A stretch of DNA of 64,000 bases from Eggerthella sp. YY7918 (GTDB lineage Bacteria; Actinomycetota; Coriobacteriia; Coriobacteriales; Eggerthellaceae), in assembly GCF_000270285.1 (NCBI RefSeq), contig NC_015738.1, positions 1,736,001 to 1,800,000 of the forward strand, given 5' to 3'. Made by a program: the position numbers and the translations under genes. This document shows positions 1 to 64,000 of the stretch, piece by piece (positions within the stretch are counted from its first letter, which is position 1; each line of letters begins with the position of its first letter). The notes under the pieces were generated by a model, which saw only the letters and a program-made list of their open reading frames with translations, did no database searches and was not told where the DNA came from.

Positions 1-855
1 ACCGAACGCCACGCACGGATCGTCCTTGTACGCCTCGAGCGCGAACGACGCGAGCGGCAGGATGTTGATGCCGTACGCGTCCTCCAAGATGGACAGGTTG
101 CCGTAACGTGCGCAGTTGCGCACCACGTGCGCGATGCAGCCTCGCTGGCCGAGCGCCGCGCCCATCCACACGATGTCATGGTTGCCCCACTGAATGTCGA
201 CCGAGTGGTAGCTCCTCAGCGTTTCCATGATAACGTCGGGGTACGGCCCGCGGTCGTAAATGTCGCCGATAATATGCAGATGATCGATTGCCAGGCGCTG
301 GATGAGCAGGCACAACGCCTCAATGAGCGCGCCCACACGATCGGTGCGGATAACCGCATCAATAATGGCGGCATAGTAGGCCTTCTTGTCGGCACCCTGA
401 CTGTTCTCGGTCATCAGCTCTTCGATGATATACGCAAAGTCGCGCGGCAGCGCCTTGCGCACACGGGAGCGCGTGTACTTCTGCGCGGCGCGCTTGCACA
501 CGGCAACCAGGCGCGGCAACGTGATCTCATACCATGCCTGCGCATCGTCTACCTGCGACAACACGAGTTCCATCTTCTCACGCGGATAGTAAATGAGCGT
601 GGCGAGCGAGCGCTTTTCCTCCGCGCTCAGCGTGTCGCCGAACACGTCGTCAATCTTCAGACGGATGGAGCCGGAGCCGTTGCGCAGAATGTGCGAAAAC
701 GCCTCGTACTCACCATGGATGTCCGAGGCGAAGAACTCGGTGCCCTTGGGCAGGTTCAAAATTGCGCTGAGGTTGATAATCTCCGCCGAAGCCTTCGCGG
801 CAGTGGGAAACGATCGAGAGAGCAGTTCCAGGTAGCGCTTTTCCGTTGCATCCAT
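1..855 (-). CDS. fbp: Class III fructose-1,6-bisphosphatase, N-terminal part (cut by window edge)
   Basis: Hydrolyses fructose-1,6-bisphosphate in gluconeogenesis. The frame is open from an ATG at 855 to the window edge, giving 285 residues; family members are about 650, so more than half lies outside. Metallophosphatase signatures are visible: DIHGEY near residue 45, then [10 protein letters not shown] and [11 protein letters not shown] further on. An AGGAGG ribosome site lies just upstream of the ATG. The combination of a calcineurin-like core with an N-terminal extension starting [13 protein letters not shown] is typical of the class III enzyme of Firmicutes and Coriobacteria. It is the last gene of its strand here and is transcribed away from the window. 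The 3' part cannot be judged. Confidence 0.9.
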
Positions 856-962
856 GAAGGCCTCCTAGTTCGGTGCATCAACACGATGATTGCTACATGA
901 TACCCGCTGACGGCGCCCCATAGGAGCTTGCTCCCAGGCTTTCCATATCTCCGCCGCGTTGC

Positions 963-1033
963 CCCACAAAATTGGGAAAGTCAATGAATTGTGGGGTACA
1001 TCGTTAGGGAGGAAGAACCTATTCCCAATTTTT
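963..1033. repeat. Nested inverted repeats downstream of the ArsC-like gene
   Basis: CCCCACAA at 963-970 pairs with TTGTGGGG at 989-996. AATTGGGAA at about 970-978 pairs with TTCCCAATT at 1022-1030. The two pairings are mutually exclusive. The first hairpin lies just past the stop of the minus-strand ArsC-like gene and may act as its 3' end, but no U-tract follows. Confidence 0.45.
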
Positions 1034-1360
1034 CCAAATTTCGGGTGCGTAACCGACAGTGGCTTGACGACCGTTGCGAACAACTGGCTCGGCGAGGACG
1101 TGTTGGTTCTCCAGCAATTTGTCGAACTTCTGGTCCGGCGAGAGATAGGCAAACAGCGCCACAAGGTCTTGGTCTTTCGCCTTAGGGTCAATAAGCTGGT
1201 CGATACCACCCACCGCGCGCGCAACTGACTCCAGCTCGCCCTTACTTATCCCCTTCTCTTTCAAGTCGATGAACTGGAACTTCACGCGCCGCTCCTTAAA
1301 GTAGCGCTGCGCCTTCTTTGTGTCGAAGCTCTTATTGGTGCCAAATATCTGAATGTTCAT
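1019..1360 (-). CDS. ArsC/Spx-like thioredoxin-fold protein lacking the catalytic cysteine
   Basis: A 113-residue protein of the ArsC/Spx (arsenate reductase-like) family, as judged by the N-terminal beta strand MNIQIFGT, the TKKAQRYFKERRVKFQFIDL segment and the PVVRNGRQATVGY segment near the C-terminus. In reductases of this family a cysteine follows the first strand; here the position is Ser11 in NKSFDTKK, so classical arsenate reduction by this residue is unlikely. The role is unknown and could be redox-independent or regulatory. It is a stand-alone gene between fbp and tex. In another frame, the DNA just beyond its stop encodes AEIWKAWE, resembling the protein's own C-terminus PEIWKNWE, which may be a remnant of a duplicated 3' end. 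Confidence 0.75.
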   Translation of the reverse strand: MNIQIFGTNKSFDTKKAQRYFKERRVKFQFIDLKEKGISKGELESVARAVGGIDQLIDPKAKDQDLVALFAYLSPDQKFDKLLENQHVLAEPVVRNGRQATVGYAPEIWKNWE

Positions 1361-1499
1361 GGGCCTCCTGCCTCATAGGTTCGATCTTGTGCGGGTCCAT
1401 CATACCGTCACAAGACACCCTTGAAGCTCCAGCGCGCGAAAATCTACTATCACGAGCGAGCCACCCGCTTTCCGCGACGTTCGAGGTTGCGGCATCGCG

Positions 1500-1505
1500 T
1501 ATAAT
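1500..1505 (+). promoter_or_regulatory. Putative -10 element of tex
   Basis: TATAAT, 38 bases before the tex ATG. No good -35 is visible at the usual distance (best is GACGTT at 1476-1481). The transcribed leader contains GTTCGAAAGAAC, which can form a small hairpin. Confidence 0.4.
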
Positions 1506-1543
1506 GGCTCGTTCGAAAGAACAACAAGAACGGAAGCGAAGTT

Positions 1544-3706
1544 ATGTCAAACATCGAACGCATTATTGCGCAGGAACTCGGAGTGTCGCCCGCTCAGGTG
1601 GCAGCGGTTGTGTCACTTGTCGACGAAGGGAACACGATTCCCTTTATCGCTCGTTACCGTAAGGAAGCCACGGGTGGCATGGATGACGTCGCGCTGCGTG
1701 AGCTGGACGAGCGACTGACCTACCTGCGTGCGCTTGAGGCGCGTAAGGCCGAAGTGCTGCACGCCATCGACGAGCAAGGGAAACTCACGGCCGACCTGCG
1801 CGAGAAGATTGAAGCCGCCACGGTGATGCAGCGTGTGGAAGATCTCTACAAGCCCTACAAGAAGAAGCGCGCCACCCGTGCGTCGAAGGCGCGCGAGGCC
1901 GGACTTGAGCCGCTCGCGGTGCTCGTGATGGCGCAGGCCACCACGCAGGGAGACCCCCTCGCGTTGGCCTCATCCTATGTGAACGCTGAGGCGGGATACG
2001 CCACCCCTGAGGCAGCCCTTCAGGGTGCGCAGGATATTGTGGCTGAGACTATTGCCGACGACGCGGAGCACGTCGCGGCGCTGCGCACGCTCACGCGCCG
2101 CCAAGGGGCACTCGCTGTGGAGGCATCTGACGCAAACGAGAAAACCGTCTACGAATCCTATTACGACTTCGCGGAGCCGCTTTCCCGCATTCCCAACCAC
2201 CGCATCCTCGCCATCAACCGCGGCGAGAAAGAAGGCAAGCTCAAGGTACGCGTGCGCACAGATACCGATGCTGCCATCGAGCAGCTCGAACGCCGTGTGG
2301 TCAGGCGCTCGAACAGCGTATTTGCTGGCGCACTGCGCGAGGCCATTGCCGACAGCTATAAGCGCCTCATCGCACCCTCACTCGAGCGCGAACTGCGCGC
2401 CGAACTCACTGAGCGTGCGCAGACCGACGCTATCCGCGTGTTCGCCAAGAACACCGAGAGCCTGCTGTCGCAGCGCCCCGTGCGCGGCGCGCGCGTCATC
2501 GCGCTCGACCCCGGCTACCGCACCGGCTGCAAGGTGGCCGTACTCGACGAGTACGGCAAACTGCTCGACCACGGCACTGTCTACCCCACCCCGCCGCGCC
2601 GCGAGATCGAGCAAACGAAGCACACCCTGGCCGACCTCGTGCGACGCCACCGCGCAAACGTCATCGTCATTGGCAACGGCACCGGCAGCCGCGAAACGGA
2701 AGAAGTCGTGGCCGATTTCATCGCGGAAACCGACGCGGGCGCGAACCTCCAGTACACCATCGTGAACGAGGCGGGCGCGTCGGTGTATTCGGCCTCGAAG
2801 CTAGCCAGCGAGGAGTATCCCGACCTCGACGTTACCACGCGCGGTGCCATGAGCCTCGGCCGCCGCCTGCAGGACCCGCTCGCGGAACTCGTGAAGATTC
2901 CGCCCCAGTCCATCGGCGTAGGTCAATACCAGCACGACCTCAACCAGGCCACCCTCGGGCGCGCACTCACTGGCGTAGTGGAAAACGCGGTGAACCGCGT
3001 GGGCGTCGACCTCAACACCGCCAGCCCCAGTTTGCTCGGTTATGTGTCGGGCGTGAGCGTCGCCGTGGCAAAGAACATCGTCGCCTACCGCGAGGAACAC
3101 GGCGCGTTCACCGACCGCCGCGAGCTCAAGAAGGTGCCGAAGCTGGGCGCGAAAGCGTTTCAGAACTGCGCCGGCTTCCTGCGCATCGAAGGCGGCACGA
3201 ATCCACTCGACGCCACGAGCGTCCACCCCGAAAGCTACCCCGTGGCCCGCGAGTTGCTCAAGCGTGCTGGCGTGAAGCCCGAGGCGCTCGCCCACGGAGG
3301 CATTCCCGACATCGCTCGGCGCGTGGGCGACCTCACAGCGCTTGCGCAAGAACTAGACGTCGGCCTGCCCACCCTGCGCGACATCATCGCCGAACTGGAA
3401 AAGCCCGGCCGTGACCCGCGCGACGACGCGCCACCTGTCGTATTCAGCCGCAGCGTGCGCGACTTCGACGACCTCACCCCCGGCATGGAACTCACCGGCA
3501 CGGTGCGCAACGTGGTGGACTTCGGCGCGTTCGTCGACATCGGCGTGAAGCAAGACGGCCTTGTGCACATCTCCAAACTCGCCGACCGCTTCGTCCGCCA
3601 CCCCAGCGAAGTCGTCAGCGTCGGCGACACCGTCACCGTCTGGGTCACCGGCGTGGACAAGGACCGTGGCAAAATTTCCCTCACTATGGTCAAAGGTAAG
3701 GAGTAA
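1544..3706 (+). CDS. tex: Tex-type RNA-binding transcription accessory protein
   Basis: A cytoplasmic nucleic-acid-binding protein of the Tex/Spt6 family, 720 residues, full length for the family. Domain order fits: N-terminal helical Tex region (IPFIARYRKEATGGMDD), a YqgF/RNase H-like domain (VIALDPGYRTGCKVAVLD near residue 320), helix-hairpin-helix repeats (DLNTASPSLLGYVSGV and the EHGAFTDRRELKKVPKLG segment), and a C-terminal S1 domain (GTVRNVVDFGAFVDIGVKQ). The ATG at 1544 follows a GGAAGCGAAG ribosome site. It is monocistronic and converges on the RidA gene, sharing only a terminator that serves the other strand. Its molecular function in bacteria is still loosely defined; roles in transcription and RNA turnover have been proposed. 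Confidence 0.93.
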   Translation: MSNIERIIAQELGVSPAQVAAVVSLVDEGNTIPFIARYRKEATGGMDDVALRELDERLTYLRALEARKAEVLHAIDEQGKLTADLREKIEAATVMQRVEDLYKPYKKKRATRASKAREAGLEPLAVLVMAQATTQGDPLALASSYVNAEAGYATPEAALQGAQDIVAETIADDAEHVAALRTLTRRQGALAVEASDANEKTVYESYYDFAEPLSRIPNHRILAINRGEKEGKLKVRVRTDTDAAIEQLERRVVRRSNSVFAGALREAIADSYKRLIAPSLERELRAELTERAQTDAIRVFAKNTESLLSQRPVRGARVIALDPGYRTGCKVAVLDEYGKLLDHGTVYPTPPRREIEQTKHTLADLVRRHRANVIVIGNGTGSRETEEVVADFIAETDAGANLQYTIVNEAGASVYSASKLASEEYPDLDVTTRGAMSLGRRLQDPLAELVKIPPQSIGVGQYQHDLNQATLGRALTGVVENAVNRVGVDLNTASPSLLGYVSGVSVAVAKNIVAYREEHGAFTDRRELKKVPKLGAKAFQNCAGFLRIEGGTNPLDATSVHPESYPVARELLKRAGVKPEALAHGGIPDIARRVGDLTALAQELDVGLPTLRDIIAELEKPGRDPRDDAPPVVFSRSVRDFDDLTPGMELTGTVRNVVDFGAFVDIGVKQDGLVHISKLADRFVRHPSEVVSVGDTVTVWVTGVDKDRGKISLTMVKGKE

Positions 3707-3730
3707 GCGCACCTCACAGCTCCAAGCATG

Positions 3731-3765
3731 AAAAAGCCCCGGAGGATTGCAGCGACTCCGGGGCT
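3731..3765 (-). terminator. Rho-independent terminator of the triple RidA gene
   Basis: AGCCCCGGAG at 3735-3744 pairs perfectly with CTCCGGGGCT at 3756-3765. The run of A at 3731-3735 becomes a U-tract on the minus strand. It lies 25 bases past the minus-strand stop and is not followed by T on the plus strand. Confidence 0.85.
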
Positions 3766-3789
3766 GTGGAGGAGGCAAAACGGGAGGGG

Positions 3790-5058
3790 CTACACGAGCG
3801 GCGGGGTGCCCTCGGCGTTGCCGAAGATGGCGTCGATCTGCACGAGCGCCTCACCCGGCAGCGTACCCACGCCCACGAAGCGGCGGGCTGGAATACCCTC
3901 GGGGAAGAACTCGGCGTAGGCCTCGTTCACAGCGTCGATATCGGCGAGGTCGCGCAGGTAGATGTTCACCTTCACAGCATCATCCATGGTGTGGCCAACG
4001 CTCTCGATGATGGCCTTGATGTTGCGCAGGCACTGCGCGGTCTGCTCGCGCACGCCACCCGCCACCAGCGCACCCGTGGCCGGGTCAATACCCAGCTGAG
4101 CCGACACGTTGTTGTAGTGCGAGAACGCCACCGACTGCGTAGCCAGCGGATCGCGCGGCGCGGCGTCGGTGTTGTTGGCCTCCACAATAAGGCCATGACG
4201 CGCCTCAATCTCCTGCGGCGGCGTGCCGTCGCCATGCGACACCACGGCTTCCACCTGCACGAGTGCGCCCATCTCGAGATCAGCAACCTCAACTACTGTG
4301 CGCGCGGGCACATAGCCCACCGCACGAGCAATGCCTGAATCCGGGAAGAACGCCGAGTACACCTCGTTCATAGCATCAACGTCGCCGAGGTCCTTCAAAA
4401 ATACCGTCACCTTCACGATGTCGTCCAGCGGCACATCGATGCTCGCCAAAATGGCTTTGATATTCTTCAGGCATTGGGCCGTTTGCTCGCGCACACCACC
4501 CACTACAAGACGCCCCGTCTTCGGATCGATGCCAAGCTGAGCCGTAATGTTGTTGTAATGGGAAAACGCCACGGTCTGCGTGGACAGACGGCTGATGGGA
4601 GCCTCATGCGTGCTATTCGTCAGCTTGATGAGGTCGCCCGCCTGAGGAGCATTCGGAATAGTGCCCTCACCATTGGTAATGAGAGCCTCCATTTGCACAC
4701 GTGCACCCATGGGAAGGTCGGCTACCACAACATTAGTGCGCGCCGGCACATACGTGGGAAAGAAAGCCGTAAACACCTCATCCACCGCATCGATGTCGCG
4801 GACGTCCTTCACGAACACCGTGAGGCGCACGATGTCGGTGAGCACGTGATCGATGGCGTCCACGATAGCTTCGATGTTGTTCAGGCACTGCGCGGCCTGC
4901 TCCTGCACGCCACCTTCCACCAGCTCGCCCGTCTCCGGGTCAAGGGGCAGCTGCGCCGAAAGGTTGTTGTAATGCGAAAACGCGACCGCCTGCGACTGCA
5001 AGGGGTCAATCGGGGCGTTCTCGGTATTCCTGCCTACTACTACGTTGTCGCCGCTCAT
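3790..5058 (-). CDS. Triple-domain RidA/YjgF/UK114 family protein
   Basis: Three tandem RidA-like domains in one 422-residue chain; single-domain family members have about 130 residues and act as trimers that deaminate enamine/imine intermediates from PLP enzymes. The repeat period is about 145 residues: AFSHYNN occurs near residues 26, 165 and 311, and the catalytic-type arginine of the PAR motif sits at 107, 253 and 392. The glutamate-like residue after the arginine region is conserved as QMEA, QVEA and QIDA. The start was set at the ATG at 5058, behind GGAGG; the upstream in-frame ATG at 5205 lies within the likely promoter. The gene is monocistronic, with its own terminator and a palindromic operator. 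A single-chain pseudo-trimer is an attractive inference, with the three sites free to diverge. Confidence 0.9.
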   Translation of the reverse strand: MSGDNVVVGRNTENAPIDPLQSQAVAFSHYNNLSAQLPLDPETGELVEGGVQEQAAQCLNNIEAIVDAIDHVLTDIVRLTVFVKDVRDIDAVDEVFTAFFPTYVPARTNVVVADLPMGARVQMEALITNGEGTIPNAPQAGDLIKLTNSTHEAPISRLSTQTVAFSHYNNITAQLGIDPKTGRLVVGGVREQTAQCLKNIKAILASIDVPLDDIVKVTVFLKDLGDVDAMNEVYSAFFPDSGIARAVGYVPARTVVEVADLEMGALVQVEAVVSHGDGTPPQEIEARHGLIVEANNTDAAPRDPLATQSVAFSHYNNVSAQLGIDPATGALVAGGVREQTAQCLRNIKAIIESVGHTMDDAVKVNIYLRDLADIDAVNEAYAEFFPEGIPARRFVGVGTLPGEALVQIDAIFGNAEGTPPLV

Positions 5059-5171
5059 GTAGTACCCTCCTTCAAGAGTGCTTCGTCTACGGTGATGCAC
5101 GCGAGCCACCTTGGCCCACCTCCCCCGCGCTGAATCACTTGTCGAAGCGCCCGCGCGTGTGAGAGGGTTGC

Positions 5172-5200
5172 AGTATAACTTTTTGTGCACATGCACAAAA
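5172..5200 (-). promoter_or_regulatory. Putative promoter with 20-bp palindromic operator upstream of the triple RidA gene
   Basis: TTTTGTGCACATGCACAAAA at 5181-5200 has two 9-base arms that pair perfectly around a 2-base centre. A minus-strand -10 TATACT lies at 5177-5172, so the palindrome covers the -35 area. It is 114 bases upstream of the chosen start. This layout fits a repressor site; the regulator is not in the window neighbourhood. Confidence 0.55.
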
Positions 5201-5440
5201 CCCATTTTGAAGAATTAGTTTTCCAAGCAGAAGACAAGCATTCGCCGTTAATCAGAGAATATGGAAACGCGTCTTTAGACATGCAAAAAAGCAGCTCTAT
5301 GCCGCTCTTTCATGCAGAAAAAGCGATACTACCGCTCACCGAATACCTCGGCATGCAAGCGACGCCAACAAGAGATCTTCACATCGCCGACACCGCGCAT
5401 GCGCGGACAACATGATCGACGTTTCACCAACAACTAAAAA
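5201..5440. other. Intergenic stretch without recognised gene
   Basis: Between the RidA promoter and the hairpin after pntB. A 76-codon open frame is present on the plus strand but has no ribosome site, no recognisable family and unremarkable composition. Nothing else is seen. Confidence 0.5.
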
Positions 5441-5523
5441 ACCCGAAACCTTTATTGTGAATCGCATCCCCAAAACAAGAGCTTTTTATCCATGTTATGG
5501 GGTGCGATTCACAGACTTCGGGA
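5441..5523 (-). terminator. Large imperfect hairpin at the end of pntAB
   Basis: Left arm: CCCGAA at 5442-5447 and TTGTGAATCGCATCCCC at 5455-5471. Right arm: GGGGTGCGATTCACA at 5499-5513 and TTCGGG at 5517-5522. There is a one-base bulge and a 27-base loop. On the minus strand the outer stem ends in GGGTTTTTTAG, a terminator-like U-tract for the transhydrogenase operon. The inner stem is longer than termination needs, so a repeat-element origin is possible. Confidence 0.6.
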
Positions 5524-5592
5524 TTTCCTTGTGCTTTAAAACTTGTATCTTTATCAACCTTCGCAGCTAAGAATCTACCTGCCTCGTATCAC

Positions 5593-7068
5593 TTATCCAA
5601 GGCTGGCGTTAATGGCTTCAACCGAAGCTTTGGCATCACCCAGCAGCATGTCGGTGTTCTCGTTGTAGAACAGCGGATTCTGCACGCCGGCATACCCCGC
5701 ATTACCCATCGAGCGTTTGGACACAATCACCTTATCCGCTTCCCACACACGCATGACCGGCATGCCCGCAATGGGCGAATCCGTCTCAGTCTCCGCCGCA
5801 GGGTTCACCGTGTCATTCGCGCCGATAACCAACACCACGTCCACGTCGCCGAATTCGTCGTTGATCTCGTCCATTTCAAACACGTTGTCGTAGGGGATCT
5901 TCGCCTCGGCCAACAGCACATTCATATGACCCGGCATACGGCCCGCCACCGGATGAATGCCAAAGCGCACGTCCACACCGCGGTCTATCAGCTTACGCGT
6001 AAGCTCAGCGACCGGGTATTGCGCCTGAGCAACCGCCATACCATAACCAGGGGTAATAACAACGCGCTTCGCCTCTTCCAGCAGCCGCGCAACCTCTTCC
6101 GGCGTGATTTCAGTGTGACTGCCGTAGTCCTTGGCTTCTCCGCTTGATGCCTTGGTCGCCGTACCGCCAAAACCGCCCATTATGACCGAGATGAACGAGC
6201 GATTCATCCCCTGACACATGATATAGGACAGGTATGCACCCGAAGAACCCACGAGCGCGCCGGTAATGATAAGCAGGTCGTTGCCAAGCGTGAAGCCCGC
6301 CATGGCCGCCGCCCAACCCGAATAAGAGTTGAGCATCGATACGGCCACGGGCATATCGCCGCCGCCGATTGCGAGCACAAGATGCGCGCCCAAAACAAGT
6401 GAGATAATGGTAAGGATGCTCAGAGGCACGAGGCCCTCTTCCACACTCGTCGTGTTCACAAACCATGCGATCAATACGATGGAAGCCACGAGCATACCCA
6501 AGTTGAGCACGTTACGACCGGGCAGCGTAAGTGGATTGCCCGAAATCTTCGCCGACAGCTTCAAGTAGGCCACGATCGACCCCGTCAGTGTCACTGCGCC
6601 GATCAGCACCGCGAGACCAACCTCGCCCATGTGAAAAGCGCTGGCTGCGTCCCCTGCAACACCGGGATTCGTCAAAAACGAATTAAAGCCCACCAGCACC
6701 GCAGCAGCACCGACAAACGAATGGAGCATAGCCACAAGCTGCGGCATCTCCGTCATCTGTACGCGCGAGGCCTTCCATACGCCAATGCAGGCACCGACCG
6801 CAATAGCACCGATAATCAAAACGACGGTAAGCATAACGGCACGTTCATCTTGGAACAGCGCCACCGCAATGGTGGACACAAGCGCGATGGCCATCCCGAT
6901 GATGCCGAGCGTGTTGCCACGCTGCGCGGTCTTCTGCTTCGACAGACCGGCAAGCGCAAGGATAAACAAAAGCGCAGCCAGAATGTAAGCCAACGACTGA
7001 AAACGAGCGAGCACGTCAAGCGCCTCTGGCGAGGCATTGAAGCTCGAGAAGGGAATCAGGTTATTCAT
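5593..7068 (-). CDS. pntB: NAD(P) transhydrogenase beta subunit
   Basis: Membrane subunit of the proton-translocating transhydrogenase that couples hydride transfer between NADH and NADP+ to proton movement. It has 491 residues, family-typical. The N-terminal two thirds is a series of hydrophobic segments (from about residue 25 to 300). The C-terminal domain III binds NADP(H): [50 protein letters not shown] and [14 protein letters not shown] are hallmark stretches. The ATG at 7068 follows AAAGGAG and overlaps the end of pntA by 8 bases, indicating translational coupling. In an anaerobe it probably supplies NADPH at the expense of the proton gradient, or runs in reverse. Confidence 0.95.
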
Positions 7069-8605
7069 TTCCGGAGCTCCTTTGGAACATCTTAAGCATA
7101 CGATGGGTCACAAGAAAACCGCCGAACACGTTGATGGCGGCAATAGCCATAGCGATAACAGAAAGCACAGCAACTATCGGATTATCCGAACCCGCTAACA
7201 GGATGGCACCGACGATGATGATGCCCGAGATGGCGTTCGTCACCGACATGAGCGGCGTGTGGAGCGCATGCGTCACGCTCGTGATGACATAGAAGCCCAC
7301 AACAACCGCGAGCTCAAATACGATAAAGTGGCTTGTCATCTGCGATGGCGCCGTCATGATCAGCGCCACACCCAGTACCGCCAGCGCAATCTTCCACCAC
7401 CACTTCTTCCAGGCAGGCTTTTCTGCCGCTTCGGCTTCCGGAGCAACAGCTGCAACGTCTTCCTTCTTCTGAGGAGCTGCCGACACCTTGACCGGCGGTG
7501 GCGGCCACATGATCTCGCCTTCCAGGGTCACCGTCATGCCGCGGATGACCTCGTCCTCCTCGTTGAGCTGCAACACGCCGTCTTTTTCAGGCGTGACGAG
7601 TTTGAACAGATTCACGATGTTTTGGCCGTACAGCTGCGATGCCTGACTGGGAAGCCGGCCCGGCAGATCGGTGTAACCGACGATGGTCACGTCGTTTTCC
7701 GTGCGTACCACTTCACCCGGCTTCGTGAGTGCGCAGTTGCTACCCTGTTCGGAAGCACCCATGTCGATGATGACCGAACCCGGCTTCATGCCTCGTACCG
7801 CCTCTTCTGTTAACAAAAGCGGAGACGGACGACCGGGGATTTGAGCCGTCGTGATGACAATGTCATTTTTTGCGGCTTGTTCGGTGTACACCTTCAATAC
7901 GAGTTGTTGCTGATCATCTGACATTTCCTTGGCGTAGCCGTCAGAGGATTCCTGCTTGACTGGAATCTCGACGAACGAACCGCCCAGTGACTCCACTTGA
8001 TCGGCCACTTCGGGGCGGACGTCGGTGGCCGACACAATCGAACCCATTGAGGCGGCGGTACCGATGGCGGCTAGACCCGCCACACCTACGCCGATCACAT
8101 ACACCTTGGCGGGCGGCACCTTGCCCGCAGCAGTCACTTGGCCCGAGAACAAGCGGCCGAACACGTTAGCAGCCTCGATGACGGCGCGATATCCTGCGAC
8201 GTTCATCATGGAGGAACGCACGTCAAGCGATTGCGCGCGAGAGATACGCGGCACCGCGTCCATAGCAAGAGCAGTCACACCCATCGCAGACAGCGTTTTG
8301 ACCAAACCCGGATTCGCCCCGGGATTCATACGCGCAATCAGCGTCGCGCCCTGTTTGATAAGCGCAAGCTTGTCGTCGGAGGGCGTGTCAAGACAGATGA
8401 CGATATCCGAGGCCCATGCCACGCTTGCGTCAACCACCTCTGCGCCCGCTTCGCGATAGCTCTCGTCATAGAAATCAGCGTGCTTTCCTGCGCCCGCTTC
8501 GACGCACACCGTATAGCCAAGTTTGACGAGCTTCCCCACCGCATCGGGCGAAGCCGCAACCAGAACTTGACCGGCGTACGATTCGTTCGGAATACCTATT
8601 CGCAT
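7061..8605 (-). CDS. pntA: NAD(P) transhydrogenase alpha subunit
   Basis: The 514-residue alpha subunit in the fused, Escherichia coli-like form: domain I (NAD-binding) plus the first membrane helices of domain II in one chain. The nucleotide fold shows [17 protein letters not shown] near residue 170, followed by [18 protein letters not shown] proline- and alanine-rich linker near residue 375-395 leads to hydrophobic segments that end the protein. It is first gene of the pntAB operon, overlapping pntB by 8 bases. The start ATG at 8605 lies about 20 bases downstream of a CGAGGGAGAAG ribosome site. The divergent neighbour is the UvrA-like gene. Confidence 0.95.
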
Positions 8606-8668
8606 GTATCTTCTCCCTCGTCAAGGCGCGAATCTACTATGGTTGACCACTATAGGGCATTTTTGTCG

Positions 8669-8711
8669 CAGCGTCTGCATGTCGCCGCTTTGAGGTAAAA
8701 AACAGACGCTG
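8669..8711. repeat. Inverted repeat between pntA and the UvrA-like gene
   Basis: CAGCGTCTG at 8669-8677 and CAGACGCTG at 8703-8711 are exact reverse complements separated by 25 bases. It could be a hairpin or a pair of binding sites. No function is assignable. Confidence 0.35.
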
Positions 8712-8737
8712 AAATGACATTGCAAGCGCACACTATT

Positions 8738-8768
8738 CATTGCGATATCGCAATGGTTTTGCTATACC
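8738..8768 (+). promoter_or_regulatory. Promoter with 18-bp perfect palindrome upstream of the UvrA-like gene
   Basis: CATTGCGATATCGCAATG at 8738-8755 is a perfect palindrome. A -35-like TTGCGA (8740-8745) lies inside it, and TATACC (8763-8768) follows at 17 bases with an upstream TG, an extended -10. The gene starts 37 bases further on. A dimeric repressor bound here would block RNA polymerase. It is not a LexA-type box. Confidence 0.6.
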
Positions 8769-8805
8769 ATGTCAAATAAAGAGGCTGACCTAAGAAAAGA
8801 GAACT

Positions 8806-11334
8806 ATGCGAGATATCGACTCCCATGCGGCAAATACCTTCGACGCGGTGCCTGATCGGATTCAGGTACGGGGAGCGCGGGTGCACAACCTGAAAGAGGT
8901 TGATGTCGACATTCCGCTCAACCGTTTGGTGGGTATTGCCGGCGTATCGGGATCGGGTAAGTCGTCGCTGGCTCTTGGCGTGCTGTATGCCGAAGGATCG
9001 CGGCGCTACTTAGAAGCGCTCTCCACCTACACGCGCCGTCGTCTCTCGCAGGCAGGGCGAGCCGACGTGGACGAAGTGCTGCATGTGCCCGCCGCACTCG
9101 CACTTCACCAGCGGCCAAGTGCGGGCGGCGTGCGCAGCACGTTCGGCACCTCAACAGAACTGCTTAATAGCCTGCGGCTTCTGTTCTCACGGGTGGGCAG
9201 CCATGTGTGCCCAAACGGCCACCGCGTACCGCCGACGCTCGATGTTGCAGCCGAACGACCCATCACCTGCCCTACCTGCGGCGTGGAATTCTTCGGTCCG
9301 GGCGCGGAAGAGCTTGCCTTCAACAGCGACGGAGCCTGTCCCACCTGCGACGGCACAGGTGTGGTGCGCGAGGTGAACGAAGCCGCGCTCGTACCCGACG
9401 AAACGCTTTCCATCGACGAGGGCGCCGTTCTGCCATGGGGAACGCTTATGTGGGATCTCATGAAGCAGGTGGCCGGAGAAATGGGCGTACGCACCGACGT
9501 GCCCTTCAATCAACTTACGCCGCAAGAGCGCGACATCGTGTTTCATGGCCCTGCCGAGAAGAAGCACATCCTGTACAAGGCGAAGAAAACCGATACGTTT
9601 GCTGAAATGGACTTTACGTACTACAACGCCATCTACACGGTAGAAAACGCGTTGTCGAAGGTAAAGGATGAAAAGGGGCTTGCGCGCGTGGCACGGTTCC
9701 TGAAGGAAGGACCCTGCCCCACCTGCCATGGCACGCGACTATCGGAAGCGGCCCGCAACTCGCACGTGTCAGGCATCAACCTTGCCCAAGCAACCGAAAT
9801 GACACTCGGAGAACTTGTGACGTGGGTTGATGCGGCACCTGCAACTCTTCCGGCTGAGCTGCGGCCCATGGCCACAAGCATCTGCGAATCGTTCCAACAC
9901 ACAGCGCGACGGCTTGTGGATTTAGGCCTGAGCTATCTCTCGCTCGATCGCGCAAGCGCGACGCTCTCCACCGGCGAACGCCAGCGCGTGCAGCTGGCGC
10001 GTGCTGTGCGCAATCGTACAACCGGCGTGCTCTATGTGCTGGACGAACCGTCCATTGGCCTGCACCCCGCCAACATCGACGGACTTCTGGAAGTCATGCG
10101 CGATCTGTTGGCCGACGGCAATTCAATCGTCATGGTGGACCATGATACGCGCATCCTCGCAGCTGCCGATCACCTTGTGGAGCTGGGACCGACCGCGGGC
10201 GCAGGCGGCGGACGCGTCATTGCGGAGGGCACGGTGGCCCAGATTGAGGCGAACCCTCACTCGCGCATTGGCGGGTTTCTCTCGGGAACTGAGACGGTAC
10301 GCGTCCGCGAGCCTATTGCACTCAAGCATCTCTTTGACGAAGGGTGCATTCATTTGGAGACCGATGCGCTTCACACGGTAAAGCCGCTCGCAGTTGACAT
10401 CCCGCGTGGACGCCTCACGGTGGTCACCGGCGTATCGGGCTCGGGGAAAACCACACTCGTACTGGAAAGCCTTGTACCTGCACTCATGGCTCACGCTCAC
10501 GACGTATCCCTTCCCGCCCATATTCGTCACCTCAGCGCAGAGGACATCGCACGCGCAAATCTCATCGATGCCTCCCCCATCGGCATCAACGTGCGCTCAA
10601 CCGTCGCCACCTACGCAAATGTACACGACGAGTTGCGACGCGCCTACGCGCGCACAGCCGACGCAAAAGCAGCAGGTCTAAAGGCAGGCGACTTCTCGTA
10701 CAACACCGGCAAATTACGCTGCCCAGTCTGCGATGGCACGGGATCCATCAGCCTTGATGTGCAGTTTTTACCCGACGTGGATATCACCTGCCCCTCCTGT
10801 CATGGCTCGCGCTATGCAGACGCAGCCGAGCATATCCGCCGCCTGCATGCCCATGATGGAGGCAAGAGCTTTTCACTTCCTGAGCTCATGGCGATGAGCG
10901 TAGATGAAGCGCTCCCCGTCACCAGTGATCTCAAGAAGGTCCATACCAAACTGCAAACGCTTCACGACTTAGGCTTGGGATATCTCACCCTTGGCGAAGC
11001 AACCCCCGCACTTTCGGGCGGTGAAGCACAGCGCCTGAAACTGGCCAGCGAGATGGGACGCACGCAAACAGATGCGGTCTTCGTCTTCGACGAACCGACC
11101 ATCGGTCTGCATCCGCTCGACGTGCGCACGCTTTTGGAGGTGTTCCAGCGTCTGGTGGCTCACGGCGCTACCGTCATTGTTATCGAACACGATCTTGATG
11201 TCATCAAAAATGCCGACTACGTGATTGACCTCGGCCCCGGCGGTGGCGAAGAGGGCGGCCGCATCGTAGCCGCCGGAACACCCGCCCAAGTTGCGACCAA
11301 TCCCGAAAGCATCACAGGAAGATACCTTCGCTAG
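8806..11334 (+). CDS. Short UvrA-like ABC ATPase (UvrA2 type)
   Basis: An 842-residue homologue of excinuclease subunit UvrA; canonical UvrA is about 940. Two ABC modules are visible: Walker A GVSGSGKSS (46-54) with signature LSTGERQRVQLARAV, and Walker A GVSGSGKTT with signature LSGGEAQRLKLASEMG. Zinc-module cysteine pairs remain (CPTCGVEF, CPTCDGTG, CPTCHGTR; then CPVCDGTG and CPSCHGSR in the second half). The N-terminal ABC carries a shortened insert, as in UvrA2 proteins, which often lack UvrB docking and are linked to resistance against DNA-damaging compounds. The gene is alone, divergent from pntAB, and behind a palindromic operator. Inducible self-protection is an inference; a repair role independent of UvrB is the alternative. 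Confidence 0.85.
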   Translation: MRDIDSHAANTFDAVPDRIQVRGARVHNLKEVDVDIPLNRLVGIAGVSGSGKSSLALGVLYAEGSRRYLEALSTYTRRRLSQAGRADVDEVLHVPAALALHQRPSAGGVRSTFGTSTELLNSLRLLFSRVGSHVCPNGHRVPPTLDVAAERPITCPTCGVEFFGPGAEELAFNSDGACPTCDGTGVVREVNEAALVPDETLSIDEGAVLPWGTLMWDLMKQVAGEMGVRTDVPFNQLTPQERDIVFHGPAEKKHILYKAKKTDTFAEMDFTYYNAIYTVENALSKVKDEKGLARVARFLKEGPCPTCHGTRLSEAARNSHVSGINLAQATEMTLGELVTWVDAAPATLPAELRPMATSICESFQHTARRLVDLGLSYLSLDRASATLSTGERQRVQLARAVRNRTTGVLYVLDEPSIGLHPANIDGLLEVMRDLLADGNSIVMVDHDTRILAAADHLVELGPTAGAGGGRVIAEGTVAQIEANPHSRIGGFLSGTETVRVREPIALKHLFDEGCIHLETDALHTVKPLAVDIPRGRLTVVTGVSGSGKTTLVLESLVPALMAHAHDVSLPAHIRHLSAEDIARANLIDASPIGINVRSTVATYANVHDELRRAYARTADAKAAGLKAGDFSYNTGKLRCPVCDGTGSISLDVQFLPDVDITCPSCHGSRYADAAEHIRRLHAHDGGKSFSLPELMAMSVDEALPVTSDLKKVHTKLQTLHDLGLGYLTLGEATPALSGGEAQRLKLASEMGRTQTDAVFVFDEPTIGLHPLDVRTLLEVFQRLVAHGATVIVIEHDLDVIKNADYVIDLGPGGGEEGGRIVAAGTPAQVATNPESITGRYLR

Positions 11335-11376
11335 CTGCCGAAACGTACCGAAGTGCAGGAAAGCCGCGCCGACACC

Positions 11377-13563
11377 TTACCCTATCAGCTTTGAGGACTC
11401 CACTTGTTCGACGTACCACGTCATGAATTTGGCGAAGGGTTTGCGCAGCGCAAGGCCGATGATGGCAGCGGGAATAAGGAACAGCGCAAGCAGCCCCATC
11501 TCGATCCAGAAGTCATTGCCATATACGCCAAACATGGCGGCACGCATAGCATTCACCACGTGGGTAGCGGGCAACCAAGGACTTAAAGCCTGGATAAACG
11601 GGGGAAGCAACTGCAAGGGAAACGACCCGCCGCATCCCGTTACCTGAACGATCAGCAAGAGCACGGCAATCGCCTTGCCCAGATTCGCAAATGCGGCCAC
11701 AAGCGCATAAATAAGGAAGGTAAACACCAGGCCTGCCACCCAAAAACACAGCATGAACAGCAGCGGATGAGTTACCTGAACCTGCAAAAAGAGCATGTTG
11801 CCCAAGCCCATAAGCGTGGTTTGCATAAGCGATATGAAGGCCATAACCCCAAAATGGCCCAAAAAGAGCTGACGAGGCTGAGGATCGACCAAACGCTCGC
11901 GCGCTCGGTCCGAGACCGTCGGCTTCATTACCACAAGTATAAGCAGCGACCCGATGAAAAGCGCCAAGGTGGTGTACAGAGGAGCCATAGCCGACCCAAA
12001 ATTCTCAACGGGAAATATCGCCGTGCGCTCAATTGCCACAGGAGCCGCAAGTGCCTTCGAAAGCACCTGCGTATTGGATCCCAACACCTGACGCAGAAGA
12101 TCGCTATCTCCGCTCACAAGTGCCTGGTCAATACCATCGGCAAGTTCTCGCAAGTCATCCGACGATGTATGCAGCGTCTCGGTCACTTCATCGATCTTTT
12201 CCGAAGCGCTTCCCAAAAGCCCGCCGGCCGACCCGGCGGTTTGAGAAAGTCCAGCTCCTGCCGCACGCAGATTTGCCTTGCCTGCATCCACCAAGCCAAC
12301 AAGATCGGATGCCTCGGAAGCGAGTTCTTGCAGGCCTGGTTTAAGGTTGGTGTCGAATTCCGTCTGAAGGTCAGACATACTTTGTTGCGCATCGCTCGCC
12401 AACCGCTTGACCTCGGCGCGCTCGGCCTGCATGTCGGCGTTGCCGGTTTCAAGTTTGTCGGCAGCACTTCTCAGGTTGTCGCTTACACCCTTCAAAAGAG
12501 TAATGCTGGATTGCAGTTGCTTGATCACCTGATCCAAGGCTTGCTCATACCCCGCAGGAACCTTGCCAGAAAGTTGCTCAAGCGCTTCGACAATCGTCTG
12601 ATACTGCGCGACCTGCCCGTCAATCGCTTGAGCTTGTACGCGCATCTGCGCGGCAGCCTCAAGCGACCCGACCTCGGCCGCATCAAAGAGCTGGTCGGCA
12701 GACTCAGACACCGAGGCAAAACCCTGTCCGCTTTGCGCAAGCGCCTGGGAAAGGTCATCGGCAGACTGCCTGAGCGCATCGACCGTGGTGGTAGCCGACG
12801 CGGCACCCTGACTCGCGGTATCGATCAGTCCATCCACTTCACGCTGTGCAGAACCCACCAATTTCAACGAATCGTCTATGAGCGCTTGGGAAGCGTGAGC
12901 CAGCGATGCATACAGATCCAACACCGCGGCCATGCGATCCACCTGATCCCCCATGCTCCGAACATGTTGCGCGAGATCGGCAATCCGACCATTAGCATCG
13001 GCGGTATCGGCATACTGGGTGAGCGATTTGGCTATCCCCAGTGCCACCTCAGACAGCGTTTCGGCAAATACTTCGTTCACCTGATACGATACGCTATCCG
13101 CGCCGCGATCGGTAATCTTGGGCGCAATCGCACTTTTCTTCTCGTTTGCGTAATACACAATGCGTGCATGTTCTGCGTCATCGGAATAGAACGTCAGCAT
13201 GTCTTTGCTAAAACTCTTCGGAATGACAACCGCCGCATAATAGCGGCCGGACTTCGCGCCGTCGATAGCATCGTCTTCGGTGGTAAACACCCAATCGATC
13301 TGGTCGTTTGCCCGCAGCGCAGAGATGACCTGTTCGCCGATATTAAGGCGAAGAGGAACCAAGTCGCTCTCGTATCCTTCATCGACACTTGCCACCGCAA
13401 CACGCAGATTGCCGGTATGCTCAAACACGTTCCAGCAGGCAATGACGTTGTACCAAGCAAAAAGCGACGGCATGACCACCAGCCCAATAACAATGATGGT
13501 GCTCATCACATTGGTAAACAGGCTTTTAAAGTCTGAGCGTATGAGGCGCCCGATATTACTCAT
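11377..13563 (-). CDS. YhgE/Pip family membrane protein (second of tandem pair)
   Basis: A 728-residue membrane protein of the YhgE/Pip family, related in topology to ABC-2 type permeases. One N-terminal membrane segment (IIVIGLVVMPSLFAWYNVIA) is followed by the family block around NLRVAVASVDEGYES. A long alanine- and serine-rich, probably coiled-coil extracytoplasmic region follows (about residues 200-480). About five membrane segments lie at the C-terminus. The ATG at 13563 follows GGGAGG; an upstream in-frame start at 13641 would lie inside the neighbour. It overlaps the upstream paralogue by 8 bases, so the two are probably co-translated. Known members include a phage infection protein and a component linked to toxin secretion; the substrate here is unknown. 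Confidence 0.88.
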   Translation of the reverse strand: MSNIGRLIRSDFKSLFTNVMSTIIVIGLVVMPSLFAWYNVIACWNVFEHTGNLRVAVASVDEGYESDLVPLRLNIGEQVISALRANDQIDWVFTTEDDAIDGAKSGRYYAAVVIPKSFSKDMLTFYSDDAEHARIVYYANEKKSAIAPKITDRGADSVSYQVNEVFAETLSEVALGIAKSLTQYADTADANGRIADLAQHVRSMGDQVDRMAAVLDLYASLAHASQALIDDSLKLVGSAQREVDGLIDTASQGAASATTTVDALRQSADDLSQALAQSGQGFASVSESADQLFDAAEVGSLEAAAQMRVQAQAIDGQVAQYQTIVEALEQLSGKVPAGYEQALDQVIKQLQSSITLLKGVSDNLRSAADKLETGNADMQAERAEVKRLASDAQQSMSDLQTEFDTNLKPGLQELASEASDLVGLVDAGKANLRAAGAGLSQTAGSAGGLLGSASEKIDEVTETLHTSSDDLRELADGIDQALVSGDSDLLRQVLGSNTQVLSKALAAPVAIERTAIFPVENFGSAMAPLYTTLALFIGSLLILVVMKPTVSDRARERLVDPQPRQLFLGHFGVMAFISLMQTTLMGLGNMLFLQVQVTHPLLFMLCFWVAGLVFTFLIYALVAAFANLGKAIAVLLLIVQVTGCGGSFPLQLLPPFIQALSPWLPATHVVNAMRAAMFGVYGNDFWIEMGLLALFLIPAAIIGLALRKPFAKFMTWYVEQVESSKLIG

Positions 13564-16144
13564 GTGCGGCACCTCCCTTTGAACTCGGAGCCGCATCATC
13601 CGAGGCGCTTCCCATAACGTTGCGCGAAGAGCCCAGTTCAAGCAGTCCCTCTTCAGTCATGCCGTCAAGTTTCATCTGTCGCTCGAAACTATCGCGCAAA
13701 CTTTCGACCACCACGAGGAAGATGAAAATGGTCGCCAACCATACCAGCCACGCAGTGAGCAACCACACCTTCTCTGTTGGCGTGAGAGCAAACACAACAG
13801 TCAACGCAATAGGCACCGCTAAGCCAAGAACAATAGAGCCGCGAATGAGACGCGGATACCACCGAGCAAACCGCTCGTAGCGTACGCGCAGTTCTTCGCG
13901 ATATTCTTCCTTGTCAGACAAAGCGCGAAACAGCTGCGAAAAACGATACGGACGCAGGGGTACTTCGGCATCTTCGCCGTTGAATATTCCGCTTTGCCTC
14001 ACCTGACACGCAACCATACGATTCACGTTTGCCATAAGCGGGCGCAGCAAAATACCGAGCGCCGCGAACAATACAAGGAAGAAAACGAGCATCGTGATCG
14101 CATGGGCATAGTGGGACCCGTAGAAACCGAAAATCGATTCGCGCATGGCCTCAATGCCATAGGTGAAGGGGAAGAAAGGATACACCGCCTGGAAAAATTC
14201 CGAGGTCATCTCGATGGGATAGAGTCCCGTCGCGCCGGGAATCTGGGCGAACACCAACACCAGGCAAATCCCCTTGCCAATATGCTGCAAGGTAACCGAA
14301 AGCGCGTAGATAATGCTCAGATAGGCAAGAGACGCGACCGCCGCGGCACAAAACAGCGCCGGCGCGTTAACCGCCTGCACTCCCATCACAAGAACGCCCG
14401 CGCAGCAAATAAGCGCCTGCAGAACGGCCATCACGGCCAACAGCAAAAAACGCCCTAGATAGCGCTGCGTAATCGTGAGGTTGCGGATACCCTCCGCATC
14501 GACTTCTTGCTTCATAATGACCAGCAGCATAAAAGCGCCGATCCAAAACGTGAGGTTCATGAACAGCGGGGCCATAGCAGACCCGTAAGCATTCAGCGGA
14601 TAGAGCTCCTCGGTCACCAGCTCGGTGGGCGACCCCATGAAGTCGGCGACCTTCGTCGCATCCAACCCATCAGCGCCAAACAGTTTCGTGAGCAGGTCGG
14701 ACTCGCTCAAGGAAAGCACGTCGGTCCGCACCACCTCAAGGTCTTGCTCAAGATCCACGAAAATACCGTCCGTCTGACCAAGCGCATCTTTTGCCGTTGT
14801 TAACGTGGCGGCCAGCTGATCGAGCACGAGCGATACCTGATCGATCAGCAGCTGCTGATTCGACACCGCGGTACTCAGCGCCGCTGAAGTTGTACTGATC
14901 TGGGACAAGCTGGTGGTAACTGCAGGAATGGTCGTTCCAAAAAGACTGTTTGAATAATCGTCGGCGGCACCCACGGCATTTTGCACGGCATCGTTAAAAG
15001 AATCGGCTGCCTGCGAAGCGCTTTGGGAAACAACATCCACGTCCTGGCTCAGCTTCGTCAGACCATCCAGCGTTGCCTGGGCATCGACGTTGCTCTGCTC
15101 CATCTCGTCGATAAGATCATTGAGACGCGCCTTGTCTTCATCCGGAAGCGATCCCGCCACCGTACGCAAATACCGAGCAAGCTCTTTATTTCCATCCAGC
15201 ACTGCTTGTCCCTGCGCTATCGCAGATCCAATGCTGCCCTGCGCTTCCCCGACAGCACCGACAAGACTGCCCACTGCCCCGTTCGCCTTCGACGAAGTCT
15301 CTGAGGCGGCCAGCAAACTTTGGCTCACGGCCGGCATTGCCTCGGCAGAAAAGCTTGTCAAACCGCTTTGGAGACGCGCCGTCAAATCCGAAATCGTCTT
15401 GAGCGCCTCGCTTGCGCTTGCAACTTCCGAGCGCGCCAAACCCAACGTATCCTTCGCTTCGTCAACCTTGGCCATCGCCCGATCAGTCGCTGATCCGATT
15501 TCGCCCAGCGTCGTGCGCGCATTGCCAAGCGCCTCTTCAGATTCCGACAGCTGGGTTACCGCACGCGAGCGCGATACCTCCACCGCGTCGCGAGACTCAC
15601 CCAAGGCCTTGTCGATCGCATCGGCCACGACATCGCTCACCGTTGCAACAAAGGTTGAGTTGATGGTTTCATCAAGAGTCGATGCCCCGGTGTCGGTAAT
15701 TTTGGGCGCCACCGGTCCCGTTTTTTCATTCACATAGTATTTCAATTCGGGTTGCTTAAAATCACCCGTCGTGAGAGAAAGCAGGTCTTCTGTAAAGGTT
15801 TTGGGAATGACAAAGACAGCATAGCTTTGACCGGATTCAAGTTCGCGCATGGCGTTGTCGTAATCGGTAAATTCCCAGTTGAGTTGCGTGTTGTGATGCA
15901 ACTCGTCGACAATCATATCGCCGATACGCAACTCGCCGGTCAGCTTGCTGGTGCCGCCTGCGTCCTCGTTGACCACACAAACACGAAGATTGCCCGTATT
16001 GTCGTACGGATTCCAAAACCCTGCGACGTTGTACCAGGTATAGACCGATGGAAGCACAAGCAGGGCAAGCACCACAACCAGTGCAGGCGGCACTTTGAGC
16101 AGGCGGAGAACATCGCGTTTGAACACACGCAGCACGTTTCCCAT
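13556..16144 (-). CDS. YhgE/Pip family membrane protein (first of tandem pair)
   Basis: An 862-residue paralogue of the downstream protein, with the same plan: N-terminal membrane segment (VVLALLVLPSVYTWYNVAGF), conserved NLRVCVVNEDAGG block, a long serine/alanine-rich coiled-coil-like stalk, and a C-terminal membrane region. It has an extra C-terminal cytoplasmic stretch plus two more hydrophobic segments (SIVLGLAVPIALTVVFAL, LLTAWLVWLATIFIFLVV). The start is uncertain: the ATG at 16144 (MGNVLRVF) matches the family's usual N-terminus, while an in-frame GTG at 16159 lies directly against AAAGGGG. The shared 8-base overlap with the second gene points to a two-component membrane complex, possibly a heterodimer. 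Confidence 0.87.
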   Translation of the reverse strand: MGNVLRVFKRDVLRLLKVPPALVVVLALLVLPSVYTWYNVAGFWNPYDNTGNLRVCVVNEDAGGTSKLTGELRIGDMIVDELHHNTQLNWEFTDYDNAMRELESGQSYAVFVIPKTFTEDLLSLTTGDFKQPELKYYVNEKTGPVAPKITDTGASTLDETINSTFVATVSDVVADAIDKALGESRDAVEVSRSRAVTQLSESEEALGNARTTLGEIGSATDRAMAKVDEAKDTLGLARSEVASASEALKTISDLTARLQSGLTSFSAEAMPAVSQSLLAASETSSKANGAVGSLVGAVGEAQGSIGSAIAQGQAVLDGNKELARYLRTVAGSLPDEDKARLNDLIDEMEQSNVDAQATLDGLTKLSQDVDVVSQSASQAADSFNDAVQNAVGAADDYSNSLFGTTIPAVTTSLSQISTTSAALSTAVSNQQLLIDQVSLVLDQLAATLTTAKDALGQTDGIFVDLEQDLEVVRTDVLSLSESDLLTKLFGADGLDATKVADFMGSPTELVTEELYPLNAYGSAMAPLFMNLTFWIGAFMLLVIMKQEVDAEGIRNLTITQRYLGRFLLLAVMAVLQALICCAGVLVMGVQAVNAPALFCAAAVASLAYLSIIYALSVTLQHIGKGICLVLVFAQIPGATGLYPIEMTSEFFQAVYPFFPFTYGIEAMRESIFGFYGSHYAHAITMLVFFLVLFAALGILLRPLMANVNRMVACQVRQSGIFNGEDAEVPLRPYRFSQLFRALSDKEEYREELRVRYERFARWYPRLIRGSIVLGLAVPIALTVVFALTPTEKVWLLTAWLVWLATIFIFLVVVESLRDSFERQMKLDGMTEEGLLELGSSRNVMGSASDDAAPSSKGGAAHE

Positions 16145-16220
16145 GACCGCTCTTGGCACCCCTTTCCATTCAATCAGAATAACCGAGCAATCATACCGCT
16201 ATCGAGCAGCCTCGTCATGC

Positions 16221-16249
16221 GTTATTGACACTTTTAGCTGTTTTGTCAA
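16221..16249 (-). promoter_or_regulatory. Putative promoter of the YhgE pair
   Basis: Minus-strand TTGACA (16249-16244), 17-base spacer, AATAAC (16226-16221). The -35 overlaps the stop of the Rieske-type oxidoreductase gene. TTGACA and TGTCAA also form an inverted repeat (16225-16230 and 16244-16249). Confidence 0.45.
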
Positions 16250-17559
16250 CGATCAACCGCAATCGGCTTTGTGGCGGGACCTTCAAGGACGGTGCCCGCA
16301 GCGCTGAAGCGCGAGCCGTGACAGGGACAATCCCAACTGTCCTCCACATCGTTGTGCGCCAGTGTACAGCCCATATGAGAGCAGCGCTTGCCCGGCTTGA
16401 CCAAGTTCGCAGCAGACGTGCCAAGGTTGGAAAACAGGCTCGGGTGCATAAGCGAACGCTCGGGCGAAAAGAGCTCCTGCACAAAACTTTTGCCGGTCGT
16501 GATGAGATCGGTGATGGTTAAAGCGGCCACGTAGGACCCGGTCATCCCCCACTTGTTGAAGCCGGTAGCCACAAACCAGTTCGGGTTTGCGCTGCGGTGA
16601 ATGCCGATGTAAGGCACGCTATCAAGGCTCATGCAATCCTGCGTCGCCCACGCATATCGCTCGACCTGTCCAGGCAGCGCTGCGTTCACATACTGCCGCA
16701 GCTTGGCGTAGCCCTGATCCGGTTTCGGCCCCTCCCCGGTCCGATGACTGCCACCGCCCACCAGCAGATAGTCGCGATACGTGCGGAAGGAATAGCCGCC
16801 CCCGTCGCCGATAAACATGCCATCCACCAGCGGTGCGCCTTCAAGCGCAAGTGAATACGAACGCTCCTGATGCAGCTTCATGAAGTAAAGGCCAGGGATG
16901 TTCACCAGCGGATAGTGGTTTGCAAAAACGATGTAATCTGCCGTGATCGAACCGCGCGGCGTGTGCGCCGTCGTGCCCGACACGTCGGTGACGAAAGTGT
17001 CTTCATAGACCTCGACAAGCGGTGCAAGACCATAGAGCAGCTTAAGGGGATTGAACTGACCCTGATCCTCCATGCCGAGCGCGCCGTTGTTTGCAACCGG
17101 CACGGGTGCTTCAGCGAGCACATGATACGGAATGCCAAGGGTCTCGTAGGCCGCTTGCTCTTGCTCCAGCTGTTCGGTCGTGCCTTCGGCATAGATATAG
17201 GCGCTGCGATCTTCGAAGTCGCAGGGAATCACTTCGCTCAACTGGCGCAGACCTTCGACTGCGGCCTGGTTTGCGGCAAAGTACAAGCGGGCTTTATCCG
17301 CGCCCATTTGGTTGATAAGCTTGTCGTATATAAGGCTGTGCTGCGCGGTTACCTTTGCCGTGGTGTTTTGCGTCACACCCGATCCGACGCGATTTTTCTC
17401 TGCCACCACGCACCGGCATCCCGCCTGCGTCAGCATGGTGGCGCACAGCATTCCCGCCATCCCGGCGCCGATAACCAGCACATCGGTTGTTATGTCGCCA
17501 TCCAAGGTCCGTATCGGCGCATCCTCGCGCTGAGCATACGCTGCCCATACTGAAGTCAT
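16246..17559 (-). CDS. DAO-type FAD-dependent oxidoreductase with C-terminal Rieske [2Fe-2S] domain
   Basis: A 437-residue soluble flavoprotein. The N-terminal dinucleotide fold is clear (VLVIGAGMAGMLCATML near residue 26), followed by the amine-oxidase/DadA-like body. The last about 65 residues form a Rieske domain with both ligand pairs: CSHMGC and CPCHGSRF. This architecture is known in Bacillus YhfW-like proteins; the substrate is undefined. The start was placed at the ATG at 17559 behind AAAGGGCG; a longer frame from 17646 has no ribosome site. No signal peptide is visible, so it is probably cytoplasmic. It stands alone between the YhgE pair and the polymerase operon. Confidence 0.9.
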   Translation of the reverse strand: MTSVWAAYAQREDAPIRTLDGDITTDVLVIGAGMAGMLCATMLTQAGCRCVVAEKNRVGSGVTQNTTAKVTAQHSLIYDKLINQMGADKARLYFAANQAAVEGLRQLSEVIPCDFEDRSAYIYAEGTTEQLEQEQAAYETLGIPYHVLAEAPVPVANNGALGMEDQGQFNPLKLLYGLAPLVEVYEDTFVTDVSGTTAHTPRGSITADYIVFANHYPLVNIPGLYFMKLHQERSYSLALEGAPLVDGMFIGDGGGYSFRTYRDYLLVGGGSHRTGEGPKPDQGYAKLRQYVNAALPGQVERYAWATQDCMSLDSVPYIGIHRSANPNWFVATGFNKWGMTGSYVAALTITDLITTGKSFVQELFSPERSLMHPSLFSNLGTSAANLVKPGKRCSHMGCTLAHNDVEDSWDCPCHGSRFSAAGTVLEGPATKPIAVDR

Positions 17560-17664
17560 GTTCGCCCTTTCGTCCGTATTCGACACGTTTGGGCAAACGA
17601 TACGCCACGATGCAGTACGGATAGCTTGCATCGGGGCAAGCGTCAACCGGCTCTTGCCGGAAAG

Positions 17665-18042
17665 TCACCGGGATGTGGGATGCAGCTCAAGGATGTCGTC
17701 GAAGGGAATGGGGGTGCGTACTACAGTGAGCGTACGTGCGGCAATATCGATGTCGGTCACCAGACCGCGCGTCGTCACGTAGGCTTCGCCGTCGTAGTGC
17801 ACAACGCTCACCATTTCTCGGCGATTTATCTGAGAAAACGCTTGCGAAAGCTCAAGGGCCTCTTCTTCGGTCAGCTCGCGCCTGGGCTGCACGATACGTT
17901 CACGCTCACGGATGAGATCGTAGTAACCGCGCAATGCGGCAAACGGCATGAATTGTTGGGCGCGATCGGCGCGTTGGCCGCCGTCGGCGCGGCCGGCACG
18001 TACAGCACCGCCGACACGTGCGCGCGCGTTCGACTCAGGCAC
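17665..18042 (-). CDS. YolD-like protein
   Basis: A 125-residue protein with a YolD-like core: QFMPFAALRGYYDLIRERE near residue 30, then an LSQAFSQINRREMVSVVHY segment and a C-terminal strand ending VRTPIPFDDILELHPTSR. YolD-like genes are commonly coupled to Y-family polymerases of the UmuC/UvrX type and are thought to be functional partners, by analogy with UmuD. The GTG start at 18042 follows GGGGG and overlaps the polymerase stop by 8 bases; a later ATG (17949) directly at the conserved core is the alternative. The N-terminal 30 residues are arginine-, glycine- and alanine-rich. Confidence 0.75.
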   Translation of the reverse strand: MPESNARARVGGAVRAGRADGGQRADRAQQFMPFAALRGYYDLIRERERIVQPRRELTEEEALELSQAFSQINRREMVSVVHYDGEAYVTTRGLVTDIDIAARTLTVVRTPIPFDDILELHPTSR

Positions 18043-19372
18043 GGTGTCCCCCAATCTGCTCGTTGCGCTCGCGGGCTGTCGCCTTTTCCTTGAGACTGAT
18101 TCCGCGCAGAAGCGCATTTTTGCCGAACCGGTCCTTGACCGCAAGCACCGTACGCTGCAGGTTGCGTTCCTCCGCCTCAGCCTGCTCATCCGAGAACAAA
18201 TCGAGCGTGGCAAACTCCTCGGGAAGCACACCGCCGAAGCCCACGTTGATGCGGCGAATAGGGATATCGGTGCGCGTCGTTTCGTCGAACAACGCAAGAA
18301 AGCGCGGCATGAGCTTCGAAAAGAGGTTGGTACGATCGGACTGCGTGCGGGTACCGCCGGTATGAGGAATGCTGCGCCGCCCCTTGATGGGACGACGACC
18401 GTGACCGCCGTCGAAGTAACCGTCTTCGGCTTCCCGTACACGATCTTCGCTTCCTTTCGCGTAACCCACATAGAGCGAAATCGAGGTGGCCACCAGATGC
18501 TTGTCCACCAAATCGAGCACAAGTTGGTCGACCATCTCCACAAGCACATCGCGCGCCTCGTCGCAGGTGTAGTTGCCCGGAAGCACCTGCCCGTTCATCA
18601 AAGAGTGCGCACTCGGCTCGTAGGCATGGATGTCGGCGATCGTACACGGCTCGATTCCGTGCGCGTGATCGATGAGATATTCCGCATTGACACCAAATTC
18701 GCGATAAAGCGTCTGCTCGCTCATCTCGCATACCCCGCGCAAGTCGTACACGCCATATTTCGCCAGACGTTTCGCAATGCCCGGACCCACGTTCCAAATA
18801 TCGGTGATGGGTCGATGGGTTTGAATCGTCTCTTCAAAGCTTGTTTGGTCGAGAAAACCAATGTGGTCGGAGGCATGCTTTGCCGTGATATCGAGCGCAA
18901 CCTTGGCCAAAAAGAGGTTCGACCCTACGCCCGCCGTCGCACAGATGCCCGTCTCGGCCAGCACTGCATCCATAAGCATCTGAGCAAACTCACGTGCGCT
19001 CACCTGATAAAGCGTCAAGTACGGCGTCGCGTCGATGAAGCACTCGTCGATAGAGTACGGATGGATATCCTCAGGCGAGACATAGCGCAAATACACCGCG
19101 TAGATGTCGGCCGATACATCCATGTAAAGCTGCATGCGCGGACGCGCCTTGATATAACGAATGCCTTTAGGTATTTCGAATACGCGACACCGGCCAGGCA
19201 AACCCATCGCCTTTAAAGCGGGCGAAACAGCCAAGCAGATAGTTTTATCCGTGCGCTCAGGATCGGCTACCACAAGGTTGGTAGTGAACGGGTCGAGCTT
19301 TCGATCAACGCACTCGACGCTCGCGTAGAAACTTTTGAGGTCGATACACACATAGGTGCGTTCGTCGGCCAT
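18035..19372 (-). CDS. Y-family translesion DNA polymerase (UmuC/UvrX-like)
   Basis: A 445-residue Y-family polymerase. Catalytic motifs are visible: YVCIDLKSFYASVE near the N-terminus (first metal-binding aspartate) and YSIDECFIDATPYL near residue 107 (second acidic pair). The helix-hairpin-helix/thumb follows (DIWNVGPGIAKRLAKYGVYD), then a little-finger region with a charged insert (GHGRRPIKGRRSIPHTGGT). The ATG at 19372 follows GGAGGGAA. It overlaps the downstream YolD-like gene. A LexA-type box lies over the transcription start, so it is probably SOS-induced. It is more like Gram-positive UvrX/YqjW than DinB. Confidence 0.9.
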   Translation of the reverse strand: MADERTYVCIDLKSFYASVECVDRKLDPFTTNLVVADPERTDKTICLAVSPALKAMGLPGRCRVFEIPKGIRYIKARPRMQLYMDVSADIYAVYLRYVSPEDIHPYSIDECFIDATPYLTLYQVSAREFAQMLMDAVLAETGICATAGVGSNLFLAKVALDITAKHASDHIGFLDQTSFEETIQTHRPITDIWNVGPGIAKRLAKYGVYDLRGVCEMSEQTLYREFGVNAEYLIDHAHGIEPCTIADIHAYEPSAHSLMNGQVLPGNYTCDEARDVLVEMVDQLVLDLVDKHLVATSISLYVGYAKGSEDRVREAEDGYFDGGHGRRPIKGRRSIPHTGGTRTQSDRTNLFSKLMPRFLALFDETTRTDIPIRRINVGFGGVLPEEFATLDLFSDEQAEAEERNLQRTVLAVKDRFGKNALLRGISLKEKATARERNEQIGGHRA

Positions 19373-19405
19373 GAGCACTTCCCTCCTTTCGGCACCTTTA
19401 TAGGG

Positions 19406-19428
19406 GAACGCTTGTTCGTATTAGTATA
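19406..19428 (-). promoter_or_regulatory. LexA-type SOS box and -10 of the polymerase operon
   Basis: GAACGCTTGTTC at 19406-19417 matches the Gram-positive LexA pattern GAAC-N4-GTTC exactly. It lies just downstream of a minus-strand -10 TATACT (19428-19423) and 34 bases upstream of the polymerase ATG, where bound LexA would block initiation. Confidence 0.7.
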
Positions 19429-19470
19429 GCGCTTTCCCGGCCGTTAGGACTCATCTGTGTGCATAATTCC

Positions 19471-19505
19471 AAAAAAGGGAGCCGCGCACTGCAGCTCCCT
19501 TTTTG
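19471..19505. terminator. Bidirectional terminator after the FAD reductase gene
   Basis: GGGAGC (19477-19482) pairs with GCTCCC (19494-19499). Six A precede and five T follow, so it works on both strands. It mainly serves the minus-strand reductase gene ending at 19549. Confidence 0.75.
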
Positions 19506-19548
19506 CAACCACTACAGATACTGTGTACCTGCCGACGGATTACCTGCC

Positions 19549-21447
19549 CTAACGCACCTCTTGCCCCGTAGCGACCTTGCCCGCAACGCGACCATGGGTG
19601 ATTGCCATACCAATGGAGTTGCCGGCGATCGGGGTCACATACCCCGTACCAAAGCGTCCGCCAAGACAGTTTCCTGCCGCCCAGAGTCCCGGAATCTTCT
19701 CTCCTGCATTATTCAGAACTTGAAGATGGCTGTCGGTGAGCAAGCCGGCAAAGCACACAAGACCGATGCCGCTCCAGCGTTCGTTCTCGAAGAAGGAACC
19801 AATGTAGGGTGGCTCGTCAATGGGGGACATAAACCTGTCATCCTTGCCGAAATCTGCATCGTGCCCCTGTTTGCAAAGTTCGTTGTAACGCTCAATGGAG
19901 GCAACCGCTTCCTTTATCGCCTCATCGGAAAAGCCCATAAAGCCGCAAAGCTCTTCGATGGTATTCGCCTTGTAGACGATATGCGGCTGACGCTCGCACT
20001 CCACGCTGTCGCGACATCTGCCGCCATTGGGGTCGCCCAGTGGCACGTTATCAACGTCTTCCTTAAGCTCCAATACATAGTCCTGCCGACCAGCGTTGGG
20101 AGCACCGAGGTCGATACCGCCCTTTTTCAAAACATCAAACCACTTGCTATCGGAAATAGTACAGATGGGACCGAGCGGTTGTCTGAGGCTATTTGCCCAG
20201 GCGACCGTCGTTGCGGCTTCGTTCATGAAACGCTTTCCCTCGCTGTTGAGCCAGATGTAAGGAACCGTGCCCCACGGAGCGCCCGTCCAGTAATAGTTAA
20301 GGATGGGGCGCGGAAGCGGCTCGATCTCGCCGCCTATCCAGCACGCCATCTTGTGCCCATCGCCTTCACACATGCTTTCAGCCCGAATGTCCTCTGGCCC
20401 CTTGCCTGCGCGCGCCGCAAATTCGGATATCTCAGAAAGAAGCGCCCAAGCCATATCGACATTTCCGCCAAAATCTCCCGTGCAGAGGATAACGCCCGTT
20501 GCGGCATTGTATCGCGTGTACGTTCCGTCCGCGTTCTCGGCGTACACTCCAACCACAGCACCTGAGTCATCGGTGATAAGAACACGAGCACGCTGCTCAT
20601 AGTGCCACTCAGCCCCAAGTTCTTGACCTTTCAAAATGGAGAACTGCTGGATCTCGTCAAAGCGAGAGTAGTCGTTTGAACCGATGCCCGACTCGTCGCC
20701 GATAATGTGGCTGATCTCACCTACCACAGAAGCCGTAGAAGCCCATGACTTAAATCCGCCCTGTATCACAGGGTATTCGACCGGACCGTCTACGACTCCC
20801 GCAGCCTGCGGAACATACATCGAGCTGGGATCGGTAGGACTGACATCCGGATTCGAGCGACTAACTGGCTTGATACGGTCGTCCGGCCAGTTGACCAAGC
20901 TGATCATATGATCGAACGTCTCTCCAGAATTGTAAACAAAGCGCTTGACTATCTCGGCATTGTTCCTGCCCGCGCACCTGAGCATGAACTCATTGACGAT
21001 CTCGCCCTCGTCGTAGGGACCAAATCCCTGGTCGATGAGCCACTTCGAATTAACATGGCCCACGTCCCTGCCCTTAACTTTCCTAAACTTCTCAGACGCG
21101 GATTCAAGAACATGAACCTTCGCTCCTCCTTCCGCGGCAGCAAGAGCAGCTTGGATCCCCGCGTTTCCTCCGCCGCAAACGATGATATCGCCTTCAAAGG
21201 TTTCGGTAACATCGGCATCACTGATCTCGGGAGGTGCGCCCAGCCAGTCTATGCCCGTCTGATAATAGTCATTCGGGTTGCCCGAACCGCTACCTGCCGA
21301 ATCGGTGGTACCTGTATCAGACTTGCTGGGAGTTGCCGAGGGTGCGCAACCCTGCAAAGCGACAGCGCTCGCCAAACCAGCGCTTACGGCCAAGCCGGCT
21401 CCCAAAACGGCGCCGCCCTTTAGTAGATCCCTTCTTGAAACGTCCAT
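19549..21447 (-). CDS. Tat-exported FAD-dependent reductase (flavocytochrome c/fumarate reductase-like), lipoprotein
   Basis: A 632-residue member of the FAD_binding_2 (fumarate reductase/urocanate reductase/3-ketosteroid dehydrogenase) family. The N-terminus carries a twin-arginine signal (SRRDLLK, arginines 5-6) followed by a lipobox, LQGC with Cys34, so it is predicted as a Tat lipoprotein outside the membrane. The FAD fold is IIVCGGGNAGIQAALAAAE; the closing FAD motif is GRFGTGYVTPIAGNSIGMA. No haem motif lies in this chain; electrons must come from a partner, and the nearby NrfD, ferredoxin and cytochrome genes supply candidates. The start at 21447 follows AAAGGGG. Eggerthellaceae encode many such enzymes for diverse organic acceptors; the acceptor is unknown here. 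Confidence 0.9.
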   Translation of the reverse strand: MDVSRRDLLKGGAVLGAGLAVSAGLASAVALQGCAPSATPSKSDTGTTDSAGSGSGNPNDYYQTGIDWLGAPPEISDADVTETFEGDIIVCGGGNAGIQAALAAAEGGAKVHVLESASEKFRKVKGRDVGHVNSKWLIDQGFGPYDEGEIVNEFMLRCAGRNNAEIVKRFVYNSGETFDHMISLVNWPDDRIKPVSRSNPDVSPTDPSSMYVPQAAGVVDGPVEYPVIQGGFKSWASTASVVGEISHIIGDESGIGSNDYSRFDEIQQFSILKGQELGAEWHYEQRARVLITDDSGAVVGVYAENADGTYTRYNAATGVILCTGDFGGNVDMAWALLSEISEFAARAGKGPEDIRAESMCEGDGHKMACWIGGEIEPLPRPILNYYWTGAPWGTVPYIWLNSEGKRFMNEAATTVAWANSLRQPLGPICTISDSKWFDVLKKGGIDLGAPNAGRQDYVLELKEDVDNVPLGDPNGGRCRDSVECERQPHIVYKANTIEELCGFMGFSDEAIKEAVASIERYNELCKQGHDADFGKDDRFMSPIDEPPYIGSFFENERWSGIGLVCFAGLLTDSHLQVLNNAGEKIPGLWAAGNCLGGRFGTGYVTPIAGNSIGMAITHGRVAGKVATGQEVR

Positions 21448-21502
21448 GTTCGCCCCTTTCACCTCTCCTGATGCATCATCGTCGGGTTATAACCTCTATC
21501 GT

Positions 21503-21518
21503 TCTATAGTTATATATC
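21503..21518 (-). promoter_or_regulatory. GntR-type operator candidate upstream of the FAD reductase gene
   Basis: Minus-strand GATATATAACTATAGA. It shares the core ATAnnACTATA with the palindrome at the gntR promoter (23336-23351) and with the site at 21543-21558. It lies 56 bases upstream of the reductase start, downstream of the likely -10. Confidence 0.5.
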
Positions 21519-21531
21519 ACCCGATTCTTGC

Positions 21532-21561
21532 ATAGTAATGCATTATATAGTTCTATGTCAA
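21532..21561 (-). promoter_or_regulatory. Promoter and second operator candidate of the FAD reductase gene
   Basis: Minus-strand TTGACA (21561-21556), 18-base spacer, TACTAT (21537-21532). The operator-like ACATAGAACTATATAA (21558-21543) overlaps the -35 and carries the same ATAnnACTATA core. An internal promoter would let the reductase be transcribed apart from the NrfD and ferredoxin genes. Confidence 0.45.
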
Positions 21562-21568
21562 TATACTT

Positions 21569-22540
21569 TTACACGAGAGCAAGCAACGCCTGCCCCACGT
21601 AATCGGCGCTCGTCCCTGCAAAGAGAAACAGAAATCGCAAGGCGCAATCGCCCACCACGGTGAATAGGGCACCGACGACGAGAATCCTCCACCCCACCCT
21701 GCTTTTCACGAAGAGACTCAGTATCGACGAAAAGAGCGGCACCACAATCCCACCCGCAACCACAAGTCCCCAGAACGGCAAAGCGTACGCGCCGAACACA
21801 AGCAGTTCGGCCGATGCCTCAACAGCGAATTGCTGCGCAGGAAGCGATCCCGATCCGCCTTGAATCATGTTCGTCATGTACAGGAACAGCAGCACGCCCT
21901 CAACTGTTGCTGCGCCAATAACAAGACCCGCAATAAGCCGACGCTTTCTACGTGAAACCTTTTTGGCGCTTTTCGTAAGAGCTACAAGCGCCGTAACGGT
22001 ATTTATCCCCGCTCCAAGCGCACTCACGACGAACAGACACGGCAACAGATATGAATTCCAAAAAGGAACACCCGGTGCCGCCCTGAGCAGCATGCCTGTG
22101 TAAAACGCAACAATAAAAGCCGGTACAAGACCGATAAGCGAGCAAACCTTCAGCACTTTACCGCGCAGACCAGGGTAGGTTTCCCACACGCTGGAAAGCA
22201 GTCGCGACGTCGTTTTCGTTGTCAGAAAAGCGGTAACGAAGAATATGATAAGAGCCGCCGCCGCACTCCATGCGCCCCACGCCATCCACGAGGTGAGATG
22301 ACTGAAACTCCGCCACATGAGCAGCGCCCTGCCGGGATGAACAACTTCAGCGAGCAGCGAAAGCAACCCGAAAGCGATGCACGCCACGCAAACCCAGTAA
22401 GAAATCGCTATCGTTCGCCGATGACGCTTGCGCCGCACCATTCCCAGCAAGGTCGCAGCAATAAACACCCCAGCGCCCAAGCCTCCGAGAAAAAGATAGA
22501 GCGCGACTTGCCATCCCCATGTCGTTTGGAGTTCGATCAT
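21569..22540 (-). CDS. nrfD: NrfD/PsrC-type membrane quinol dehydrogenase subunit
   Basis: A 323-residue polytopic protein with about nine hydrophobic segments. The N-terminus ELQTTWGWQVALYLFLGG leading into GAGVF is the hallmark of NrfD-type subunits, which exchange electrons between the quinone pool and an extracytoplasmic ferredoxin-like subunit. The ATG at 22540 follows GAGGA. It lies 47 bases after the ferredoxin gene and 121 bases before the FAD reductase gene, on the same strand. The expected flow is menaquinol to NrfD to the four-cluster protein to the reductase, directly or through the cytochrome. Whether it conserves energy is not readable from sequence. Confidence 0.9.
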   Translation of the reverse strand: MIELQTTWGWQVALYLFLGGLGAGVFIAATLLGMVRRKRHRRTIAISYWVCVACIAFGLLSLLAEVVHPGRALLMWRSFSHLTSWMAWGAWSAAAALIIFFVTAFLTTKTTSRLLSSVWETYPGLRGKVLKVCSLIGLVPAFIVAFYTGMLLRAAPGVPFWNSYLLPCLFVVSALGAGINTVTALVALTKSAKKVSRRKRRLIAGLVIGAATVEGVLLFLYMTNMIQGGSGSLPAQQFAVEASAELLVFGAYALPFWGLVVAGGIVVPLFSSILSLFVKSRVGWRILVVGALFTVVGDCALRFLFLFAGTSADYVGQALLALV

Positions 22541-22587
22541 GCACGATCCTCGCCGTATTTCGTCATCGAAGGCCTCTCATATCCGAG

Positions 22588-23244
22588 TCACGACAGATAA
22601 AACGATGGTTCAGTAGGAGCCTCCAGCAGGCTGACCTTCCCAACCTTCTTTTCTGCCTGAAGACGGAGATCTTCGAGCTCTCCGTAATGAAGCGCCTTTG
22701 TCGGACAGGCTTGCACGCAATAGGGTTCTTGGTCAGGCTCCACACCGGCACCAAGACAACAATCGCACTTATCCATACCACGCGACGTGTAATTTGGTAT
22801 CCCAAAGGGACAGGACTCGTGACAATACTTGCAGCCGATACAGCGATCTAGGTCCACCACCACAATGCCATCTGCGCGTTTACTTAAAGCGCTAGCTGGG
22901 CAAACAGATACGCAGGCAGGTTGGGCGCACTGCATGCACGAAATCGAGACAAAACGCGATTCGCCCTGATCGAAGTGGTACGAGATAAGTTTTCTGCGCG
23001 CTTCGCAGTCATCGGGGGTGCCGTTCGCCTCTTGGCAGGCCGCCACACACGACGCGCACCCCACGCAGGTTTTGGAATCCATCCAAAAGCCGTATTGAGT
23101 GCGCTTCTTCGGAGGGGCCGTCGAAGAGACGACTGAATCAGAAGGCGAGCAGGAGTAAAGCGTCGCCATAGATGCCGCAGCAGCGCAGGCTGTCGCCACT
23201 GCGGAGCGTCGCGTGACCGAGCGTACCGATTTCATACGATCCAC
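22588..23244 (-). CDS. Four-cluster ferredoxin-type electron-transfer protein (NrfC/DmsB-like), exported
   Basis: A 218-residue protein with 16 cysteines in four groups, each suited to one [4Fe-4S] cluster: CVGCASCVAAC, CMQCAQPACVSVC, CIGCKYCHESC and CDCC paired with CVQAC. The N-terminus contains VTRRSAVATA, a weak twin-arginine-like signal, and a lipobox-like LYSC at about residues 29-32, so it is probably an exported lipoprotein. The GTG at 23244 follows GGAGG at 7 bases; an ATG three codons later and a TTG at 23262 are alternatives. It is the first gene of the nrfCD-reductase operon and is divergent from gntR. Confidence 0.88.
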   Translation of the reverse strand: MDRMKSVRSVTRRSAVATACAAAASMATLYSCSPSDSVVSSTAPPKKRTQYGFWMDSKTCVGCASCVAACQEANGTPDDCEARRKLISYHFDQGESRFVSISCMQCAQPACVSVCPASALSKRADGIVVVDLDRCIGCKYCHESCPFGIPNYTSRGMDKCDCCLGAGVEPDQEPYCVQACPTKALHYGELEDLRLQAEKKVGKVSLLEAPTEPSFYLS

Positions 23245-23335
23245 ACCCGCTCCTCCCCTCAACGAGCGTAGCGCTTCGCGCTTCTTAGATGTGACTTCGC
23301 CCAGAACAGCAGCTCTCTGTTGATTGTTCGTAAGC

Positions 23336-23351
23336 GATATAATACTATATC
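23336..23351 (+). promoter_or_regulatory. GntR autoregulatory operator over the gntR -10
   Basis: GATATAATACTATATC is a palindrome with 6-base arms and a 4-base centre. It covers TATAAT at 23338-23343, the likely -10 of gntR, in the 133-base divergent gap with the ferredoxin gene. It shares the ATAnnACTATA core with the two sites before the reductase gene. Confidence 0.6.
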
Positions 23352-23377
23352 ATTTGCCGATAAAGAAAGGCTTCCTC

Positions 23378-23821
23378 ATGGATCCGTTCGACTCCTATAA
23401 AATCGATAAGAAGAGCGATATCCCGATCTGGGTACAGCTAAAACAGCGTCTCATCTACCTCATTATGTCGGGTTCATACAAACCAGGCGATCAGCTTCCA
23501 ACAGTAAGAGAGCTGGCCGTACAACTTGACATTAACTACCACACCGTGAACAAGGTCTATCACGAGTTGGAAGGCAGCGGCCTTATCGAAGTGCAGGCCG
23601 GACGAGGGTCTCATGTCGCCGATCCGGGCAATTCGAAGTTCGTCACGTACGAAGGCGAGCCCCATATGATAACGGCCGAATACGTCGCTAAGCTTCTGCA
23701 GCTAGGCATGACCGCCGAAGAGGTTGTTCGGATGGTGGCAAATCATCTGGATATCGACATCGCCATCAATTCGCCTTCAGAAAGCAAGCCCGTAAAAGAG
23801 AGATCGCATCGTGTCGGGTAA
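23378..23821 (+). CDS. GntR-family transcriptional regulator, YtrA-like
   Basis: A 147-residue regulator with an N-terminal winged helix (IPIWVQLKQRLIYLIMSG, then GDQLPTVRELAVQLDINYHTVNKVYHEL and GLIEVQAGRGSHV). There is only a short C-terminal helical tail of about 60 residues and no large ligand domain, which is the YtrA layout. The ATG at 23378 follows GAAAGG; an in-frame ATG at 23324 lies upstream of the probable -10. It overlaps the slipin gene by 11 bases. Operator-like sites in front of it and of the reductase gene suggest it senses a signal for this respiratory locus and controls itself. Confidence 0.9.
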   Translation: MDPFDSYKIDKKSDIPIWVQLKQRLIYLIMSGSYKPGDQLPTVRELAVQLDINYHTVNKVYHELEGSGLIEVQAGRGSHVADPGNSKFVTYEGEPHMITAEYVAKLLQLGMTAEEVVRMVANHLDIDIAINSPSESKPVKERSHRVG

Positions 23822-24749
23822 AAAGGGAAAGAAAGCCAAGCAGAGAAACAGGCTGCCCGCCCCAGTGCGAGCCAAGAAACCTCTTGCTTCCCATATGGGC
23901 GTTTGGCTTTTCGAGGCCTTTGCTTTCGTCGTCTCAGCCCTTCCCCTTGGCATGGTGCTGTATCACGGATGGCCCTTCTGGATGGTGCTCATAGCCCTCG
24001 CCTACCTCATCACCGCGCTTTTGACAGTGCACGTCACGCAGCAATGGGAAAAGGTAGTCGTTCTGCGTCTCGGGCGCTTCAACCGAGTGGAAGGACCCGG
24101 CATCTTTTTCACCATTCCCTTCCTTGAATCGGCTGCCCTGCGCGTTGACCAACGCATCATCGTAACGCCGTTTTCTGCGGAAGAGGCGCTTACTGCCGAT
24201 CTGGTTCCCACCGATATCGACGCCGTTTTGTTCTGGATGGTGGTGAACCCCCAAAAGGCCTGGTGCGAAGTTGACAACTACCCGAACGCCGTTTCGTGGT
24301 CGGCGCAAACCGCGCTGCGCGATGCCATCGGACGCATCAACCTTGCCGACATCTCAACGCGGCGCTCTCAGCTCGACCTAGAGCTTCAGGAAACACTCAA
24401 CGACAAAACGAGCGATTGGGGCATCTCGATTCTCTCCGTTGAAATCCGCAACATCCTCATTCCCGAAGATTTGCAGGATGCAATGTCGCGCGAAGCTCAG
24501 GCCCAGCAGGAAAGCAATGCGCGCGTAATCCTTGCTGAAATCGAAAATCAGATCGCAGAGCTCTACGTAGGAGCGGCCGAATTGTACCGCCAAGACGAGA
24601 TTGCACTTCAGATTCGTATGGCAAGCATGGTGAACGAGAGCGTAAAAGAAGGCGGCGGCAACAATCTTATCGTGGTCCCCAGTTCCTTCAGCGAGGGCTT
24701 CAATGCTGGAACCATGAAGGACGTAAAGGACCTTTTTCCAAAAGGGTGA
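23811..24749 (+). CDS. Slipin/stomatin-type SPFH protein
   Basis: A 312-residue membrane-attached SPFH protein. A basic N-terminus (KKGKKAKQRNR) is followed by hydrophobic segments at about residues 30-75, then the SPFH domain starting at EKVVVLRLGRFNRVEGPGIF. The slipin features are LRVDQRIIVTPFSAEEALT, ALRDAIGRINLADIS and AMSREAQAQQESNARVI. The start is a GTG at 23811 inside the end of gntR. Slipins form oligomeric membrane scaffolds and are often paired with NfeD proteases; no NfeD gene is present, and the partner gene here is a cytochrome 3 bases downstream. It may organise the electron-transfer complex in the membrane (inference). Confidence 0.88.
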   Translation: MSGKKGKKAKQRNRLPAPVRAKKPLASHMGVWLFEAFAFVVSALPLGMVLYHGWPFWMVLIALAYLITALLTVHVTQQWEKVVVLRLGRFNRVEGPGIFFTIPFLESAALRVDQRIIVTPFSAEEALTADLVPTDIDAVLFWMVVNPQKAWCEVDNYPNAVSWSAQTALRDAIGRINLADISTRRSQLDLELQETLNDKTSDWGISILSVEIRNILIPEDLQDAMSREAQAQQESNARVILAEIENQIAELYVGAAELYRQDEIALQIRMASMVNESVKEGGGNNLIVVPSSFSEGFNAGTMKDVKDLFPKG

Positions 24750-24752
24750 TCC

Positions 24753-25361
24753 ATGCAAGGAAACGCACGCAGAAAGTCGATGACGCTCTCGGCGGCGGGA
24801 TTCACTTTTTGTCTGTTTGTTGCCCTCGCTTTGGTCGGCTGCCAATCCACCCCCAGCGACAGAGCGCTGATGCCCGGAATTGCAGCAGCCGAGCAGATAT
24901 CGCCCCAGGATTGGAAATGGAGTCCCGATCAAGAATGCGCGCCCTGTCACTCGATTGAGGCGCACACGGCGGCCGCCTCTGCATGTACCGATTTTTCCGA
25001 CGCATCATCAAGCTGCCTGACGTGCCACAACGTTGAGCAAGAGTTGACGGTCGCACACGAAGACATTCGCAACGTAAAGCCTGTTTCCGATCTTCAGCAG
25101 GTTACTGTCGAAAAAGAAGTTTGCACGAGGTGCCACACTATCGCTTCCCTTGCCGAGAGAACGGCTGACAGCGTTGCCCTCGCGGACAACAACGGCGTTA
25201 CCATCAACCCCCACGCATTGCTGAAAACGAAGGGTCATTCCGAGATCGACTGCACCGCCTGCCACACAATGCATGAGAGTTCCGATAGGCTTGAAACAAG
25301 CTCTAAGATGTGTCGAGAGTGCCATCATGCTGACAGTTTTGAATGCGAATCCTGCCACTAA
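24753..25361 (+). CDS. Six-haem c-type cytochrome lipoprotein (cytochrome c3-like)
   Basis: A 202-residue exported lipoprotein: signal peptide with hydrophobic core FCLFVALALVGC and lipobox Cys30. Six CxxCH haem-attachment motifs occur at residues 62-66 (CAPCH), 88-92 (CLTCH), 124-128 (CTRCH), 167-171 (CTACH), 187-191 (CRECH) and 198-202 (CESCH). The last motif ends exactly at the C-terminus, with the stop codon following the histidine. Several more histidines (for example HTMH, HH) could be distal ligands. It follows the slipin gene by 3 bases. It is a likely electron donor to the FAD reductase encoded on the other strand; related FAD reductases in this bacterial group use such separate cytochromes. 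Confidence 0.9.
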   Translation: MQGNARRKSMTLSAAGFTFCLFVALALVGCQSTPSDRALMPGIAAAEQISPQDWKWSPDQECAPCHSIEAHTAAASACTDFSDASSSCLTCHNVEQELTVAHEDIRNVKPVSDLQQVTVEKEVCTRCHTIASLAERTADSVALADNNGVTINPHALLKTKGHSEIDCTACHTMHESSDRLETSSKMCRECHHADSFECESCH

Positions 25362-25390
25362 GTGCACGCAGAAAACGCCCCGAAATGCAA

Positions 25391-25416
25391 ATAAGCCGTC
25401 CTTTTGGACGGCTTAT
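25391..25416 (+). terminator. Hairpin after the cytochrome gene
   Basis: ATAAGCCGTCC and GGACGGCTTAT pair perfectly around TTTT, 29 bases past the stop. The T-run after it is weak, so termination may be partial. Confidence 0.6.
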
Positions 25417-25444
25417 CTTGGGGTCATATTCGCTATCGCCGCAC

Positions 25445-25489
25445 GGGATCCTTCGACCCCGCGCCTTCGGCGCTCCGCTCAGGATGACA
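25445..25489 (+). repeat. Short palindromic repeat element, copy 1
   Basis: Begins GGGATCCTTCGACC and ends CTCAGGATGACA, with an internal GCGCCTTCGGCGC hairpin. The same ends recur in inverted or direct form at 26845-26890 and 26929-26965. Confidence 0.65.
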
Positions 25490-25518
25490 AAGTCTAGGCA
25501 CTCGCCGATGACAAGGCC

Positions 25519-26721
25519 TTATGCCTCCAGGCGCTTGGCGATGGCGAGGATGAAGTCGCGGGTGGAGAGTGTGGTGGGGTTCGGCAGTGTGGTGATGCGT
25601 GCGAGGTCGCCCGTCATCTCGCCGGCCTCGATGGTGTCGAGCGTCGCCTTCTCCAGGCGGTCGGCGAACGCTACGAGGTCGTCCAAACCGTCCAGCTCGC
25701 CGCGCTTGCGCAGCGCGCCCGTCCAGGCGAAGATGGTGGCCACCGAGTTCGTGGACGTTTCCTTGCCCTCAAGGTGCTTGTAGTAGTGACGCTGTACCGT
25801 GCCGTGCGCGGCCTCGTACTCGTAATAGCCCTGCGGGCTCACCAGCACCGACGTCATCATGGCGAGCGAGCCAAACGCGCTCGACACCATGTCGCTCATC
25901 ACGTCGCCGTCGTAGTTCTTGCACGCCCAGATGAAGCCGCCGTCGGCCTTCATCACACGCGCCACCGCGTCGTCGATGAGCGTGTAGAAGTATTCGATAC
26001 CCGCCGCCTCGAAGCGTTCGGCGTACTCGGCATCGTAGATTTCCTGGAAGATGTCTTTGAAGCGATGATCGTACTTCTTGGAGATGGTGTCCTTCGTGGC
26101 GAACCAGATGTCCTGCCCCAGGTCGAGCGCGTATTCAAAGCAGCTGCGCGCGAAGCTTTCGATGGACGCATCCAGGTTGTGCATGCCCTGCGCAACGCCG
26201 GGACCGTCGAATTCGTGCACGAGTTCGCGCGTCTCGGTGCCGTCGGCGGCGGTGTAGACAAGCTCCACCTTGCCGGGACCGGGCACGCGCATCTCGGTGT
26301 TCTTGTACACGTCGCCGTAGGCGTGACGTGCAATGGTGATAGGTTTCACCCAGTTGCGCACGCACGGCTCGATGCCCGCCACCGTGATAGGCGTGCGGAA
26401 CACGGTGCCGTCGAGCAGGGCGCGGATGGTGCCGTTCGGACTCTTCCACATCTGCTTGAGGTCGTACTCGTCCATGCGCGCGGCATTCGGCGTGATGGTG
26501 GCGCACTTCACGGCCACACCCAGACGCTTCGTAGCCTCGGCCGAGTCCACTGTGACCTGATCGTCGGTGGCGTTGCGGTGCTCAAGGCCTAGATCGTAAT
26601 ATTCGGTCTTGAGGTCGACATGCGGGATGATGAGTTCATCTTTGATCATCTGCCAGATGATGCGCGTCATCTCGTCGCCGTCCATCTCCACAAGCGGCGT
26701 AGTCATTTGGATTTTCGTCAT
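25519..26721 (-). CDS. icd: NADP-dependent isocitrate dehydrogenase, dimeric eukaryote-like type
   Basis: Converts isocitrate to 2-oxoglutarate with NADP+. It has 400 residues, typical for the eukaryote-like dimeric IDH found in some bacteria, which is distinct from the longer Escherichia coli form. Visible family stretches are [20 protein letters not shown] at the N-terminus, [17 protein letters not shown] near residue 95, [20 protein letters not shown], a [20 protein letters not shown] segment holding the metal-binding aspartate, and [14 protein letters not shown]. The ATG at 26721 follows GGAGGAG. It is monocistronic and bordered on both sides by the same short repeat. It probably supplies 2-oxoglutarate and NADPH for biosynthesis. 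Confidence 0.95.
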
Positions 26722-26844
26722 GGGGCTCCTCCGTGTCGTGCGTGATCATGTGTCATACCTATCATACCCCAGCACTCAACATTTCGGCCGCCCGCGCCCC
26801 CACCTTAACGAAAGCCACGAAAACGGAAGCGAAAGCGCTTCCTC

Positions 26845-26890
26845 TGTCATCCTGAGTGGAGATGCGCAGCACCGAAATCGAAGGATCCCG
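26845..26890 (-). repeat. Short palindromic repeat element, copy 2
   Basis: Begins TGTCATCCTGAG and ends ATCGAAGGATCCCG, so it is in the opposite orientation to copies 1 and 3. With copy 3 it forms an inverted pair separated by 38 bases in the icd/ABC gap. Confidence 0.65.
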
Positions 26891-26928
26891 AGCGGTGTCA
26901 ACCGAAAGCCTTCCAGCTGACGCCATAC

Positions 26929-26965
26929 GGGATCCTTCGACTCGCTTCGCTCGCTCAGGATGACA
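26929..26965 (+). repeat. Short palindromic repeat element, copy 3
   Basis: Begins GGGATCCTTCGACTCGC and ends GCTCAGGATGACA, ending 3 bases before the stop of the ABC transporter gene. It contains GCTTCGCTCGCTC, a variant of the copy 1 centre. Confidence 0.65.
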
Positions 26966-26967
26966 AT

Positions 26968-28755
26968 TTACTCCAAATACGCGCCGGTTTGGCGGCTCCA
27001 GAGGCGGGCATAGGGGCCGCCGGCTTCGATGAGCTCGGCATGAGGTCCGTCCTCCACCACTTTGCCGCCGTCGAGGACGACGATGCGGTCGAGGCTGGCC
27101 ACGGTAGACAGACGGTGCGCCACCACGATGGCCGTGCGTCCCTGCATAAGCGTTGCCAGCGCGTCCTGCACCAGCTGCTCACTCTCAGAGTCAAGCGCGC
27201 TCGTGGCCTCGTCCAGCACGAGCACCGGGCAGTCGGCCAGCAACGCTCGCGCAATAGCAATGCGTTGACGCTGACCACCTGACAACTTCACGCCGCGTTC
27301 GCCCGTTACGGTGTCGAAACCCTGCGGCAGACGCTCAATGAACTCGAGCGCATTCGCCTGACGCGCAGCCTCACGAATCTGCTCCATCGTGGCATCAGGT
27401 CGCCCATAGGCGATATTCTCCGCAATGCTGCGATGGAACAAGAGCGCTTCCTGCGGCACGTAGGCAATCTGGCGACGCAGCGACTGCTGTGTGGTGTCGG
27501 CGATGTTCTGCCCATCCACGAGGATGCGTCCTTGTTGAATGTCAGACAAACGCAACAAGAGCTTCGTGAGCGTGGTCTTCCCCGCTCCGCTTGCGCCTAC
27601 AAGCCCCACTCGCTGACCAGCTGGAATGTGCAGGTTTAAGTCATCGAACACCTGCGTACGCGTGTCGCCGTCGGTATACCAAAACCCGATGTCTTCAAAA
27701 TCGATGGCACCTTCATGCACCTCAAGGTCAGGCGCGCCAGGCTTATCGTCCACAAGACGCGGCTCGTCCAAAATGACCGTCATGCCACTTGCATCGCCGA
27801 ACGCGCGGTTGAAGCGTTGCAGGCCGTTGTTAATGAAGTTGAACTGGTTCGTCACGGTGTAGGTATAGGTGAACATCACCACGAGCGTGCCCGGCGTAAT
27901 GCCGTACCAAGCGTTGCCGCCCGCGATGAACACGGCTACCACACTCATGATGGCGATGGTGATGCACGCCGTCACGATACCGCGCGTAAGCGACGCCCAC
28001 ATGCGCTTCGAGTCGCGCGCCACCACCTCGCGGTTGGCCTGGTCGAACAAGCCTCGCTCGTAGTCCTCGCGCCCATAGGTTTTCACAGCCAGAATGTTCG
28101 CCACCGAGTCGGACAATTCGCCCGAGAGCTGATTCTGTGCACTCGCCGCCTGCTCGTTCAAGTGCAAGATGCGCTTGTACATGTAGTAGGACACGCCCGC
28201 GTAGATGGCCAGCAGCACCATGAGGATGGCCACATACACCGGCACGCGCGGCGCCAGAATGGCGCACGTGAACACCACCGAGCAGATGACCGGCAGAAAC
28301 GGGAACGTGATGGTTTCCAGCAACAGCTGATACGCGCTCATGAACTTCGTTGTCTGGCTCACGAGCGTACCGCCGAAACGGTTGGAGTGAAACGACATCG
28401 ACTGATTGCTCAACGCATCAAATGACATAGTGGCCAGATCGTATGACGCAGCGATTTCCAACCGATACATCGTGTAGTCCTGTACCTTGCTTGCCGCCTG
28501 ACCAGCCACATTGATGCCAATGAGCGCCGCAATGTAGGGTCCAAACACCGCAAACACCTGATCGGGCGCCACCGAACCGGCGCTCACGCGATCAACCACC
28601 AGGCTCATCACGTAGGGGTTGCCGTAAGACAGCAGCGCTACAAACAGAAAGGTTGCCACCATAAGTGCGGCAAACAGTCCCAGGTGGCGACGTGTAACCA
28701 GCCAAAAGTAATGAAGCGTGCGGTGCGTGGTGGATGCGTCTGCGGAACGTGACAT
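26968..28755 (-). CDS. ABC exporter, fused membrane and ATPase domains
   Basis: A 595-residue half-transporter of the MsbA/MDR type: a six-helix membrane domain (residues about 20-320) followed by one ATPase domain. Walker A is VGASGAGKTT near residue 390, signature LSGGQRQRIAIARAL, Walker B CPVLVLDEATSALDSES and the H-loop VVAHRL. It would work as a homodimer; no adjacent partner half-transporter exists. The ATG at 28755 follows AAAGGAA. The substrate (lipid, peptide or drug) is not predictable. The upstream gap holds the terminator of the mechanosensitive-channel operon, so this gene has its own promoter. Confidence 0.92.
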   Translation of the reverse strand: MSRSADASTTHRTLHYFWLVTRRHLGLFAALMVATFLFVALLSYGNPYVMSLVVDRVSAGSVAPDQVFAVFGPYIAALIGINVAGQAASKVQDYTMYRLEIAASYDLATMSFDALSNQSMSFHSNRFGGTLVSQTTKFMSAYQLLLETITFPFLPVICSVVFTCAILAPRVPVYVAILMVLLAIYAGVSYYMYKRILHLNEQAASAQNQLSGELSDSVANILAVKTYGREDYERGLFDQANREVVARDSKRMWASLTRGIVTACITIAIMSVVAVFIAGGNAWYGITPGTLVVMFTYTYTVTNQFNFINNGLQRFNRAFGDASGMTVILDEPRLVDDKPGAPDLEVHEGAIDFEDIGFWYTDGDTRTQVFDDLNLHIPAGQRVGLVGASGAGKTTLTKLLLRLSDIQQGRILVDGQNIADTTQQSLRRQIAYVPQEALLFHRSIAENIAYGRPDATMEQIREAARQANALEFIERLPQGFDTVTGERGVKLSGGQRQRIAIARALLADCPVLVLDEATSALDSESEQLVQDALATLMQGRTAIVVAHRLSTVASLDRIVVLDGGKVVEDGPHAELIEAGGPYARLWSRQTGAYLE

Positions 28756-28834
28756 GCGAGATTCCTTTCTTTTGTCGCTCCCGATTATGCCACAAGCGTC
28801 AAGTGCATGCGGAACACTGCATACCAGTGCGCAT

Positions 28835-28870
28835 AAAAAGGCCCGGGCACAACTGTACGTAACCCGGGCC
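28835..28870 (-). terminator. Terminator of the SBP-MscS operon
   Basis: GGCCCGGG (28840-28847) pairs with CCCGGGCC (28863-28870). Five A at 28835-28839 give a minus-strand U-tract. It lies 24 bases past the channel gene stop. Confidence 0.85.
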
Positions 28871-28893
28871 CCGCTTTTCTACATAGACACGCG

Positions 28894-31800
28894 CTAGCGC
28901 TTACCCTCTTCGTCTTCATCCTCGTTGCCGAGCTTCTTTGCAGCAGCCTTCTGCTCCTCGTTGAAGCGGTCGGCGCTCAGCTTCTCGGCATAGGTGGCCT
29001 TCTTGTACTCGGTGGGCTCGTTGATGACCACCTGCGGGAACGGGATGCTGATGTCGTACTTGTCGAACAAGAGCTTCATCTCGCGGTTCAGGTCGCGCTC
29101 CAGCTGGATGCGATCTTTCTCGGCGCACTGTACGATAATGCGAATGTTCACGCTGTTGTCGGCAAGCGCCACCACACCCTTGTAGAAGGGACCGTCGATG
29201 ATGGCGGGCAGACGTTTGCGGATGTTTGGCAGCTCCTGGGACAGGATGTTCTCAACACGTTCAAGTGACTCGCCATATTCGATGCCCACATCACACGACG
29301 CGTAAGAGGTCTCCTTCGTCATGTTGATGACGTTACTGATATCGCTGTTGCGGATAACCTTGATATTCTGCGCTCCGTCCTCCACCTTGGTGGTGCGCAC
29401 GCCAATTTCCACCACCGTGCCGCGCCAATCGCCCACCATGATGATGTCGCCCACGCGGAACTCGCCCTCAAAGATGATGAACAGGCCTGACAGGATGTCA
29501 CTCACCAGCTCTTTCGCGCCGAAGCTGATGGCGATGGACAGGATGCCGGCGCTCGCCAGCAGCGTGGTGGTGTCAACGCCCACCAGCATGAGGCAGTAGT
29601 ACACCATACCGATGATGGTGGCATACTTGATGAAGCTGCCCAGCAGGCGGCACACTGTCTCGCCGCGCGCACCAAGCACGCTTGAGAGCAGGTTCAGCAG
29701 TTTTTGCACCAGCGTGACCACGGTGAGCGCCACACATACAAACATGATGCACGCTGTCAGGGCGAACACGTTCAAGCCGTGCTCCCAATTGCCGCCAAGA
29801 ATGTAGGAGAAGATAGAGCCTGCCCCGAAGATGCGATCTTGGAACACCACCGCCACACATATGGCAATCACCGACACGCCGACGAGCCATTTCACCACCG
29901 TTGCGGTCTTCTGCTCGGCTGTCTTTTCACTCCATTTGAATGAGCGATCAAGCCAGCGGCTGGCAGCCGTCTCGGTCTTAGTGGTGCGCCCGCTCGGCAT
30001 GGTCACGTCTATCATGCGTGCATCAACGTCAACCTGCTCTGTCGGAAGGGGTTCGGTTGCGAGACGCCCACGACCCTCAAAGGCCAGCAGCAAGAAGATC
30101 ACGAACAGGCATACTGCCGCCACACCGCCCGTAGCCAAGGTGAGTGGCACGCGTTCGGCCATAAGTTCGCCTTCCGTACCGGCAACGTAGAGATAGTAGT
30201 TATCCGTTTCCACCGATGACGCATAGTACGTGTTCCCATCGATGGTCAGATAGTCGCTGTAACCGTCTTTGAGCTGGCCTTCTGTCATGCCGTGTTCAAG
30301 CGCATTCTTGCCTGCGAGGCGCTCATCGGGGAAGTACGCAAACGTGTTATCGGCCTTGCTCACCGCAAAAGCGAAGCCGTCAACCCCTGCCTTCACGCTG
30401 CTGAGCACGTTGCCAATCTGCACGCTCTCAAGCACGCTTTCGAGGCGCGTCGGACGAATGCCAATCTGCACAAGACCGTTCACGTTACCGTCAGCATCAT
30501 ACAGCGATACCCCGATGTACTGGCGCAGTTCACCAGAAATCTCGTCGTTCTGCGGCGGCTGCACCACCGAATCAACACCTTGGAGTAGCTTTCTAAACTC
30601 AAACGACTGGTCAGCGGGATCTTCACTCAATGAGAAATTCGTATAGGAAGAGTTTGTCGCCGTCAATGCGCCATTGCTATCCATCACGTAGACGTACTGG
30701 ATCTGCAGCACATCGGCGAGGTTCTGCAAATCATCGCGATTAGCAAGCGCCGGGTTGTGATCGAGCACATAGCCAGCCACGTGCGCCTTACTAAGGTAGC
30801 GCTCGCTGTACTGGTCGGTGAGCGCATCCATACGCTCGTTCGCACGCTGGATGGTCTGCTCCACCTCTGCTGCACGCTCATTGTTCGCCACTGAGGTGGA
30901 CGACAAGGCGAACAGCGTCTGCATGTAGAACGACACACCTAGAATGGCAATGAAGCCCACGAACGAGAACACCGCCGCCTTGCGCCCGATTGCCTTGTTG
31001 TAGCGCAGCGGCCCCACCTGGCGATAGTCCGCTGGGTCGTGGCCGCGCCGCTCGTCCTCGCGCATGACAAAGATGCCATACATAATGACCACGGTCATAA
31101 CCGCGAAAAAGATGAACAGGATGACGCCCACCGTGATGTTGCGCGTGGCAGCCATGTCGCCCTCGGGCACGGCGGCCAAGTAATAGGTGTCGCCGATCAG
31201 CGTAACGCCGCAGTACAACTGCTCGCCAGCAAGCGTCACGTCCGAGAACGCACCGTCCTCAAGAGCCGCTACGTCGATGCCGCCTTCAAGGGCGTCGGTT
31301 CCCACCAGACGGGAATCGGGATGGTACTCGATGAGATAATCCTTGGCCGACACTGCGAACATGAAGCCGTGCTCGCCGATAGTGATGTGCTTGAGCGCAC
31401 TTGCTGTAGAACCTGTTTCCTCGATAAGTTCACGCAGCTCAGCAGGGTTTTGCTCAATTACCACCATCGTAGCATCGTCGATGGGTGCAGCATAGTAACG
31501 CATGAGCCAGTCCTGCTCGGGCAGCTCCACCTCAACCGGAAGTGACGGCTCACCGCTGTCGAACACGGTGCGCAATTCGTTGAAGCGCGAGTATGCGAAG
31601 TTTGCTCTGGTGTCCTGCGCTTGTGCGATCACTGCGCCATCGCGGCCCACCACCATGATGTTGTCCACGCCCAGCAGGTCTTTATACTCCACCATCTTTG
31701 CGTTCGTGACCTCAAAGCCCGCGTCGTTGTGAGCCATAAAAGCAACGCTTTCAGCTTTCGACTGGAATATGGCATCGTAGGTCTCGGTGTTTTGCGCAGC

Positions 31801-31980
31801 GCTTTCGTCGGCCGCCGCCAAAAGATCGGGTAGCGCCTCGGCCTCCTGGCGCATCTCCTGCGTGTAGCTCTCAATCGACAAATTACCCTGCATCGAGAAC
31901 AACAGTGAACCCATGCACGCCATGCTCGCTGCCGCCACTGCCACCAGGACGGCTATCTTGATCTTAAGTTTCGTCGACAT
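28894..31980 (-). CDS. MscS-family channel fused to two extracytoplasmic Cache-like sensor domains
   Basis: A 1028-residue membrane protein of unusual design. The C-terminal third is an MscS channel: pore helix near LLASAGILSIAISFGAKELVSD, then the beta domain with FRVGDIIMVGDWRGTVVEIG and VIRNSDISNVIN. Ahead of it lie two similar modules, each a membrane helix, an about 250-residue extracytoplasmic domain, and a second helix. Both domains carry the Cache-like phrase GFMFAVS/GFAFAVS followed by EYHPDSRLVGTDALEGG or AYFPDERLAGKNALEHG. Cache domains usually bind small ligands in chemoreceptors and kinases. The ATG at 31980 follows AGGGGGA, 8 bases after the stop of a solute-binding protein gene. 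A ligand-gated small-conductance channel is inferred. Confidence 0.88.
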   Translation of the reverse strand: MSTKLKIKIAVLVAVAAASMACMGSLLFSMQGNLSIESYTQEMRQEAEALPDLLAAADESAAQNTETYDAIFQSKAESVAFMAHNDAGFEVTNAKMVEYKDLLGVDNIMVVGRDGAVIAQAQDTRANFAYSRFNELRTVFDSGEPSLPVEVELPEQDWLMRYYAAPIDDATMVVIEQNPAELRELIEETGSTASALKHITIGEHGFMFAVSAKDYLIEYHPDSRLVGTDALEGGIDVAALEDGAFSDVTLAGEQLYCGVTLIGDTYYLAAVPEGDMAATRNITVGVILFIFFAVMTVVIMYGIFVMREDERRGHDPADYRQVGPLRYNKAIGRKAAVFSFVGFIAILGVSFYMQTLFALSSTSVANNERAAEVEQTIQRANERMDALTDQYSERYLSKAHVAGYVLDHNPALANRDDLQNLADVLQIQYVYVMDSNGALTATNSSYTNFSLSEDPADQSFEFRKLLQGVDSVVQPPQNDEISGELRQYIGVSLYDADGNVNGLVQIGIRPTRLESVLESVQIGNVLSSVKAGVDGFAFAVSKADNTFAYFPDERLAGKNALEHGMTEGQLKDGYSDYLTIDGNTYYASSVETDNYYLYVAGTEGELMAERVPLTLATGGVAAVCLFVIFLLLAFEGRGRLATEPLPTEQVDVDARMIDVTMPSGRTTKTETAASRWLDRSFKWSEKTAEQKTATVVKWLVGVSVIAICVAVVFQDRIFGAGSIFSYILGGNWEHGLNVFALTACIMFVCVALTVVTLVQKLLNLLSSVLGARGETVCRLLGSFIKYATIIGMVYYCLMLVGVDTTTLLASAGILSIAISFGAKELVSDILSGLFIIFEGEFRVGDIIMVGDWRGTVVEIGVRTTKVEDGAQNIKVIRNSDISNVINMTKETSYASCDVGIEYGESLERVENILSQELPNIRKRLPAIIDGPFYKGVVALADNSVNIRIIVQCAEKDRIQLERDLNREMKLLFDKYDISIPFPQVVINEPTEYKKATYAEKLSADRFNEEQKAAAKKLGNEDEDEEGKR

Positions 31981-31988
31981 CCGTCCCC

Positions 31989-32834
31989 CTAATTCCACTT
32001 GTCGATGAGTCGAGTCACCGTGCCGTCGTCGAGCATAGCTTGCACGGCCTCGGCGACAGGCTGGCTGAGCGCCGAATCCTTCTGCGTAGCTACACCGTAG
32101 CTTTGCATGTCAATCTGGAAATCGAGCAGGCTGCGATCAAAGTCGTCATAGGTGTGCGCGATACTGCCGTCCATGCAGGCCGCGTCGATGGAACCTTCTT
32201 CCAATCGGTCACTCAGCTCCTGATAGGAGTCCACCTGCACCAGATGGAACGTGTCGAAGGTCACATCCGAGTTGTCATCGTTTGCCTGCAATGCTTCGCC
32301 GTCGGTGAAGCCAGCTTCGGTAAGCTTGATGACCAGCTGTGGAGCCGTGTTCGAGCCTGACATGGTGCCGAAGGTGCGGCCCTTCAACTGGTCGAGACTC
32401 GTGATAAGTGAGCTATCCTCCACCATGATGACAGAGGGATCCTCGTAGTAGGCGGGTGAGAAATCGAAGTTTTTTTCGCGCGATTCGGCGATGGAATAGC
32501 ATGCCACAAGACAGTCAACCTCGCCGTTTAGCAGCATATCTTTGCGGGTTTCCGGCAGAACGGTGACGTATTCCACATCTGCGTAGCCAAGCCGCCGTGC
32601 CAATTCCTCTGCAAGGTCAATCTCCAGACCGTAGTGCTTACCTGTGTCTTCATTCAGGTAGCCAAAGCCCACAACATCACTTCGCACACCCACGCGCAGT
32701 GTGCCCTCAAGAGCGGCATCGCTACTTTTGCCGGTAGTACTGGTGTTTAATCCGCCGCACCCCGCAAGCCCCCACAACACGCACGAAAGCGCAATGGCAA
32801 CGACAAGCGCCATGGCATATCTCGCCTTTTTCAC
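31989..32834 (-). CDS. Extracellular solute-binding lipoprotein, family 3 (amino-acid type)
   Basis: A 281-residue lipoprotein: basic N-terminus, hydrophobic core, and lipobox LAGC. The family 3 fold shows GTLRVGVRSDVVGFGYLN, YGLEIDLAEELARRLG, and DCLVACYSIAESREKNFDFS in order. The GTG at 32834 follows GGGAGGA; an upstream ATG at 32867 is less likely. No ABC permease or ATPase is next to it. Instead it is co-transcribed with the Cache-MscS channel, so it may present a bound ligand to that channel's sensor domains or serve a distant permease. The ligand is probably a polar amino acid or a similar small compound. Confidence 0.9.
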   Translation of the reverse strand: MKKARYAMALVVAIALSCVLWGLAGCGGLNTSTTGKSSDAALEGTLRVGVRSDVVGFGYLNEDTGKHYGLEIDLAEELARRLGYADVEYVTVLPETRKDMLLNGEVDCLVACYSIAESREKNFDFSPAYYEDPSVIMVEDSSLITSLDQLKGRTFGTMSGSNTAPQLVIKLTEAGFTDGEALQANDDNSDVTFDTFHLVQVDSYQELSDRLEEGSIDAACMDGSIAHTYDDFDRSLLDFQIDMQSYGVATQKDSALSQPVAEAVQAMLDDGTVTRLIDKWN

Positions 32835-32950
32835 CCGATTCCTCCCTTGGCACAAAAGGATATACAAGCAATTGATTATCCCAAAGAGAGCGCCAGGTAG
32901 GACGGATAAGCCCCCAGGTTCAATGTATAGTTGAAGCGAATAGCTTTTCG

Positions 32951-35566
32951 CTACTGCGTCAGATCCTCAAAGAAGCCCACAGCGTAGTTCTTGAAAAGAG
33001 CTTCGCCCTCTTCCTGAGTGGCATCAAGGTCAACATCGGCGACAAGCGCAAAATCGTGATCGCCTTCGGGATCGCTGAATATCTGGCGGACGTGCCATAC
33101 ATGATCGGTACGCTCGTCGGACTCGTCGATTGAAAGATAGGCCATCGAACGCGCATCGCCGTCGACGAGGATGCTTTCGTGCACCTCGAAATACGCCTCG
33201 AGCGCCTGCTGCCAGCGAGGCTCGGCCCATCCCAGATCTTGGTCAAGCTCGCCCAGCTCGCGCACCTGATTACGCGCCGCAAGGCGAACGCGACGAAAGA
33301 GTGCATTGCGAACGAGCACCGTCAGCCCACGACGATCGCGCACCACCGCATCGTCGGGCGCGGGCGGTGCGGCATCGATGGCCGCGCCCGCACTCTCCCA
33401 CTCATCCACCAAGCTTGAATCCACCGAACGTACGACAAATCCAAGCCACGATACGATGTCTTCCAAACGCTCGTCGCGCGCCTCAGCAGGCACGGTGCGG
33501 TCCAACACACGATAAGCGTCGGATAAATAGCGCAGAAGCGTACCCTCCGAGCGGGCAATTTTATAACGTCCCACATAGGTCTTGAAGTCCGAGGCGCTTT
33601 CCACCATGTCGCGGACAACCGATTTCGGCGCCAGCTCAAAGTCGCGCGCCCACGGCACCTCCTTGCAGTAATGCTCGAATGCCGCCTCCAGCACATCTTC
33701 CAAAGGTCGCGGATACGTGATGTCCGCAAGGCGTTCAAGACGCTCGTCGTACTCGATGCCGTCCGCCTTCATCTCGGCCATCGCCTTATCGCGTGCTGCC
33801 CGCTCCTGGGCGCGCAATACTTGCCGCGGATCTTCAAGCGTCGCCTCCGCAAGCGAAATGACATCGAGCGCGTAGGTTTCATCCTCGGGTTCGAGTAACT
33901 CTAATGCAGCGAGCAGAAACGGCGACAGGGGCTGATCGAGGGCAAAGTCCTCAGGCACGTCAACCGTGGTCACATAGTTCACTTCCCCATCGGCGTCCTT
34001 GCCGCGCTCGACCACTTCGGCATCGATGAGCGTCTGAAATATTTCATCGGCACGCTGGTACAGGGCCGTTTTCTCCTCGGAGATCTGCGCCGAGTCCGCA
34101 ATGAGCGCACGCACCCGCGCATACGCGTCTCCCCCTTGCACCACCTCTGAAAGCACCATCGCATGCGTGATGCGCAAGCGGGCTTTCAGCTTTTCGGGCA
34201 CCGCTTCAATCAGGCGTTCGAAGGTCTGCTTATTCCAGGTGACAAAGCCCTCGGGGGGTTGGCGTTTTTTGATTTTGCGAATCTTTTTCGGATCGCCCGC
34301 CGCTTTGGCAAGCAGTTTTGCGTTCTCGATTTCATGTTCGGGCGCCAAAGCGACAACCATGCCCTCGGTATCGAAGCCCGAGCGTCCCGCGCGTCCTACA
34401 ATTTGATGGAACTCGCGCGCACGTAAACGACGCATCTTGTGTCCGTCGAACTTCGTGAGCGCCGTCAACACCACGGTGTGGATGGGCACGTTGATGCCAA
34501 CCCCAAGCGTATCGGTGCCACAAATGACCGGAAGAAGCCCCTGCTGGGCAAGCTTTTCAACCAGCAGGCGATAGCGCGGCAACATGCCCGCATGGTGCAC
34601 GCCCACACCGCTTGACACCAGACGCTTGAGCGTTTTGCCGAAGGCCGTGGTGAAACGTGTGCCCTTGATCGCCTCTTTCACAAGCTCGCGCTGCTCCTTC
34701 GTGGCTACCCCATAACTTGAAAGCGCCTGCGCTGTAGCAAGCGCTGCGTCCTGAGAGAAGTGCACAAGATAAAGCGGCGCTTCGCCCTTGCGCAGAGCAA
34801 GCTCTACTGTACCCTCAAGCGGCATTTCGACGTATTCATAGGCAAGGGGCACCGGCCGAGGCGCGTCAGCAACCACATCCACCGCCACTCCCGTGCGCTC
34901 CTCAAGCGATGTCGCGATATCGCTCACGTCGCCCAAGGTGGCACTCATAAGCAAGAACTGTGTTTTCGGCAGCGTGAGCAGCGGCACCTGCCACGCCCAA
35001 CCGCGGTCGGCATCGCCGTAGAAGTGAAATTCATCCATGGCTACGCAGCCCACATCGGCATGCTCACCTTCGCGCAGCGCTTGATTCGCCAGAATTTCAG
35101 CCGTACAGCAAATGATGGGCGCTTCGGCGTTGATGTGAGCATCGCCCGTGATCATACCCACGTTTTCGCGCCCAAACACCTCCACCAGGTCGAAAAACTT
35201 CTCGCTGACAAGAGCTTTAATTGGGGCCGTGTAATACGACCGACGCCCCGTTGCCATTGCCATAAAGCACATGCCCAACGCCACCATCGATTTGCCCGAA
35301 CCCGTCGGCGTACCCAAGATCACGTGGTCGCCCACCATAAGACCCATGAGCGCTTCTTCTTGATGAGGCCACAGCTCAACACCGCGTGCCGTCGTCCAAT
35401 CCAAGAAGCGATCAAGCGCCTCGTCGGGGGTAAGCCACGGCTCGGGCGCCGCTTCGCCCTCCTCGGGTTCCCACCACGAGGGAGCGCGTCGCCCCAGCGA
35501 ACCGAAGGAGCGCGCATCCCGTGCATCGTCGTCCATCGACGTAGTTTCTGTCGTCATTTCTGTCAT
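32951..35566 (-). CDS. Ski2-like DEAD/DEAH-box helicase (DUF3516 type)
   Basis: An 871-residue superfamily 2 helicase. Walker A is GTPTGSGKS (85-93), Walker B/DEAH box is DEFH (178-181), motif III LLMSATLGD near 207, and motif VI HQIVGRAGRSGFDTEG. The C-terminal about 450 residues match the DUF3516-type extension of actinobacterial Ski2-like helicases, with a KKIRKIKKRQPPEGFVTWNK linker. It probably unwinds RNA or structured nucleic acid in the cytoplasm; the target is unknown. The ATG at 35566 has no strong ribosome site. It is a single gene, divergent from the bicupin gene. Confidence 0.9.
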   Translation of the reverse strand: MTEMTTETTSMDDDARDARSFGSLGRRAPSWWEPEEGEAAPEPWLTPDEALDRFLDWTTARGVELWPHQEEALMGLMVGDHVILGTPTGSGKSMVALGMCFMAMATGRRSYYTAPIKALVSEKFFDLVEVFGRENVGMITGDAHINAEAPIICCTAEILANQALREGEHADVGCVAMDEFHFYGDADRGWAWQVPLLTLPKTQFLLMSATLGDVSDIATSLEERTGVAVDVVADAPRPVPLAYEYVEMPLEGTVELALRKGEAPLYLVHFSQDAALATAQALSSYGVATKEQRELVKEAIKGTRFTTAFGKTLKRLVSSGVGVHHAGMLPRYRLLVEKLAQQGLLPVICGTDTLGVGINVPIHTVVLTALTKFDGHKMRRLRAREFHQIVGRAGRSGFDTEGMVVALAPEHEIENAKLLAKAAGDPKKIRKIKKRQPPEGFVTWNKQTFERLIEAVPEKLKARLRITHAMVLSEVVQGGDAYARVRALIADSAQISEEKTALYQRADEIFQTLIDAEVVERGKDADGEVNYVTTVDVPEDFALDQPLSPFLLAALELLEPEDETYALDVISLAEATLEDPRQVLRAQERAARDKAMAEMKADGIEYDERLERLADITYPRPLEDVLEAAFEHYCKEVPWARDFELAPKSVVRDMVESASDFKTYVGRYKIARSEGTLLRYLSDAYRVLDRTVPAEARDERLEDIVSWLGFVVRSVDSSLVDEWESAGAAIDAAPPAPDDAVVRDRRGLTVLVRNALFRRVRLAARNQVRELGELDQDLGWAEPRWQQALEAYFEVHESILVDGDARSMAYLSIDESDERTDHVWHVRQIFSDPEGDHDFALVADVDLDATQEEGEALFKNYAVGFFEDLTQ

Positions 35567-35658
35567 ACCAACCAGTCTAGAGGAACACCGTGCTCGAAAC
35601 TACAGCGAAAAGTGAAAACAATGCAGACCTCCTTCATTCATGGACGCTTTCCGTGCGT

Positions 35659-35664
35659 TATACT
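35659..35664 (+). promoter_or_regulatory. Putative -10 of the bicupin-MFS operon
   Basis: TATACT, 31 bases upstream of the bicupin ATG. The -35 region is weak (TTCATT at 35634-35639, 19-base spacer). Confidence 0.4.
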
Positions 35665-35695
35665 GCATGCCATCTGCGGAACACGAGGAGATGGG

Positions 35696-36664
35696 ATGCA
35701 TATGGGTATGAAGCCGAACTATACGATCCACGACGTACACATCGTGCCGGGCGAAACGAGCCTGTTCGATTTCGATGAGCGTTACGGCGGAAAGTTGTCG
35801 CACTCTCAATACTACATCGAACCGTACGGCCCCTTCGAGCACAACGAGATGCTCGACACCTTCTATATCGATGCAGGCAACGAGATGTGCTACCACGAAC
35901 ACGAGCGTGGCGCGGAAACGTTTTTGGTGGACGGCGGTTCCGTTCAACTGGAGATATGCGGCAAAAAGTGCATCCTCACCAAGGGGGACATCGTGCACCT
36001 TCCCCCCTTCCTTCCCCACAAATTCATTTGGCTGGAAGAAGGCACCATCTGGCGCGAGCTGTTCCAGCAGATGCGCATGGCCGATGAATGCATGGAAGGC
36101 TTGCGCTTCAAGGAATATCACAAAGACGAGTTCGACATGTCCAAAGACGGCCAGAGCACCAATAGTCTCTACTACGACTATAAGCCGGTGACGGTCGAGG
36201 TCCCGAAAGAGGAAATGTACCACGTACGCCCCTATGACATGGGACTTTCGGTGTTCAACTTCCCCGGTATCGAACTGCGCCAAAAGGTCGGCCGCTGGGA
36301 GACCAAAGGCCACAAGGAGATTTGGCAGCTTTTGCTGGATCCGGGATATGAACTGAGCTGGAGCTTCCGCAGCCCCTTCTATGGCCTGTTCATTGTGCAG
36401 GAAGGCGAAGTGGACGTACGCATTGACGGCATGGATCCGTTTACGGCCAAAGAACGCGACATTCTGCATATCCCCAATTACGTTGCAGGAGAGATCACCG
36501 CTCCCAACGGTGCGGTGCTGTTCGACTACAACTGCGAAGGGTTCGGGCTGCGCGCCCTCGAAGAGCTTCAGTCGCTTGCCACGTTTGCACCTGAGCGTTT
36601 GGCAGACGAGGCGGAGGCCATTTTGGAAAAGAATCAGTGCTTCGTGCGCGGACGCTTGAAGTAG
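35696..36664 (+). CDS. Two-domain cupin protein
   Basis: A 322-residue protein with two beta-barrel cupin domains. The first holds the metal-binding pattern EMCYHEHERGAETFLVDGG followed by LPPFLPHKFIW; the second covers about residues 190-280 (ELSWSFRSPFYGLFIVQEGE, then PNYVAGEITAPNG) and lacks most histidines. It is co-transcribed with an MFS carrier 10 bases downstream, suggesting that it acts on a compound imported or exported by that carrier. The ATG at 35696 follows GAGGAG at 5 bases. The frame stays open far upstream (to 34760), but that part lies opposite the helicase gene and is not coding. The substrate is unknown; cupin dioxygenase or isomerase roles are possible, though oxygen is unlikely in an anaerobe. 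Confidence 0.85.
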   Translation: MHMGMKPNYTIHDVHIVPGETSLFDFDERYGGKLSHSQYYIEPYGPFEHNEMLDTFYIDAGNEMCYHEHERGAETFLVDGGSVQLEICGKKCILTKGDIVHLPPFLPHKFIWLEEGTIWRELFQQMRMADECMEGLRFKEYHKDEFDMSKDGQSTNSLYYDYKPVTVEVPKEEMYHVRPYDMGLSVFNFPGIELRQKVGRWETKGHKEIWQLLLDPGYELSWSFRSPFYGLFIVQEGEVDVRIDGMDPFTAKERDILHIPNYVAGEITAPNGAVLFDYNCEGFGLRALEELQSLATFAPERLADEAEAILEKNQCFVRGRLK

Positions 36665-36674
36665 GAGGACGAAA

Positions 36675-37901
36675 GTGAAGACGTTTGCCACGAAGGGCAC
36701 CCTCAAACTTGCCATTCTCTCCACCATCGCCATCGCACAGGCCGACACCATCGCATCGGTCATGCTTTCCGACATCGCAGCGGCGTTTCCCGATGCTTCC
36801 ACCATGGCCGTGCAGTACGTCATGCAGTCCGCCATGATTGGCGCATTTGCCATTTCGCTGCTCATGAGCGTTATGACGACACGCTTCCGCAAGAAGCCTA
36901 TGATTTTGGCGGGCCTTGTCGCCATCTTCCTGGGCGGCCTCATTCCCCTTATCAACCACTCGTCCATTGCCATTTTGGATGTGTGCGGGTTCTTGGTGGG
37001 CGCCGGTCAAGGCTTTCTTGTGCCGCTTTTGGGAGCCTTGGTGCTGGAGAGTTTCGAAGGTCGCGAACGCCAGCGCATGATTGGCCTGAACACGACGTTT
37101 CTTACCGGTGGTGCGGCACTTTTGCTGCTCATCGCGGGTCCTGTATGCATGACAGGCTGGGTGAACGTGTACTATATCTATTTGTTGTCCGTTCCCGTAT
37201 TCATCATCGCATTTCTGTTTTTGCCGATGGACGAGAAGCCCCGGCCTTTGCCACGCGCTGAGCGCACGGCCGCTGAAAAGGCACCCATTCCGGTACTCGG
37301 CTGGATTCAGTGCGCCATCATCGTGCTCATGAGCGTGGCTTATGCGGTTTTTCCGCTCAACCTCTCGTTCTTCGTGACGGCGCACGGCTTTGGCGATGCG
37401 ACGTCGGTCAGCATCGGCATGACCACCATCACCGTAGTGAGCGCGCTTGTAGGTCTTATCCTGCCGCAGCTCATTAAGCTGAGTCGTCTGTATTTGTGCA
37501 CCTTAGGCTGCGCGTTCGGACTTTGCGCTGCCCTGCTTGTCATCTTCTCGCAGAACATCGCCATGGTGTATGCCGGCACCGTGCTAGCTGGCATCTTCTT
37601 CGGCATCAACATGACAAGCCCAGGCTATTACGTGAGCCGCATCTGTACGGCGGCGCAGTACGGTCCCACCTACTCGCTTGCCACCAGCGTCAATTACCTC
37701 GGCATCATCTTGAGTCCGGTTATCCTCAGCTTCATCACCACCGCCTGGGGCGGCAATGCCGAGGTAGCCACAAACGCCTTCATTACCGGTGCCGGCATGT
37801 TCGCCCTTGTGCTGGTGATCAACATTATCTGGAATGCATACTTAACCAAGAAGCTGCCCGCCGACGAAACCTTCGTCGATAAGATAATCGCTGAACGATA
37901 G
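36675..37901 (+). CDS. Major facilitator superfamily transporter
   Basis: A 408-residue polytopic protein with about 12 hydrophobic segments and the MFS-type cytoplasmic loop between helices 2 and 3 (MTTRFRKKPMILAG). The central charged loop is DEKPRPLPRAERTAAEK. The GTG start at 36675 follows AGGAGGACGAAA. It is second gene of the bicupin operon and is followed by a strong terminator. The substrate is probably linked to that of the cupin protein. Members of this carrier family are frequent next to catabolic enzymes in this bacterial group. Confidence 0.9.
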   Translation: MKTFATKGTLKLAILSTIAIAQADTIASVMLSDIAAAFPDASTMAVQYVMQSAMIGAFAISLLMSVMTTRFRKKPMILAGLVAIFLGGLIPLINHSSIAILDVCGFLVGAGQGFLVPLLGALVLESFEGRERQRMIGLNTTFLTGGAALLLLIAGPVCMTGWVNVYYIYLLSVPVFIIAFLFLPMDEKPRPLPRAERTAAEKAPIPVLGWIQCAIIVLMSVAYAVFPLNLSFFVTAHGFGDATSVSIGMTTITVVSALVGLILPQLIKLSRLYLCTLGCAFGLCAALLVIFSQNIAMVYAGTVLAGIFFGINMTSPGYYVSRICTAAQYGPTYSLATSVNYLGIILSPVILSFITTAWGGNAEVATNAFITGAGMFALVLVINIIWNAYLTKKLPADETFVDKIIAER

Positions 37902-37935
37902 CAGTTAAAAACGCGCCTCTCAAGGTCCTACACGA

Positions 37936-37969
37936 AGCCCCCGGAGCTCAAAGCAACCGGGGGCTTTTT
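37936..37969 (+). terminator. Terminator of the bicupin-MFS operon
   Basis: AGCCCCCGG (37936-37944) pairs perfectly with CCGGGGGCT (37957-37965), followed by TTTTTG. Confidence 0.9.
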
Positions 37970-38055
37970 GTCGTTCCATCGTTGTGCGTGCCATTTCTAT
38001 CCTACGTATCGCAACGTTTTATCAGTAGTGTCCTTTCGCATTCGCATCATATTTC

Positions 38056-38071
38056 GATGGTATACTCCATC
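38056..38071 (+). promoter_or_regulatory. Palindromic operator over the -10 of the antitoxin gene
   Basis: GATGGTATACTCCATC: 5-base arms GATGG/CCATC flank the -10 TATACT (38061-38066). It lies 24 bases before the antitoxin ATG and fits autoregulation, as is usual for toxin-antitoxin loci. Confidence 0.5.
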
Positions 38072-38095
38072 AAAAGAGAAAGCGAGGTGCGATAA

Positions 38096-38281
38096 ATGAC
38101 CGAACAGCAGATGAATGAATATATTGAAGAGGCGGCGAGTTCACTTGCTGTAGAGGGCATGATCATGACCGACAACGAAAAAGAGAATCTTCGAAAAATC
38201 GGTCGCGGCGAACTTACCTTCTCTGAACTTATCAATCGCTATATTGCGGAAGCAAAAGAAATTGGCCGTAACCATGCCTGA
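38096..38281 (+). CDS. VbhA-like antitoxin
   Basis: A 61-residue protein like VbhA, the antitoxin that blocks Fic AMP-transferases. Helices are predicted throughout, and the sequence LRKIGRGELTFSELINRYI matches the family's second half. VbhA-type antitoxins inhibit Fic proteins by an (S/T)xxxE(G/N) motif; here SSLAVEGM (about residues 15-22) has the right form. The ATG follows GAGGTGCGATAA. The gene overlaps the start of a truncated fic frame by 8 bases (ATGCCTGA), the usual coupling of antitoxin and toxin. Confidence 0.75.
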   Translation: MTEQQMNEYIEEAASSLAVEGMIMTDNEKENLRKIGRGELTFSELINRYIAEAKEIGRNHA

Positions 38282-38408
38282 CGATTATGATTACTCATAC
38301 GATGCCGACGATTCGTATCTCTATTCAGGCACTGATGTTTATATAAATCAAGCCCGCGAATGCAAATCTGCGGGCTTGATTGTGATTACGTCCCTTAATC
38401 GCGCGTGA
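38274..38408 (+). pseudogene. Truncated fic toxin gene
   Basis: An open frame of 44 codons overlapping the antitoxin stop. Its first about 25 residues (YDADDSYLYSGTDVYIN) resemble the N-terminus of Fic proteins of the VbhT class, where a Y-x-PGTDVLxN phrase precedes the Fic core. The Fic catalytic motif HPFREGNGR is absent. After residue 25 the frame runs into the ettA terminator stem and overlaps the ettA stop by 14 bases. The toxin body has therefore been deleted, probably by a recombination event that joined it to the 3' end of ettA, leaving an orphan antitoxin. Confidence 0.7.
38346..38381 (-). terminator. Terminator-like hairpin of ettA
   Basis: AATCAAGCCCGC (38346-38357) pairs perfectly with GCGGGCTTGATT (38370-38381), a 12-base stem 14 bases past the ettA stop. 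It also lies inside the truncated fic frame. Confidence 0.7.
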
Positions 38409-40074
38409 GTTTGCGATGGATGCGGTGGGGTTTGGCGGCTTCTTCGCCGAGGCGTTCGATACGGTTTTTCTGGTAGTCGTCGAAGTTGCCCTCAAACCAG
38501 AACCAGCGACCTGGATTTTCATCGTCGCCTTCCCAAGCCAGAATATGTGTGGCGATACGGTCGAGGAACCAACGGTCGTGGCTTGTCACTACCACGCACC
38601 CCGGGAAGGCCAACAGCGCCTCTTCCAGACTTTCAAGCGTCTCCACGTCCAAATCGTTGGTGGGCTCGTCAAGCAGCAACAGATTGCCGCCCTGCTTCAA
38701 CGTGAGCGCCAAATTCAGACGGTTGCGCTCGCCGCCGGAAAGCACCCCTGCCGGCTTTTGCTGGTCGGGTCCTTTAAACCCGAAGCTCGCCACATAGGCG
38801 CGACTTGGAATTTCCGACTCGCCCACCTTCATGTAGTCAAGCCCATCGGAGACGACTTCCCACACATTCTTCTTCGGATCGATGCCGGAGCGGTTCTGGT
38901 CGACGTAGGAAATCTGCACGGTTTCGCCGATGTCGAGCGTCCCGCCTGTGAGCGGCTCAAGCCCCACAATCGCTTTAAACAAGGTGGTCTTGCCTACCCC
39001 ATTCGGGCCGATCACGCCCACGATACCGCCCTGCGGCAACGTGAATGAAAGGTCGTCGATCAACACGCGTTCGCCGAACGTCTTGCGCACATGTGTTGCC
39101 TCAATCACCTTCGCACCCAAACGGGGCGGTACGGGAATTTGAATGTCCGACACGCTCATCTTTTCAAACGAGCTCGCTTCGGAGGCCATCTGCTCAAACC
39201 GCTCGATACGCGCCTTGCTTTTCGCCTGACGCGCTTTGGGAGACGACCGCACCCAGTCGAGCTCGGAGCGCAAGCGCTTCGCAAGTTTCGCCTCGCGCTG
39301 ACCTTGCGCTTCAAGGCGGGCGGCCTTCGTTTCCAAATAGGTGGAGTAGTTGCCCTTGTAGGGATACAAGTGTCCGCGATCGACTTCGCAAATCCACTCG
39401 GCCACGTTATCCAAGAAGTAGCGGTCGTGCGTCACAGCCAACACTGCCCCTGGATAGCGGTGCAAGAACTGCTCAAGCCACAGCACCGATTCGGCATCCA
39501 GATGATTGGTTGGTTCGTCAAGGAGCAGCAGATCAGGCGCCTCCAACAACAGGCGGCACAGCGCTACACGACGTCGCTCGCCGCCGGAAAGCACGTTTAC
39601 CGGCATGTCGGGATCGGGACACTGCAGCGCATCCATGGCCTGGGAGAGCTGGCTGTCCAAATCCCACCCGTTTGCCGCGTCGATTTCATCTTGGAGCGTT
39701 CCCATTTCATCCATAAGGGCATCGTAGTCGGCATCAGGCGAGGCCATTTCTTCGCCGATAGCGTTAAAGCGCGCCACCTTCGCAAGCACCTCGCCGAACG
39801 CCTGCTCGATGTTCTCAAGCACGGTTTTATCCTCGTCAAGTGGTGGCTCCTGCTCAAGAATGCCGACAGTGTAACCGGGGGTCAGGCGCGCGTCTCCGTT
39901 GGAAACCTCTTCGATGCCTGCCATGATCTTCAGCAGCGTCGACTTACCCATGCCATTGGGACCCACCACGCCAATTTTCGCGCCGGGATAAAACGACAGC
40001 GTCACATCATCGAGAATGACCTTATCGCCGTGCGCCTTGCGCGCCTGATACATCTGGTAAATAAATTCTGCCAT
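38395..40074 (-). CDS. ettA: EttA-type ABC-F translation factor
   Basis: A 559-residue ABC-F ATPase with two nucleotide domains and no membrane part. Walker A motifs are GPNGMGKST (residues about 37-45) and GPNGVGKTT; signatures are LSGGERRRVALCRL and LSGGERNRLNLALTL. The linker between them is rich in charged residues (RSSPKARQAKSKARIERFEQM). The N-terminus AEFIYQMYQARKAHGDKVIL is typical of EttA, which binds the ribosomal E site and gates translation according to ADP/ATP ratio. The length and the arm region fit EttA rather than antibiotic-protection ABC-F proteins. It is convergent with the fic remnant. Confidence 0.95.
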   Translation of the reverse strand: MAEFIYQMYQARKAHGDKVILDDVTLSFYPGAKIGVVGPNGMGKSTLLKIMAGIEEVSNGDARLTPGYTVGILEQEPPLDEDKTVLENIEQAFGEVLAKVARFNAIGEEMASPDADYDALMDEMGTLQDEIDAANGWDLDSQLSQAMDALQCPDPDMPVNVLSGGERRRVALCRLLLEAPDLLLLDEPTNHLDAESVLWLEQFLHRYPGAVLAVTHDRYFLDNVAEWICEVDRGHLYPYKGNYSTYLETKAARLEAQGQREAKLAKRLRSELDWVRSSPKARQAKSKARIERFEQMASEASSFEKMSVSDIQIPVPPRLGAKVIEATHVRKTFGERVLIDDLSFTLPQGGIVGVIGPNGVGKTTLFKAIVGLEPLTGGTLDIGETVQISYVDQNRSGIDPKKNVWEVVSDGLDYMKVGESEIPSRAYVASFGFKGPDQQKPAGVLSGGERNRLNLALTLKQGGNLLLLDEPTNDLDVETLESLEEALLAFPGCVVVTSHDRWFLDRIATHILAWEGDDENPGRWFWFEGNFDDYQKNRIERLGEEAAKPHRIHRKLTRD

Positions 40075-40098
40075 GGTGCTCCTTTTCGATTACCTATT

Positions 40099-41658
40099 CT
40101 ATTTGCTTAACGTATGAGAGAGATCACGTACGGTCCGCTCGCCAAGGTCGATAAGCTCCTGACGATTGTGCGTACCGGTTTTCGCGTAAATACGACGCAA
40201 GTGCGTATCAACCGTGCTCTTAGAAATGAAGAATTCGGCCGCTATGCGCTCGCCGGTACGTCCCTTGAGTGCGAGGGGCAAGATTTCCGCTTCGCGCTTG
40301 GAAAGTCCGCATGTCTCGACGATATATGCGCACGCTTCGTCAAAACGATCGACCGTATGCACGATGATCGAAAGCGACCGAAAATCGCGCTCGGTAAACA
40401 AAAAGAGGTAGGCGAACAGCACGATAAGCCCAGCGCAGGAGGCCACCGCATAGGGCACCTGCCCCGCTGGCTCCAAAAGCTCGATGCCGTTGCCCAACAC
40501 AATGCCCGCCATTTCGCCCACATAGAGAAAGGTGAAACCCCGCGCGAAGGCAAGAGCGGCATCCTGTCCGGTAATTTTCGACATAACCAAGAAAAGCGAG
40601 ATGAGCACACAGGTGAGTCCTAAATAACCAGCCAGGACGATGGATTCGCCCGGCACCCCAAAGGAACCCAACACGGGCACGAACAAAAACCCCGTGAGCA
40701 TGACAAGCGCCGAAAGACGATATACGTTATCCAGGGGACCCTCCGCGCCCGCTTCGGCTTCGCTGGTTTCCGCAAATACGCCCGCTGCTAAAAACTGAAG
40801 GGCGGCTACACAAAAAAGTGCAAGCAAAAGCAAGCTCGCCAGAAAGGCAGGCGTTGAAGCCATGCCGGGCTCCGAGGCGAAAGTTTCCATGAAACCCGCC
40901 GCAAGTCCGAACAACGCCGTTCCCGCAACGATCTTCCGCGAGAGACGCACGGTTTCCTCCCGCTGCTCCTTGGTAGCAAACAAATCGCCAAACGAAAGTG
41001 CGCCGCGGGATGAGCTCGTGGCGGCATTCGCCTTCACAGTAAGAGACTCGGCATGGTCCGACGCGCTCACTGCAAGACGATTGAGCGCATACGCGCTACC
41101 AAGCGGCGCAAACTTAAGCAGAATAAGAGCAACAGATGTGGGAATTAAAGCCATGACAAGGCAAAGGACAGCAGCAGCGGCCGAAGCAATAAACACCGCA
41201 CGAACCGAATGCTGTACCGAACGACTTCCTAAAGCGCGGCCCCATGCCGCAAGCATGAAGCCCGAGGGCACGCCCACGAGCACGCTTTCCACCACGATAC
41301 CACGCCCGCCTGCGTCGATGAGCACGCTGGCAAGCGATCCAACCACCAAAAGACACGCGTAGCACCATACAAGAGGCTGCGCCAACAGCGCATCGCGGGC
41401 CCGAACGGATGCCACTTGCAGCAGAGCAAACGCAACCACCATACACAGAAGCGTCCCAAACAAATCGGCGCGCTCAAATGCAAACGGTCCCTCGCCAAAC
41501 GCACGGTTTGCCCCCAGGTAAAACAGCGAGAAGATGAACGCCTGATTGCAGGCAAATCCCGCAACAACCGAAAAGGAGCCAGCACGCTGTGTCTGGTCGG
41601 CAGCTAAGCTGCTTCGCACGCTCTCCTCCTTCTTCATCGGTTGTAGGGATTGCTTCAT
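40099..41658 (-). CDS. LuxR-type regulator with multi-helix membrane domain
   Basis: A 519-residue protein: the N-terminal about 440 residues contain around 12 hydrophobic segments, and the C-terminus is a LuxR helix-turn-helix (LPLALKGRTGERIAAEF, then STVDTHLRRIYAKTGTHNRQ). This MFS-like sensor plus LuxR arrangement is strongly expanded in Eggerthella and relatives, often next to respiratory or transport genes. The start was set at the ATG at 41658 (MKQSLQPMKK); an ATG at 41637 is also possible, and neither has a strong ribosome site. Its nearest neighbours, ettA downstream and the glycan cluster upstream, give no clear target. Confidence 0.88.
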   Translation of the reverse strand: MKQSLQPMKKEESVRSSLAADQTQRAGSFSVVAGFACNQAFIFSLFYLGANRAFGEGPFAFERADLFGTLLCMVVAFALLQVASVRARDALLAQPLVWCYACLLVVGSLASVLIDAGGRGIVVESVLVGVPSGFMLAAWGRALGSRSVQHSVRAVFIASAAAAVLCLVMALIPTSVALILLKFAPLGSAYALNRLAVSASDHAESLTVKANAATSSSRGALSFGDLFATKEQREETVRLSRKIVAGTALFGLAAGFMETFASEPGMASTPAFLASLLLLALFCVAALQFLAAGVFAETSEAEAGAEGPLDNVYRLSALVMLTGFLFVPVLGSFGVPGESIVLAGYLGLTCVLISLFLVMSKITGQDAALAFARGFTFLYVGEMAGIVLGNGIELLEPAGQVPYAVASCAGLIVLFAYLFLFTERDFRSLSIIVHTVDRFDEACAYIVETCGLSKREAEILPLALKGRTGERIAAEFFISKSTVDTHLRRIYAKTGTHNRQELIDLGERTVRDLSHTLSK

Positions 41659-41763
41659 GATACCAGACAGCCATTCGCTACAGAGGGTACCGACACCTTC
41701 GCCCATAAATCGGATAGGAGAAAAAAGGATGATTCATGCGATACTGCATTGACAAACCGCTCA

Positions 41764-43080
41764 TTATTCTTGTTTTGCTGTACTTCTTACTCCCAATGCA
41801 AAACATATACAAAAAATCACGGTGAGCAGGACCATCGAAAAGAAATACGTCCATGCGGCCCCCGTGATACCAAAATTCGTCACAGACCACCACGATGCCA
41901 CCAGAGACAATATCGCCACTAGCACATATCCCCATATAAGCACGCGCTGATAGCGAATGATGGTAATACCTAGCGTTGCAAGAGAGGTCATAGATAAAAA
42001 ACCTCCGCCCGCTACCAAAATAATAAGTTCATCAAAATAGGGCGACACATCGGTGTTGTAGAGAAGATTTAGTACTGGCACACCAGCAACCCATGCGCAC
42101 CCCACACAGAATAGTGTTATACCCACTATCACTAAAGTAAGTCTAACAAATCGCATCCAAAACTGACGAATCTCACTGCGCCGCCATTCATCCGCAAGAT
42201 TGGCTATCATGGGGTTATATACAAACCCAGCCAACAACCCAACAACAAACACCGGCATTGCGATAAAGCCAAAGTAGGCCTGATCAGCATCACTCATAAT
42301 TGCATCAATTGCATATTTCGGAGCATTGCCTATATAGAACAACAAAAAGGCAGCAACAAATAGAGGGAAACATGCTTTGAGCAATTCTCCCACCTGTTTC
42401 TTATGCAACTCGCCTACCAAGTGCGGCAAAGCATATCGGCGCTTTACGAACGCAGTCTCTCCGAGAAAAAAGAGTGCCGTATACATGGTAGCCAAGACAA
42501 GAGCTGGAAGTAAATCACCGAACATCACAACAAACCCAGCAAAAACAAGAATTGTGGTTGCAAGGCGCATGGTGAGAACCTTGGCGCCTACATCAAGCCT
42601 ACCCTGCTGTTGGTATTCTGCGTGGTATACATCTTCAACTGCATCGACAAGTTTAAACAGACACATCACCAAAACGACGAGCGTTTTATCGAACGAGTAC
42701 CCAAAGGAAATACTGGAATATGCAAGATAGGCGCACCCTGCAACCATCATGGCGGCACTTGTTATCAAGCGGGAACACCGATATTCGCGGAAAGAAAACT
42801 GGCCAATACGATCGGTAACTTGGTACTGTCGCATACCATATTTACCAATATTCAAAAAAAGATTAGCGTTCGCATAGGCGATAGTAAAAACGCCAGCCAC
42901 CAACACGTCACATACGCGCATGAGAATGAACAGCATAATGACGGACTGAAACGCCATAAGTAATCCGGAAACAGTATTCCATATGTAGGAAGACCGTTCT
43001 ATGAGTCCACCCTCAGAAGAGTTCGTTTTGTTGGTTAATATAATTCTCTTTAATTCAACAAACCTCGATTTAGTAAACAT
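41764..43080 (-). CDS. Oligosaccharide flippase (Wzx/MATE-like)
   Basis: A 438-residue membrane protein with about 12 hydrophobic segments and the polysaccharide-transporter style start GLIERSSYIWNTVSGLLMAFQSVIMLFI. It would flip lipid-linked glycan units across the membrane. It is the last gene of the glycan cluster on the minus strand. The codon use is AT-rich, like its upstream neighbours and unlike the LuxR gene after it. No good ribosome site precedes the chosen ATG. Confidence 0.85.
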   Translation of the reverse strand: MFTKSRFVELKRIILTNKTNSSEGGLIERSSYIWNTVSGLLMAFQSVIMLFILMRVCDVLVAGVFTIAYANANLFLNIGKYGMRQYQVTDRIGQFSFREYRCSRLITSAAMMVAGCAYLAYSSISFGYSFDKTLVVLVMCLFKLVDAVEDVYHAEYQQQGRLDVGAKVLTMRLATTILVFAGFVVMFGDLLPALVLATMYTALFFLGETAFVKRRYALPHLVGELHKKQVGELLKACFPLFVAAFLLFYIGNAPKYAIDAIMSDADQAYFGFIAMPVFVVGLLAGFVYNPMIANLADEWRRSEIRQFWMRFVRLTLVIVGITLFCVGCAWVAGVPVLNLLYNTDVSPYFDELIILVAGGGFLSMTSLATLGITIIRYQRVLIWGYVLVAILSLVASWWSVTNFGITGAAWTYFFSMVLLTVIFCICFALGVRSTAKQE

Positions 43081-43119
43081 TATTTTATACGTCCATTCAA
43101 AAGAGGCTTATCAATCTCG

Positions 43120-45195
43120 CTAAGTGAACTGATATACATTAAGCAACCAGCCCCCGTAATTAACCGTAGTGAGTAACTCACAATTTAGCGAAGACTCTTT
43201 TAATTCGTTCGCAAGCATATCTCCCCACGGTAACTCAATATAGTAGACATGCTGAAACTCATCTATGCATTTCTCAACATCAGACACGGAAGAAATTGGT
43301 AAAGGATCTACGCTTGCAGTTGGGTCAGCCGTAAGTTCCCGACACTCGTTTTCTTCATTCCAGGTACTCCATAAACCAACACTATAGAATCCATAGCCTA
43401 TGATGCTATTTAAAGTGTCGCCCTCTGTCCCCCACCTATACCCATCGAAGATCATTACTTTACTATTTGCGAGATCCATTTCTGCATAAGCTTTGTCAAG
43501 CGCATCATCAAAAAAAGCGGCTTGATAGTTGTAATCGGAACACTCCAAAAACTGATTATTTGGATATCCTGCAATATTCCAAGGTAAGGTAACCAACCGC
43601 CCATTTCCCATATCAATCGAAGGAAATAAACGCAACATAACAGGATCAATGGTCCAAAAGCACTGTGCCAGCATTAGAATTCCCACGAGAACCATCGGAG
43701 CAAATCTAATCATTACATTTTTGACAACATGTAATGATAAATAGCACAAACACAATATGCCGAGTAGCTGTATAAAAAGTGCTGCTTGAGAATAATATCT
43801 AAAATTATGGTGAGTGAGATAAATGCATATCACCGCAATTGAAACAAATGCGCCAGCACCAAGCATAGCGATAACCTTGTTATTTAATAGGAGCTTCAAC
43901 AACGATCCCTTATGGACAAAAAGGAAATGGGCAACCGCAAGAAGGATAACTAATACGTATACCCATGTGAAATTGGAGAGAAAAATGGCTTTAAGCTGGT
44001 TAAGAATATACAGAGGACTAAATCCAACACCAAATAATAGTGTTCCATCAACGTAATAATGCATGCTCGCATCTTGCATGCCGGAGCCCCAGTCAATACC
44101 GCGATATAAAAGCAACCAGGATATCCCCACCAATGCAACAGATATGTAATAAAGCCAGGGAATTTTTCTGTATTGAATTACCCCTGCCATATAGTTTTCT
44201 TTTATATCATACAAAAATTGTAACAATACAAATATGGCGATCACAGGAACTGCAGTCTCACGACTATTACAGGCAATATAACAAGCGATCAAGCACAAAC
44301 AATGGTTTTTATCGTTTGCAGCCAGTATAAATAGGAGAATAGAGGCAAAGCAGAGTAGCTCAGCATTGATTTGGAATACAGCCCCGAGTACATAAGTGCT
44401 GCACGTAAACACAATCGCCGCGAAAGCACGAAAAACATTACTATTAATATTAATCGTTCTTTTTATTAGTAAATAGGAAAGTACATATATCGCACATGTG
44501 GAACAGATCCCAACAAGATGCATTGCTTCTAAGGTGCTTATATATGGTATACAATTCATGAGCAGAGCTGATAGAGCGTAGGCTCCTGCCGGATGCCCGC
44601 ACACAACAAGCCCGTCACGCCCCGATTGAAAAACATCAACAGCAGCTAATTCGGTAAAACTCGTGTAATACGCAGCACTATCCCACCTTGGCCACTGATC
44701 ACAAAACTGAACCCCGATAAGTAGAATTAAAGCAAAACCAACCCCAACGGGTAGGTTATTAAGAAGCCCCTTTCTGACTAAATGCGCCTCGGAATCCTTG
44801 AACCTAAAAAAGGATATCAGAAGCGAAGCACATTGTGCTAAAACTCCAACTGGTAAACCTATATAGAGCAGTGCGAGCGATACGCTAAACCAATCCTTCG
44901 TTAAATACAATTTCAATTCTGCAAAATTGGCGATCAGAAAAAGAAGCATGAGTACATCGATACAAACAAGAATCAACGCATTTCTTCTAACCTGCTTATC
45001 TACACTTCTTGTTGCAATCAGAAAACAGGCATAAATAATAAAGATATATGCCAGCAGCATTACAGTAATAGAAATACGGCCCACACCGTGAAGCTGCCAT
45101 ATTTGAAGAGTTAAAATTTTTAAAAGCAGGGCAATATTTTGCATCAAACCTGGCTGTTTATACCACTGGCCAGAGCATGCGCTAGACCCAGTCAT
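43120..45195 (-). CDS. Large multi-pass membrane protein, probable GT-C type glycosyltransferase
   Basis: About 691 residues with about 12 hydrophobic segments covering residues 20-530 and a C-terminal extracytoplasmic part with conserved-looking aromatic residues (DGYRWGTEGDTLNSI, GYGFYSVGLWSTWNEE). The layout of a polytopic core plus a soluble tail fits a GT-C glycosyltransferase that uses a polyprenyl-phosphate sugar. The upstream GtrB-like gene would make such a donor; the two overlap by 14 bases if the ATG at 45195 is used. A later ATG at 45144 is the alternative. I do not recognise the exact family. Confidence 0.6.
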   Translation of the reverse strand: MTGSSACSGQWYKQPGLMQNIALLLKILTLQIWQLHGVGRISITVMLLAYIFIIYACFLIATRSVDKQVRRNALILVCIDVLMLLFLIANFAELKLYLTKDWFSVSLALLYIGLPVGVLAQCASLLISFFRFKDSEAHLVRKGLLNNLPVGVGFALILLIGVQFCDQWPRWDSAAYYTSFTELAAVDVFQSGRDGLVVCGHPAGAYALSALLMNCIPYISTLEAMHLVGICSTCAIYVLSYLLIKRTININSNVFRAFAAIVFTCSTYVLGAVFQINAELLCFASILLFILAANDKNHCLCLIACYIACNSRETAVPVIAIFVLLQFLYDIKENYMAGVIQYRKIPWLYYISVALVGISWLLLYRGIDWGSGMQDASMHYYVDGTLLFGVGFSPLYILNQLKAIFLSNFTWVYVLVILLAVAHFLFVHKGSLLKLLLNNKVIAMLGAGAFVSIAVICIYLTHHNFRYYSQAALFIQLLGILCLCYLSLHVVKNVMIRFAPMVLVGILMLAQCFWTIDPVMLRLFPSIDMGNGRLVTLPWNIAGYPNNQFLECSDYNYQAAFFDDALDKAYAEMDLANSKVMIFDGYRWGTEGDTLNSIIGYGFYSVGLWSTWNEENECRELTADPTASVDPLPISSVSDVEKCIDEFQHVYYIELPWGDMLANELKESSLNCELLTTVNYGGWLLNVYQFT

Positions 45196-46102
45196 TCGGC
45201 ATCCGTTTCTTCTCAATTACAAGCGGCTTTTTCGTTACCTTCCTAAGAATGACTGCCATGTACTCTCCGAGTATGCCCAAGCAAAAAATCTGTATAGCGA
45301 TTGCCAGCAAAATAGCAAAAAGCATTGAGTAGGCAATAACCCCCGCAAAGAAACTAACGACTAGTGCAACAAAGACAATACAGGATGAAAACAAGCCGAA
45401 TAGCGTAATTAGACGAAGCGGTTTCATTGAAACTTGACACAGAGAATCAATGGAGAAATCGAGATAAGTTGATAACGTAAAGCTAGATTTTCCCCTCAAA
45501 CGTTCATGCTGTTGATACGAAATAAGTTTTATATCAAAGCCATATTCACATACTAAATAGCGAGCTAAAAGATTAGGATCATACTGCCTTATTTCTGAAA
45601 GAACGTCCATCACTCGCCTATCGTAAATACCAAAACCCGTTACGTGTTCGAGTTGATCGCCCTCTGAAAACCAATGGATAATTGCATAATACAAGCTACG
45701 CAAAGAGTACTTTATACGCCCCTCTTCAGATCCTTTTTTTTGCCCTAGTACGAGATCATGACCTTCTTCCCAACCGCGAATAAATTCTGGTATTAAATCC
45801 GGAGGTTCCTGAAAATCGCACGGAATGCTAATAAAAGCATCGCCTGCTGCATTTTTCATACAATTAAACGCTGATCGCTCTATTCCATAATTTGCCTGAT
45901 TAATTATTGCTCGAACATGTGAGTCTCTCTGAACAATTTTTTCCAGAATTGCTTCAGAACCATCGGTAGATGCATTGTCTTCGAATAGTATTTCATAATC
46001 ATAAGCGGGAAACTTCTCCATCTGTTTAGTCACCGCTTCATACATTGCCTCAATGTTGGATTCTTCGTTATAGCAACAAATCCCGATGGTTATTTTTTTC
46101 AT
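45182..46102 (-). CDS. GtrB/DPM-like polyprenyl-phosphate glycosyltransferase (GT2)
   Basis: A 306-residue family 2 glycosyltransferase. The N-terminal GT-A fold shows IGICCYNEESNIEAM and FEDNASTDGSEAI; two membrane segments lie at the C-terminus (about 225-250 and 260-290), typical of GtrB and ArnC. Such enzymes transfer a sugar from a nucleotide donor to undecaprenyl phosphate. Context: the SDR gene is upstream, the GT-C-like gene downstream, so it probably prepares the donor for decoration of the glycan outside the cell. Confidence 0.88.
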   Translation of the reverse strand: MKKITIGICCYNEESNIEAMYEAVTKQMEKFPAYDYEILFEDNASTDGSEAILEKIVQRDSHVRAIINQANYGIERSAFNCMKNAAGDAFISIPCDFQEPPDLIPEFIRGWEEGHDLVLGQKKGSEEGRIKYSLRSLYYAIIHWFSEGDQLEHVTGFGIYDRRVMDVLSEIRQYDPNLLARYLVCEYGFDIKLISYQQHERLRGKSSFTLSTYLDFSIDSLCQVSMKPLRLITLFGLFSSCIVFVALVVSFFAGVIAYSMLFAILLAIAIQIFCLGILGEYMAVILRKVTKKPLVIEKKRMPNDWV

Positions 46103-46193
46103 TCTCTTATCCTAAAAAGCAGTAGTTAACACTTTTCCATATATGACTTCGATCAAATTGATTTAATGCTTCCACGCATTAAAAGAAGTCGTT

Positions 46194-46988
46194 CTACCAG
46201 GCAGTTTGACCGCCATCAACCATAATATTCACACCGGTCACATATGCTGACGCATCAGATGCAAGAAAAATAATGGCACCTAAGAGATCCTCTGGGTAAC
46301 CAATTCTTCCAAGCATCGTCTTTTCTTCAAGTCGCTTTTTGAAAACGATATTTTCTTGAACTTCTTTATGCGGATAAGATCCAGGGCTAACACTGTTCGA
46401 GCGGATCCCATATTTCGCTAAATAAGCTGCGCAGTACTTTGTCAACTCAACAGTCGCTGCTTTACCCGCCCCGTAATTGGGTGTGCTGCTAAACGGAGTA
46501 TCGTAATAAGTTCGTGGATCTGGCGCGCCGACAGCATAGAGCGATCCAAAATTGATAATACTGGCATGCTGACTCTCTTTAAGATAGGGAATTGCTTCAC
46601 GGATTGTCCTAAATGTATAACCTACCGTACCTTCAATTCCTTTCAGCCAATATTCATCATCCATATTCTCAACCGTATTAAGAACACCTGCACCTAAGTT
46701 AGCAGCACACGTTATAAGCACATCAATACCCTTTGTGAACTCATGTGCCTTTATGAATAACTCCTTTATGGATTCAGTATCATCAAGATCGCACTTGACA
46801 ATTTCCAACCTATCGAAACATCGAACATCTTTTGTAACTAACTCTTTACCACCATCAACATAGTCAGCAACTACAACCCTAGCTCCGAAATCCAATAACC
46901 CCTCAGCAATTTTGCTACCTAAATAGCCCAGACCTCCCGTAACAACAACACCTCTGTCTTTCAGCGAAAAAAGATTTTCATATGACAT
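46194..46988 (-). CDS. Short-chain dehydrogenase/reductase
   Basis: A 264-residue SDR with the classical cofactor motif VVVTGGLGYLGSKIAEG near residue 14, the NAG-like CAANLGAG, catalytic serine region NFGSLYAVG, and active-site YGAGK. The C-terminus ends in SDASAYVTGVNIMVDGGQTAW, the standard SDR tail. It resembles PtmA-like SDRs of nonulosonate and branched-sugar loci. It follows the Gfo/Idh/MocA gene with a 1-base gap, and the ThDP gene two genes upstream, so it probably reduces a keto-sugar made by them. The exact substrate is not determined. Confidence 0.85.
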   Translation of the reverse strand: MSYENLFSLKDRGVVVTGGLGYLGSKIAEGLLDFGARVVVADYVDGGKELVTKDVRCFDRLEIVKCDLDDTESIKELFIKAHEFTKGIDVLITCAANLGAGVLNTVENMDDEYWLKGIEGTVGYTFRTIREAIPYLKESQHASIINFGSLYAVGAPDPRTYYDTPFSSTPNYGAGKAATVELTKYCAAYLAKYGIRSNSVSPGSYPHKEVQENIVFKKRLEEKTMLGRIGYPEDLLGAIIFLASDASAYVTGVNIMVDGGQTAW

Positions 46989-46989
46989 G

Positions 46990-47955
46990 TTAATTCTCCT
47001 TAACCTTACCTTTTGCTAGCCCCAATGTTTGAAAAGCCCGATCCACAGGATTGATATTTTTAAGACGATATTCCCCTTTAAAAGCATCTTCGAGAAGGTC
47101 GATAAAATAACTCATTTCATCGTAATAAAAATTGTTTTCAGGGCTAAATGAAGCAGTCTTTCCGAAACGTTGGAATGTAACAATTTTTGTATTGAAATCG
47201 CAGGTAACAACATCATCGTCGCAAAAGAACTCTACCCGCCGATTGTTCACCCGGCCAAAATAGTCTATTTGCAACTGAACAAGCTTGTCATCATACTCAA
47301 AAATATAATCGGCAATATCGCACGCATCCATCTCGAGATCAGAGTAATGCCCTGCATGCCGACTCATGGCTCGAGGCATACCAAAAAGAGCAGTGATGTA
47401 ATCAATTTCATGCAATGAATCAATATCAACTCCACCACCCAAAGCTCTCTTTGTTCTGAAGCTTTCCCTGTAATCTCTACCCTTTTGCCAGTTCGGCATA
47501 TAGGAGGAAAAAATAATTCTTGCTGCAAATACTTTTTTTGAAGAGACAATTTGCTTCAGTTGTTGATAGTATTTAGTAAAGCGGATGGGTGCGGCAACAT
47601 AATATACGCTTTCTTTAGACGGCATAACGGCAGCAAGAGAGTAGTCGGTGGTATCAAAAATAGGCTTTTCCACAAACATATGCTTTGTTTGCGAGCGCAT
47701 GTAGAGCATGCTTTTAAAATGACTAGCTGTTGCCTCAGTGACGAAGGTCACATCATAATAATCTTTTACTTCATCTAAGGAACGATATTGATTGCGTATA
47801 TGCTGCGACAATTCAGCCGGAAGAATACGATTGCTTCTCCGTATGACATCTGTTGTAAGCTCAATTCCGCGCTCGTTACAAATTTGCGCCAAATTCATAA
47901 GATGCCTTGTCCCAATCGACCCAACTGCCGTAAACAAAACCTTTAGCTCATTCAT
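46990..47955 (-). CDS. Gfo/Idh/MocA-family oxidoreductase
   Basis: A 321-residue NAD(P)-dependent sugar oxidoreductase. Residues 1-120 form the nucleotide fold (ELKVLFTAVGSIGTRHLMNLA), with the lysine of the MFVEKPIFDT motif near residue 97 and the C-terminal alpha/beta domain after it (GGGVDIDSLHEIDYI with the likely catalytic histidine). It lies in a tightly packed trio with the ThDP enzyme (2-base gap) and the SDR (1-base gap). An oxidation or reduction at C3 or C4 of a nucleotide sugar is plausible. Confidence 0.87.
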   Translation of the reverse strand: MNELKVLFTAVGSIGTRHLMNLAQICNERGIELTTDVIRRSNRILPAELSQHIRNQYRSLDEVKDYYDVTFVTEATASHFKSMLYMRSQTKHMFVEKPIFDTTDYSLAAVMPSKESVYYVAAPIRFTKYYQQLKQIVSSKKVFAARIIFSSYMPNWQKGRDYRESFRTKRALGGGVDIDSLHEIDYITALFGMPRAMSRHAGHYSDLEMDACDIADYIFEYDDKLVQLQIDYFGRVNNRRVEFFCDDDVVTCDFNTKIVTFQRFGKTASFSPENNFYYDEMSYFIDLLEDAFKGEYRLKNINPVDRAFQTLGLAKGKVKEN

Positions 47956-47957
47956 AC

Positions 47958-49757
47958 TCAGACTTTCTCTAATAGATACTTTTGAATATCTTCTCTCGGC
48001 AACAAAGGAGTCATCTCGTGTATAGCCGGCGTTACAAACCGACCTTCACTATCAAGACATGAAACAACTCGCGGTTCGTTAAAGTCATCGATTCGCTGAT
48101 CAACTTCAAGTATGCAGGGGCCTTTTTGTTTTATAAGCCAATCAAGCCCCTGATGGAGCTCCCCAATACAAGAACTTCGACGATAAGGAATCCCAAACGC
48201 ATCGGCAACTTTATCGAAAGCAGGAAAACTTAAGCCGCTTTCTGCATCACAGCCGTTATACATGCCGTCAAAATAGTTCTTGCAGGATGCGCGAATAGCC
48301 CCATATCCTTTATTGTTACAGAGAATTATTTTGATAGGGAAATCGTGGTGTCTAATTGTCTGCAATTCCTGAATATTGAGCATAATGGAACCGTCGCCCG
48401 TAACACAATAAACAGCCTGATCCGTGCCCATACAAGCACCAATCGCTTCGGGAAGGTCATCTCCCATTGACCCACAATTGTAGTTTACGAGAACGCGTTG
48501 TTCCGGGTCATCAATTCCAACCTGCAAGAGTCCTCGCACGCAGCTACTATTCCCTAAAGCAATGACAGTTTTTGATGGAACCTGTTCTAAAAATTCTTTC
48601 CAAAACAACTGGATTGGAACTCGATCATTAGTCTTAAACTCAGAAGCATGACGCGCAATGATTTCATATCGAGGAAGCCGTTTATAAAGCTCATCACAAT
48701 GATTAAACCATGCGTTTGAAGCTCGTGTCTTCAAATTAAAATCTAAACACGCCTCAAAGAAATTTTTAATATCAGCATGGATGAACATATCGATATGAAG
48801 ACCAGGTTTTTTGGCTTCATCCTCCTCAGCATCTACCATCACGATCTTTGCATTTGGAGCAAAGCCTTCAACATAAAAACCTGTTTGACAAGTTCCAAGG
48901 CTATTTCCAAGAACAAGAATAAGATCTGCTGATTGCAATATAAAATTTCCGCACCGCGGTCCTATATTGCCAGACATGCCATAGTAATATTTATCTCCAT
49001 TAGCATTAATATCAGCCTGTAAGGCTCCGCCTACGATAGGTATTTGGACATTGTTTACAAACCTACAATATAAAGCATGTGCATTACCCGTACGAATTCC
49101 AGAGCCTGTCAGAATACAAGGCCGCTCTGCAGCCTGTAACATCTCTTCAAGTTGCTGCAATTGATCGTAGTTAAAACTCAGCGAGTGCTCACAAGGTTCA
49201 TATTTATATAGCTCTTCCTCTTCAACTAAAGCACTCTGAACATCAAGAGGAACAGAAATCCAAACAGGCCCGCGCCTTCCGCTCATCGCAAGCGTAATCG
49301 CCTTTTGTAATTCAGCTTTTATCGCTAAAGGATCCGTCACAAGCACGGCATATTTCGTAATCGACTTTACCTGGGCAACTATATCATTTTCTTGAACACC
49401 ACGAGTTCTTATATCAAGTGCTGTAGAAGCAGCGGTTGTCTCAAACCTAGGAAACCCAGAAATCACAATCATAGGAAGACTGTCAACCCAGGCACCCTGT
49501 ACACCATTGATTGCGTTCGTACCTCCAGGACCCGCTGTGACACACACCGAAGCCATCTTTCCTGTCAATCGCGCGTACCCCTCCGCCGCCATAGTACAGG
49601 CTTGTTCATGATGGTTATAAATAGTAGCAATGCGATCTTTCCCAAGCTTAAATGCATTGTTAAGATGCATTGCACCACCACCTACAACCGAAAAGCAAAC
49701 ATCAATTTCATTTTGTTCTAATATGTCTACGATTATGTCAGCAACTCTTTTTTTCAT
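47958..49757 (-). CDS. Thiamine diphosphate-dependent enzyme of the acetolactate synthase type
   Basis: A 599-residue ThDP enzyme with the three standard domains. The catalytic glutamate lies in NHHEQACTMAAEGYAR (about residue 51); the ThDP-binding motif GDGSIMLNIQELQTI leads to CNNKGYGAI in the C-terminal domain. Its setting in a nucleotide-sugar cluster, beside Gfo/Idh and SDR genes, argues against branched-chain amino acid synthesis. YerE-type enzymes of this family attach a two-carbon unit from pyruvate to C4 of a keto-sugar to make branched sugars such as yersiniose. That role fits the RfbH-like gene nearby but is an inference. Confidence 0.85.
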   Translation of the reverse strand: MKKRVADIIVDILEQNEIDVCFSVVGGGAMHLNNAFKLGKDRIATIYNHHEQACTMAAEGYARLTGKMASVCVTAGPGGTNAINGVQGAWVDSLPMIVISGFPRFETTAASTALDIRTRGVQENDIVAQVKSITKYAVLVTDPLAIKAELQKAITLAMSGRRGPVWISVPLDVQSALVEEEELYKYEPCEHSLSFNYDQLQQLEEMLQAAERPCILTGSGIRTGNAHALYCRFVNNVQIPIVGGALQADINANGDKYYYGMSGNIGPRCGNFILQSADLILVLGNSLGTCQTGFYVEGFAPNAKIVMVDAEEDEAKKPGLHIDMFIHADIKNFFEACLDFNLKTRASNAWFNHCDELYKRLPRYEIIARHASEFKTNDRVPIQLFWKEFLEQVPSKTVIALGNSSCVRGLLQVGIDDPEQRVLVNYNCGSMGDDLPEAIGACMGTDQAVYCVTGDGSIMLNIQELQTIRHHDFPIKIILCNNKGYGAIRASCKNYFDGMYNGCDAESGLSFPAFDKVADAFGIPYRRSSCIGELHQGLDWLIKQKGPCILEVDQRIDDFNEPRVVSCLDSEGRFVTPAIHEMTPLLPREDIQKYLLEKV

Positions 49758-49813
49758 ACTTTCACTCCATTACTACCCTTATCAACTCAGCATAATCTTG
49801 CTTAAATCAATTC

Positions 49814-50857
49814 TTAAACCATATCCCAAGTGAGAATAGTGTCTTCAGGTAGGGAATATTTTGCTGTTCTACCTACAACAATATCGGCAAAGCAAGGAGC
49901 AATACCAGTCCCCGGACGCTTAGGCATAATATCGTTCGACATAATCGTTTCTCCGGCCGTTACATTTCGGGTAAGCACGAGAGATCTACGAGCTTCACGA
50001 CGTGATATTTCTTCGCAGGGAAAGACGGTCTTTTCCTGCGAACCCAACAACTTATCAATTAAATGAAAATTATTTATTGCTTTGCGAAAATCCGAAGGGT
50101 CACCAGCATGATAGTGATCATTTCCTGGGAGAGTTTTATCAAGCGTAAAATGCTTCTCTATAACGCTTGATCCCAGCATATAAGCAGCTGCTAAAGTTAT
50201 CATGGAAGGATCTGGTGCAACATGATCACTGAAACCAACTTTAACCTCAGGAAAAATCTTCTGCAACGTTGCAATAACTCTCAAATTCGCATTATTTGGT
50301 AAAGTGGGATACGAAAGTACGCAATGCAAGAGCGTAATATCTAGGCAGCCTGCATCTTTTAAAGTACGAACGGCCTCATCAACCTCCGACAAATACGATG
50401 CTCCGGTACTTAACACTACTGGCTTACCTTTTTTAGCAATATGCTCAATAAAAGGAAGATTAGACAAATCCGAAGAGGAAATTTTATAGAAATCAACTAT
50501 GTCAGAAAGGTAATCAGCACTTTCATAATCAAAAGGCGTCGATGTAAAGTCCATGCCTTTAGTTCGTGTATAGTTGGCCAACTCACAAAAGTTCTTCTCA
50601 TTAAAAGAGTCGTATTTTTCAAAAAGCTTGAATTGCGATTCTGTAGGTTCTTCTGATAAATCCCAATATGCAGGAGTGTTTTTCGAAGCAATAGTATGGG
50701 CTTTGTAAGTCTGAAATTTGGCACAATCACAACCTGCATCTGCGGCGGCATCAATATAGCGCTTTGCCGCATCCATTGGCGTAATGCCCTCTACTTTAGC
50801 CGTATCGAAAAAATTAACACCCATTTCAGCAATTACATAGGGATGGCTGTTTCTCAT
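49814..50857 (-). CDS. NeuB-family nonulosonate synthase
   Basis: A 347-residue sialic acid synthase-like enzyme that condenses phosphoenolpyruvate with a hexosamine-type sugar. Family signatures: PYVIAEMGVNFFDT at the start, CAKFQTYKA, the FYKISSSDLSNLPFI strand, LLHCVLSYPTLPNNANLRVI, GFSDHVAPD and EKHFTLDKTLPGNDHYHA. The C-terminal about 60 residues form an SAF/antifreeze-like domain with KRPGTGI. Sequence cannot say whether the product is a sialic, legionaminic, pseudaminic or other nonulosonic acid. It is 17 bases before the stop of the upstream activating gene. Confidence 0.92.
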   Translation of the reverse strand: MRNSHPYVIAEMGVNFFDTAKVEGITPMDAAKRYIDAAADAGCDCAKFQTYKAHTIASKNTPAYWDLSEEPTESQFKLFEKYDSFNEKNFCELANYTRTKGMDFTSTPFDYESADYLSDIVDFYKISSSDLSNLPFIEHIAKKGKPVVLSTGASYLSEVDEAVRTLKDAGCLDITLLHCVLSYPTLPNNANLRVIATLQKIFPEVKVGFSDHVAPDPSMITLAAAYMLGSSVIEKHFTLDKTLPGNDHYHAGDPSDFRKAINNFHLIDKLLGSQEKTVFPCEEISRREARRSLVLTRNVTAGETIMSNDIMPKRPGTGIAPCFADIVVGRTAKYSLPEDTILTWDMV

Positions 50858-50874
50858 TTAACATTCCTTCCACT

Positions 50875-52479
50875 TTATAAACTTCTTATGAGATTCATAA
50901 CACGCTTTCTTCCATGACGCAGGTCGTGGGAAAGCAGCATATCTTGGAAGCGCTGACGCGCATTTTGAGACAACCCGAGATACATATCGAGGGTCGATTC
51001 AATTATTTCATTAGGAGGATTTAAACCAAGATACGTAAAACCATTCTCATTGCATACAAAGCTATGTTTTTCTTCACGATTGTTCTGAGCAATAGCAATG
51101 GAAGGGATCCCTAAAATAGCTAGTTCATACCCTGTTCTTCCACGAGAAGTGACTGCTATATCGCACGAAGCCATAAGCTCAGGCATGTTAGACACATCGT
51201 AAAATATTTCAATATTTGAATAATTGTTGTATTCAAGTAGTTCATCAACATTCAGCTTTGCTCTCCCTAGAACACAAACGAAATGATAGGAATCGTACTT
51301 TTTGTTTCCCGCAATAATGGAGAGCATGCGATCTGAATAGTTTTGAGGATCGGCGCCACCAAATGACAAAAAAACAGTCTTTACGGTTTCCTCAATTTTG
51401 ATGGGACTATAAAATAGAAATGATTTTGATGCGATATAGTATTTCTCACCAGCACGAACTTGCGGCATATCGTCTTCTGAATAAAGGGCATTAAAAACGA
51501 GATCTGCCTTCATAACGCCCTCTCCATCATCTTCAAAATTGATGATCTTGGCGTCAGGAAGCACAGATCGCAGCCCTATCATATAATCAATTGTAGTCGT
51601 TAAAATATCATTAATAAAAAGTTTATAGCGATTTTCGCGGCATTTTTGAAAAAGTTCTGCGATGCCGTCTACGGGAATGAGGCGATGAGATGTTTGACCA
51701 AATACATCTTGCGTAGTTTGATTACTATCAAAATAGATGTCAGGCTTTGTGTAAAATTCATCAGCTATTTCTAGAGCCCTATAAATGTGACCTATACCCC
51801 GCTTATTGTTGCCGTTTACATAGATAGCAACTTTCTCAGGCTCTAATTGACGGGAAACAATATAGAGATCGTCAAACCTATTTACATTACGTGCTTCATG
51901 TTCTGAAATTTCAAATACATCGCATTTCTCGCCGATTAAGGATGTGGCAGAGATAGACAAACTCTTTGAGACGATAAAAGCACCTGTTTCAATATAGCGA
52001 GGAGGTAAGTATTGAGAATTGAGTCGTTTTTGGTATTCAGGAACTCTCTTTCCATCCTTCTCAATCCAAGAAAGACAAGGCTGATTAAAAACTGAGATGA
52101 GTGTATCTAAATCACTTTCTGAGGCAAAACGAATTGCATCATCAAGTGTGCTGACCGAAAGGACAGGAGCCGTAGGCTGCATAGTAACAATGTAATCCCA
52201 ATGCTCATCTTTTGGTATCGCGTCAAACACAACCGGATCGAGTGGAACTTCATCTCCACAAAGTTCTTCACATCTCCAATGAACACGTGCTCCAAGCTGT
52301 TGCGCGATAACACGCACTTGCTCAGAGTCAGTGGTTACGATAATGTCGTCAATGAATTGGGATTGTAATGCATTGTTGATTGCATAATAAACCAGCGGCC
52401 TACCCGCAACAAGTCGTGTGCATTTATTCGGAATTCGCCTTGATGCTGCTCGTGCCGGAATTACCGCAAGTACTTTCAT
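50875..52479 (-). CDS. CMP-nonulosonate cytidylyltransferase fused to a PseG-like domain
   Basis: A 534-residue bifunctional protein. Residues 1-225 are an acylneuraminate cytidylyltransferase (IPARAASRRIPNKC, VTTDSEQVRVIAQQ, TMQPTAPV). Residues about 230-534 resemble PseG, the enzyme that removes UDP from a nucleotide sugar before the NeuB step: NGNNKRGIGHIYRALEIA, LSFGGADPQNYSDRML and MASCDIAVTSRGRTGYELA. The fusion joins the step before NeuB and the step after it in one chain, with NeuB encoded next to it. Some pseudaminate loci carry related fusions. The first domain activates the nonulosonic acid to its CMP form. Confidence 0.88.
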   Translation of the reverse strand: MKVLAVIPARAASRRIPNKCTRLVAGRPLVYYAINNALQSQFIDDIIVTTDSEQVRVIAQQLGARVHWRCEELCGDEVPLDPVVFDAIPKDEHWDYIVTMQPTAPVLSVSTLDDAIRFASESDLDTLISVFNQPCLSWIEKDGKRVPEYQKRLNSQYLPPRYIETGAFIVSKSLSISATSLIGEKCDVFEISEHEARNVNRFDDLYIVSRQLEPEKVAIYVNGNNKRGIGHIYRALEIADEFYTKPDIYFDSNQTTQDVFGQTSHRLIPVDGIAELFQKCRENRYKLFINDILTTTIDYMIGLRSVLPDAKIINFEDDGEGVMKADLVFNALYSEDDMPQVRAGEKYYIASKSFLFYSPIKIEETVKTVFLSFGGADPQNYSDRMLSIIAGNKKYDSYHFVCVLGRAKLNVDELLEYNNYSNIEIFYDVSNMPELMASCDIAVTSRGRTGYELAILGIPSIAIAQNNREEKHSFVCNENGFTYLGLNPPNEIIESTLDMYLGLSQNARQRFQDMLLSHDLRHGRKRVMNLIRSL

Positions 52480-52520
52480 GCCTTTTCCTTTTGCCTCATG
52501 TACATACCTTCTGTCACTTT

Positions 52521-53390
52521 TTATTGATATAGCAGCTGTTCTTTATCGATTTCCAATGAATGCTGCCTATAAAAATCAACAAGAGAATCAATCGACTCTT
52601 CAATTGATCTAACTTTATAAGCACCGGACATTTCATGAGAAATTAGATCATTATTAGAAGTGTATTCCTGAGCAAAGCCATCACGTGCAATGAATATTGG
52701 TACTGTGCTAACTCTATGTGTCACAACGTCCGCAAGCTCAGAAAGAAGATAGCCCTTTCCAGATGTGGCGTTGTAGGCATGGTGTTTTGGTTGATTTCTT
52801 AACACCCATTCAACCATGCTGCACAAATCGGCCACATCGAGGTAATCCATAACGCGATCTTGGCGAATGGTAAGAGGAAAGCCGCATAAAGCCTTGCATA
52901 TGCAATTGGATATAAAGCGGCGGTTCCATAGTTCGTACTTACCAAAAATCCCGAACAAACGCAGGTTGTAAATGTTTTCGCTCATGAGGGAGAATTCGGA
53001 CATTTGATACAGCGCAAATCCGTAAGAATCAGAAGGAATAACCCGTCCAAAATCACACTCATGCACCGATTTAAGGGGCAACTGGCGCCCATATTCAGCA
53101 CCGGAACCAAAGTAAATCATCTTGCCGTAAAGGTCTCGATGATGCGCTAAGTTATGAAACATACGCAGACGCTCTTCAGCATAAGAAGCGTCCGCTACAG
53201 CATGTCGATCTAGGCAGTTTAAAACCGCATCGTACGACCCCTGGCGCAAACGGGCGAATACAGATGCCTCGTCGAGAACATCGAGTTCGCTATGGCCAGG
53301 CGCATCTATCTCGAAGCCATCCAAGCGCGCCAAATACTCGAAAAGGTTACGGCCGACGAACCCCGTCTTTCCTAGTAAAAGAAGCTTCAT
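52521..53390 (-). CDS. NAD-dependent epimerase/dehydratase-like protein
   Basis: A 289-residue extended SDR-like protein with the cofactor motif LLLGKTGFVGRNLFEYL at the N-terminus and FGSGAEYG as the serine region. The active-site position, normally YxxxK, reads SYGFALYQMSE: tyrosine is there but the lysine four residues on is replaced. It may therefore be a reductase or epimerase with altered chemistry. It overlaps the RfbH-like gene by 4 bases, so it is probably the reductase that follows the dehydrase. The family level is sure, the reaction is not. Confidence 0.75.
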   Translation of the reverse strand: MKLLLLGKTGFVGRNLFEYLARLDGFEIDAPGHSELDVLDEASVFARLRQGSYDAVLNCLDRHAVADASYAEERLRMFHNLAHHRDLYGKMIYFGSGAEYGRQLPLKSVHECDFGRVIPSDSYGFALYQMSEFSLMSENIYNLRLFGIFGKYELWNRRFISNCICKALCGFPLTIRQDRVMDYLDVADLCSMVEWVLRNQPKHHAYNATSGKGYLLSELADVVTHRVSTVPIFIARDGFAQEYTSNNDLISHEMSGAYKVRSIEESIDSLVDFYRQHSLEIDKEQLLYQ

Positions 53391-54721
53391 GAGGCTACCG
53401 CCTCTTTAACCGTCTCAACCATATAAGCCAATGCATCTTCGTCGAGTCCAGGATACACACCGATCCAAAAAGAGTCAGTCATGATGCGATCTGTGTCGGA
53501 CAAATCGCCAACCACTCGATATGCGTCCGTACCTCGAATGGAATCAAAGCACGGATGCTTGATGATGTTTCCTGCAAACAATCGACGAGTCTGTACTCCT
53601 GCTTTTTCAATTTTTGATATCACGGCCGCCGAATCCACGCCATCACGTGCCGTCATGATGAATCCAAACCAGCATGGGTTAGCGTTAGGGCACTTTTCCG
53701 GGAGAATCAACGCATCTTTAACGTCAGTTAACCCCTCGCGCAATGTTTCCCAATGCTTGCGACGAGCTTCGACAAATTGGGGAAGTTTTTTAAGCTGCGC
53801 ACAACCAATGGCTGCCTGCAAATCGGTGACCTTTAAGTTATATCCAAAATGCGAGTACACATATTTGTGATCATATCCAAAAGGTAGTTCACCGTATTGT
53901 CCATCGAACCGTTTCCCACAATGGTTGTCCTCGCCTCCAGAACACATGCAGTCACGTCCCCAGTCTCTAAAAGATCTGATAAGACGATGAAGTGTCTCGT
54001 TTGAAGTATAGAGAGCACCGCCTTCCCCCATGGTCATTTGGTGGGCAGGATAAAAACTAGAAGTTCCAATATCTCCTATTGTGCCGGTCATCTTAACTTC
54101 GCCATCAAGGGTATACGTTGCACCAAGAGCGTCGCAGTTATCTTCTATTAACCAAAGCTCATGTTTTTCGCAAAACGATTTCACTGCCGCCAAATCAAAG
54201 GGATTACCAAGCGAATGAGCTACCATAACTGCCTTGGTTTTGTTTGAAAGCGCTTGCTCCAACATACTTACATCAATGTTGTACTGAGGAATGCATACAT
54301 CGACAAAGACAGGAATAGCGCCGTATTGCAACAGAGGGGTCACTGTCGTAGGAAAAGCAGCCGCAACCGTTATAACCTCGTCGCCCCTCTTAATAGACTT
54401 ATCGCCCAATTCAGGAGATGTAAGCGCCTGAAATGCTAATAAGTTTGCTGACGAGCCAGAGTTAACAAGAGAAACAAACGGCACACCAAGATAGCGGCCC
54501 AGCCCACGCTCAAATTCATCAGTATAACGTCCCGCAGTTAGCCAAAACTCCAGCGAGGAATCAACAAGATTACGCAATTCATCCTGGTCATAAACACGAC
54601 CGGCATACCCAATCCGCTGGCCCTTTTTAAAACCCTTCGGCGCATGAAACATTTCTGCATACTCACCAACCATAGCAAGTATGTTTTCACGAGCCTGATT
54701 CTCGGTCATTCCTTCAAACAT
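53387..54721 (-). CDS. rfbH: RfbH-like CDP-4-keto-sugar 3-dehydrase
   Basis: A 444-residue DegT/DnrJ/EryC1/StrS-fold enzyme. The PLP-binding lysine is replaced by histidine in TSSFYPAHQMTMGEGG, the diagnostic change of the E1 3-dehydrases (RfbH/DdhC), which use PMP and an iron-sulphur cluster. The cysteine pattern CMC-x7-C in RDCMCSGGEDNHCGKRF fits that [2Fe-2S] site. E1 removes the C3 hydroxyl of a 4-keto CDP-sugar and normally needs an E3 ferredoxin-type reductase, which is not in this window. The expected 4-keto donor step, a CDP-glucose 4,6-dehydratase, is also not seen. The upstream gene is the dehydrogenase, 9 bases away. Confidence 0.88.
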   Translation of the reverse strand: MFEGMTENQARENILAMVGEYAEMFHAPKGFKKGQRIGYAGRVYDQDELRNLVDSSLEFWLTAGRYTDEFERGLGRYLGVPFVSLVNSGSSANLLAFQALTSPELGDKSIKRGDEVITVAAAFPTTVTPLLQYGAIPVFVDVCIPQYNIDVSMLEQALSNKTKAVMVAHSLGNPFDLAAVKSFCEKHELWLIEDNCDALGATYTLDGEVKMTGTIGDIGTSSFYPAHQMTMGEGGALYTSNETLHRLIRSFRDWGRDCMCSGGEDNHCGKRFDGQYGELPFGYDHKYVYSHFGYNLKVTDLQAAIGCAQLKKLPQFVEARRKHWETLREGLTDVKDALILPEKCPNANPCWFGFIMTARDGVDSAAVISKIEKAGVQTRRLFAGNIIKHPCFDSIRGTDAYRVVGDLSDTDRIMTDSFWIGVYPGLDEDALAYMVETVKEAVAS

Positions 54722-54730
54722 TTAACTCTC

Positions 54731-55987
54731 CTATAACATGTAACGTGCGTCTATGATGGTCGCTCCAGATGCCTGCTCAGCAAGGTTCGAAAACTCAGGC
54801 CAAGCAGTAGTTATGACTAATACATCGGAAGCCGTAATGACATCTTCAAGTGTGTGTGCATACTCAATGCTAAAGTCGAAATAGCGCTTGAACTCGGAAA
54901 TAGCCAAAGGGTCGTATCCGCAGATATTCCGATAACCATCATTGATGAGAATTTCGATGATCTTTGCAGCCGGAGTATCGCGGGTGTCATCGCTTCCTGG
55001 TTTGAAAGAAAGACCACATATTCCAATATGATCATCCGGCGTTGCAGCAGCTTCAATGCGCTTTGCTATCGCACGAGGCATCGCATCGTTTACTGCAATA
55101 GTTTGACCAAGCATACAAGGTTCATATCCTTTAGCCTTAGCCCGGGCATATAAAGCATTAGTATCCTTAGGCAAACAATATCCCCCGTATCCACAGCCGG
55201 GGTATGCATACGAAGCCATATTGCATGTTGGATTTCCCCACCGTTTGTCTTCGTGAAGAATTCTAAAGGCTTCAGCGACTTGAATATCACCGATAGCATC
55301 CGCTATGAGACTCATCTCATTCGACCAACTAATAAGTGTTGCAAGAAGTGTATTGGAGAGGTATTTGATATATTCTCCAGTATTGAGAGAGACGGTATGT
55401 ACCGGACAAGAAAAGTCTGCATATAGTTTGCGTAGTACCTTTTCTGACTTGGTATCAGAAACTCCAAGAACAATGCGATCTGCTTCGGTTACGTCTTCCC
55501 AACAGTGTCCTTCACGCAAGAACTCAGGATTGTTCGCAATTCCAAGATGCGTGCCAACAATAAAACCCTGTGCCTCAATATGAGCAGCAACAAGTTCTTT
55601 AGTCGTCGAAGGAGGGACTGTTGATTTAGTTACAAGAACAGTAAACTTTTCTTTGTCGAGCACCGCAAGCGTCTGATCAATAGCGCTATAAAGGTACGTC
55701 AAATCGGCTTGCCCATCTTCACCGTAAGGTGTTCCAACGCAGTAATACACACAATCGCTTTTCGAAACGGCTTCTTCGACACTCACGTCAACAAAAAAGG
55801 TTTTATTGAGTGTTCGGGTTAATGCCTCATCCAATCCTGGCTCATAAAATGGGAGCTCTCCGTTAGAAATAACGTTTTTCCTCTCCTCATTTACCTCGAG
55901 TCCATAAACAGTAACGCCCGCTTTATCCGCAAACGCCACAGCCGTAGTCAAGCCCACAAAACCTAAGCCAAATACTGTGACTACCAT
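54731..55987 (-). CDS. UDP-glucose/GDP-mannose dehydrogenase family enzyme
   Basis: A 418-residue nucleotide-sugar 6-dehydrogenase. Cofactor motif VTVFGLGFVGLTTAVAFAD, VTKSTVPPSTTKELV, NNPEFLREGHCWEDV and the catalytic cysteine in GYGGYCLPKDTNAL, with the second domain ending in TTAWPEFSNL. It would oxidise C6 of a nucleotide-glucose to the uronic acid. The following gene is a UXS-like decarboxylase, and the pair overlaps by 7 bases. The nucleotide could be CDP instead of UDP because the CDP-glucose-forming enzyme is in the same operon; this is not provable by eye. Confidence 0.9.
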   Translation of the reverse strand: MVVTVFGLGFVGLTTAVAFADKAGVTVYGLEVNEERKNVISNGELPFYEPGLDEALTRTLNKTFFVDVSVEEAVSKSDCVYYCVGTPYGEDGQADLTYLYSAIDQTLAVLDKEKFTVLVTKSTVPPSTTKELVAAHIEAQGFIVGTHLGIANNPEFLREGHCWEDVTEADRIVLGVSDTKSEKVLRKLYADFSCPVHTVSLNTGEYIKYLSNTLLATLISWSNEMSLIADAIGDIQVAEAFRILHEDKRWGNPTCNMASYAYPGCGYGGYCLPKDTNALYARAKAKGYEPCMLGQTIAVNDAMPRAIAKRIEAAATPDDHIGICGLSFKPGSDDTRDTPAAKIIEILINDGYRNICGYDPLAISEFKRYFDFSIEYAHTLEDVITASDVLVITTAWPEFSNLAEQASGATIIDARYML

Positions 55988-57069
55988 AGGTATTCTCCCT
56001 CTTCATTCTCGTGAATGAACTGCAGGAACCGACCTACTCCTTCGTCTACTTTCACCATAGGTTCATAACCGAGAAGCTTTCTAGCTTTAGAAATGTCCGG
56101 ACAACGGCGTTGTGGGTTGTGAGTTAGATATGCGGCTTCATCAGAACGAGCGAAACGTACCTTGCCCGAATAATTCATGATGCGCATTCCCTCTTTCGCA
56201 TAAATGGAAGCAAGGTCAGAAATCGTTATCTCTGGTCCATCGATCCCAATATTGAAGTAGTCATACGCGCCATGGAGAAGGACTTTAAAATAACCAGTTA
56301 TAGCATCCGACACATAGCAAAACGTTCGTGTAGGTGAACCGTCGGAAAGTATTTCGATATCTCTATTGTGTAAAACAGCTTGAGCAAAATCGGCCACAAC
56401 GCGTTTGTCATTGATACGCATGCCGGGACCAAAATTATTAAAAGGACGAGCCACGCCTATAGGCATATTGTACTTTTGCGCATATAACATGCACATGGTT
56501 TCGCCAAAACGCTTCGATTCGTCGTAACATGCACGCGGCCCCGTCGCACTCACATTGCCCCGATACTCTTCATTCGTAGGAACATACTGAGGATCTGGGT
56601 CACCATACAATTCAGACGACGAGAAGAAGAGCAAACCCTTGATCGACTTTTTTGCATACAAATCTAGCAAGGCTCTCAAACCCCAAATATTTGCATCAAG
56701 CGTTTCAATGGGGTACTGGCGATAGAACGTAGGAGATGCAACAGAAGCCATGTGGATGATAAAATCTGCGTCAACCGCACCAGGAATTTCATCAAGGCGA
56801 TCAGAGATAATATCAAACTTATACGTTTCTATAAGGTCCTGTTCGGACACCCGATCAATCCAAGCAGGTTTACCTAACATAAAGTTATCGAGACCGATAA
56901 CTTTATGCACACCTAGGCTCTTGCCATGCTCGGCAAAGAAGTTCATAAAGTAATATCCAAGAAAACCAGCACAACCGGTAACAAGCACCCTGCTTCCTTG
57001 TAACTTATTCCTTTCTTCGGCGCTCAGCGCGCTATAGATACGTTGCAGATCCTGCTCTCTAATACCCAT
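55981..57069 (-). CDS. UXS-like nucleotide-uronate decarboxylase / epimerase
   Basis: A 362-residue extended SDR. Cofactor motif VLVTGCAGFLGYYFMNF near residue 28, FFSSSELYGDPD, active site CYDESKRFGET (YxxxK with the D-E-S-K-R context of UDP-glucuronate decarboxylases), and NFGPGMRINDKRVVADF. These match UXS better than CDP-glucose 4,6-dehydratases. The reaction would give a nucleotide-4-keto-pentose or xylose from the uronate made by the next gene. The ATG at 57069 is 25 bases from the end of the cytidylyltransferase gene. Confidence 0.82.
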   Translation of the reverse strand: MGIREQDLQRIYSALSAEERNKLQGSRVLVTGCAGFLGYYFMNFFAEHGKSLGVHKVIGLDNFMLGKPAWIDRVSEQDLIETYKFDIISDRLDEIPGAVDADFIIHMASVASPTFYRQYPIETLDANIWGLRALLDLYAKKSIKGLLFFSSSELYGDPDPQYVPTNEEYRGNVSATGPRACYDESKRFGETMCMLYAQKYNMPIGVARPFNNFGPGMRINDKRVVADFAQAVLHNRDIEILSDGSPTRTFCYVSDAITGYFKVLLHGAYDYFNIGIDGPEITISDLASIYAKEGMRIMNYSGKVRFARSDEAAYLTHNPQRRCPDISKARKLLGYEPMVKVDEGVGRFLQFIHENEEGEYLW

Positions 57070-57093
57070 GAACTGTCCTCGCGTTTCTTAATC

Positions 57094-57885
57094 CTAGTTC
57101 CAAATTTTCCAAGGTGCTTCGCCTGATGCCCAGAGCGCTTCGAGTTGACTTCGTTCACGCTGGGTATCCATGCAGCGCCAGAAGCCTTGGTGTTTATAAC
57201 AACCAAGCTTGCCTGCCTGAGCAAGCGCGGGCAAAGGCTCGTCTTCCAAAATTGAGTTATCGCCTGATATCATGTCGAACAACTCAGGTTCACACACCAT
57301 GAATCCACCGTTAATGACCGACCCATCAGTTTTTTTCTTCTCACGGAAACTGTTAACCAGGCCGTTTTCGTTAACCTCAATAACGCCTTTGCTCTGCTGC
57401 AAAGCAACACCAGTAAGCGTTACCACCGCTTGAGATCGCTCGTGATGAGCGAGCAAAGCATCTAAATCCACATCCGCCACACCATCGCCGTAGGTAAGCA
57501 TGAAACGCTCATCACCTATATAAGGACGAACACGTTTCACGCGACCAGCGGTCATTGAACCATAACCCGTATCGGCCACCGTCACCGACCAAGGCTCAGC
57601 TTCGGTGTTATGAACCTGTACCGTTTTTCCATCGCGATAGTCAAAGGTCACATCTGAGGAATGCAAAAAATAATCGTCGAAATACTCTTTGATAATATGC
57701 TGTTTATAACCGGCGCAAATTACAAAATCACGGAACCCTTGGGCCGAATAAATTTTCATGACATGCCATAAAATGGGCTTGCCGCCAATCTCAATCATAG
57801 GCTTAGGGCGAAGGTGGCTTTCCTCGGATATACGAGTGCCAAAACCTCCCGCCAATATGACTACTTTGATGTTCTGCTTATCCAT
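57094..57885 (-). CDS. rfbF: Glucose-1-phosphate cytidylyltransferase
   Basis: A 263-residue nucleotidyltransferase that makes CDP-glucose from CTP and glucose-1-phosphate. The signature VVILAGGFGTRISEESHLRP with KPMIEIGGKPILWHVMKIY, and MLTYGDGVADVDL are typical of RfbF/DdhA. The ATG at 57885 follows GGAAAG; in-frame ATGs at 57897 and 57921 lie upstream. It begins the nucleotide-sugar part of the cluster and is the best evidence that CDP-linked sugars are made. The C-terminus ends in EAPWKIWN, as usual for the family. Confidence 0.93.
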   Translation of the reverse strand: MDKQNIKVVILAGGFGTRISEESHLRPKPMIEIGGKPILWHVMKIYSAQGFRDFVICAGYKQHIIKEYFDDYFLHSSDVTFDYRDGKTVQVHNTEAEPWSVTVADTGYGSMTAGRVKRVRPYIGDERFMLTYGDGVADVDLDALLAHHERSQAVVTLTGVALQQSKGVIEVNENGLVNSFREKKKTDGSVINGGFMVCEPELFDMISGDNSILEDEPLPALAQAGKLGCYKHQGFWRCMDTQRERSQLEALWASGEAPWKIWN

Positions 57886-57964
57886 GTTTCTTTCCATTTC
57901 GATCCAATAGTTTCGTTTCACAAGTCGCTCTGTCGCTCTTCATCTCTAAAATTTTTTCCTCATG

Positions 57965-59635
57965 TCATCCAGCAAAAAATCGGAAATAGGGTGAATCTGG
58001 AGTTACGATTGCTTTAAAATTGCTCACCTGATTCGCACTCACTTCGAATTCCCCGAGATCCACCGTAGGCCGCACCGACGCTTCAATACCCTTATTCATC
58101 ACCTCGGTAATGCCGCGGGCAAATTCACACAGTGGCGTTACAGAACCAACTGCCAAACACACAACCAACGCCCATGCGGCAATGCGCGATGGCGATCGGG
58201 GCGACGCATGGGTTCGATCCGTAAGATGTTTCATCAAAAACGCGCCGCACATGAGCATGAGACAGAACAGAGCCGGAATAGATGCCCGGCAACAAAACTC
58301 ATACGCGCTGCCAATGTGTATAAAAGGGACGCACAAAAGCGTGCCTACCACGGCCCAAAAAAGCGGCGTACGCCAATAAGCAATACCAACGATCGCCGCA
58401 TAGATGCCCATTTCAAGCACAAGAAAAAGCGCAAACGCCCCTATCCCCACATCAGGGAGAAGCCCGATCATAGTAAGACGGCTTTCTGATGTTGCAACAG
58501 ATTGGTTGCAAAGGAAATAGGAGGCATACACCACAGCTGGTAGAAAAGCCATTACATTAACAGGCGACACAAAACTTTGCACCCATGCCTTAAAACCACC
58601 GGATGGTTTCTGCGCAAGCGCAGCAATAGCAAGCACAAGTGCGATCACCGCAAGTCCCACACCCGCATACGGACCTGCAGCCAAACAAGCCACGACGATA
58701 AGGGCGGAGCTTGCCAGACTTCGCGAAAGAAGTAGCATGCACGTGCAAAGCCAGGGAATCACCGTTTGATTAAACACCCAAAAAAGAAGCGTGGTGTTAC
58801 TCGAAAACTGATATGTTCCCGGTCGCGCCCACCATTCCAAATGAAGATAGATCATGCCACCAGCTGGATCAGACGAAAACATCGCCGTCTCGGGGCTGCC
58901 ATGCAACATGCGCAGTACTATCCCTACGATATCCATTCCTGAAAACAAAATGAGAAGAACAAGAGCGAACACTATAGCTTTTGTTGTAAAGGCCTTCAGC
59001 AGCACGAGAACGCACAGCTCCACCAAGAACACGCCTATAGAAGTCCAAGCCAACAACAACACATTGCCTATACCGATCGCAAAAGCAGCACTCCCGGTTC
59101 CAAGTAGCACCATACGGGCGAGTGCTGCTGGCACCATCCAATGATTGATGTAATACACAAGCGCTGCAGACCCATTGTCGTAGTAAATGGGCCAAGGCTG
59201 TTGAATAAGCTCTTGGAAAATGGTATTGCGGGCGGTCCAATCGGCACTTTGAGCCCACATACTCCCCTGTCCTCCAAGAAAGCACCATACAACCGCAACT
59301 ACCGCTAAAACCAGCAACATCTTTCGATTAAGATGCAGATCATCGTCGCCTTCACGGGTACCAGAAAACGGATTTGGAAGCTTAACTTTTCTCCACTGGG
59401 CCTCAGATCCCAACCATACAACTCGATTGAGTACGGGAGGATTCACGGCCAAAATCCCTGCCACAACGATTACAGCGGCAACAAAAATTCCTACCAATGG
59501 GCGAAGCCAAAACAGCGAAAATATCACCATAGGAAGCACTACATACCCAAACGCCCATGGGGCAAGAGTTCGCCAGTTTATGAGTATGCTCTGCCTCGCT
59601 TTATTTTCCTGCGTTGCTGCAAGTGATGCCATCAT
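57965..59635 (-). CDS. Polytopic membrane protein, function unknown
   Basis: A 556-residue protein with about 12-13 hydrophobic segments spread over nearly its whole length and a short extracytoplasmic tail (ASVRPTVDLGEFEVSANQ). I do not recognise the family. Aromatic-rich loops such as QPWPIYYDNGSAALVYYINH and the location between the LCP gene and the sugar genes suggest a glycan polymerase or GT-C glycosyltransferase. The ATG at 59635 follows AGTAGG at 5 bases; an in-frame GTG two codons earlier is less likely. Base composition is intermediate between the AT-rich cluster and the flanks. Confidence 0.6.
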   Translation of the reverse strand: MMASLAATQENKARQSILINWRTLAPWAFGYVVLPMVIFSLFWLRPLVGIFVAAVIVVAGILAVNPPVLNRVVWLGSEAQWRKVKLPNPFSGTREGDDDLHLNRKMLLVLAVVAVVWCFLGGQGSMWAQSADWTARNTIFQELIQQPWPIYYDNGSAALVYYINHWMVPAALARMVLLGTGSAAFAIGIGNVLLLAWTSIGVFLVELCVLVLLKAFTTKAIVFALVLLILFSGMDIVGIVLRMLHGSPETAMFSSDPAGGMIYLHLEWWARPGTYQFSSNTTLLFWVFNQTVIPWLCTCMLLLSRSLASSALIVVACLAAGPYAGVGLAVIALVLAIAALAQKPSGGFKAWVQSFVSPVNVMAFLPAVVYASYFLCNQSVATSESRLTMIGLLPDVGIGAFALFLVLEMGIYAAIVGIAYWRTPLFWAVVGTLLCVPFIHIGSAYEFCCRASIPALFCLMLMCGAFLMKHLTDRTHASPRSPSRIAAWALVVCLAVGSVTPLCEFARGITEVMNKGIEASVRPTVDLGEFEVSANQVSNFKAIVTPDSPYFRFFAG

Positions 59636-59710
59636 CGACACCTACTTTTACCGCAACGAAGAACATGCCGGCCGACTTTCAGCTTTTGGAATTCGCTCAT
59701 GTCGCTTTTC

Positions 59711-60979
59711 CTAGCTTTCCGTCGGTTCATTTTTGGACGAAGCGGCCAAGCGTTCGATCAACGCAGCTGGATCTTCTCCCGCGTCAACCACCTGCATCAT
59801 TTCTGCCCAAGCAGCCTCATCGGTAATAACATATGAAACGCCATCGATCGTAGCGGTAGAAGACGGCACCATACCTGAATACATTGTCTGAGATCCGGAA
59901 CTTTGGAATTTTTGAGCGAGTGCTACGATGTCGTTGACGTTGTAATCAGTCGTCACGCACTGAGCGAGACTCTGAATAGTTCCGGGAAGCTGCGTTGCGG
60001 GCATCGCCAGCACTTTGTCGATAATGGCCTGCAGCAAAATGCGTTGATTAGAAGTGCGGGTAAAGTCGCCGTCTTCATACGCACGCGAACGTGCAAACAC
60101 AAGCGCCTGCTCACCATTGAGTACTTGCAACCCCGCCTCGATAGAACCGCCGGCGTTCTCGTCATGTATGGCGACAGGAACCTCAACCTCAACCCCGCCC
60201 AGCGTGTCGATAAGCGAAATCAACTCGTCAAAATGAATTTCGGCATAGTGGGAAATCGACACGCCGGCAAAATCGGACACGGTTTCCACAGCAAGCGACG
60301 CACCGCCATAGGCATAGGCGGCATTGATCTTTTGGGTACCGTATCCTTCTATCTCGACCTTCGTATCACGCGGAATAGATACCATGGTCAGTTGCCCTTT
60401 TGTGGGGTCAACACGCAGAAGAATGTTCACGTCGGAGCGAGATGCCTCATCCCCCCGAGCATCTGAGCCCAAAAGCATGACATAAAACGAATCGTCTTCA
60501 TTTTGGACAGGAACAAGCGCTTCTTTCAACTCCCGCGCTTCGCTTTCATCTTCGAAGGAAAGTGCGGAGTTGATCGAGTTGATATATAAAGCTGCGGCAG
60601 TACCCACGCCCGCAAATATAAGAAGAAGCGCCGCTGCGATGCCAATGGCAATTTTCTTACCACGACCCATCTTCTTTTTTGCTGCATGAGAATAGGAAGA
60701 GTTCGAACGCGAATATTGCGTAACAGGTGACTCTGCACCCGAGCGATTTTGTTTTGCCGTGGCTTTCGGAACTACTTGAGACTCTCGATGAGAGCTAGAC
60801 GCCCTTTTCTTTGAAGAAGGGCGACCCCCCCCCCCCGGCTTCTCTACATAAGGGGATTGAATATCAGACCGAACGACATGAGTTGGCTGAACTGAAGCGT
60901 TCTGGCGTTGGGCATCGCCGCGCGGCGCACGGATGCCATGACGGCCGTACCCTTTTCTGTCATCGTTTGATATTCCCAT
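59711..60979 (-). CDS. LytR-CpsA-Psr family wall-glycan ligase with phase-variable N-terminus
   Basis: A 422-residue LCP protein that would attach a glycan to peptidoglycan outside the membrane. One membrane segment (about residues 109-132, IAIGIAAALLLIFAGVG), then the LCP domain: LLGSDARGDEASRSDVNILL, SIPRDTKVEI, INAAYAYGG and ALVFARSRAYEDGDFTRTSNQ. The cytoplasmic N-terminal about 100 residues are basic and low-complexity. A run of 12 G crosses codons 48-52 (P-G-G-G-G). A length change would shift the frame before the membrane segment, though the ATG at codon 104 (MGRGKKIA) could still give a shorter protein. The ATG at 60979 has a weak ribosome site. Confidence 0.88.
   Translation of the reverse strand: MGISNDDRKGYGRHGIRAPRGDAQRQNASVQPTHVVRSDIQSPYVEKPGGGGRPSSKKRASSSHRESQVVPKATAKQNRSGAESPVTQYSRSNSSYSHAAKKKMGRGKKIAIGIAAALLLIFAGVGTAAALYINSINSALSFEDESEARELKEALVPVQNEDDSFYVMLLGSDARGDEASRSDVNILLRVDPTKGQLTMVSIPRDTKVEIEGYGTQKINAAYAYGGASLAVETVSDFAGVSISHYAEIHFDELISLIDTLGGVEVEVPVAIHDENAGGSIEAGLQVLNGEQALVFARSRAYEDGDFTRTSNQRILLQAIIDKVLAMPATQLPGTIQSLAQCVTTDYNVNDIVALAQKFQSSGSQTMYSGMVPSSTATIDGVSYVITDEAAWAEMMQVVDAGEDPAALIERLAASSKNEPTES
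60825..60836 (-). repeat. Run of 12 G (minus strand) inside the LCP gene
   Basis: Twelve C on the plus strand. In the LCP frame it spans the last base of Pro48, three GGG codons and two bases of Gly52. Such tracts change length by slipped-strand pairing, so this gene is a candidate for phase variation. Confidence 0.8.
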
Positions 60980-61075
60980 AGGGGGCTGTATCCCGTTCTC
61001 TATTAAATCCTAGGCCTGCTCATCGCCACTTGAGCGTTAAGAAAAATGCCTGAGCAAAGCATATAACGTTTCGTT

Positions 61076-61104
61076 ATGATAAGGGTATGACTACGGTTTG
61101 GCAA
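61076..61104 (-). promoter_or_regulatory. Putative promoter of the LCP gene and glycan cluster
   Basis: Minus-strand TTGCCA (61104-61099), 17-base spacer, TATCAT (61081-61076). It lies about 97 bases upstream of the LCP start. The second poly-C tract is 22 bases upstream of the -35. Confidence 0.45.
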
Positions 61105-61125
61105 CATAAAAACAGTCAATGGAAG

Positions 61126-61137
61126 CCCCCCCCCCCC
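61126..61137 (-). repeat. Second 12-base poly-C/poly-G run, upstream of the LCP promoter
   Basis: Twelve C on the plus strand, 289 bases from the tract inside the LCP gene. Both tracts are followed by a similar stretch, GCAGCTTCTCCATA here and GGCTTCTCTACATA there, which suggests a common origin. Confidence 0.75.
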
Positions 61138-61210
61138 GCAGCTTCTCCATATCAACGTATGATCGTACCGTTTTTTATAACGCACGGTACACTACCTTCA
61201 ACAACCATAC

Positions 61211-61246
61211 GCAACCGCCCACGACAGAGGTGTCGTGGGCGGTTGC
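61211..61246 (-). terminator. Perfect 16-base hairpin after tatA
   Basis: GCAACCGCCCACGACA (61211-61226) pairs perfectly with its reverse complement at 61231-61246 around GAGG. It lies 57 bases past the tatA stop. A U-tract is missing on both strands, so its role as a terminator is likely but not certain. Confidence 0.5.
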
Positions 61247-61303
61247 GGGGCGCGGGGAGGGAGGGATCGCGCCGCCTGAAAAGAGAATAGTTGATTAGAT
61301 GAC

Positions 61304-61576
61304 CTATGCGGTCTGCTTAGCCTTTGCGGTAGATGCCTTCTTGGCGACGACCTTCTTAGGAGCCTCGGGCAGAGCCTCGACCTCTTCCTCGAGGTCTTCT
61401 TCCTCGACCGCAAGGTCAGCATTCTCGGCCTTGTCGGCGCCCAAACCGTCACGCAAATTCTTCACGGTCTTGCCAAGTGCGCTCCCAAGCTTAGGAAGGT
61501 TCTTCGGCCCAAAAATAAGCAGGATTACGCCCAAGATAATAAGAAGCTCCGGCATTCCCATACCAAAAATTTTCAT
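61304..61576 (-). CDS. tatA: Twin-arginine translocase subunit TatA/E
   Basis: A 90-residue protein with one N-terminal membrane helix (MPELLIILGVILLIFGPKNL), the family's amphipathic helix (PKLGSALGKTVKNLRDGL) and an acidic then lysine-rich tail (EEEDLEEEVEALPEAPKK, KKASTAKAKQTA). It forms the pore-building part of the Tat system, which would export the FAD reductase at 19549-21447. The ATG at 61576 follows GAGGAGG. tatC is not in the window. Confidence 0.9.
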   Translation of the reverse strand: MKIFGMGMPELLIILGVILLIFGPKNLPKLGSALGKTVKNLRDGLGADKAENADLAVEEEDLEEEVEALPEAPKKVVAKKASTAKAKQTA

Positions 61577-61749
61577 GCACGCCTCCTCAAGCGTTCAGCA
61601 GGTAGGCCCTTTGGCGGTACCCAGTCGGTGTAACGTGGCCGAGTATGACACCTTGCAAGCTCCCCTGCTATCATGCAAATGCGTGATTTTGGCGTAACCC
61701 CACGAAAAACGTTGTCATGCAAACGAATGACGCATCCCATTCGCGCAGA

Positions 61750-63153
61750 TCAAAGCCTCTCGATCATGCTGCGCCCCGCGAGGTAGCCCATCACGCTTGC
61801 CATCATAAGACCGCGCGTCCATCCGCTTGAATCCCCCAAACAACACAGGCCCTGAACACTCGTTTGGAACTGTGTGTCCATCTTCACTCGGTTGCTGTAG
61901 AACTTAAGTTCAGGCGAATAGAGCAGTGTTTCGCGCGAAGCAAACCCGGGGACCACTTCATCGACCGCCAAGATAAAGTTGATAATATTGGTCATGGCGC
62001 GATACGGCATCGCCGCGGTAATATCACCCGCCACTGCATCGGGAAGCGTCGGCGTGACATTCGACTGACGAAGTTCTTCGGTCCACGTACGTTTGCCGTC
62101 CAAAATGTCGCCGAAGCGCTGCACAAGAATATGGCCGTCGCCCAGCATATTGGTCAACTCTCCCACCTTCTGGGCATACGAAATAGGTTGATCGAAGGGC
62201 TCTGAAAAGTTTTGGGAACAGAGAACGGCCAAATTGGTGTTTTGGGACTTGTGCTCTTTATAGGAATGCCCGTTGACCACGGCAAGATCGCCGTCGTAGT
62301 TTTCCTGGCTCACAAAGCCGCCGGGGTTTTGACAAAACGTACGCACCTTGTTTTTGAACGGCAAAGGATAGCCCACAAGCTTGCCCTCGTAGAGCACGTC
62401 GTTGACCGTCTCCATAATCTCGTTACGCACTTCCACCCGCACGCCGATATCCACCGGCCCCGGCCCATGGTCGATACCATGCTGGCGGCACATCCTATCG
62501 AGCCAGTCGGCACCCCGTCGCCCCGTAGCAACTACCGTCTGATGCGCGTGCACTTCGCACGGCCCTTCGGAGGTCTGCACCACAACGCCCGCGCATACGC
62601 CGTCCTCAATGAGCACCTGGGTGCATTCGGTACGAAACCGCACATCCACGCCCGCCTCTTCAAGGTGGCGTTCGATGCGTGCGTACAGCTCACGCGCCTT
62701 TTCGGTGCCAAGATGACGCAGCGGACAGTCAACCAGTTTGAGACCCGCCTTGATAGCGCGACGACGGATGTCGTCCACCTCGGCGTTGCGCTCCGCCCCC
62801 TCTACATGCTCATCCGCGCCAAACGACAGGTAGATGCTGTCAACTTCTTCAATGGCCGCCTGCGCAACATCGCGACCAATCAGTTCGGGCAAATCGCCGC
62901 CCACCTCTACCGACAGCGAAAGCTTTCCATCTGAAAAGGCGCCCGCACCTGAAAACCCTGTTGTAATGCGGCAGGGTTCACATCCTACGCACGGGCCGCC
63001 AGATTGCTTGGGACACACGCGATCTTCGACGGCCAATCCTTTATCGACCATCGTGATACGCCCCGTAAAGCCGCCCTCAAGCAGCGCGAGTGCGCAGAAT
63101 ATCCCCGCAGGGCCTGCGCCCACAATAACAATGTCCGTATCAATACGCGACAT
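61750..63153 (-). CDS. FAD-dependent dehydrogenase/oxidoreductase
   Basis: A 467-residue flavoprotein with the N-terminal fold VDIVIVGAGPAGIFCALALL-like (DIVIVGAGPAGIFCALAL near residue 7) and a cysteine-rich loop CPKQSGGPCVGCEPC near residue 47. The C-terminus has GLCCLGDSSGWTRGLMMASV and MGYLAGRSMIE, the closing FAD region. It resembles the uncharacterised NAD(P)/FAD-dependent oxidoreductases whose N-terminus carries a CxxxxGG-CxxC loop. The substrate is unknown. It is cytoplasmic, with no signal peptide. It is 45 bases from the partial gene upstream, so the two may be co-transcribed. Confidence 0.85.
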   Translation of the reverse strand: MSRIDTDIVIVGAGPAGIFCALALLEGGFTGRITMVDKGLAVEDRVCPKQSGGPCVGCEPCRITTGFSGAGAFSDGKLSLSVEVGGDLPELIGRDVAQAAIEEVDSIYLSFGADEHVEGAERNAEVDDIRRRAIKAGLKLVDCPLRHLGTEKARELYARIERHLEEAGVDVRFRTECTQVLIEDGVCAGVVVQTSEGPCEVHAHQTVVATGRRGADWLDRMCRQHGIDHGPGPVDIGVRVEVRNEIMETVNDVLYEGKLVGYPLPFKNKVRTFCQNPGGFVSQENYDGDLAVVNGHSYKEHKSQNTNLAVLCSQNFSEPFDQPISYAQKVGELTNMLGDGHILVQRFGDILDGKRTWTEELRQSNVTPTLPDAVAGDITAAMPYRAMTNIINFILAVDEVVPGFASRETLLYSPELKFYSNRVKMDTQFQTSVQGLCCLGDSSGWTRGLMMASVMGYLAGRSMIERL

Positions 63154-63198
63154 GACTCTCTCCGATCTGCGAAAGAGGGCCCCAGAGCCGCTCTTCGT

Positions 63199-64000
63199 TT
63201 AAAGCGCGTCGATAACCTTTGCAGATACCACGTTGCTGGGAGAGATAAGGATAGCACCAACAAGCCCCTCGTCAGGCACATCGACATAGAAGGTTCCACT
63301 TTTTGTTTCACCCATGACAAACAATTCTTCGTCTTGGGTGGAAACGACGATGTCGATACCCTCCACGTCTTCGACGTAAGCCGCATCGGTTGTCAGAACA
63401 ACGATGAAATCAACTTCGTGCTGGGTAAAGTACTCAACCTGCTTTTCTATAAGCCGTGTGGGCGTAAGCTTCGAAATGCTAAACACACCGAATCGGTGGG
63501 AACCCTTTTTGAGAATGGTCCCCTCCTCATAGGTTTCAATATGACTGCTATCAAGGGTGAAGACAACGGCGCCTTTTTCCTCGTAGCTCTGCTGCGCTTC
63601 GCTCAGGTTGACGACAGGCTTTTTGGTGGATGAACCCTGTGACGTGGTGTCCGCCGTACGCGGTTTCTCATCGGCAAGCGCATCTGAATCATCAACAGGC
63701 GGTATGATCGCGCTTGACTCATCGTCCTCAGGCAGCATACCCGAAGCACTATCCAACCCGTCATCGCCAAGCTGATTGTTAGCCGCATCGGAGAGTGTGG
63801 CGGAAGCAGAGGACTTCTTTGGCTTTTCCACGCCCTCGTAGAGAATAGCCGTGTACCCATCCATGCTGCCGAACGTATCATCGATATTCGAAGCAGCAAC
63901 GTTCCAAGAGTGCCCTGCGATCAAATACCACACAAGCCCCGTAAGGCTGAGCACAATAAGCCCAGCGAATACAACAAGGGCCGTTTTTTCGCGAGATTGA
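63199..64000 (-). CDS. Membrane-anchored protein with metallophosphatase-like end, 5' part outside window
   Basis: The frame is open from the window edge to the stop at 63199, giving about 266 residues. It starts inside the coding sequence (QSREKTALVVFAGLIVLSL), with one membrane helix. A long serine-, aspartate- and alanine-rich linker follows. The last about 100 residues (VEYFTQHEVDFIVVLTTDA, VEGIDIVVSTQDEELFVMG) look like the C-terminal half of a UshA-like calcineurin fold, but the metal-binding DxH and NHE motifs are not seen, so it may be inactive or a binding protein. A GTG at 63954 is an internal candidate start only. Confidence 0.65.
   Translation of the reverse strand, partial: QSREKTALVVFAGLIVLSLTGLVWYLIAGHSWNVAASNIDDTFGSMDGYTAILYEGVEKPKKSSASATLSDAANNQLGDDGLDSASGMLPEDDESSAIIPPVDDSDALADEKPRTADTTSQGSSTKKPVVNLSEAQQSYEEKGAVVFTLDSSHIETYEEGTILKKGSHRFGVFSISKLTPTRLIEKQVEYFTQHEVDFIVVLTTDAAYVEDVEGIDIVVSTQDEELFVMGETKSGTFYVDVPDEGLVGAILISPSNVVSAKVIDAL

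Follow-up and report, generated by a model that had tools for sequence, protein, structure and literature searches.

An NrfD-anchored flavin reductase locus in Eggerthella sp. YY7918 and its GntR-slipin companion

A compact locus of Eggerthella sp. YY7918 contains the genes of an FAD reductase, an NrfD protein and a ferredoxin on one strand, and those of a GntR regulator, a slipin and a six-haem cytochrome on the other. Do these six genes belong together, and what would a stomatin-like protein do beside a respiratory reductase? The locus lies in the 64,000-nucleotide stretch of DNA analysed here (the window). Judged by their behaviour, the six genes are one unit. The idea that the slipin gene is peculiar to them was dropped after a survey of the family Eggerthellaceae.

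Organisation of the locus

All six predicted open reading frames (ORFs) are present, and each of the family assignments made originally is backed by Pfam (Table 1). The GntR and slipin ORFs overlap by 11 bp, and the cytochrome gene begins 3 bp after the slipin gene. The NrfD and ferredoxin genes, 47 bp apart in the window, are adjacent in five loci; an NrfD adjoining a four-cluster ferredoxin represents, in the broad sense, an NrfCD-type quinol-oxidising module.

Table 1. Features of the six-gene locus, in window coordinates
Feature	Position	Strand	Basis
FAD reductase, putatively Tat-exported, lipobox-bearing	19549..21447	-	Pfam: FAD_binding_2 and TAT_signal
FAD reductase promoter region	21448..21568	-	Promoter-like site and ATAGAAC heptamers
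NrfD-type membrane quinol oxidase subunit	21569..22540	-	PF03916, E 1.8e-31
NrfC/DmsB-like four-cluster ferredoxin, Tat-like signal	22588..23244	-	Pfam: Fer4_11 and other Fer4 families
Divergent-arm promoter-like site, candidate GntR operator	23320..23351	+	TTGATT-17-TACTAT and overlapping inverted repeat
Short GntR-family regulator	23369..23821	+	PF00392, E 3.4e-16
Slipin (stomatin-like SPFH protein)	23811..24749	+	Band_7, PF01145, E 3.5e-36
Six-haem lipoprotein cytochrome, NrfB-like	24753..25361	+	Cytochrom_c3_2, PF14537; six CxxCH

The ferredoxin has 20 cysteines, 18 of them past its TRR-containing signal, which suffices for the four [4Fe-4S] clusters predicted. The cytochrome likewise agrees with its description as a six-haem lipoprotein: CxxCH occurs six times, and the N-terminus is hydrophobic and ends in a lipobox-like LVGC. 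By NCBIfam profile these proteins are counterparts of NrfB, NrfC and NrfD of the E. coli NrfABCD cytochrome c nitrite reductase system, all three far under the curated cut-offs: the cytochrome scores 25.5 bits with the NrfB model PRK11659 (cut-off 184), the ferredoxin 112.9 bits with the NrfC model (377.6) and NrfD 62.6 bits with TIGR03148 (347.6). For the ferredoxin the DmsB model, also under its cut-off, ranks above NrfC, and the relatives of known structure include the NrfC protein of 2vpw. The locus differs from NrfABCD in that a Tat FAD reductase occupies the place of NrfA and in the addition of GntR and the slipin. Among the locus proteins, ORFs and Pfam revealed neither an NrfA multihaem catalytic subunit nor a molybdopterin subunit, nor any second catalytic subunit besides the FAD reductase. 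The identity of a nitrite reductase is ruled out by the lack of NrfA.

The FAD reductase carries an FAD_binding_2 domain (E 1.8e-31, Pfam) and thus shares, by sequence, the fold family of the flavocytochrome c fumarate reductase Fcc3 and the urocanate reductase UrdA; it also resembles them as an exported flavoenzyme supplied by a multihaem component, but at the locus the haems sit on a separate lipoprotein. Its score of 89.7 bits with the flavo_cyto_c model TIGR01813 (NCBIfam) is below the cut-off of 285.45. Profile alignment to 1qjd and variants, a comparison of sequences only, places other residues at H365, R402, H504 and R544, which we take to be the catalytic residues of the fumarate reductase Fcc3. 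Because all four are missing, fumarate reductase identity is ruled out and the acceptor is probably a compound other than fumarate.

Upstream of the reductase gene lies a promoter-like site, TTGACA-18-TACTAT (21561-21532), together with two ATAGAAC heptamers, read as GTTCTAT on the + strand at 21501-21507 and 21550-21556. Two heptamers of this type, a motif picked post hoc, precede the reductase in 5/5 loci, including that of genome G087 described below, and none occurs in the divergent region of any of the five. In that region, the inverted repeat overlapping the promoter-like site is perfect in the window only (GATATA-ATAC-TATATC, 23336-23351) and is not kept in the four relatives' loci; the part TTGATTGTTCG...ATA..ATA is similar in all five. 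Inspection by eye upstream of the reductase found no convincing shared GntR operator, and no promoter was identified for the ferredoxin-NrfD pair. A single promoter for all six genes is unlikely, since three transcription starts are apparently required. The reductase, having its own promoter-like site and heptamers that are absent from the divergent region, is likely controlled separately from the divergent arm and, given this seeming promoter of its own, could be expressed independently of them both. This points partly against the joint regulation that had been expected.

Conservation of the locus and exchange of its reductase

The order ferredoxin-NrfD-FAD reductase / GntR-slipin-six-haem cytochrome occurs in 4/138 Eggerthellaceae genomes, which belong to three genera and present it in three chromosomal settings. 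Besides the window (L090), it was found in Enteroscipio rubneri (L041), at L042 and in an uncultured Gordonibacter MAG (L043). Flanking polY and IDH genes are common to the window and L043; L041 and L042 are flanked differently. The repetition of the order in four genomes with differing flanks indicates that it is more than chance. The reductase orthologues in G062, G085 and G040 are 89-90% identical to that of the window, and both arms are present in 4/4 genomes with a close orthologue (89% or more), as expected if the arms are inherited together.

In G087 (L044), the GntR-slipin-cytochrome and ferredoxin-NrfD genes stand in the same places and the FAD reductase is a different one, unrelated-looking, with 27% identity to the window's over part of its length. 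The cytochrome counterpart there is only 35% identical. A 21-mer at the start of the reductase gene occurs in 4/138 genomes, G087 included, once in each and always at this locus. At this locus, then, the reductase has been exchanged.

Among the locus relatives, protein identity to the window is highest for the slipin (91-95%), followed by the FAD reductase (89-90%), NrfD (67-72%) and the cytochrome (55-58%), the least conserved. Divergence from the window at third codon positions is 33-59% and similar across the genes of the locus; the slipin, with its high protein identity, is therefore under strong constraint.

The original prediction held that such reductases usually pair with a cytochrome or a ferredoxin/NrfD module, and seldom with both plus a slipin. 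As regards the cytochrome together with ferredoxin/NrfD this was too strong, since a co-directional FAD-cytochrome-ferredoxin-NrfD row, lacking the slipin, exists at L056 in the same genome as the window, and the same row without slipin was found at three other such places that were opened (L057-L059).

The slipin and its partners in the family

The slipin belongs to the stomatin/slipin (SPFH) family by its Band_7 domain (125.3 bits, cut-off 23.6, Pfam) and by two hydrophobic stretches near the N-terminus (residues 31-73, hydropathy). The Band_7 domain is common to the family; the partners, GntR and NrfD/NrfC modules, set the locus slipin apart.

The survey took one genome from each of 18 Eggerthellaceae genera. 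The SPFH search gave 117 matches, comprising 97 slipins, 15 distant SPFH genes and 5 fragments. All 97 slipins were taken in, 11 of the 15 distant genes served as control, and the other 4 and the fragments were left out. A same-strand GntR gene adjoins the slipin in 97/97 cases, compared with 0/11 for the distant SPFH genes. The ORF-based count covers 96 slipins, with that of L100 uncalled and L185 represented by a fragment instead of the main gene. By this method an NrfD gene lies within 8 kb of the slipin in 90/96 loci, all 90 confirmed by Pfam, and in 0/40 control places (0/11 distant SPFH genes and 0/29 arbitrary places). A translated recount of all 97 slipins detected NrfD near 49; this lower figure is due to the stricter threshold of the recount, and Pfam on the 90 ORFs settled the matter. 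Outside the Eggerthellaceae, slipins were found in four genomes; three were opened (G371 was left out), and all five slipin places in them have the same pattern. The slipin, taken at first for an unusual addition, is rather a family-wide companion of NrfD-anchored reductases.

The catalytic partners vary. Most are of the DMSO-reductase family, with a molybdopterin (MopB) subunit in 85/96 loci, some are of the sulfite-oxidase family, and at the window locus the partner is the FAD reductase. Seven intact slipin loci have neither MopB nor the window's FAD reductase (L103, L111, L125, L137, L151, L159 and L167); three of these were tested with Pfam and 3/3 have a sulfite-oxidase-family enzyme.

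Single cases of such associations are published; a general statement of the slipin/NrfD-reductase association was not found in the literature searched. In the Cgr/Cac cluster of Eggerthella lenta, according to the parts of Koppel 2018 consulted (PMC5953540), the SPFH protein Cac6, whose function was left open, stands together with the FAD reductase Cac4; Cgr1 is a cytochrome c3-type protein and Cgr2 an FAD reductase. The window locus shares with it an SPFH protein beside an FAD reductase and a cytochrome c3-type protein, but no NrfD or ferredoxin is named for that cluster in those parts. In the glucocorticoid 21-dehydroxylation genes Elen_2451-2454, as related in the consulted part of a comment (McCurry 2024 via PMC11835702), the SPFH band 7 protein Elen_2454 adjoins a molybdopterin oxidoreductase and a 4Fe-4S ferredoxin; the catalytic subunit is thus a molybdoenzyme, in contrast to the FAD reductase of the window.

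The proposed electron path and its alternatives

The reading that we consider probable is an NrfBCD-like chain ending in a flavoenzyme, with the slipin as an accessory specific to membrane modules of the NrfD/NrfC type. The chain would sit on the outer side of the cytoplasmic membrane and be built like the NrfBCD electron delivery of E. coli. Menaquinol would be oxidised in the membrane by NrfD, and the electrons would pass to the NrfC/DmsB-like four-cluster ferredoxin, from there to the six-haem lipoprotein cytochrome and finally to the FAD cofactor of the reductase, a Tat-exported lipoprotein that would reduce an organic acceptor, probably one other than fumarate. The slipin, co-translated with GntR, would most likely assemble into a ring in the membrane and so organise or stabilise the membrane part or control its quality, and it seems to accompany the quinol module rather than any one catalytic chemistry. 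What weighs against the chain are the low scores with the Nrf models, with DmsB ahead of NrfC for the ferredoxin, the weak conservation of the cytochrome, notably in G087, and the seeming promoter of the reductase. Of the claim that the two arms encode every step from the quinone pool to the flavin, a plausible co-inherited path stands; the electron path itself we infer.

The locus might instead hold two separate electron systems, in which the cytochrome and another quinol dehydrogenase feed the FAD reductase and the ferredoxin-NrfD pair serves another enzyme. FAD homologues at 41-52% identity stand without ferredoxin/NrfD, and without slipin, in 13/13 places opened, which implies that this enzyme family can do without such a chain, and the separate promoter-like region of the reductase also fits two systems. 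The locus, however, has no other catalytic subunit for ferredoxin-NrfD to serve, the set stays together in 4/4 orthologous loci, and the co-directional rows at L056-L059 join the same components in four other places, so that this arrangement is improbable. Still less credible is a slipin with a general function in membrane stress or housekeeping, placed here by chance or by GntR-linked selfish spread. Slipins elsewhere are known with other partners, and GntR-slipin pairs abound, with 3 to 9 analysed per genome in the 18 genomes; nevertheless, the distant SPFH genes lack the neighbourhood that slipins nearly always have (NrfD 0/11, GntR 0/11), and no other protein of the locus is as well conserved as the slipin.

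The family-wide tie of the slipin gene to NrfD modules is what would be expected of either a scaffold or an assembly factor. A slipin that controls the quality of NrfD in the manner of HflK/C or QmcA, as an assembly or protease-modulating factor, instead of scaffolding the working complex, is somewhat unlikely. Its sole NCBIfam matches are HflK/HflC-type models, under cut-off, QmcA is among its solved relatives, and TorD-type chaperone genes are often nearby (46/96). Yet it matches solved stomatins, multimers with up to 16 chains per entry, at E 1.8e-34, far more strongly than HflK/C structures (3e-8), and the locus proteins scanned with Pfam include nothing FtsH-like or NfeD-like. A wider and more tentative proposal, held at slightly less than even confidence, is that in Eggerthellaceae the GntR-slipin cassette belongs specifically to NrfD-anchored respiratory reductases, whatever their catalyst, its stomatin ring holding or assembling a standard quinol-oxidising base that can take DMSO-reductase-family, sulfite-oxidase-family or FAD reductases; the reductase exchanged in G087 would be an instance.

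Eggerthellaceae possess large sets of respiratory reductases, with which they act on drugs, hormones and dietary compounds; the electron supply of these enzymes is poorly known. The GntR-slipin companion of NrfD modules provides a searchable mark for such clusters, and the locus supplies a natural case in which the terminal enzyme has been swapped while the base that delivers the electrons is conserved. The recurrent slipin raises a testable role of stomatin-family proteins in bacterial respiration.

Gene content of the divergent locus

The original prediction of a locus with two divergent arms was borne out, as all six genes were found there by ORF calling and Pfam. The minus strand encodes a ferredoxin, NrfD and an FAD reductase, in that order. 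On the plus strand a GntR regulator gene overlaps by 11 bp that of the slipin, a stomatin-like SPFH protein, and the six-haem cytochrome gene follows after a 3 bp gap. The FAD reductase carries a Tat signal (Pfam) and the ferredoxin a TRR-containing signal; lipobox-like N-termini are present on the FAD reductase and the cytochrome. With every score under its cut-off, the top NCBIfam model for NrfD is E. coli NrfD and the cytochrome is matched by the NrfB model alone; for the ferredoxin, DmsB ranks first and NrfC third. The genome (3,123,671 bases, one contig) has 102 rows matching FAD_binding_2. With about a hundred such matches, one extra FAD reductase is ordinary, and its neighbours are the thing to be explained.

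A perfect inverted repeat lies across the -10 of the GntR arm and is not retained in perfect form in the four relatives. Other features of the window are listed in the table.

Features of the window and of related loci
Feature	Location	Coordinates	Remark
DAO-type FAD oxidoreductase, C-terminal Rieske domain	window (-)	16246-17646	near the locus, outside the conserved unit
1034-aa protein, putative MscS-type channel C-terminus behind large extracytoplasmic domains	window (-)	28894-31998	by eye
Inverted repeat	window	23336-23351	
Second FAD-cytochrome-ferredoxin-NrfD row	L056 (G000:C1:2584000-2602000)	10107-12321 with 8348-10158	co-directional, without slipin
Different FAD reductase between conserved arms	L044 (G087:C30)	10349-12118	same 21-base start as window gene
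Oxidored_molyb catalytic gene	L103	8778-11266	Pfam
Oxidored_molyb catalytic gene	L167	9065-10684	Pfam
Oxidored_molyb catalytic gene	L159	8793-9833	Pfam

Inheritance of the unit and the reductase of G087

Among 138 Eggerthellaceae genomes, relatives of NrfD (E limit 1e-20) were found in 46, of the slipin (1e-15) in 101 and of the cytochrome (1e-8) in 42. The same six-gene order occurs in four, the window's own (G000), G062, G085 and G040, with GTDB-type genus labels g1, g13 and g36. These are all four genomes whose FAD protein is at least 89% identical; identity then drops to 54% for the FAD relative that ranks next. Protein identity to the window is 91-95% for the slipin, 89-90% for the FAD protein and lowest for the cytochrome (55-58%), while third-position divergence (33-59%) is alike for the six genes. 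The flanking polY and IDH genes are common to G000 and G040 and different in G062 and G085, so the content of the unit has been retained across relocations. The respiratory genes form a genuine unit whose members are inherited together, with known parts in a new arrangement. The window's genome also holds a second FAD-cytochrome-ferredoxin-NrfD row (table).

A fifth genome, G087, has GntR, slipin (81%), ferredoxin (55%) and NrfD (52%) in the same places, and a second six-haem cytochrome after the FAD gene. Its FAD protein differs, with 27% identity over part of the length, which deep divergence in place could account for. The first 21 bases of its gene are those of the window gene, and this 21-mer is found in 4 of the 138 genomes, one copy each, always at this locus; the G040 start has substitutions relative to it. 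Two ATAGAAC-type heptamers, a motif picked after inspection, lie upstream of the reductase in 5/5 loci and in 0/5 divergent regions. The simplest reading is that the G087 reductase was apparently swapped in place behind a kept promoter and signal start.

At 13 opened places with FAD relatives at 41-52% (L209-L221), ferredoxin and MopB (molybdopterin catalytic subunit) genes were nearby in two, and NrfD and slipin in none; this enzyme type is thus usually solitary and was recruited into the window's unit. Residues H365, R402, H504 and R544, catalytic in the fumarate reductase Fcc3, are all substituted in the window's FAD protein when it is aligned to Fcc3 chains.

Companionship of slipin and quinol module

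The most interesting side of the finding, not visible in the original prediction, is family-wide slipin companionship. All 97 slipin places were fetched from 18 genera, one genome per genus. By translated search, a same-strand GntR gene lies within 700 bp of 97/97 slipins vs 0/11 distant SPFH genes of Eggerthellaceae. By ORF calling, NrfD lies within 8 kb in 90 of 96, a ferredoxin in 90, MopB in 85 and a TorD-type gene in 46. All 90 NrfD ORFs match PF03916; 79 are no more than 1 kb away and 88 share the slipin's strand. NrfD was found at none of 40 control places, comprising the 11 distant SPFH genes and 29 places at round-number coordinates; at the latter, ferredoxin occurred in six and MopB in seven. 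Fisher's test for slipin and NrfD gives 2e-28, with related loci not independent, and a stricter translated search places NrfD near 49/97 slipins. Eleven slipin places have no MopB; four genes from three of these loci (L103, L159 and L167; table), Pfam-tested, belong to Oxidored_molyb (the sulfite-oxidase/YedY family), a haem-binding stretch preceding the gene in two of the three. At E up to 1e-50 the slipin is found in 73 of 346 Coriobacteriia genomes (69 Eggerthellaceae, three from the order, one from the class), and all five loci opened outside the family have GntR, NrfD and MopB.

SPFH proteins have been noted earlier in individual Eggerthella clusters: Cac6 is placed next to Cac4 in one of them (PMC5953540), and the cluster for 21-dehydroxylation contains Elen_2454 (according to a comment, PMC11835702). 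No SPFH mention was found in the accessible portions of further literature on Eggerthellaceae reductases. Nor was a statement of a general GntR-slipin/NrfD association found in open full-text literature, subscription papers being mostly outside this scope.

The gene content and order are observed, and we infer the electron path from the protein families. The locus is best read as encoding a chain that resembles NrfBCD, on the outer face of the membrane, in which electrons would pass from menaquinol through NrfD, ferredoxin and cytochrome to FAD. Eggerthellaceae are Gram-positive, so 'periplasm' is a loose term for the outer side. The window slipin has a short basic N-terminal stretch and two hydrophobic stretches, which fits a cytoplasmic SPFH domain. 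Solved stomatins form large rings, with 16 chains per entry in several. The slipin may scaffold, assemble or guard the quinol module, roles among which sequence does not discriminate. It keeps company with this module whichever of the three catalytic chemistries is present, which makes the membrane part its probable client.
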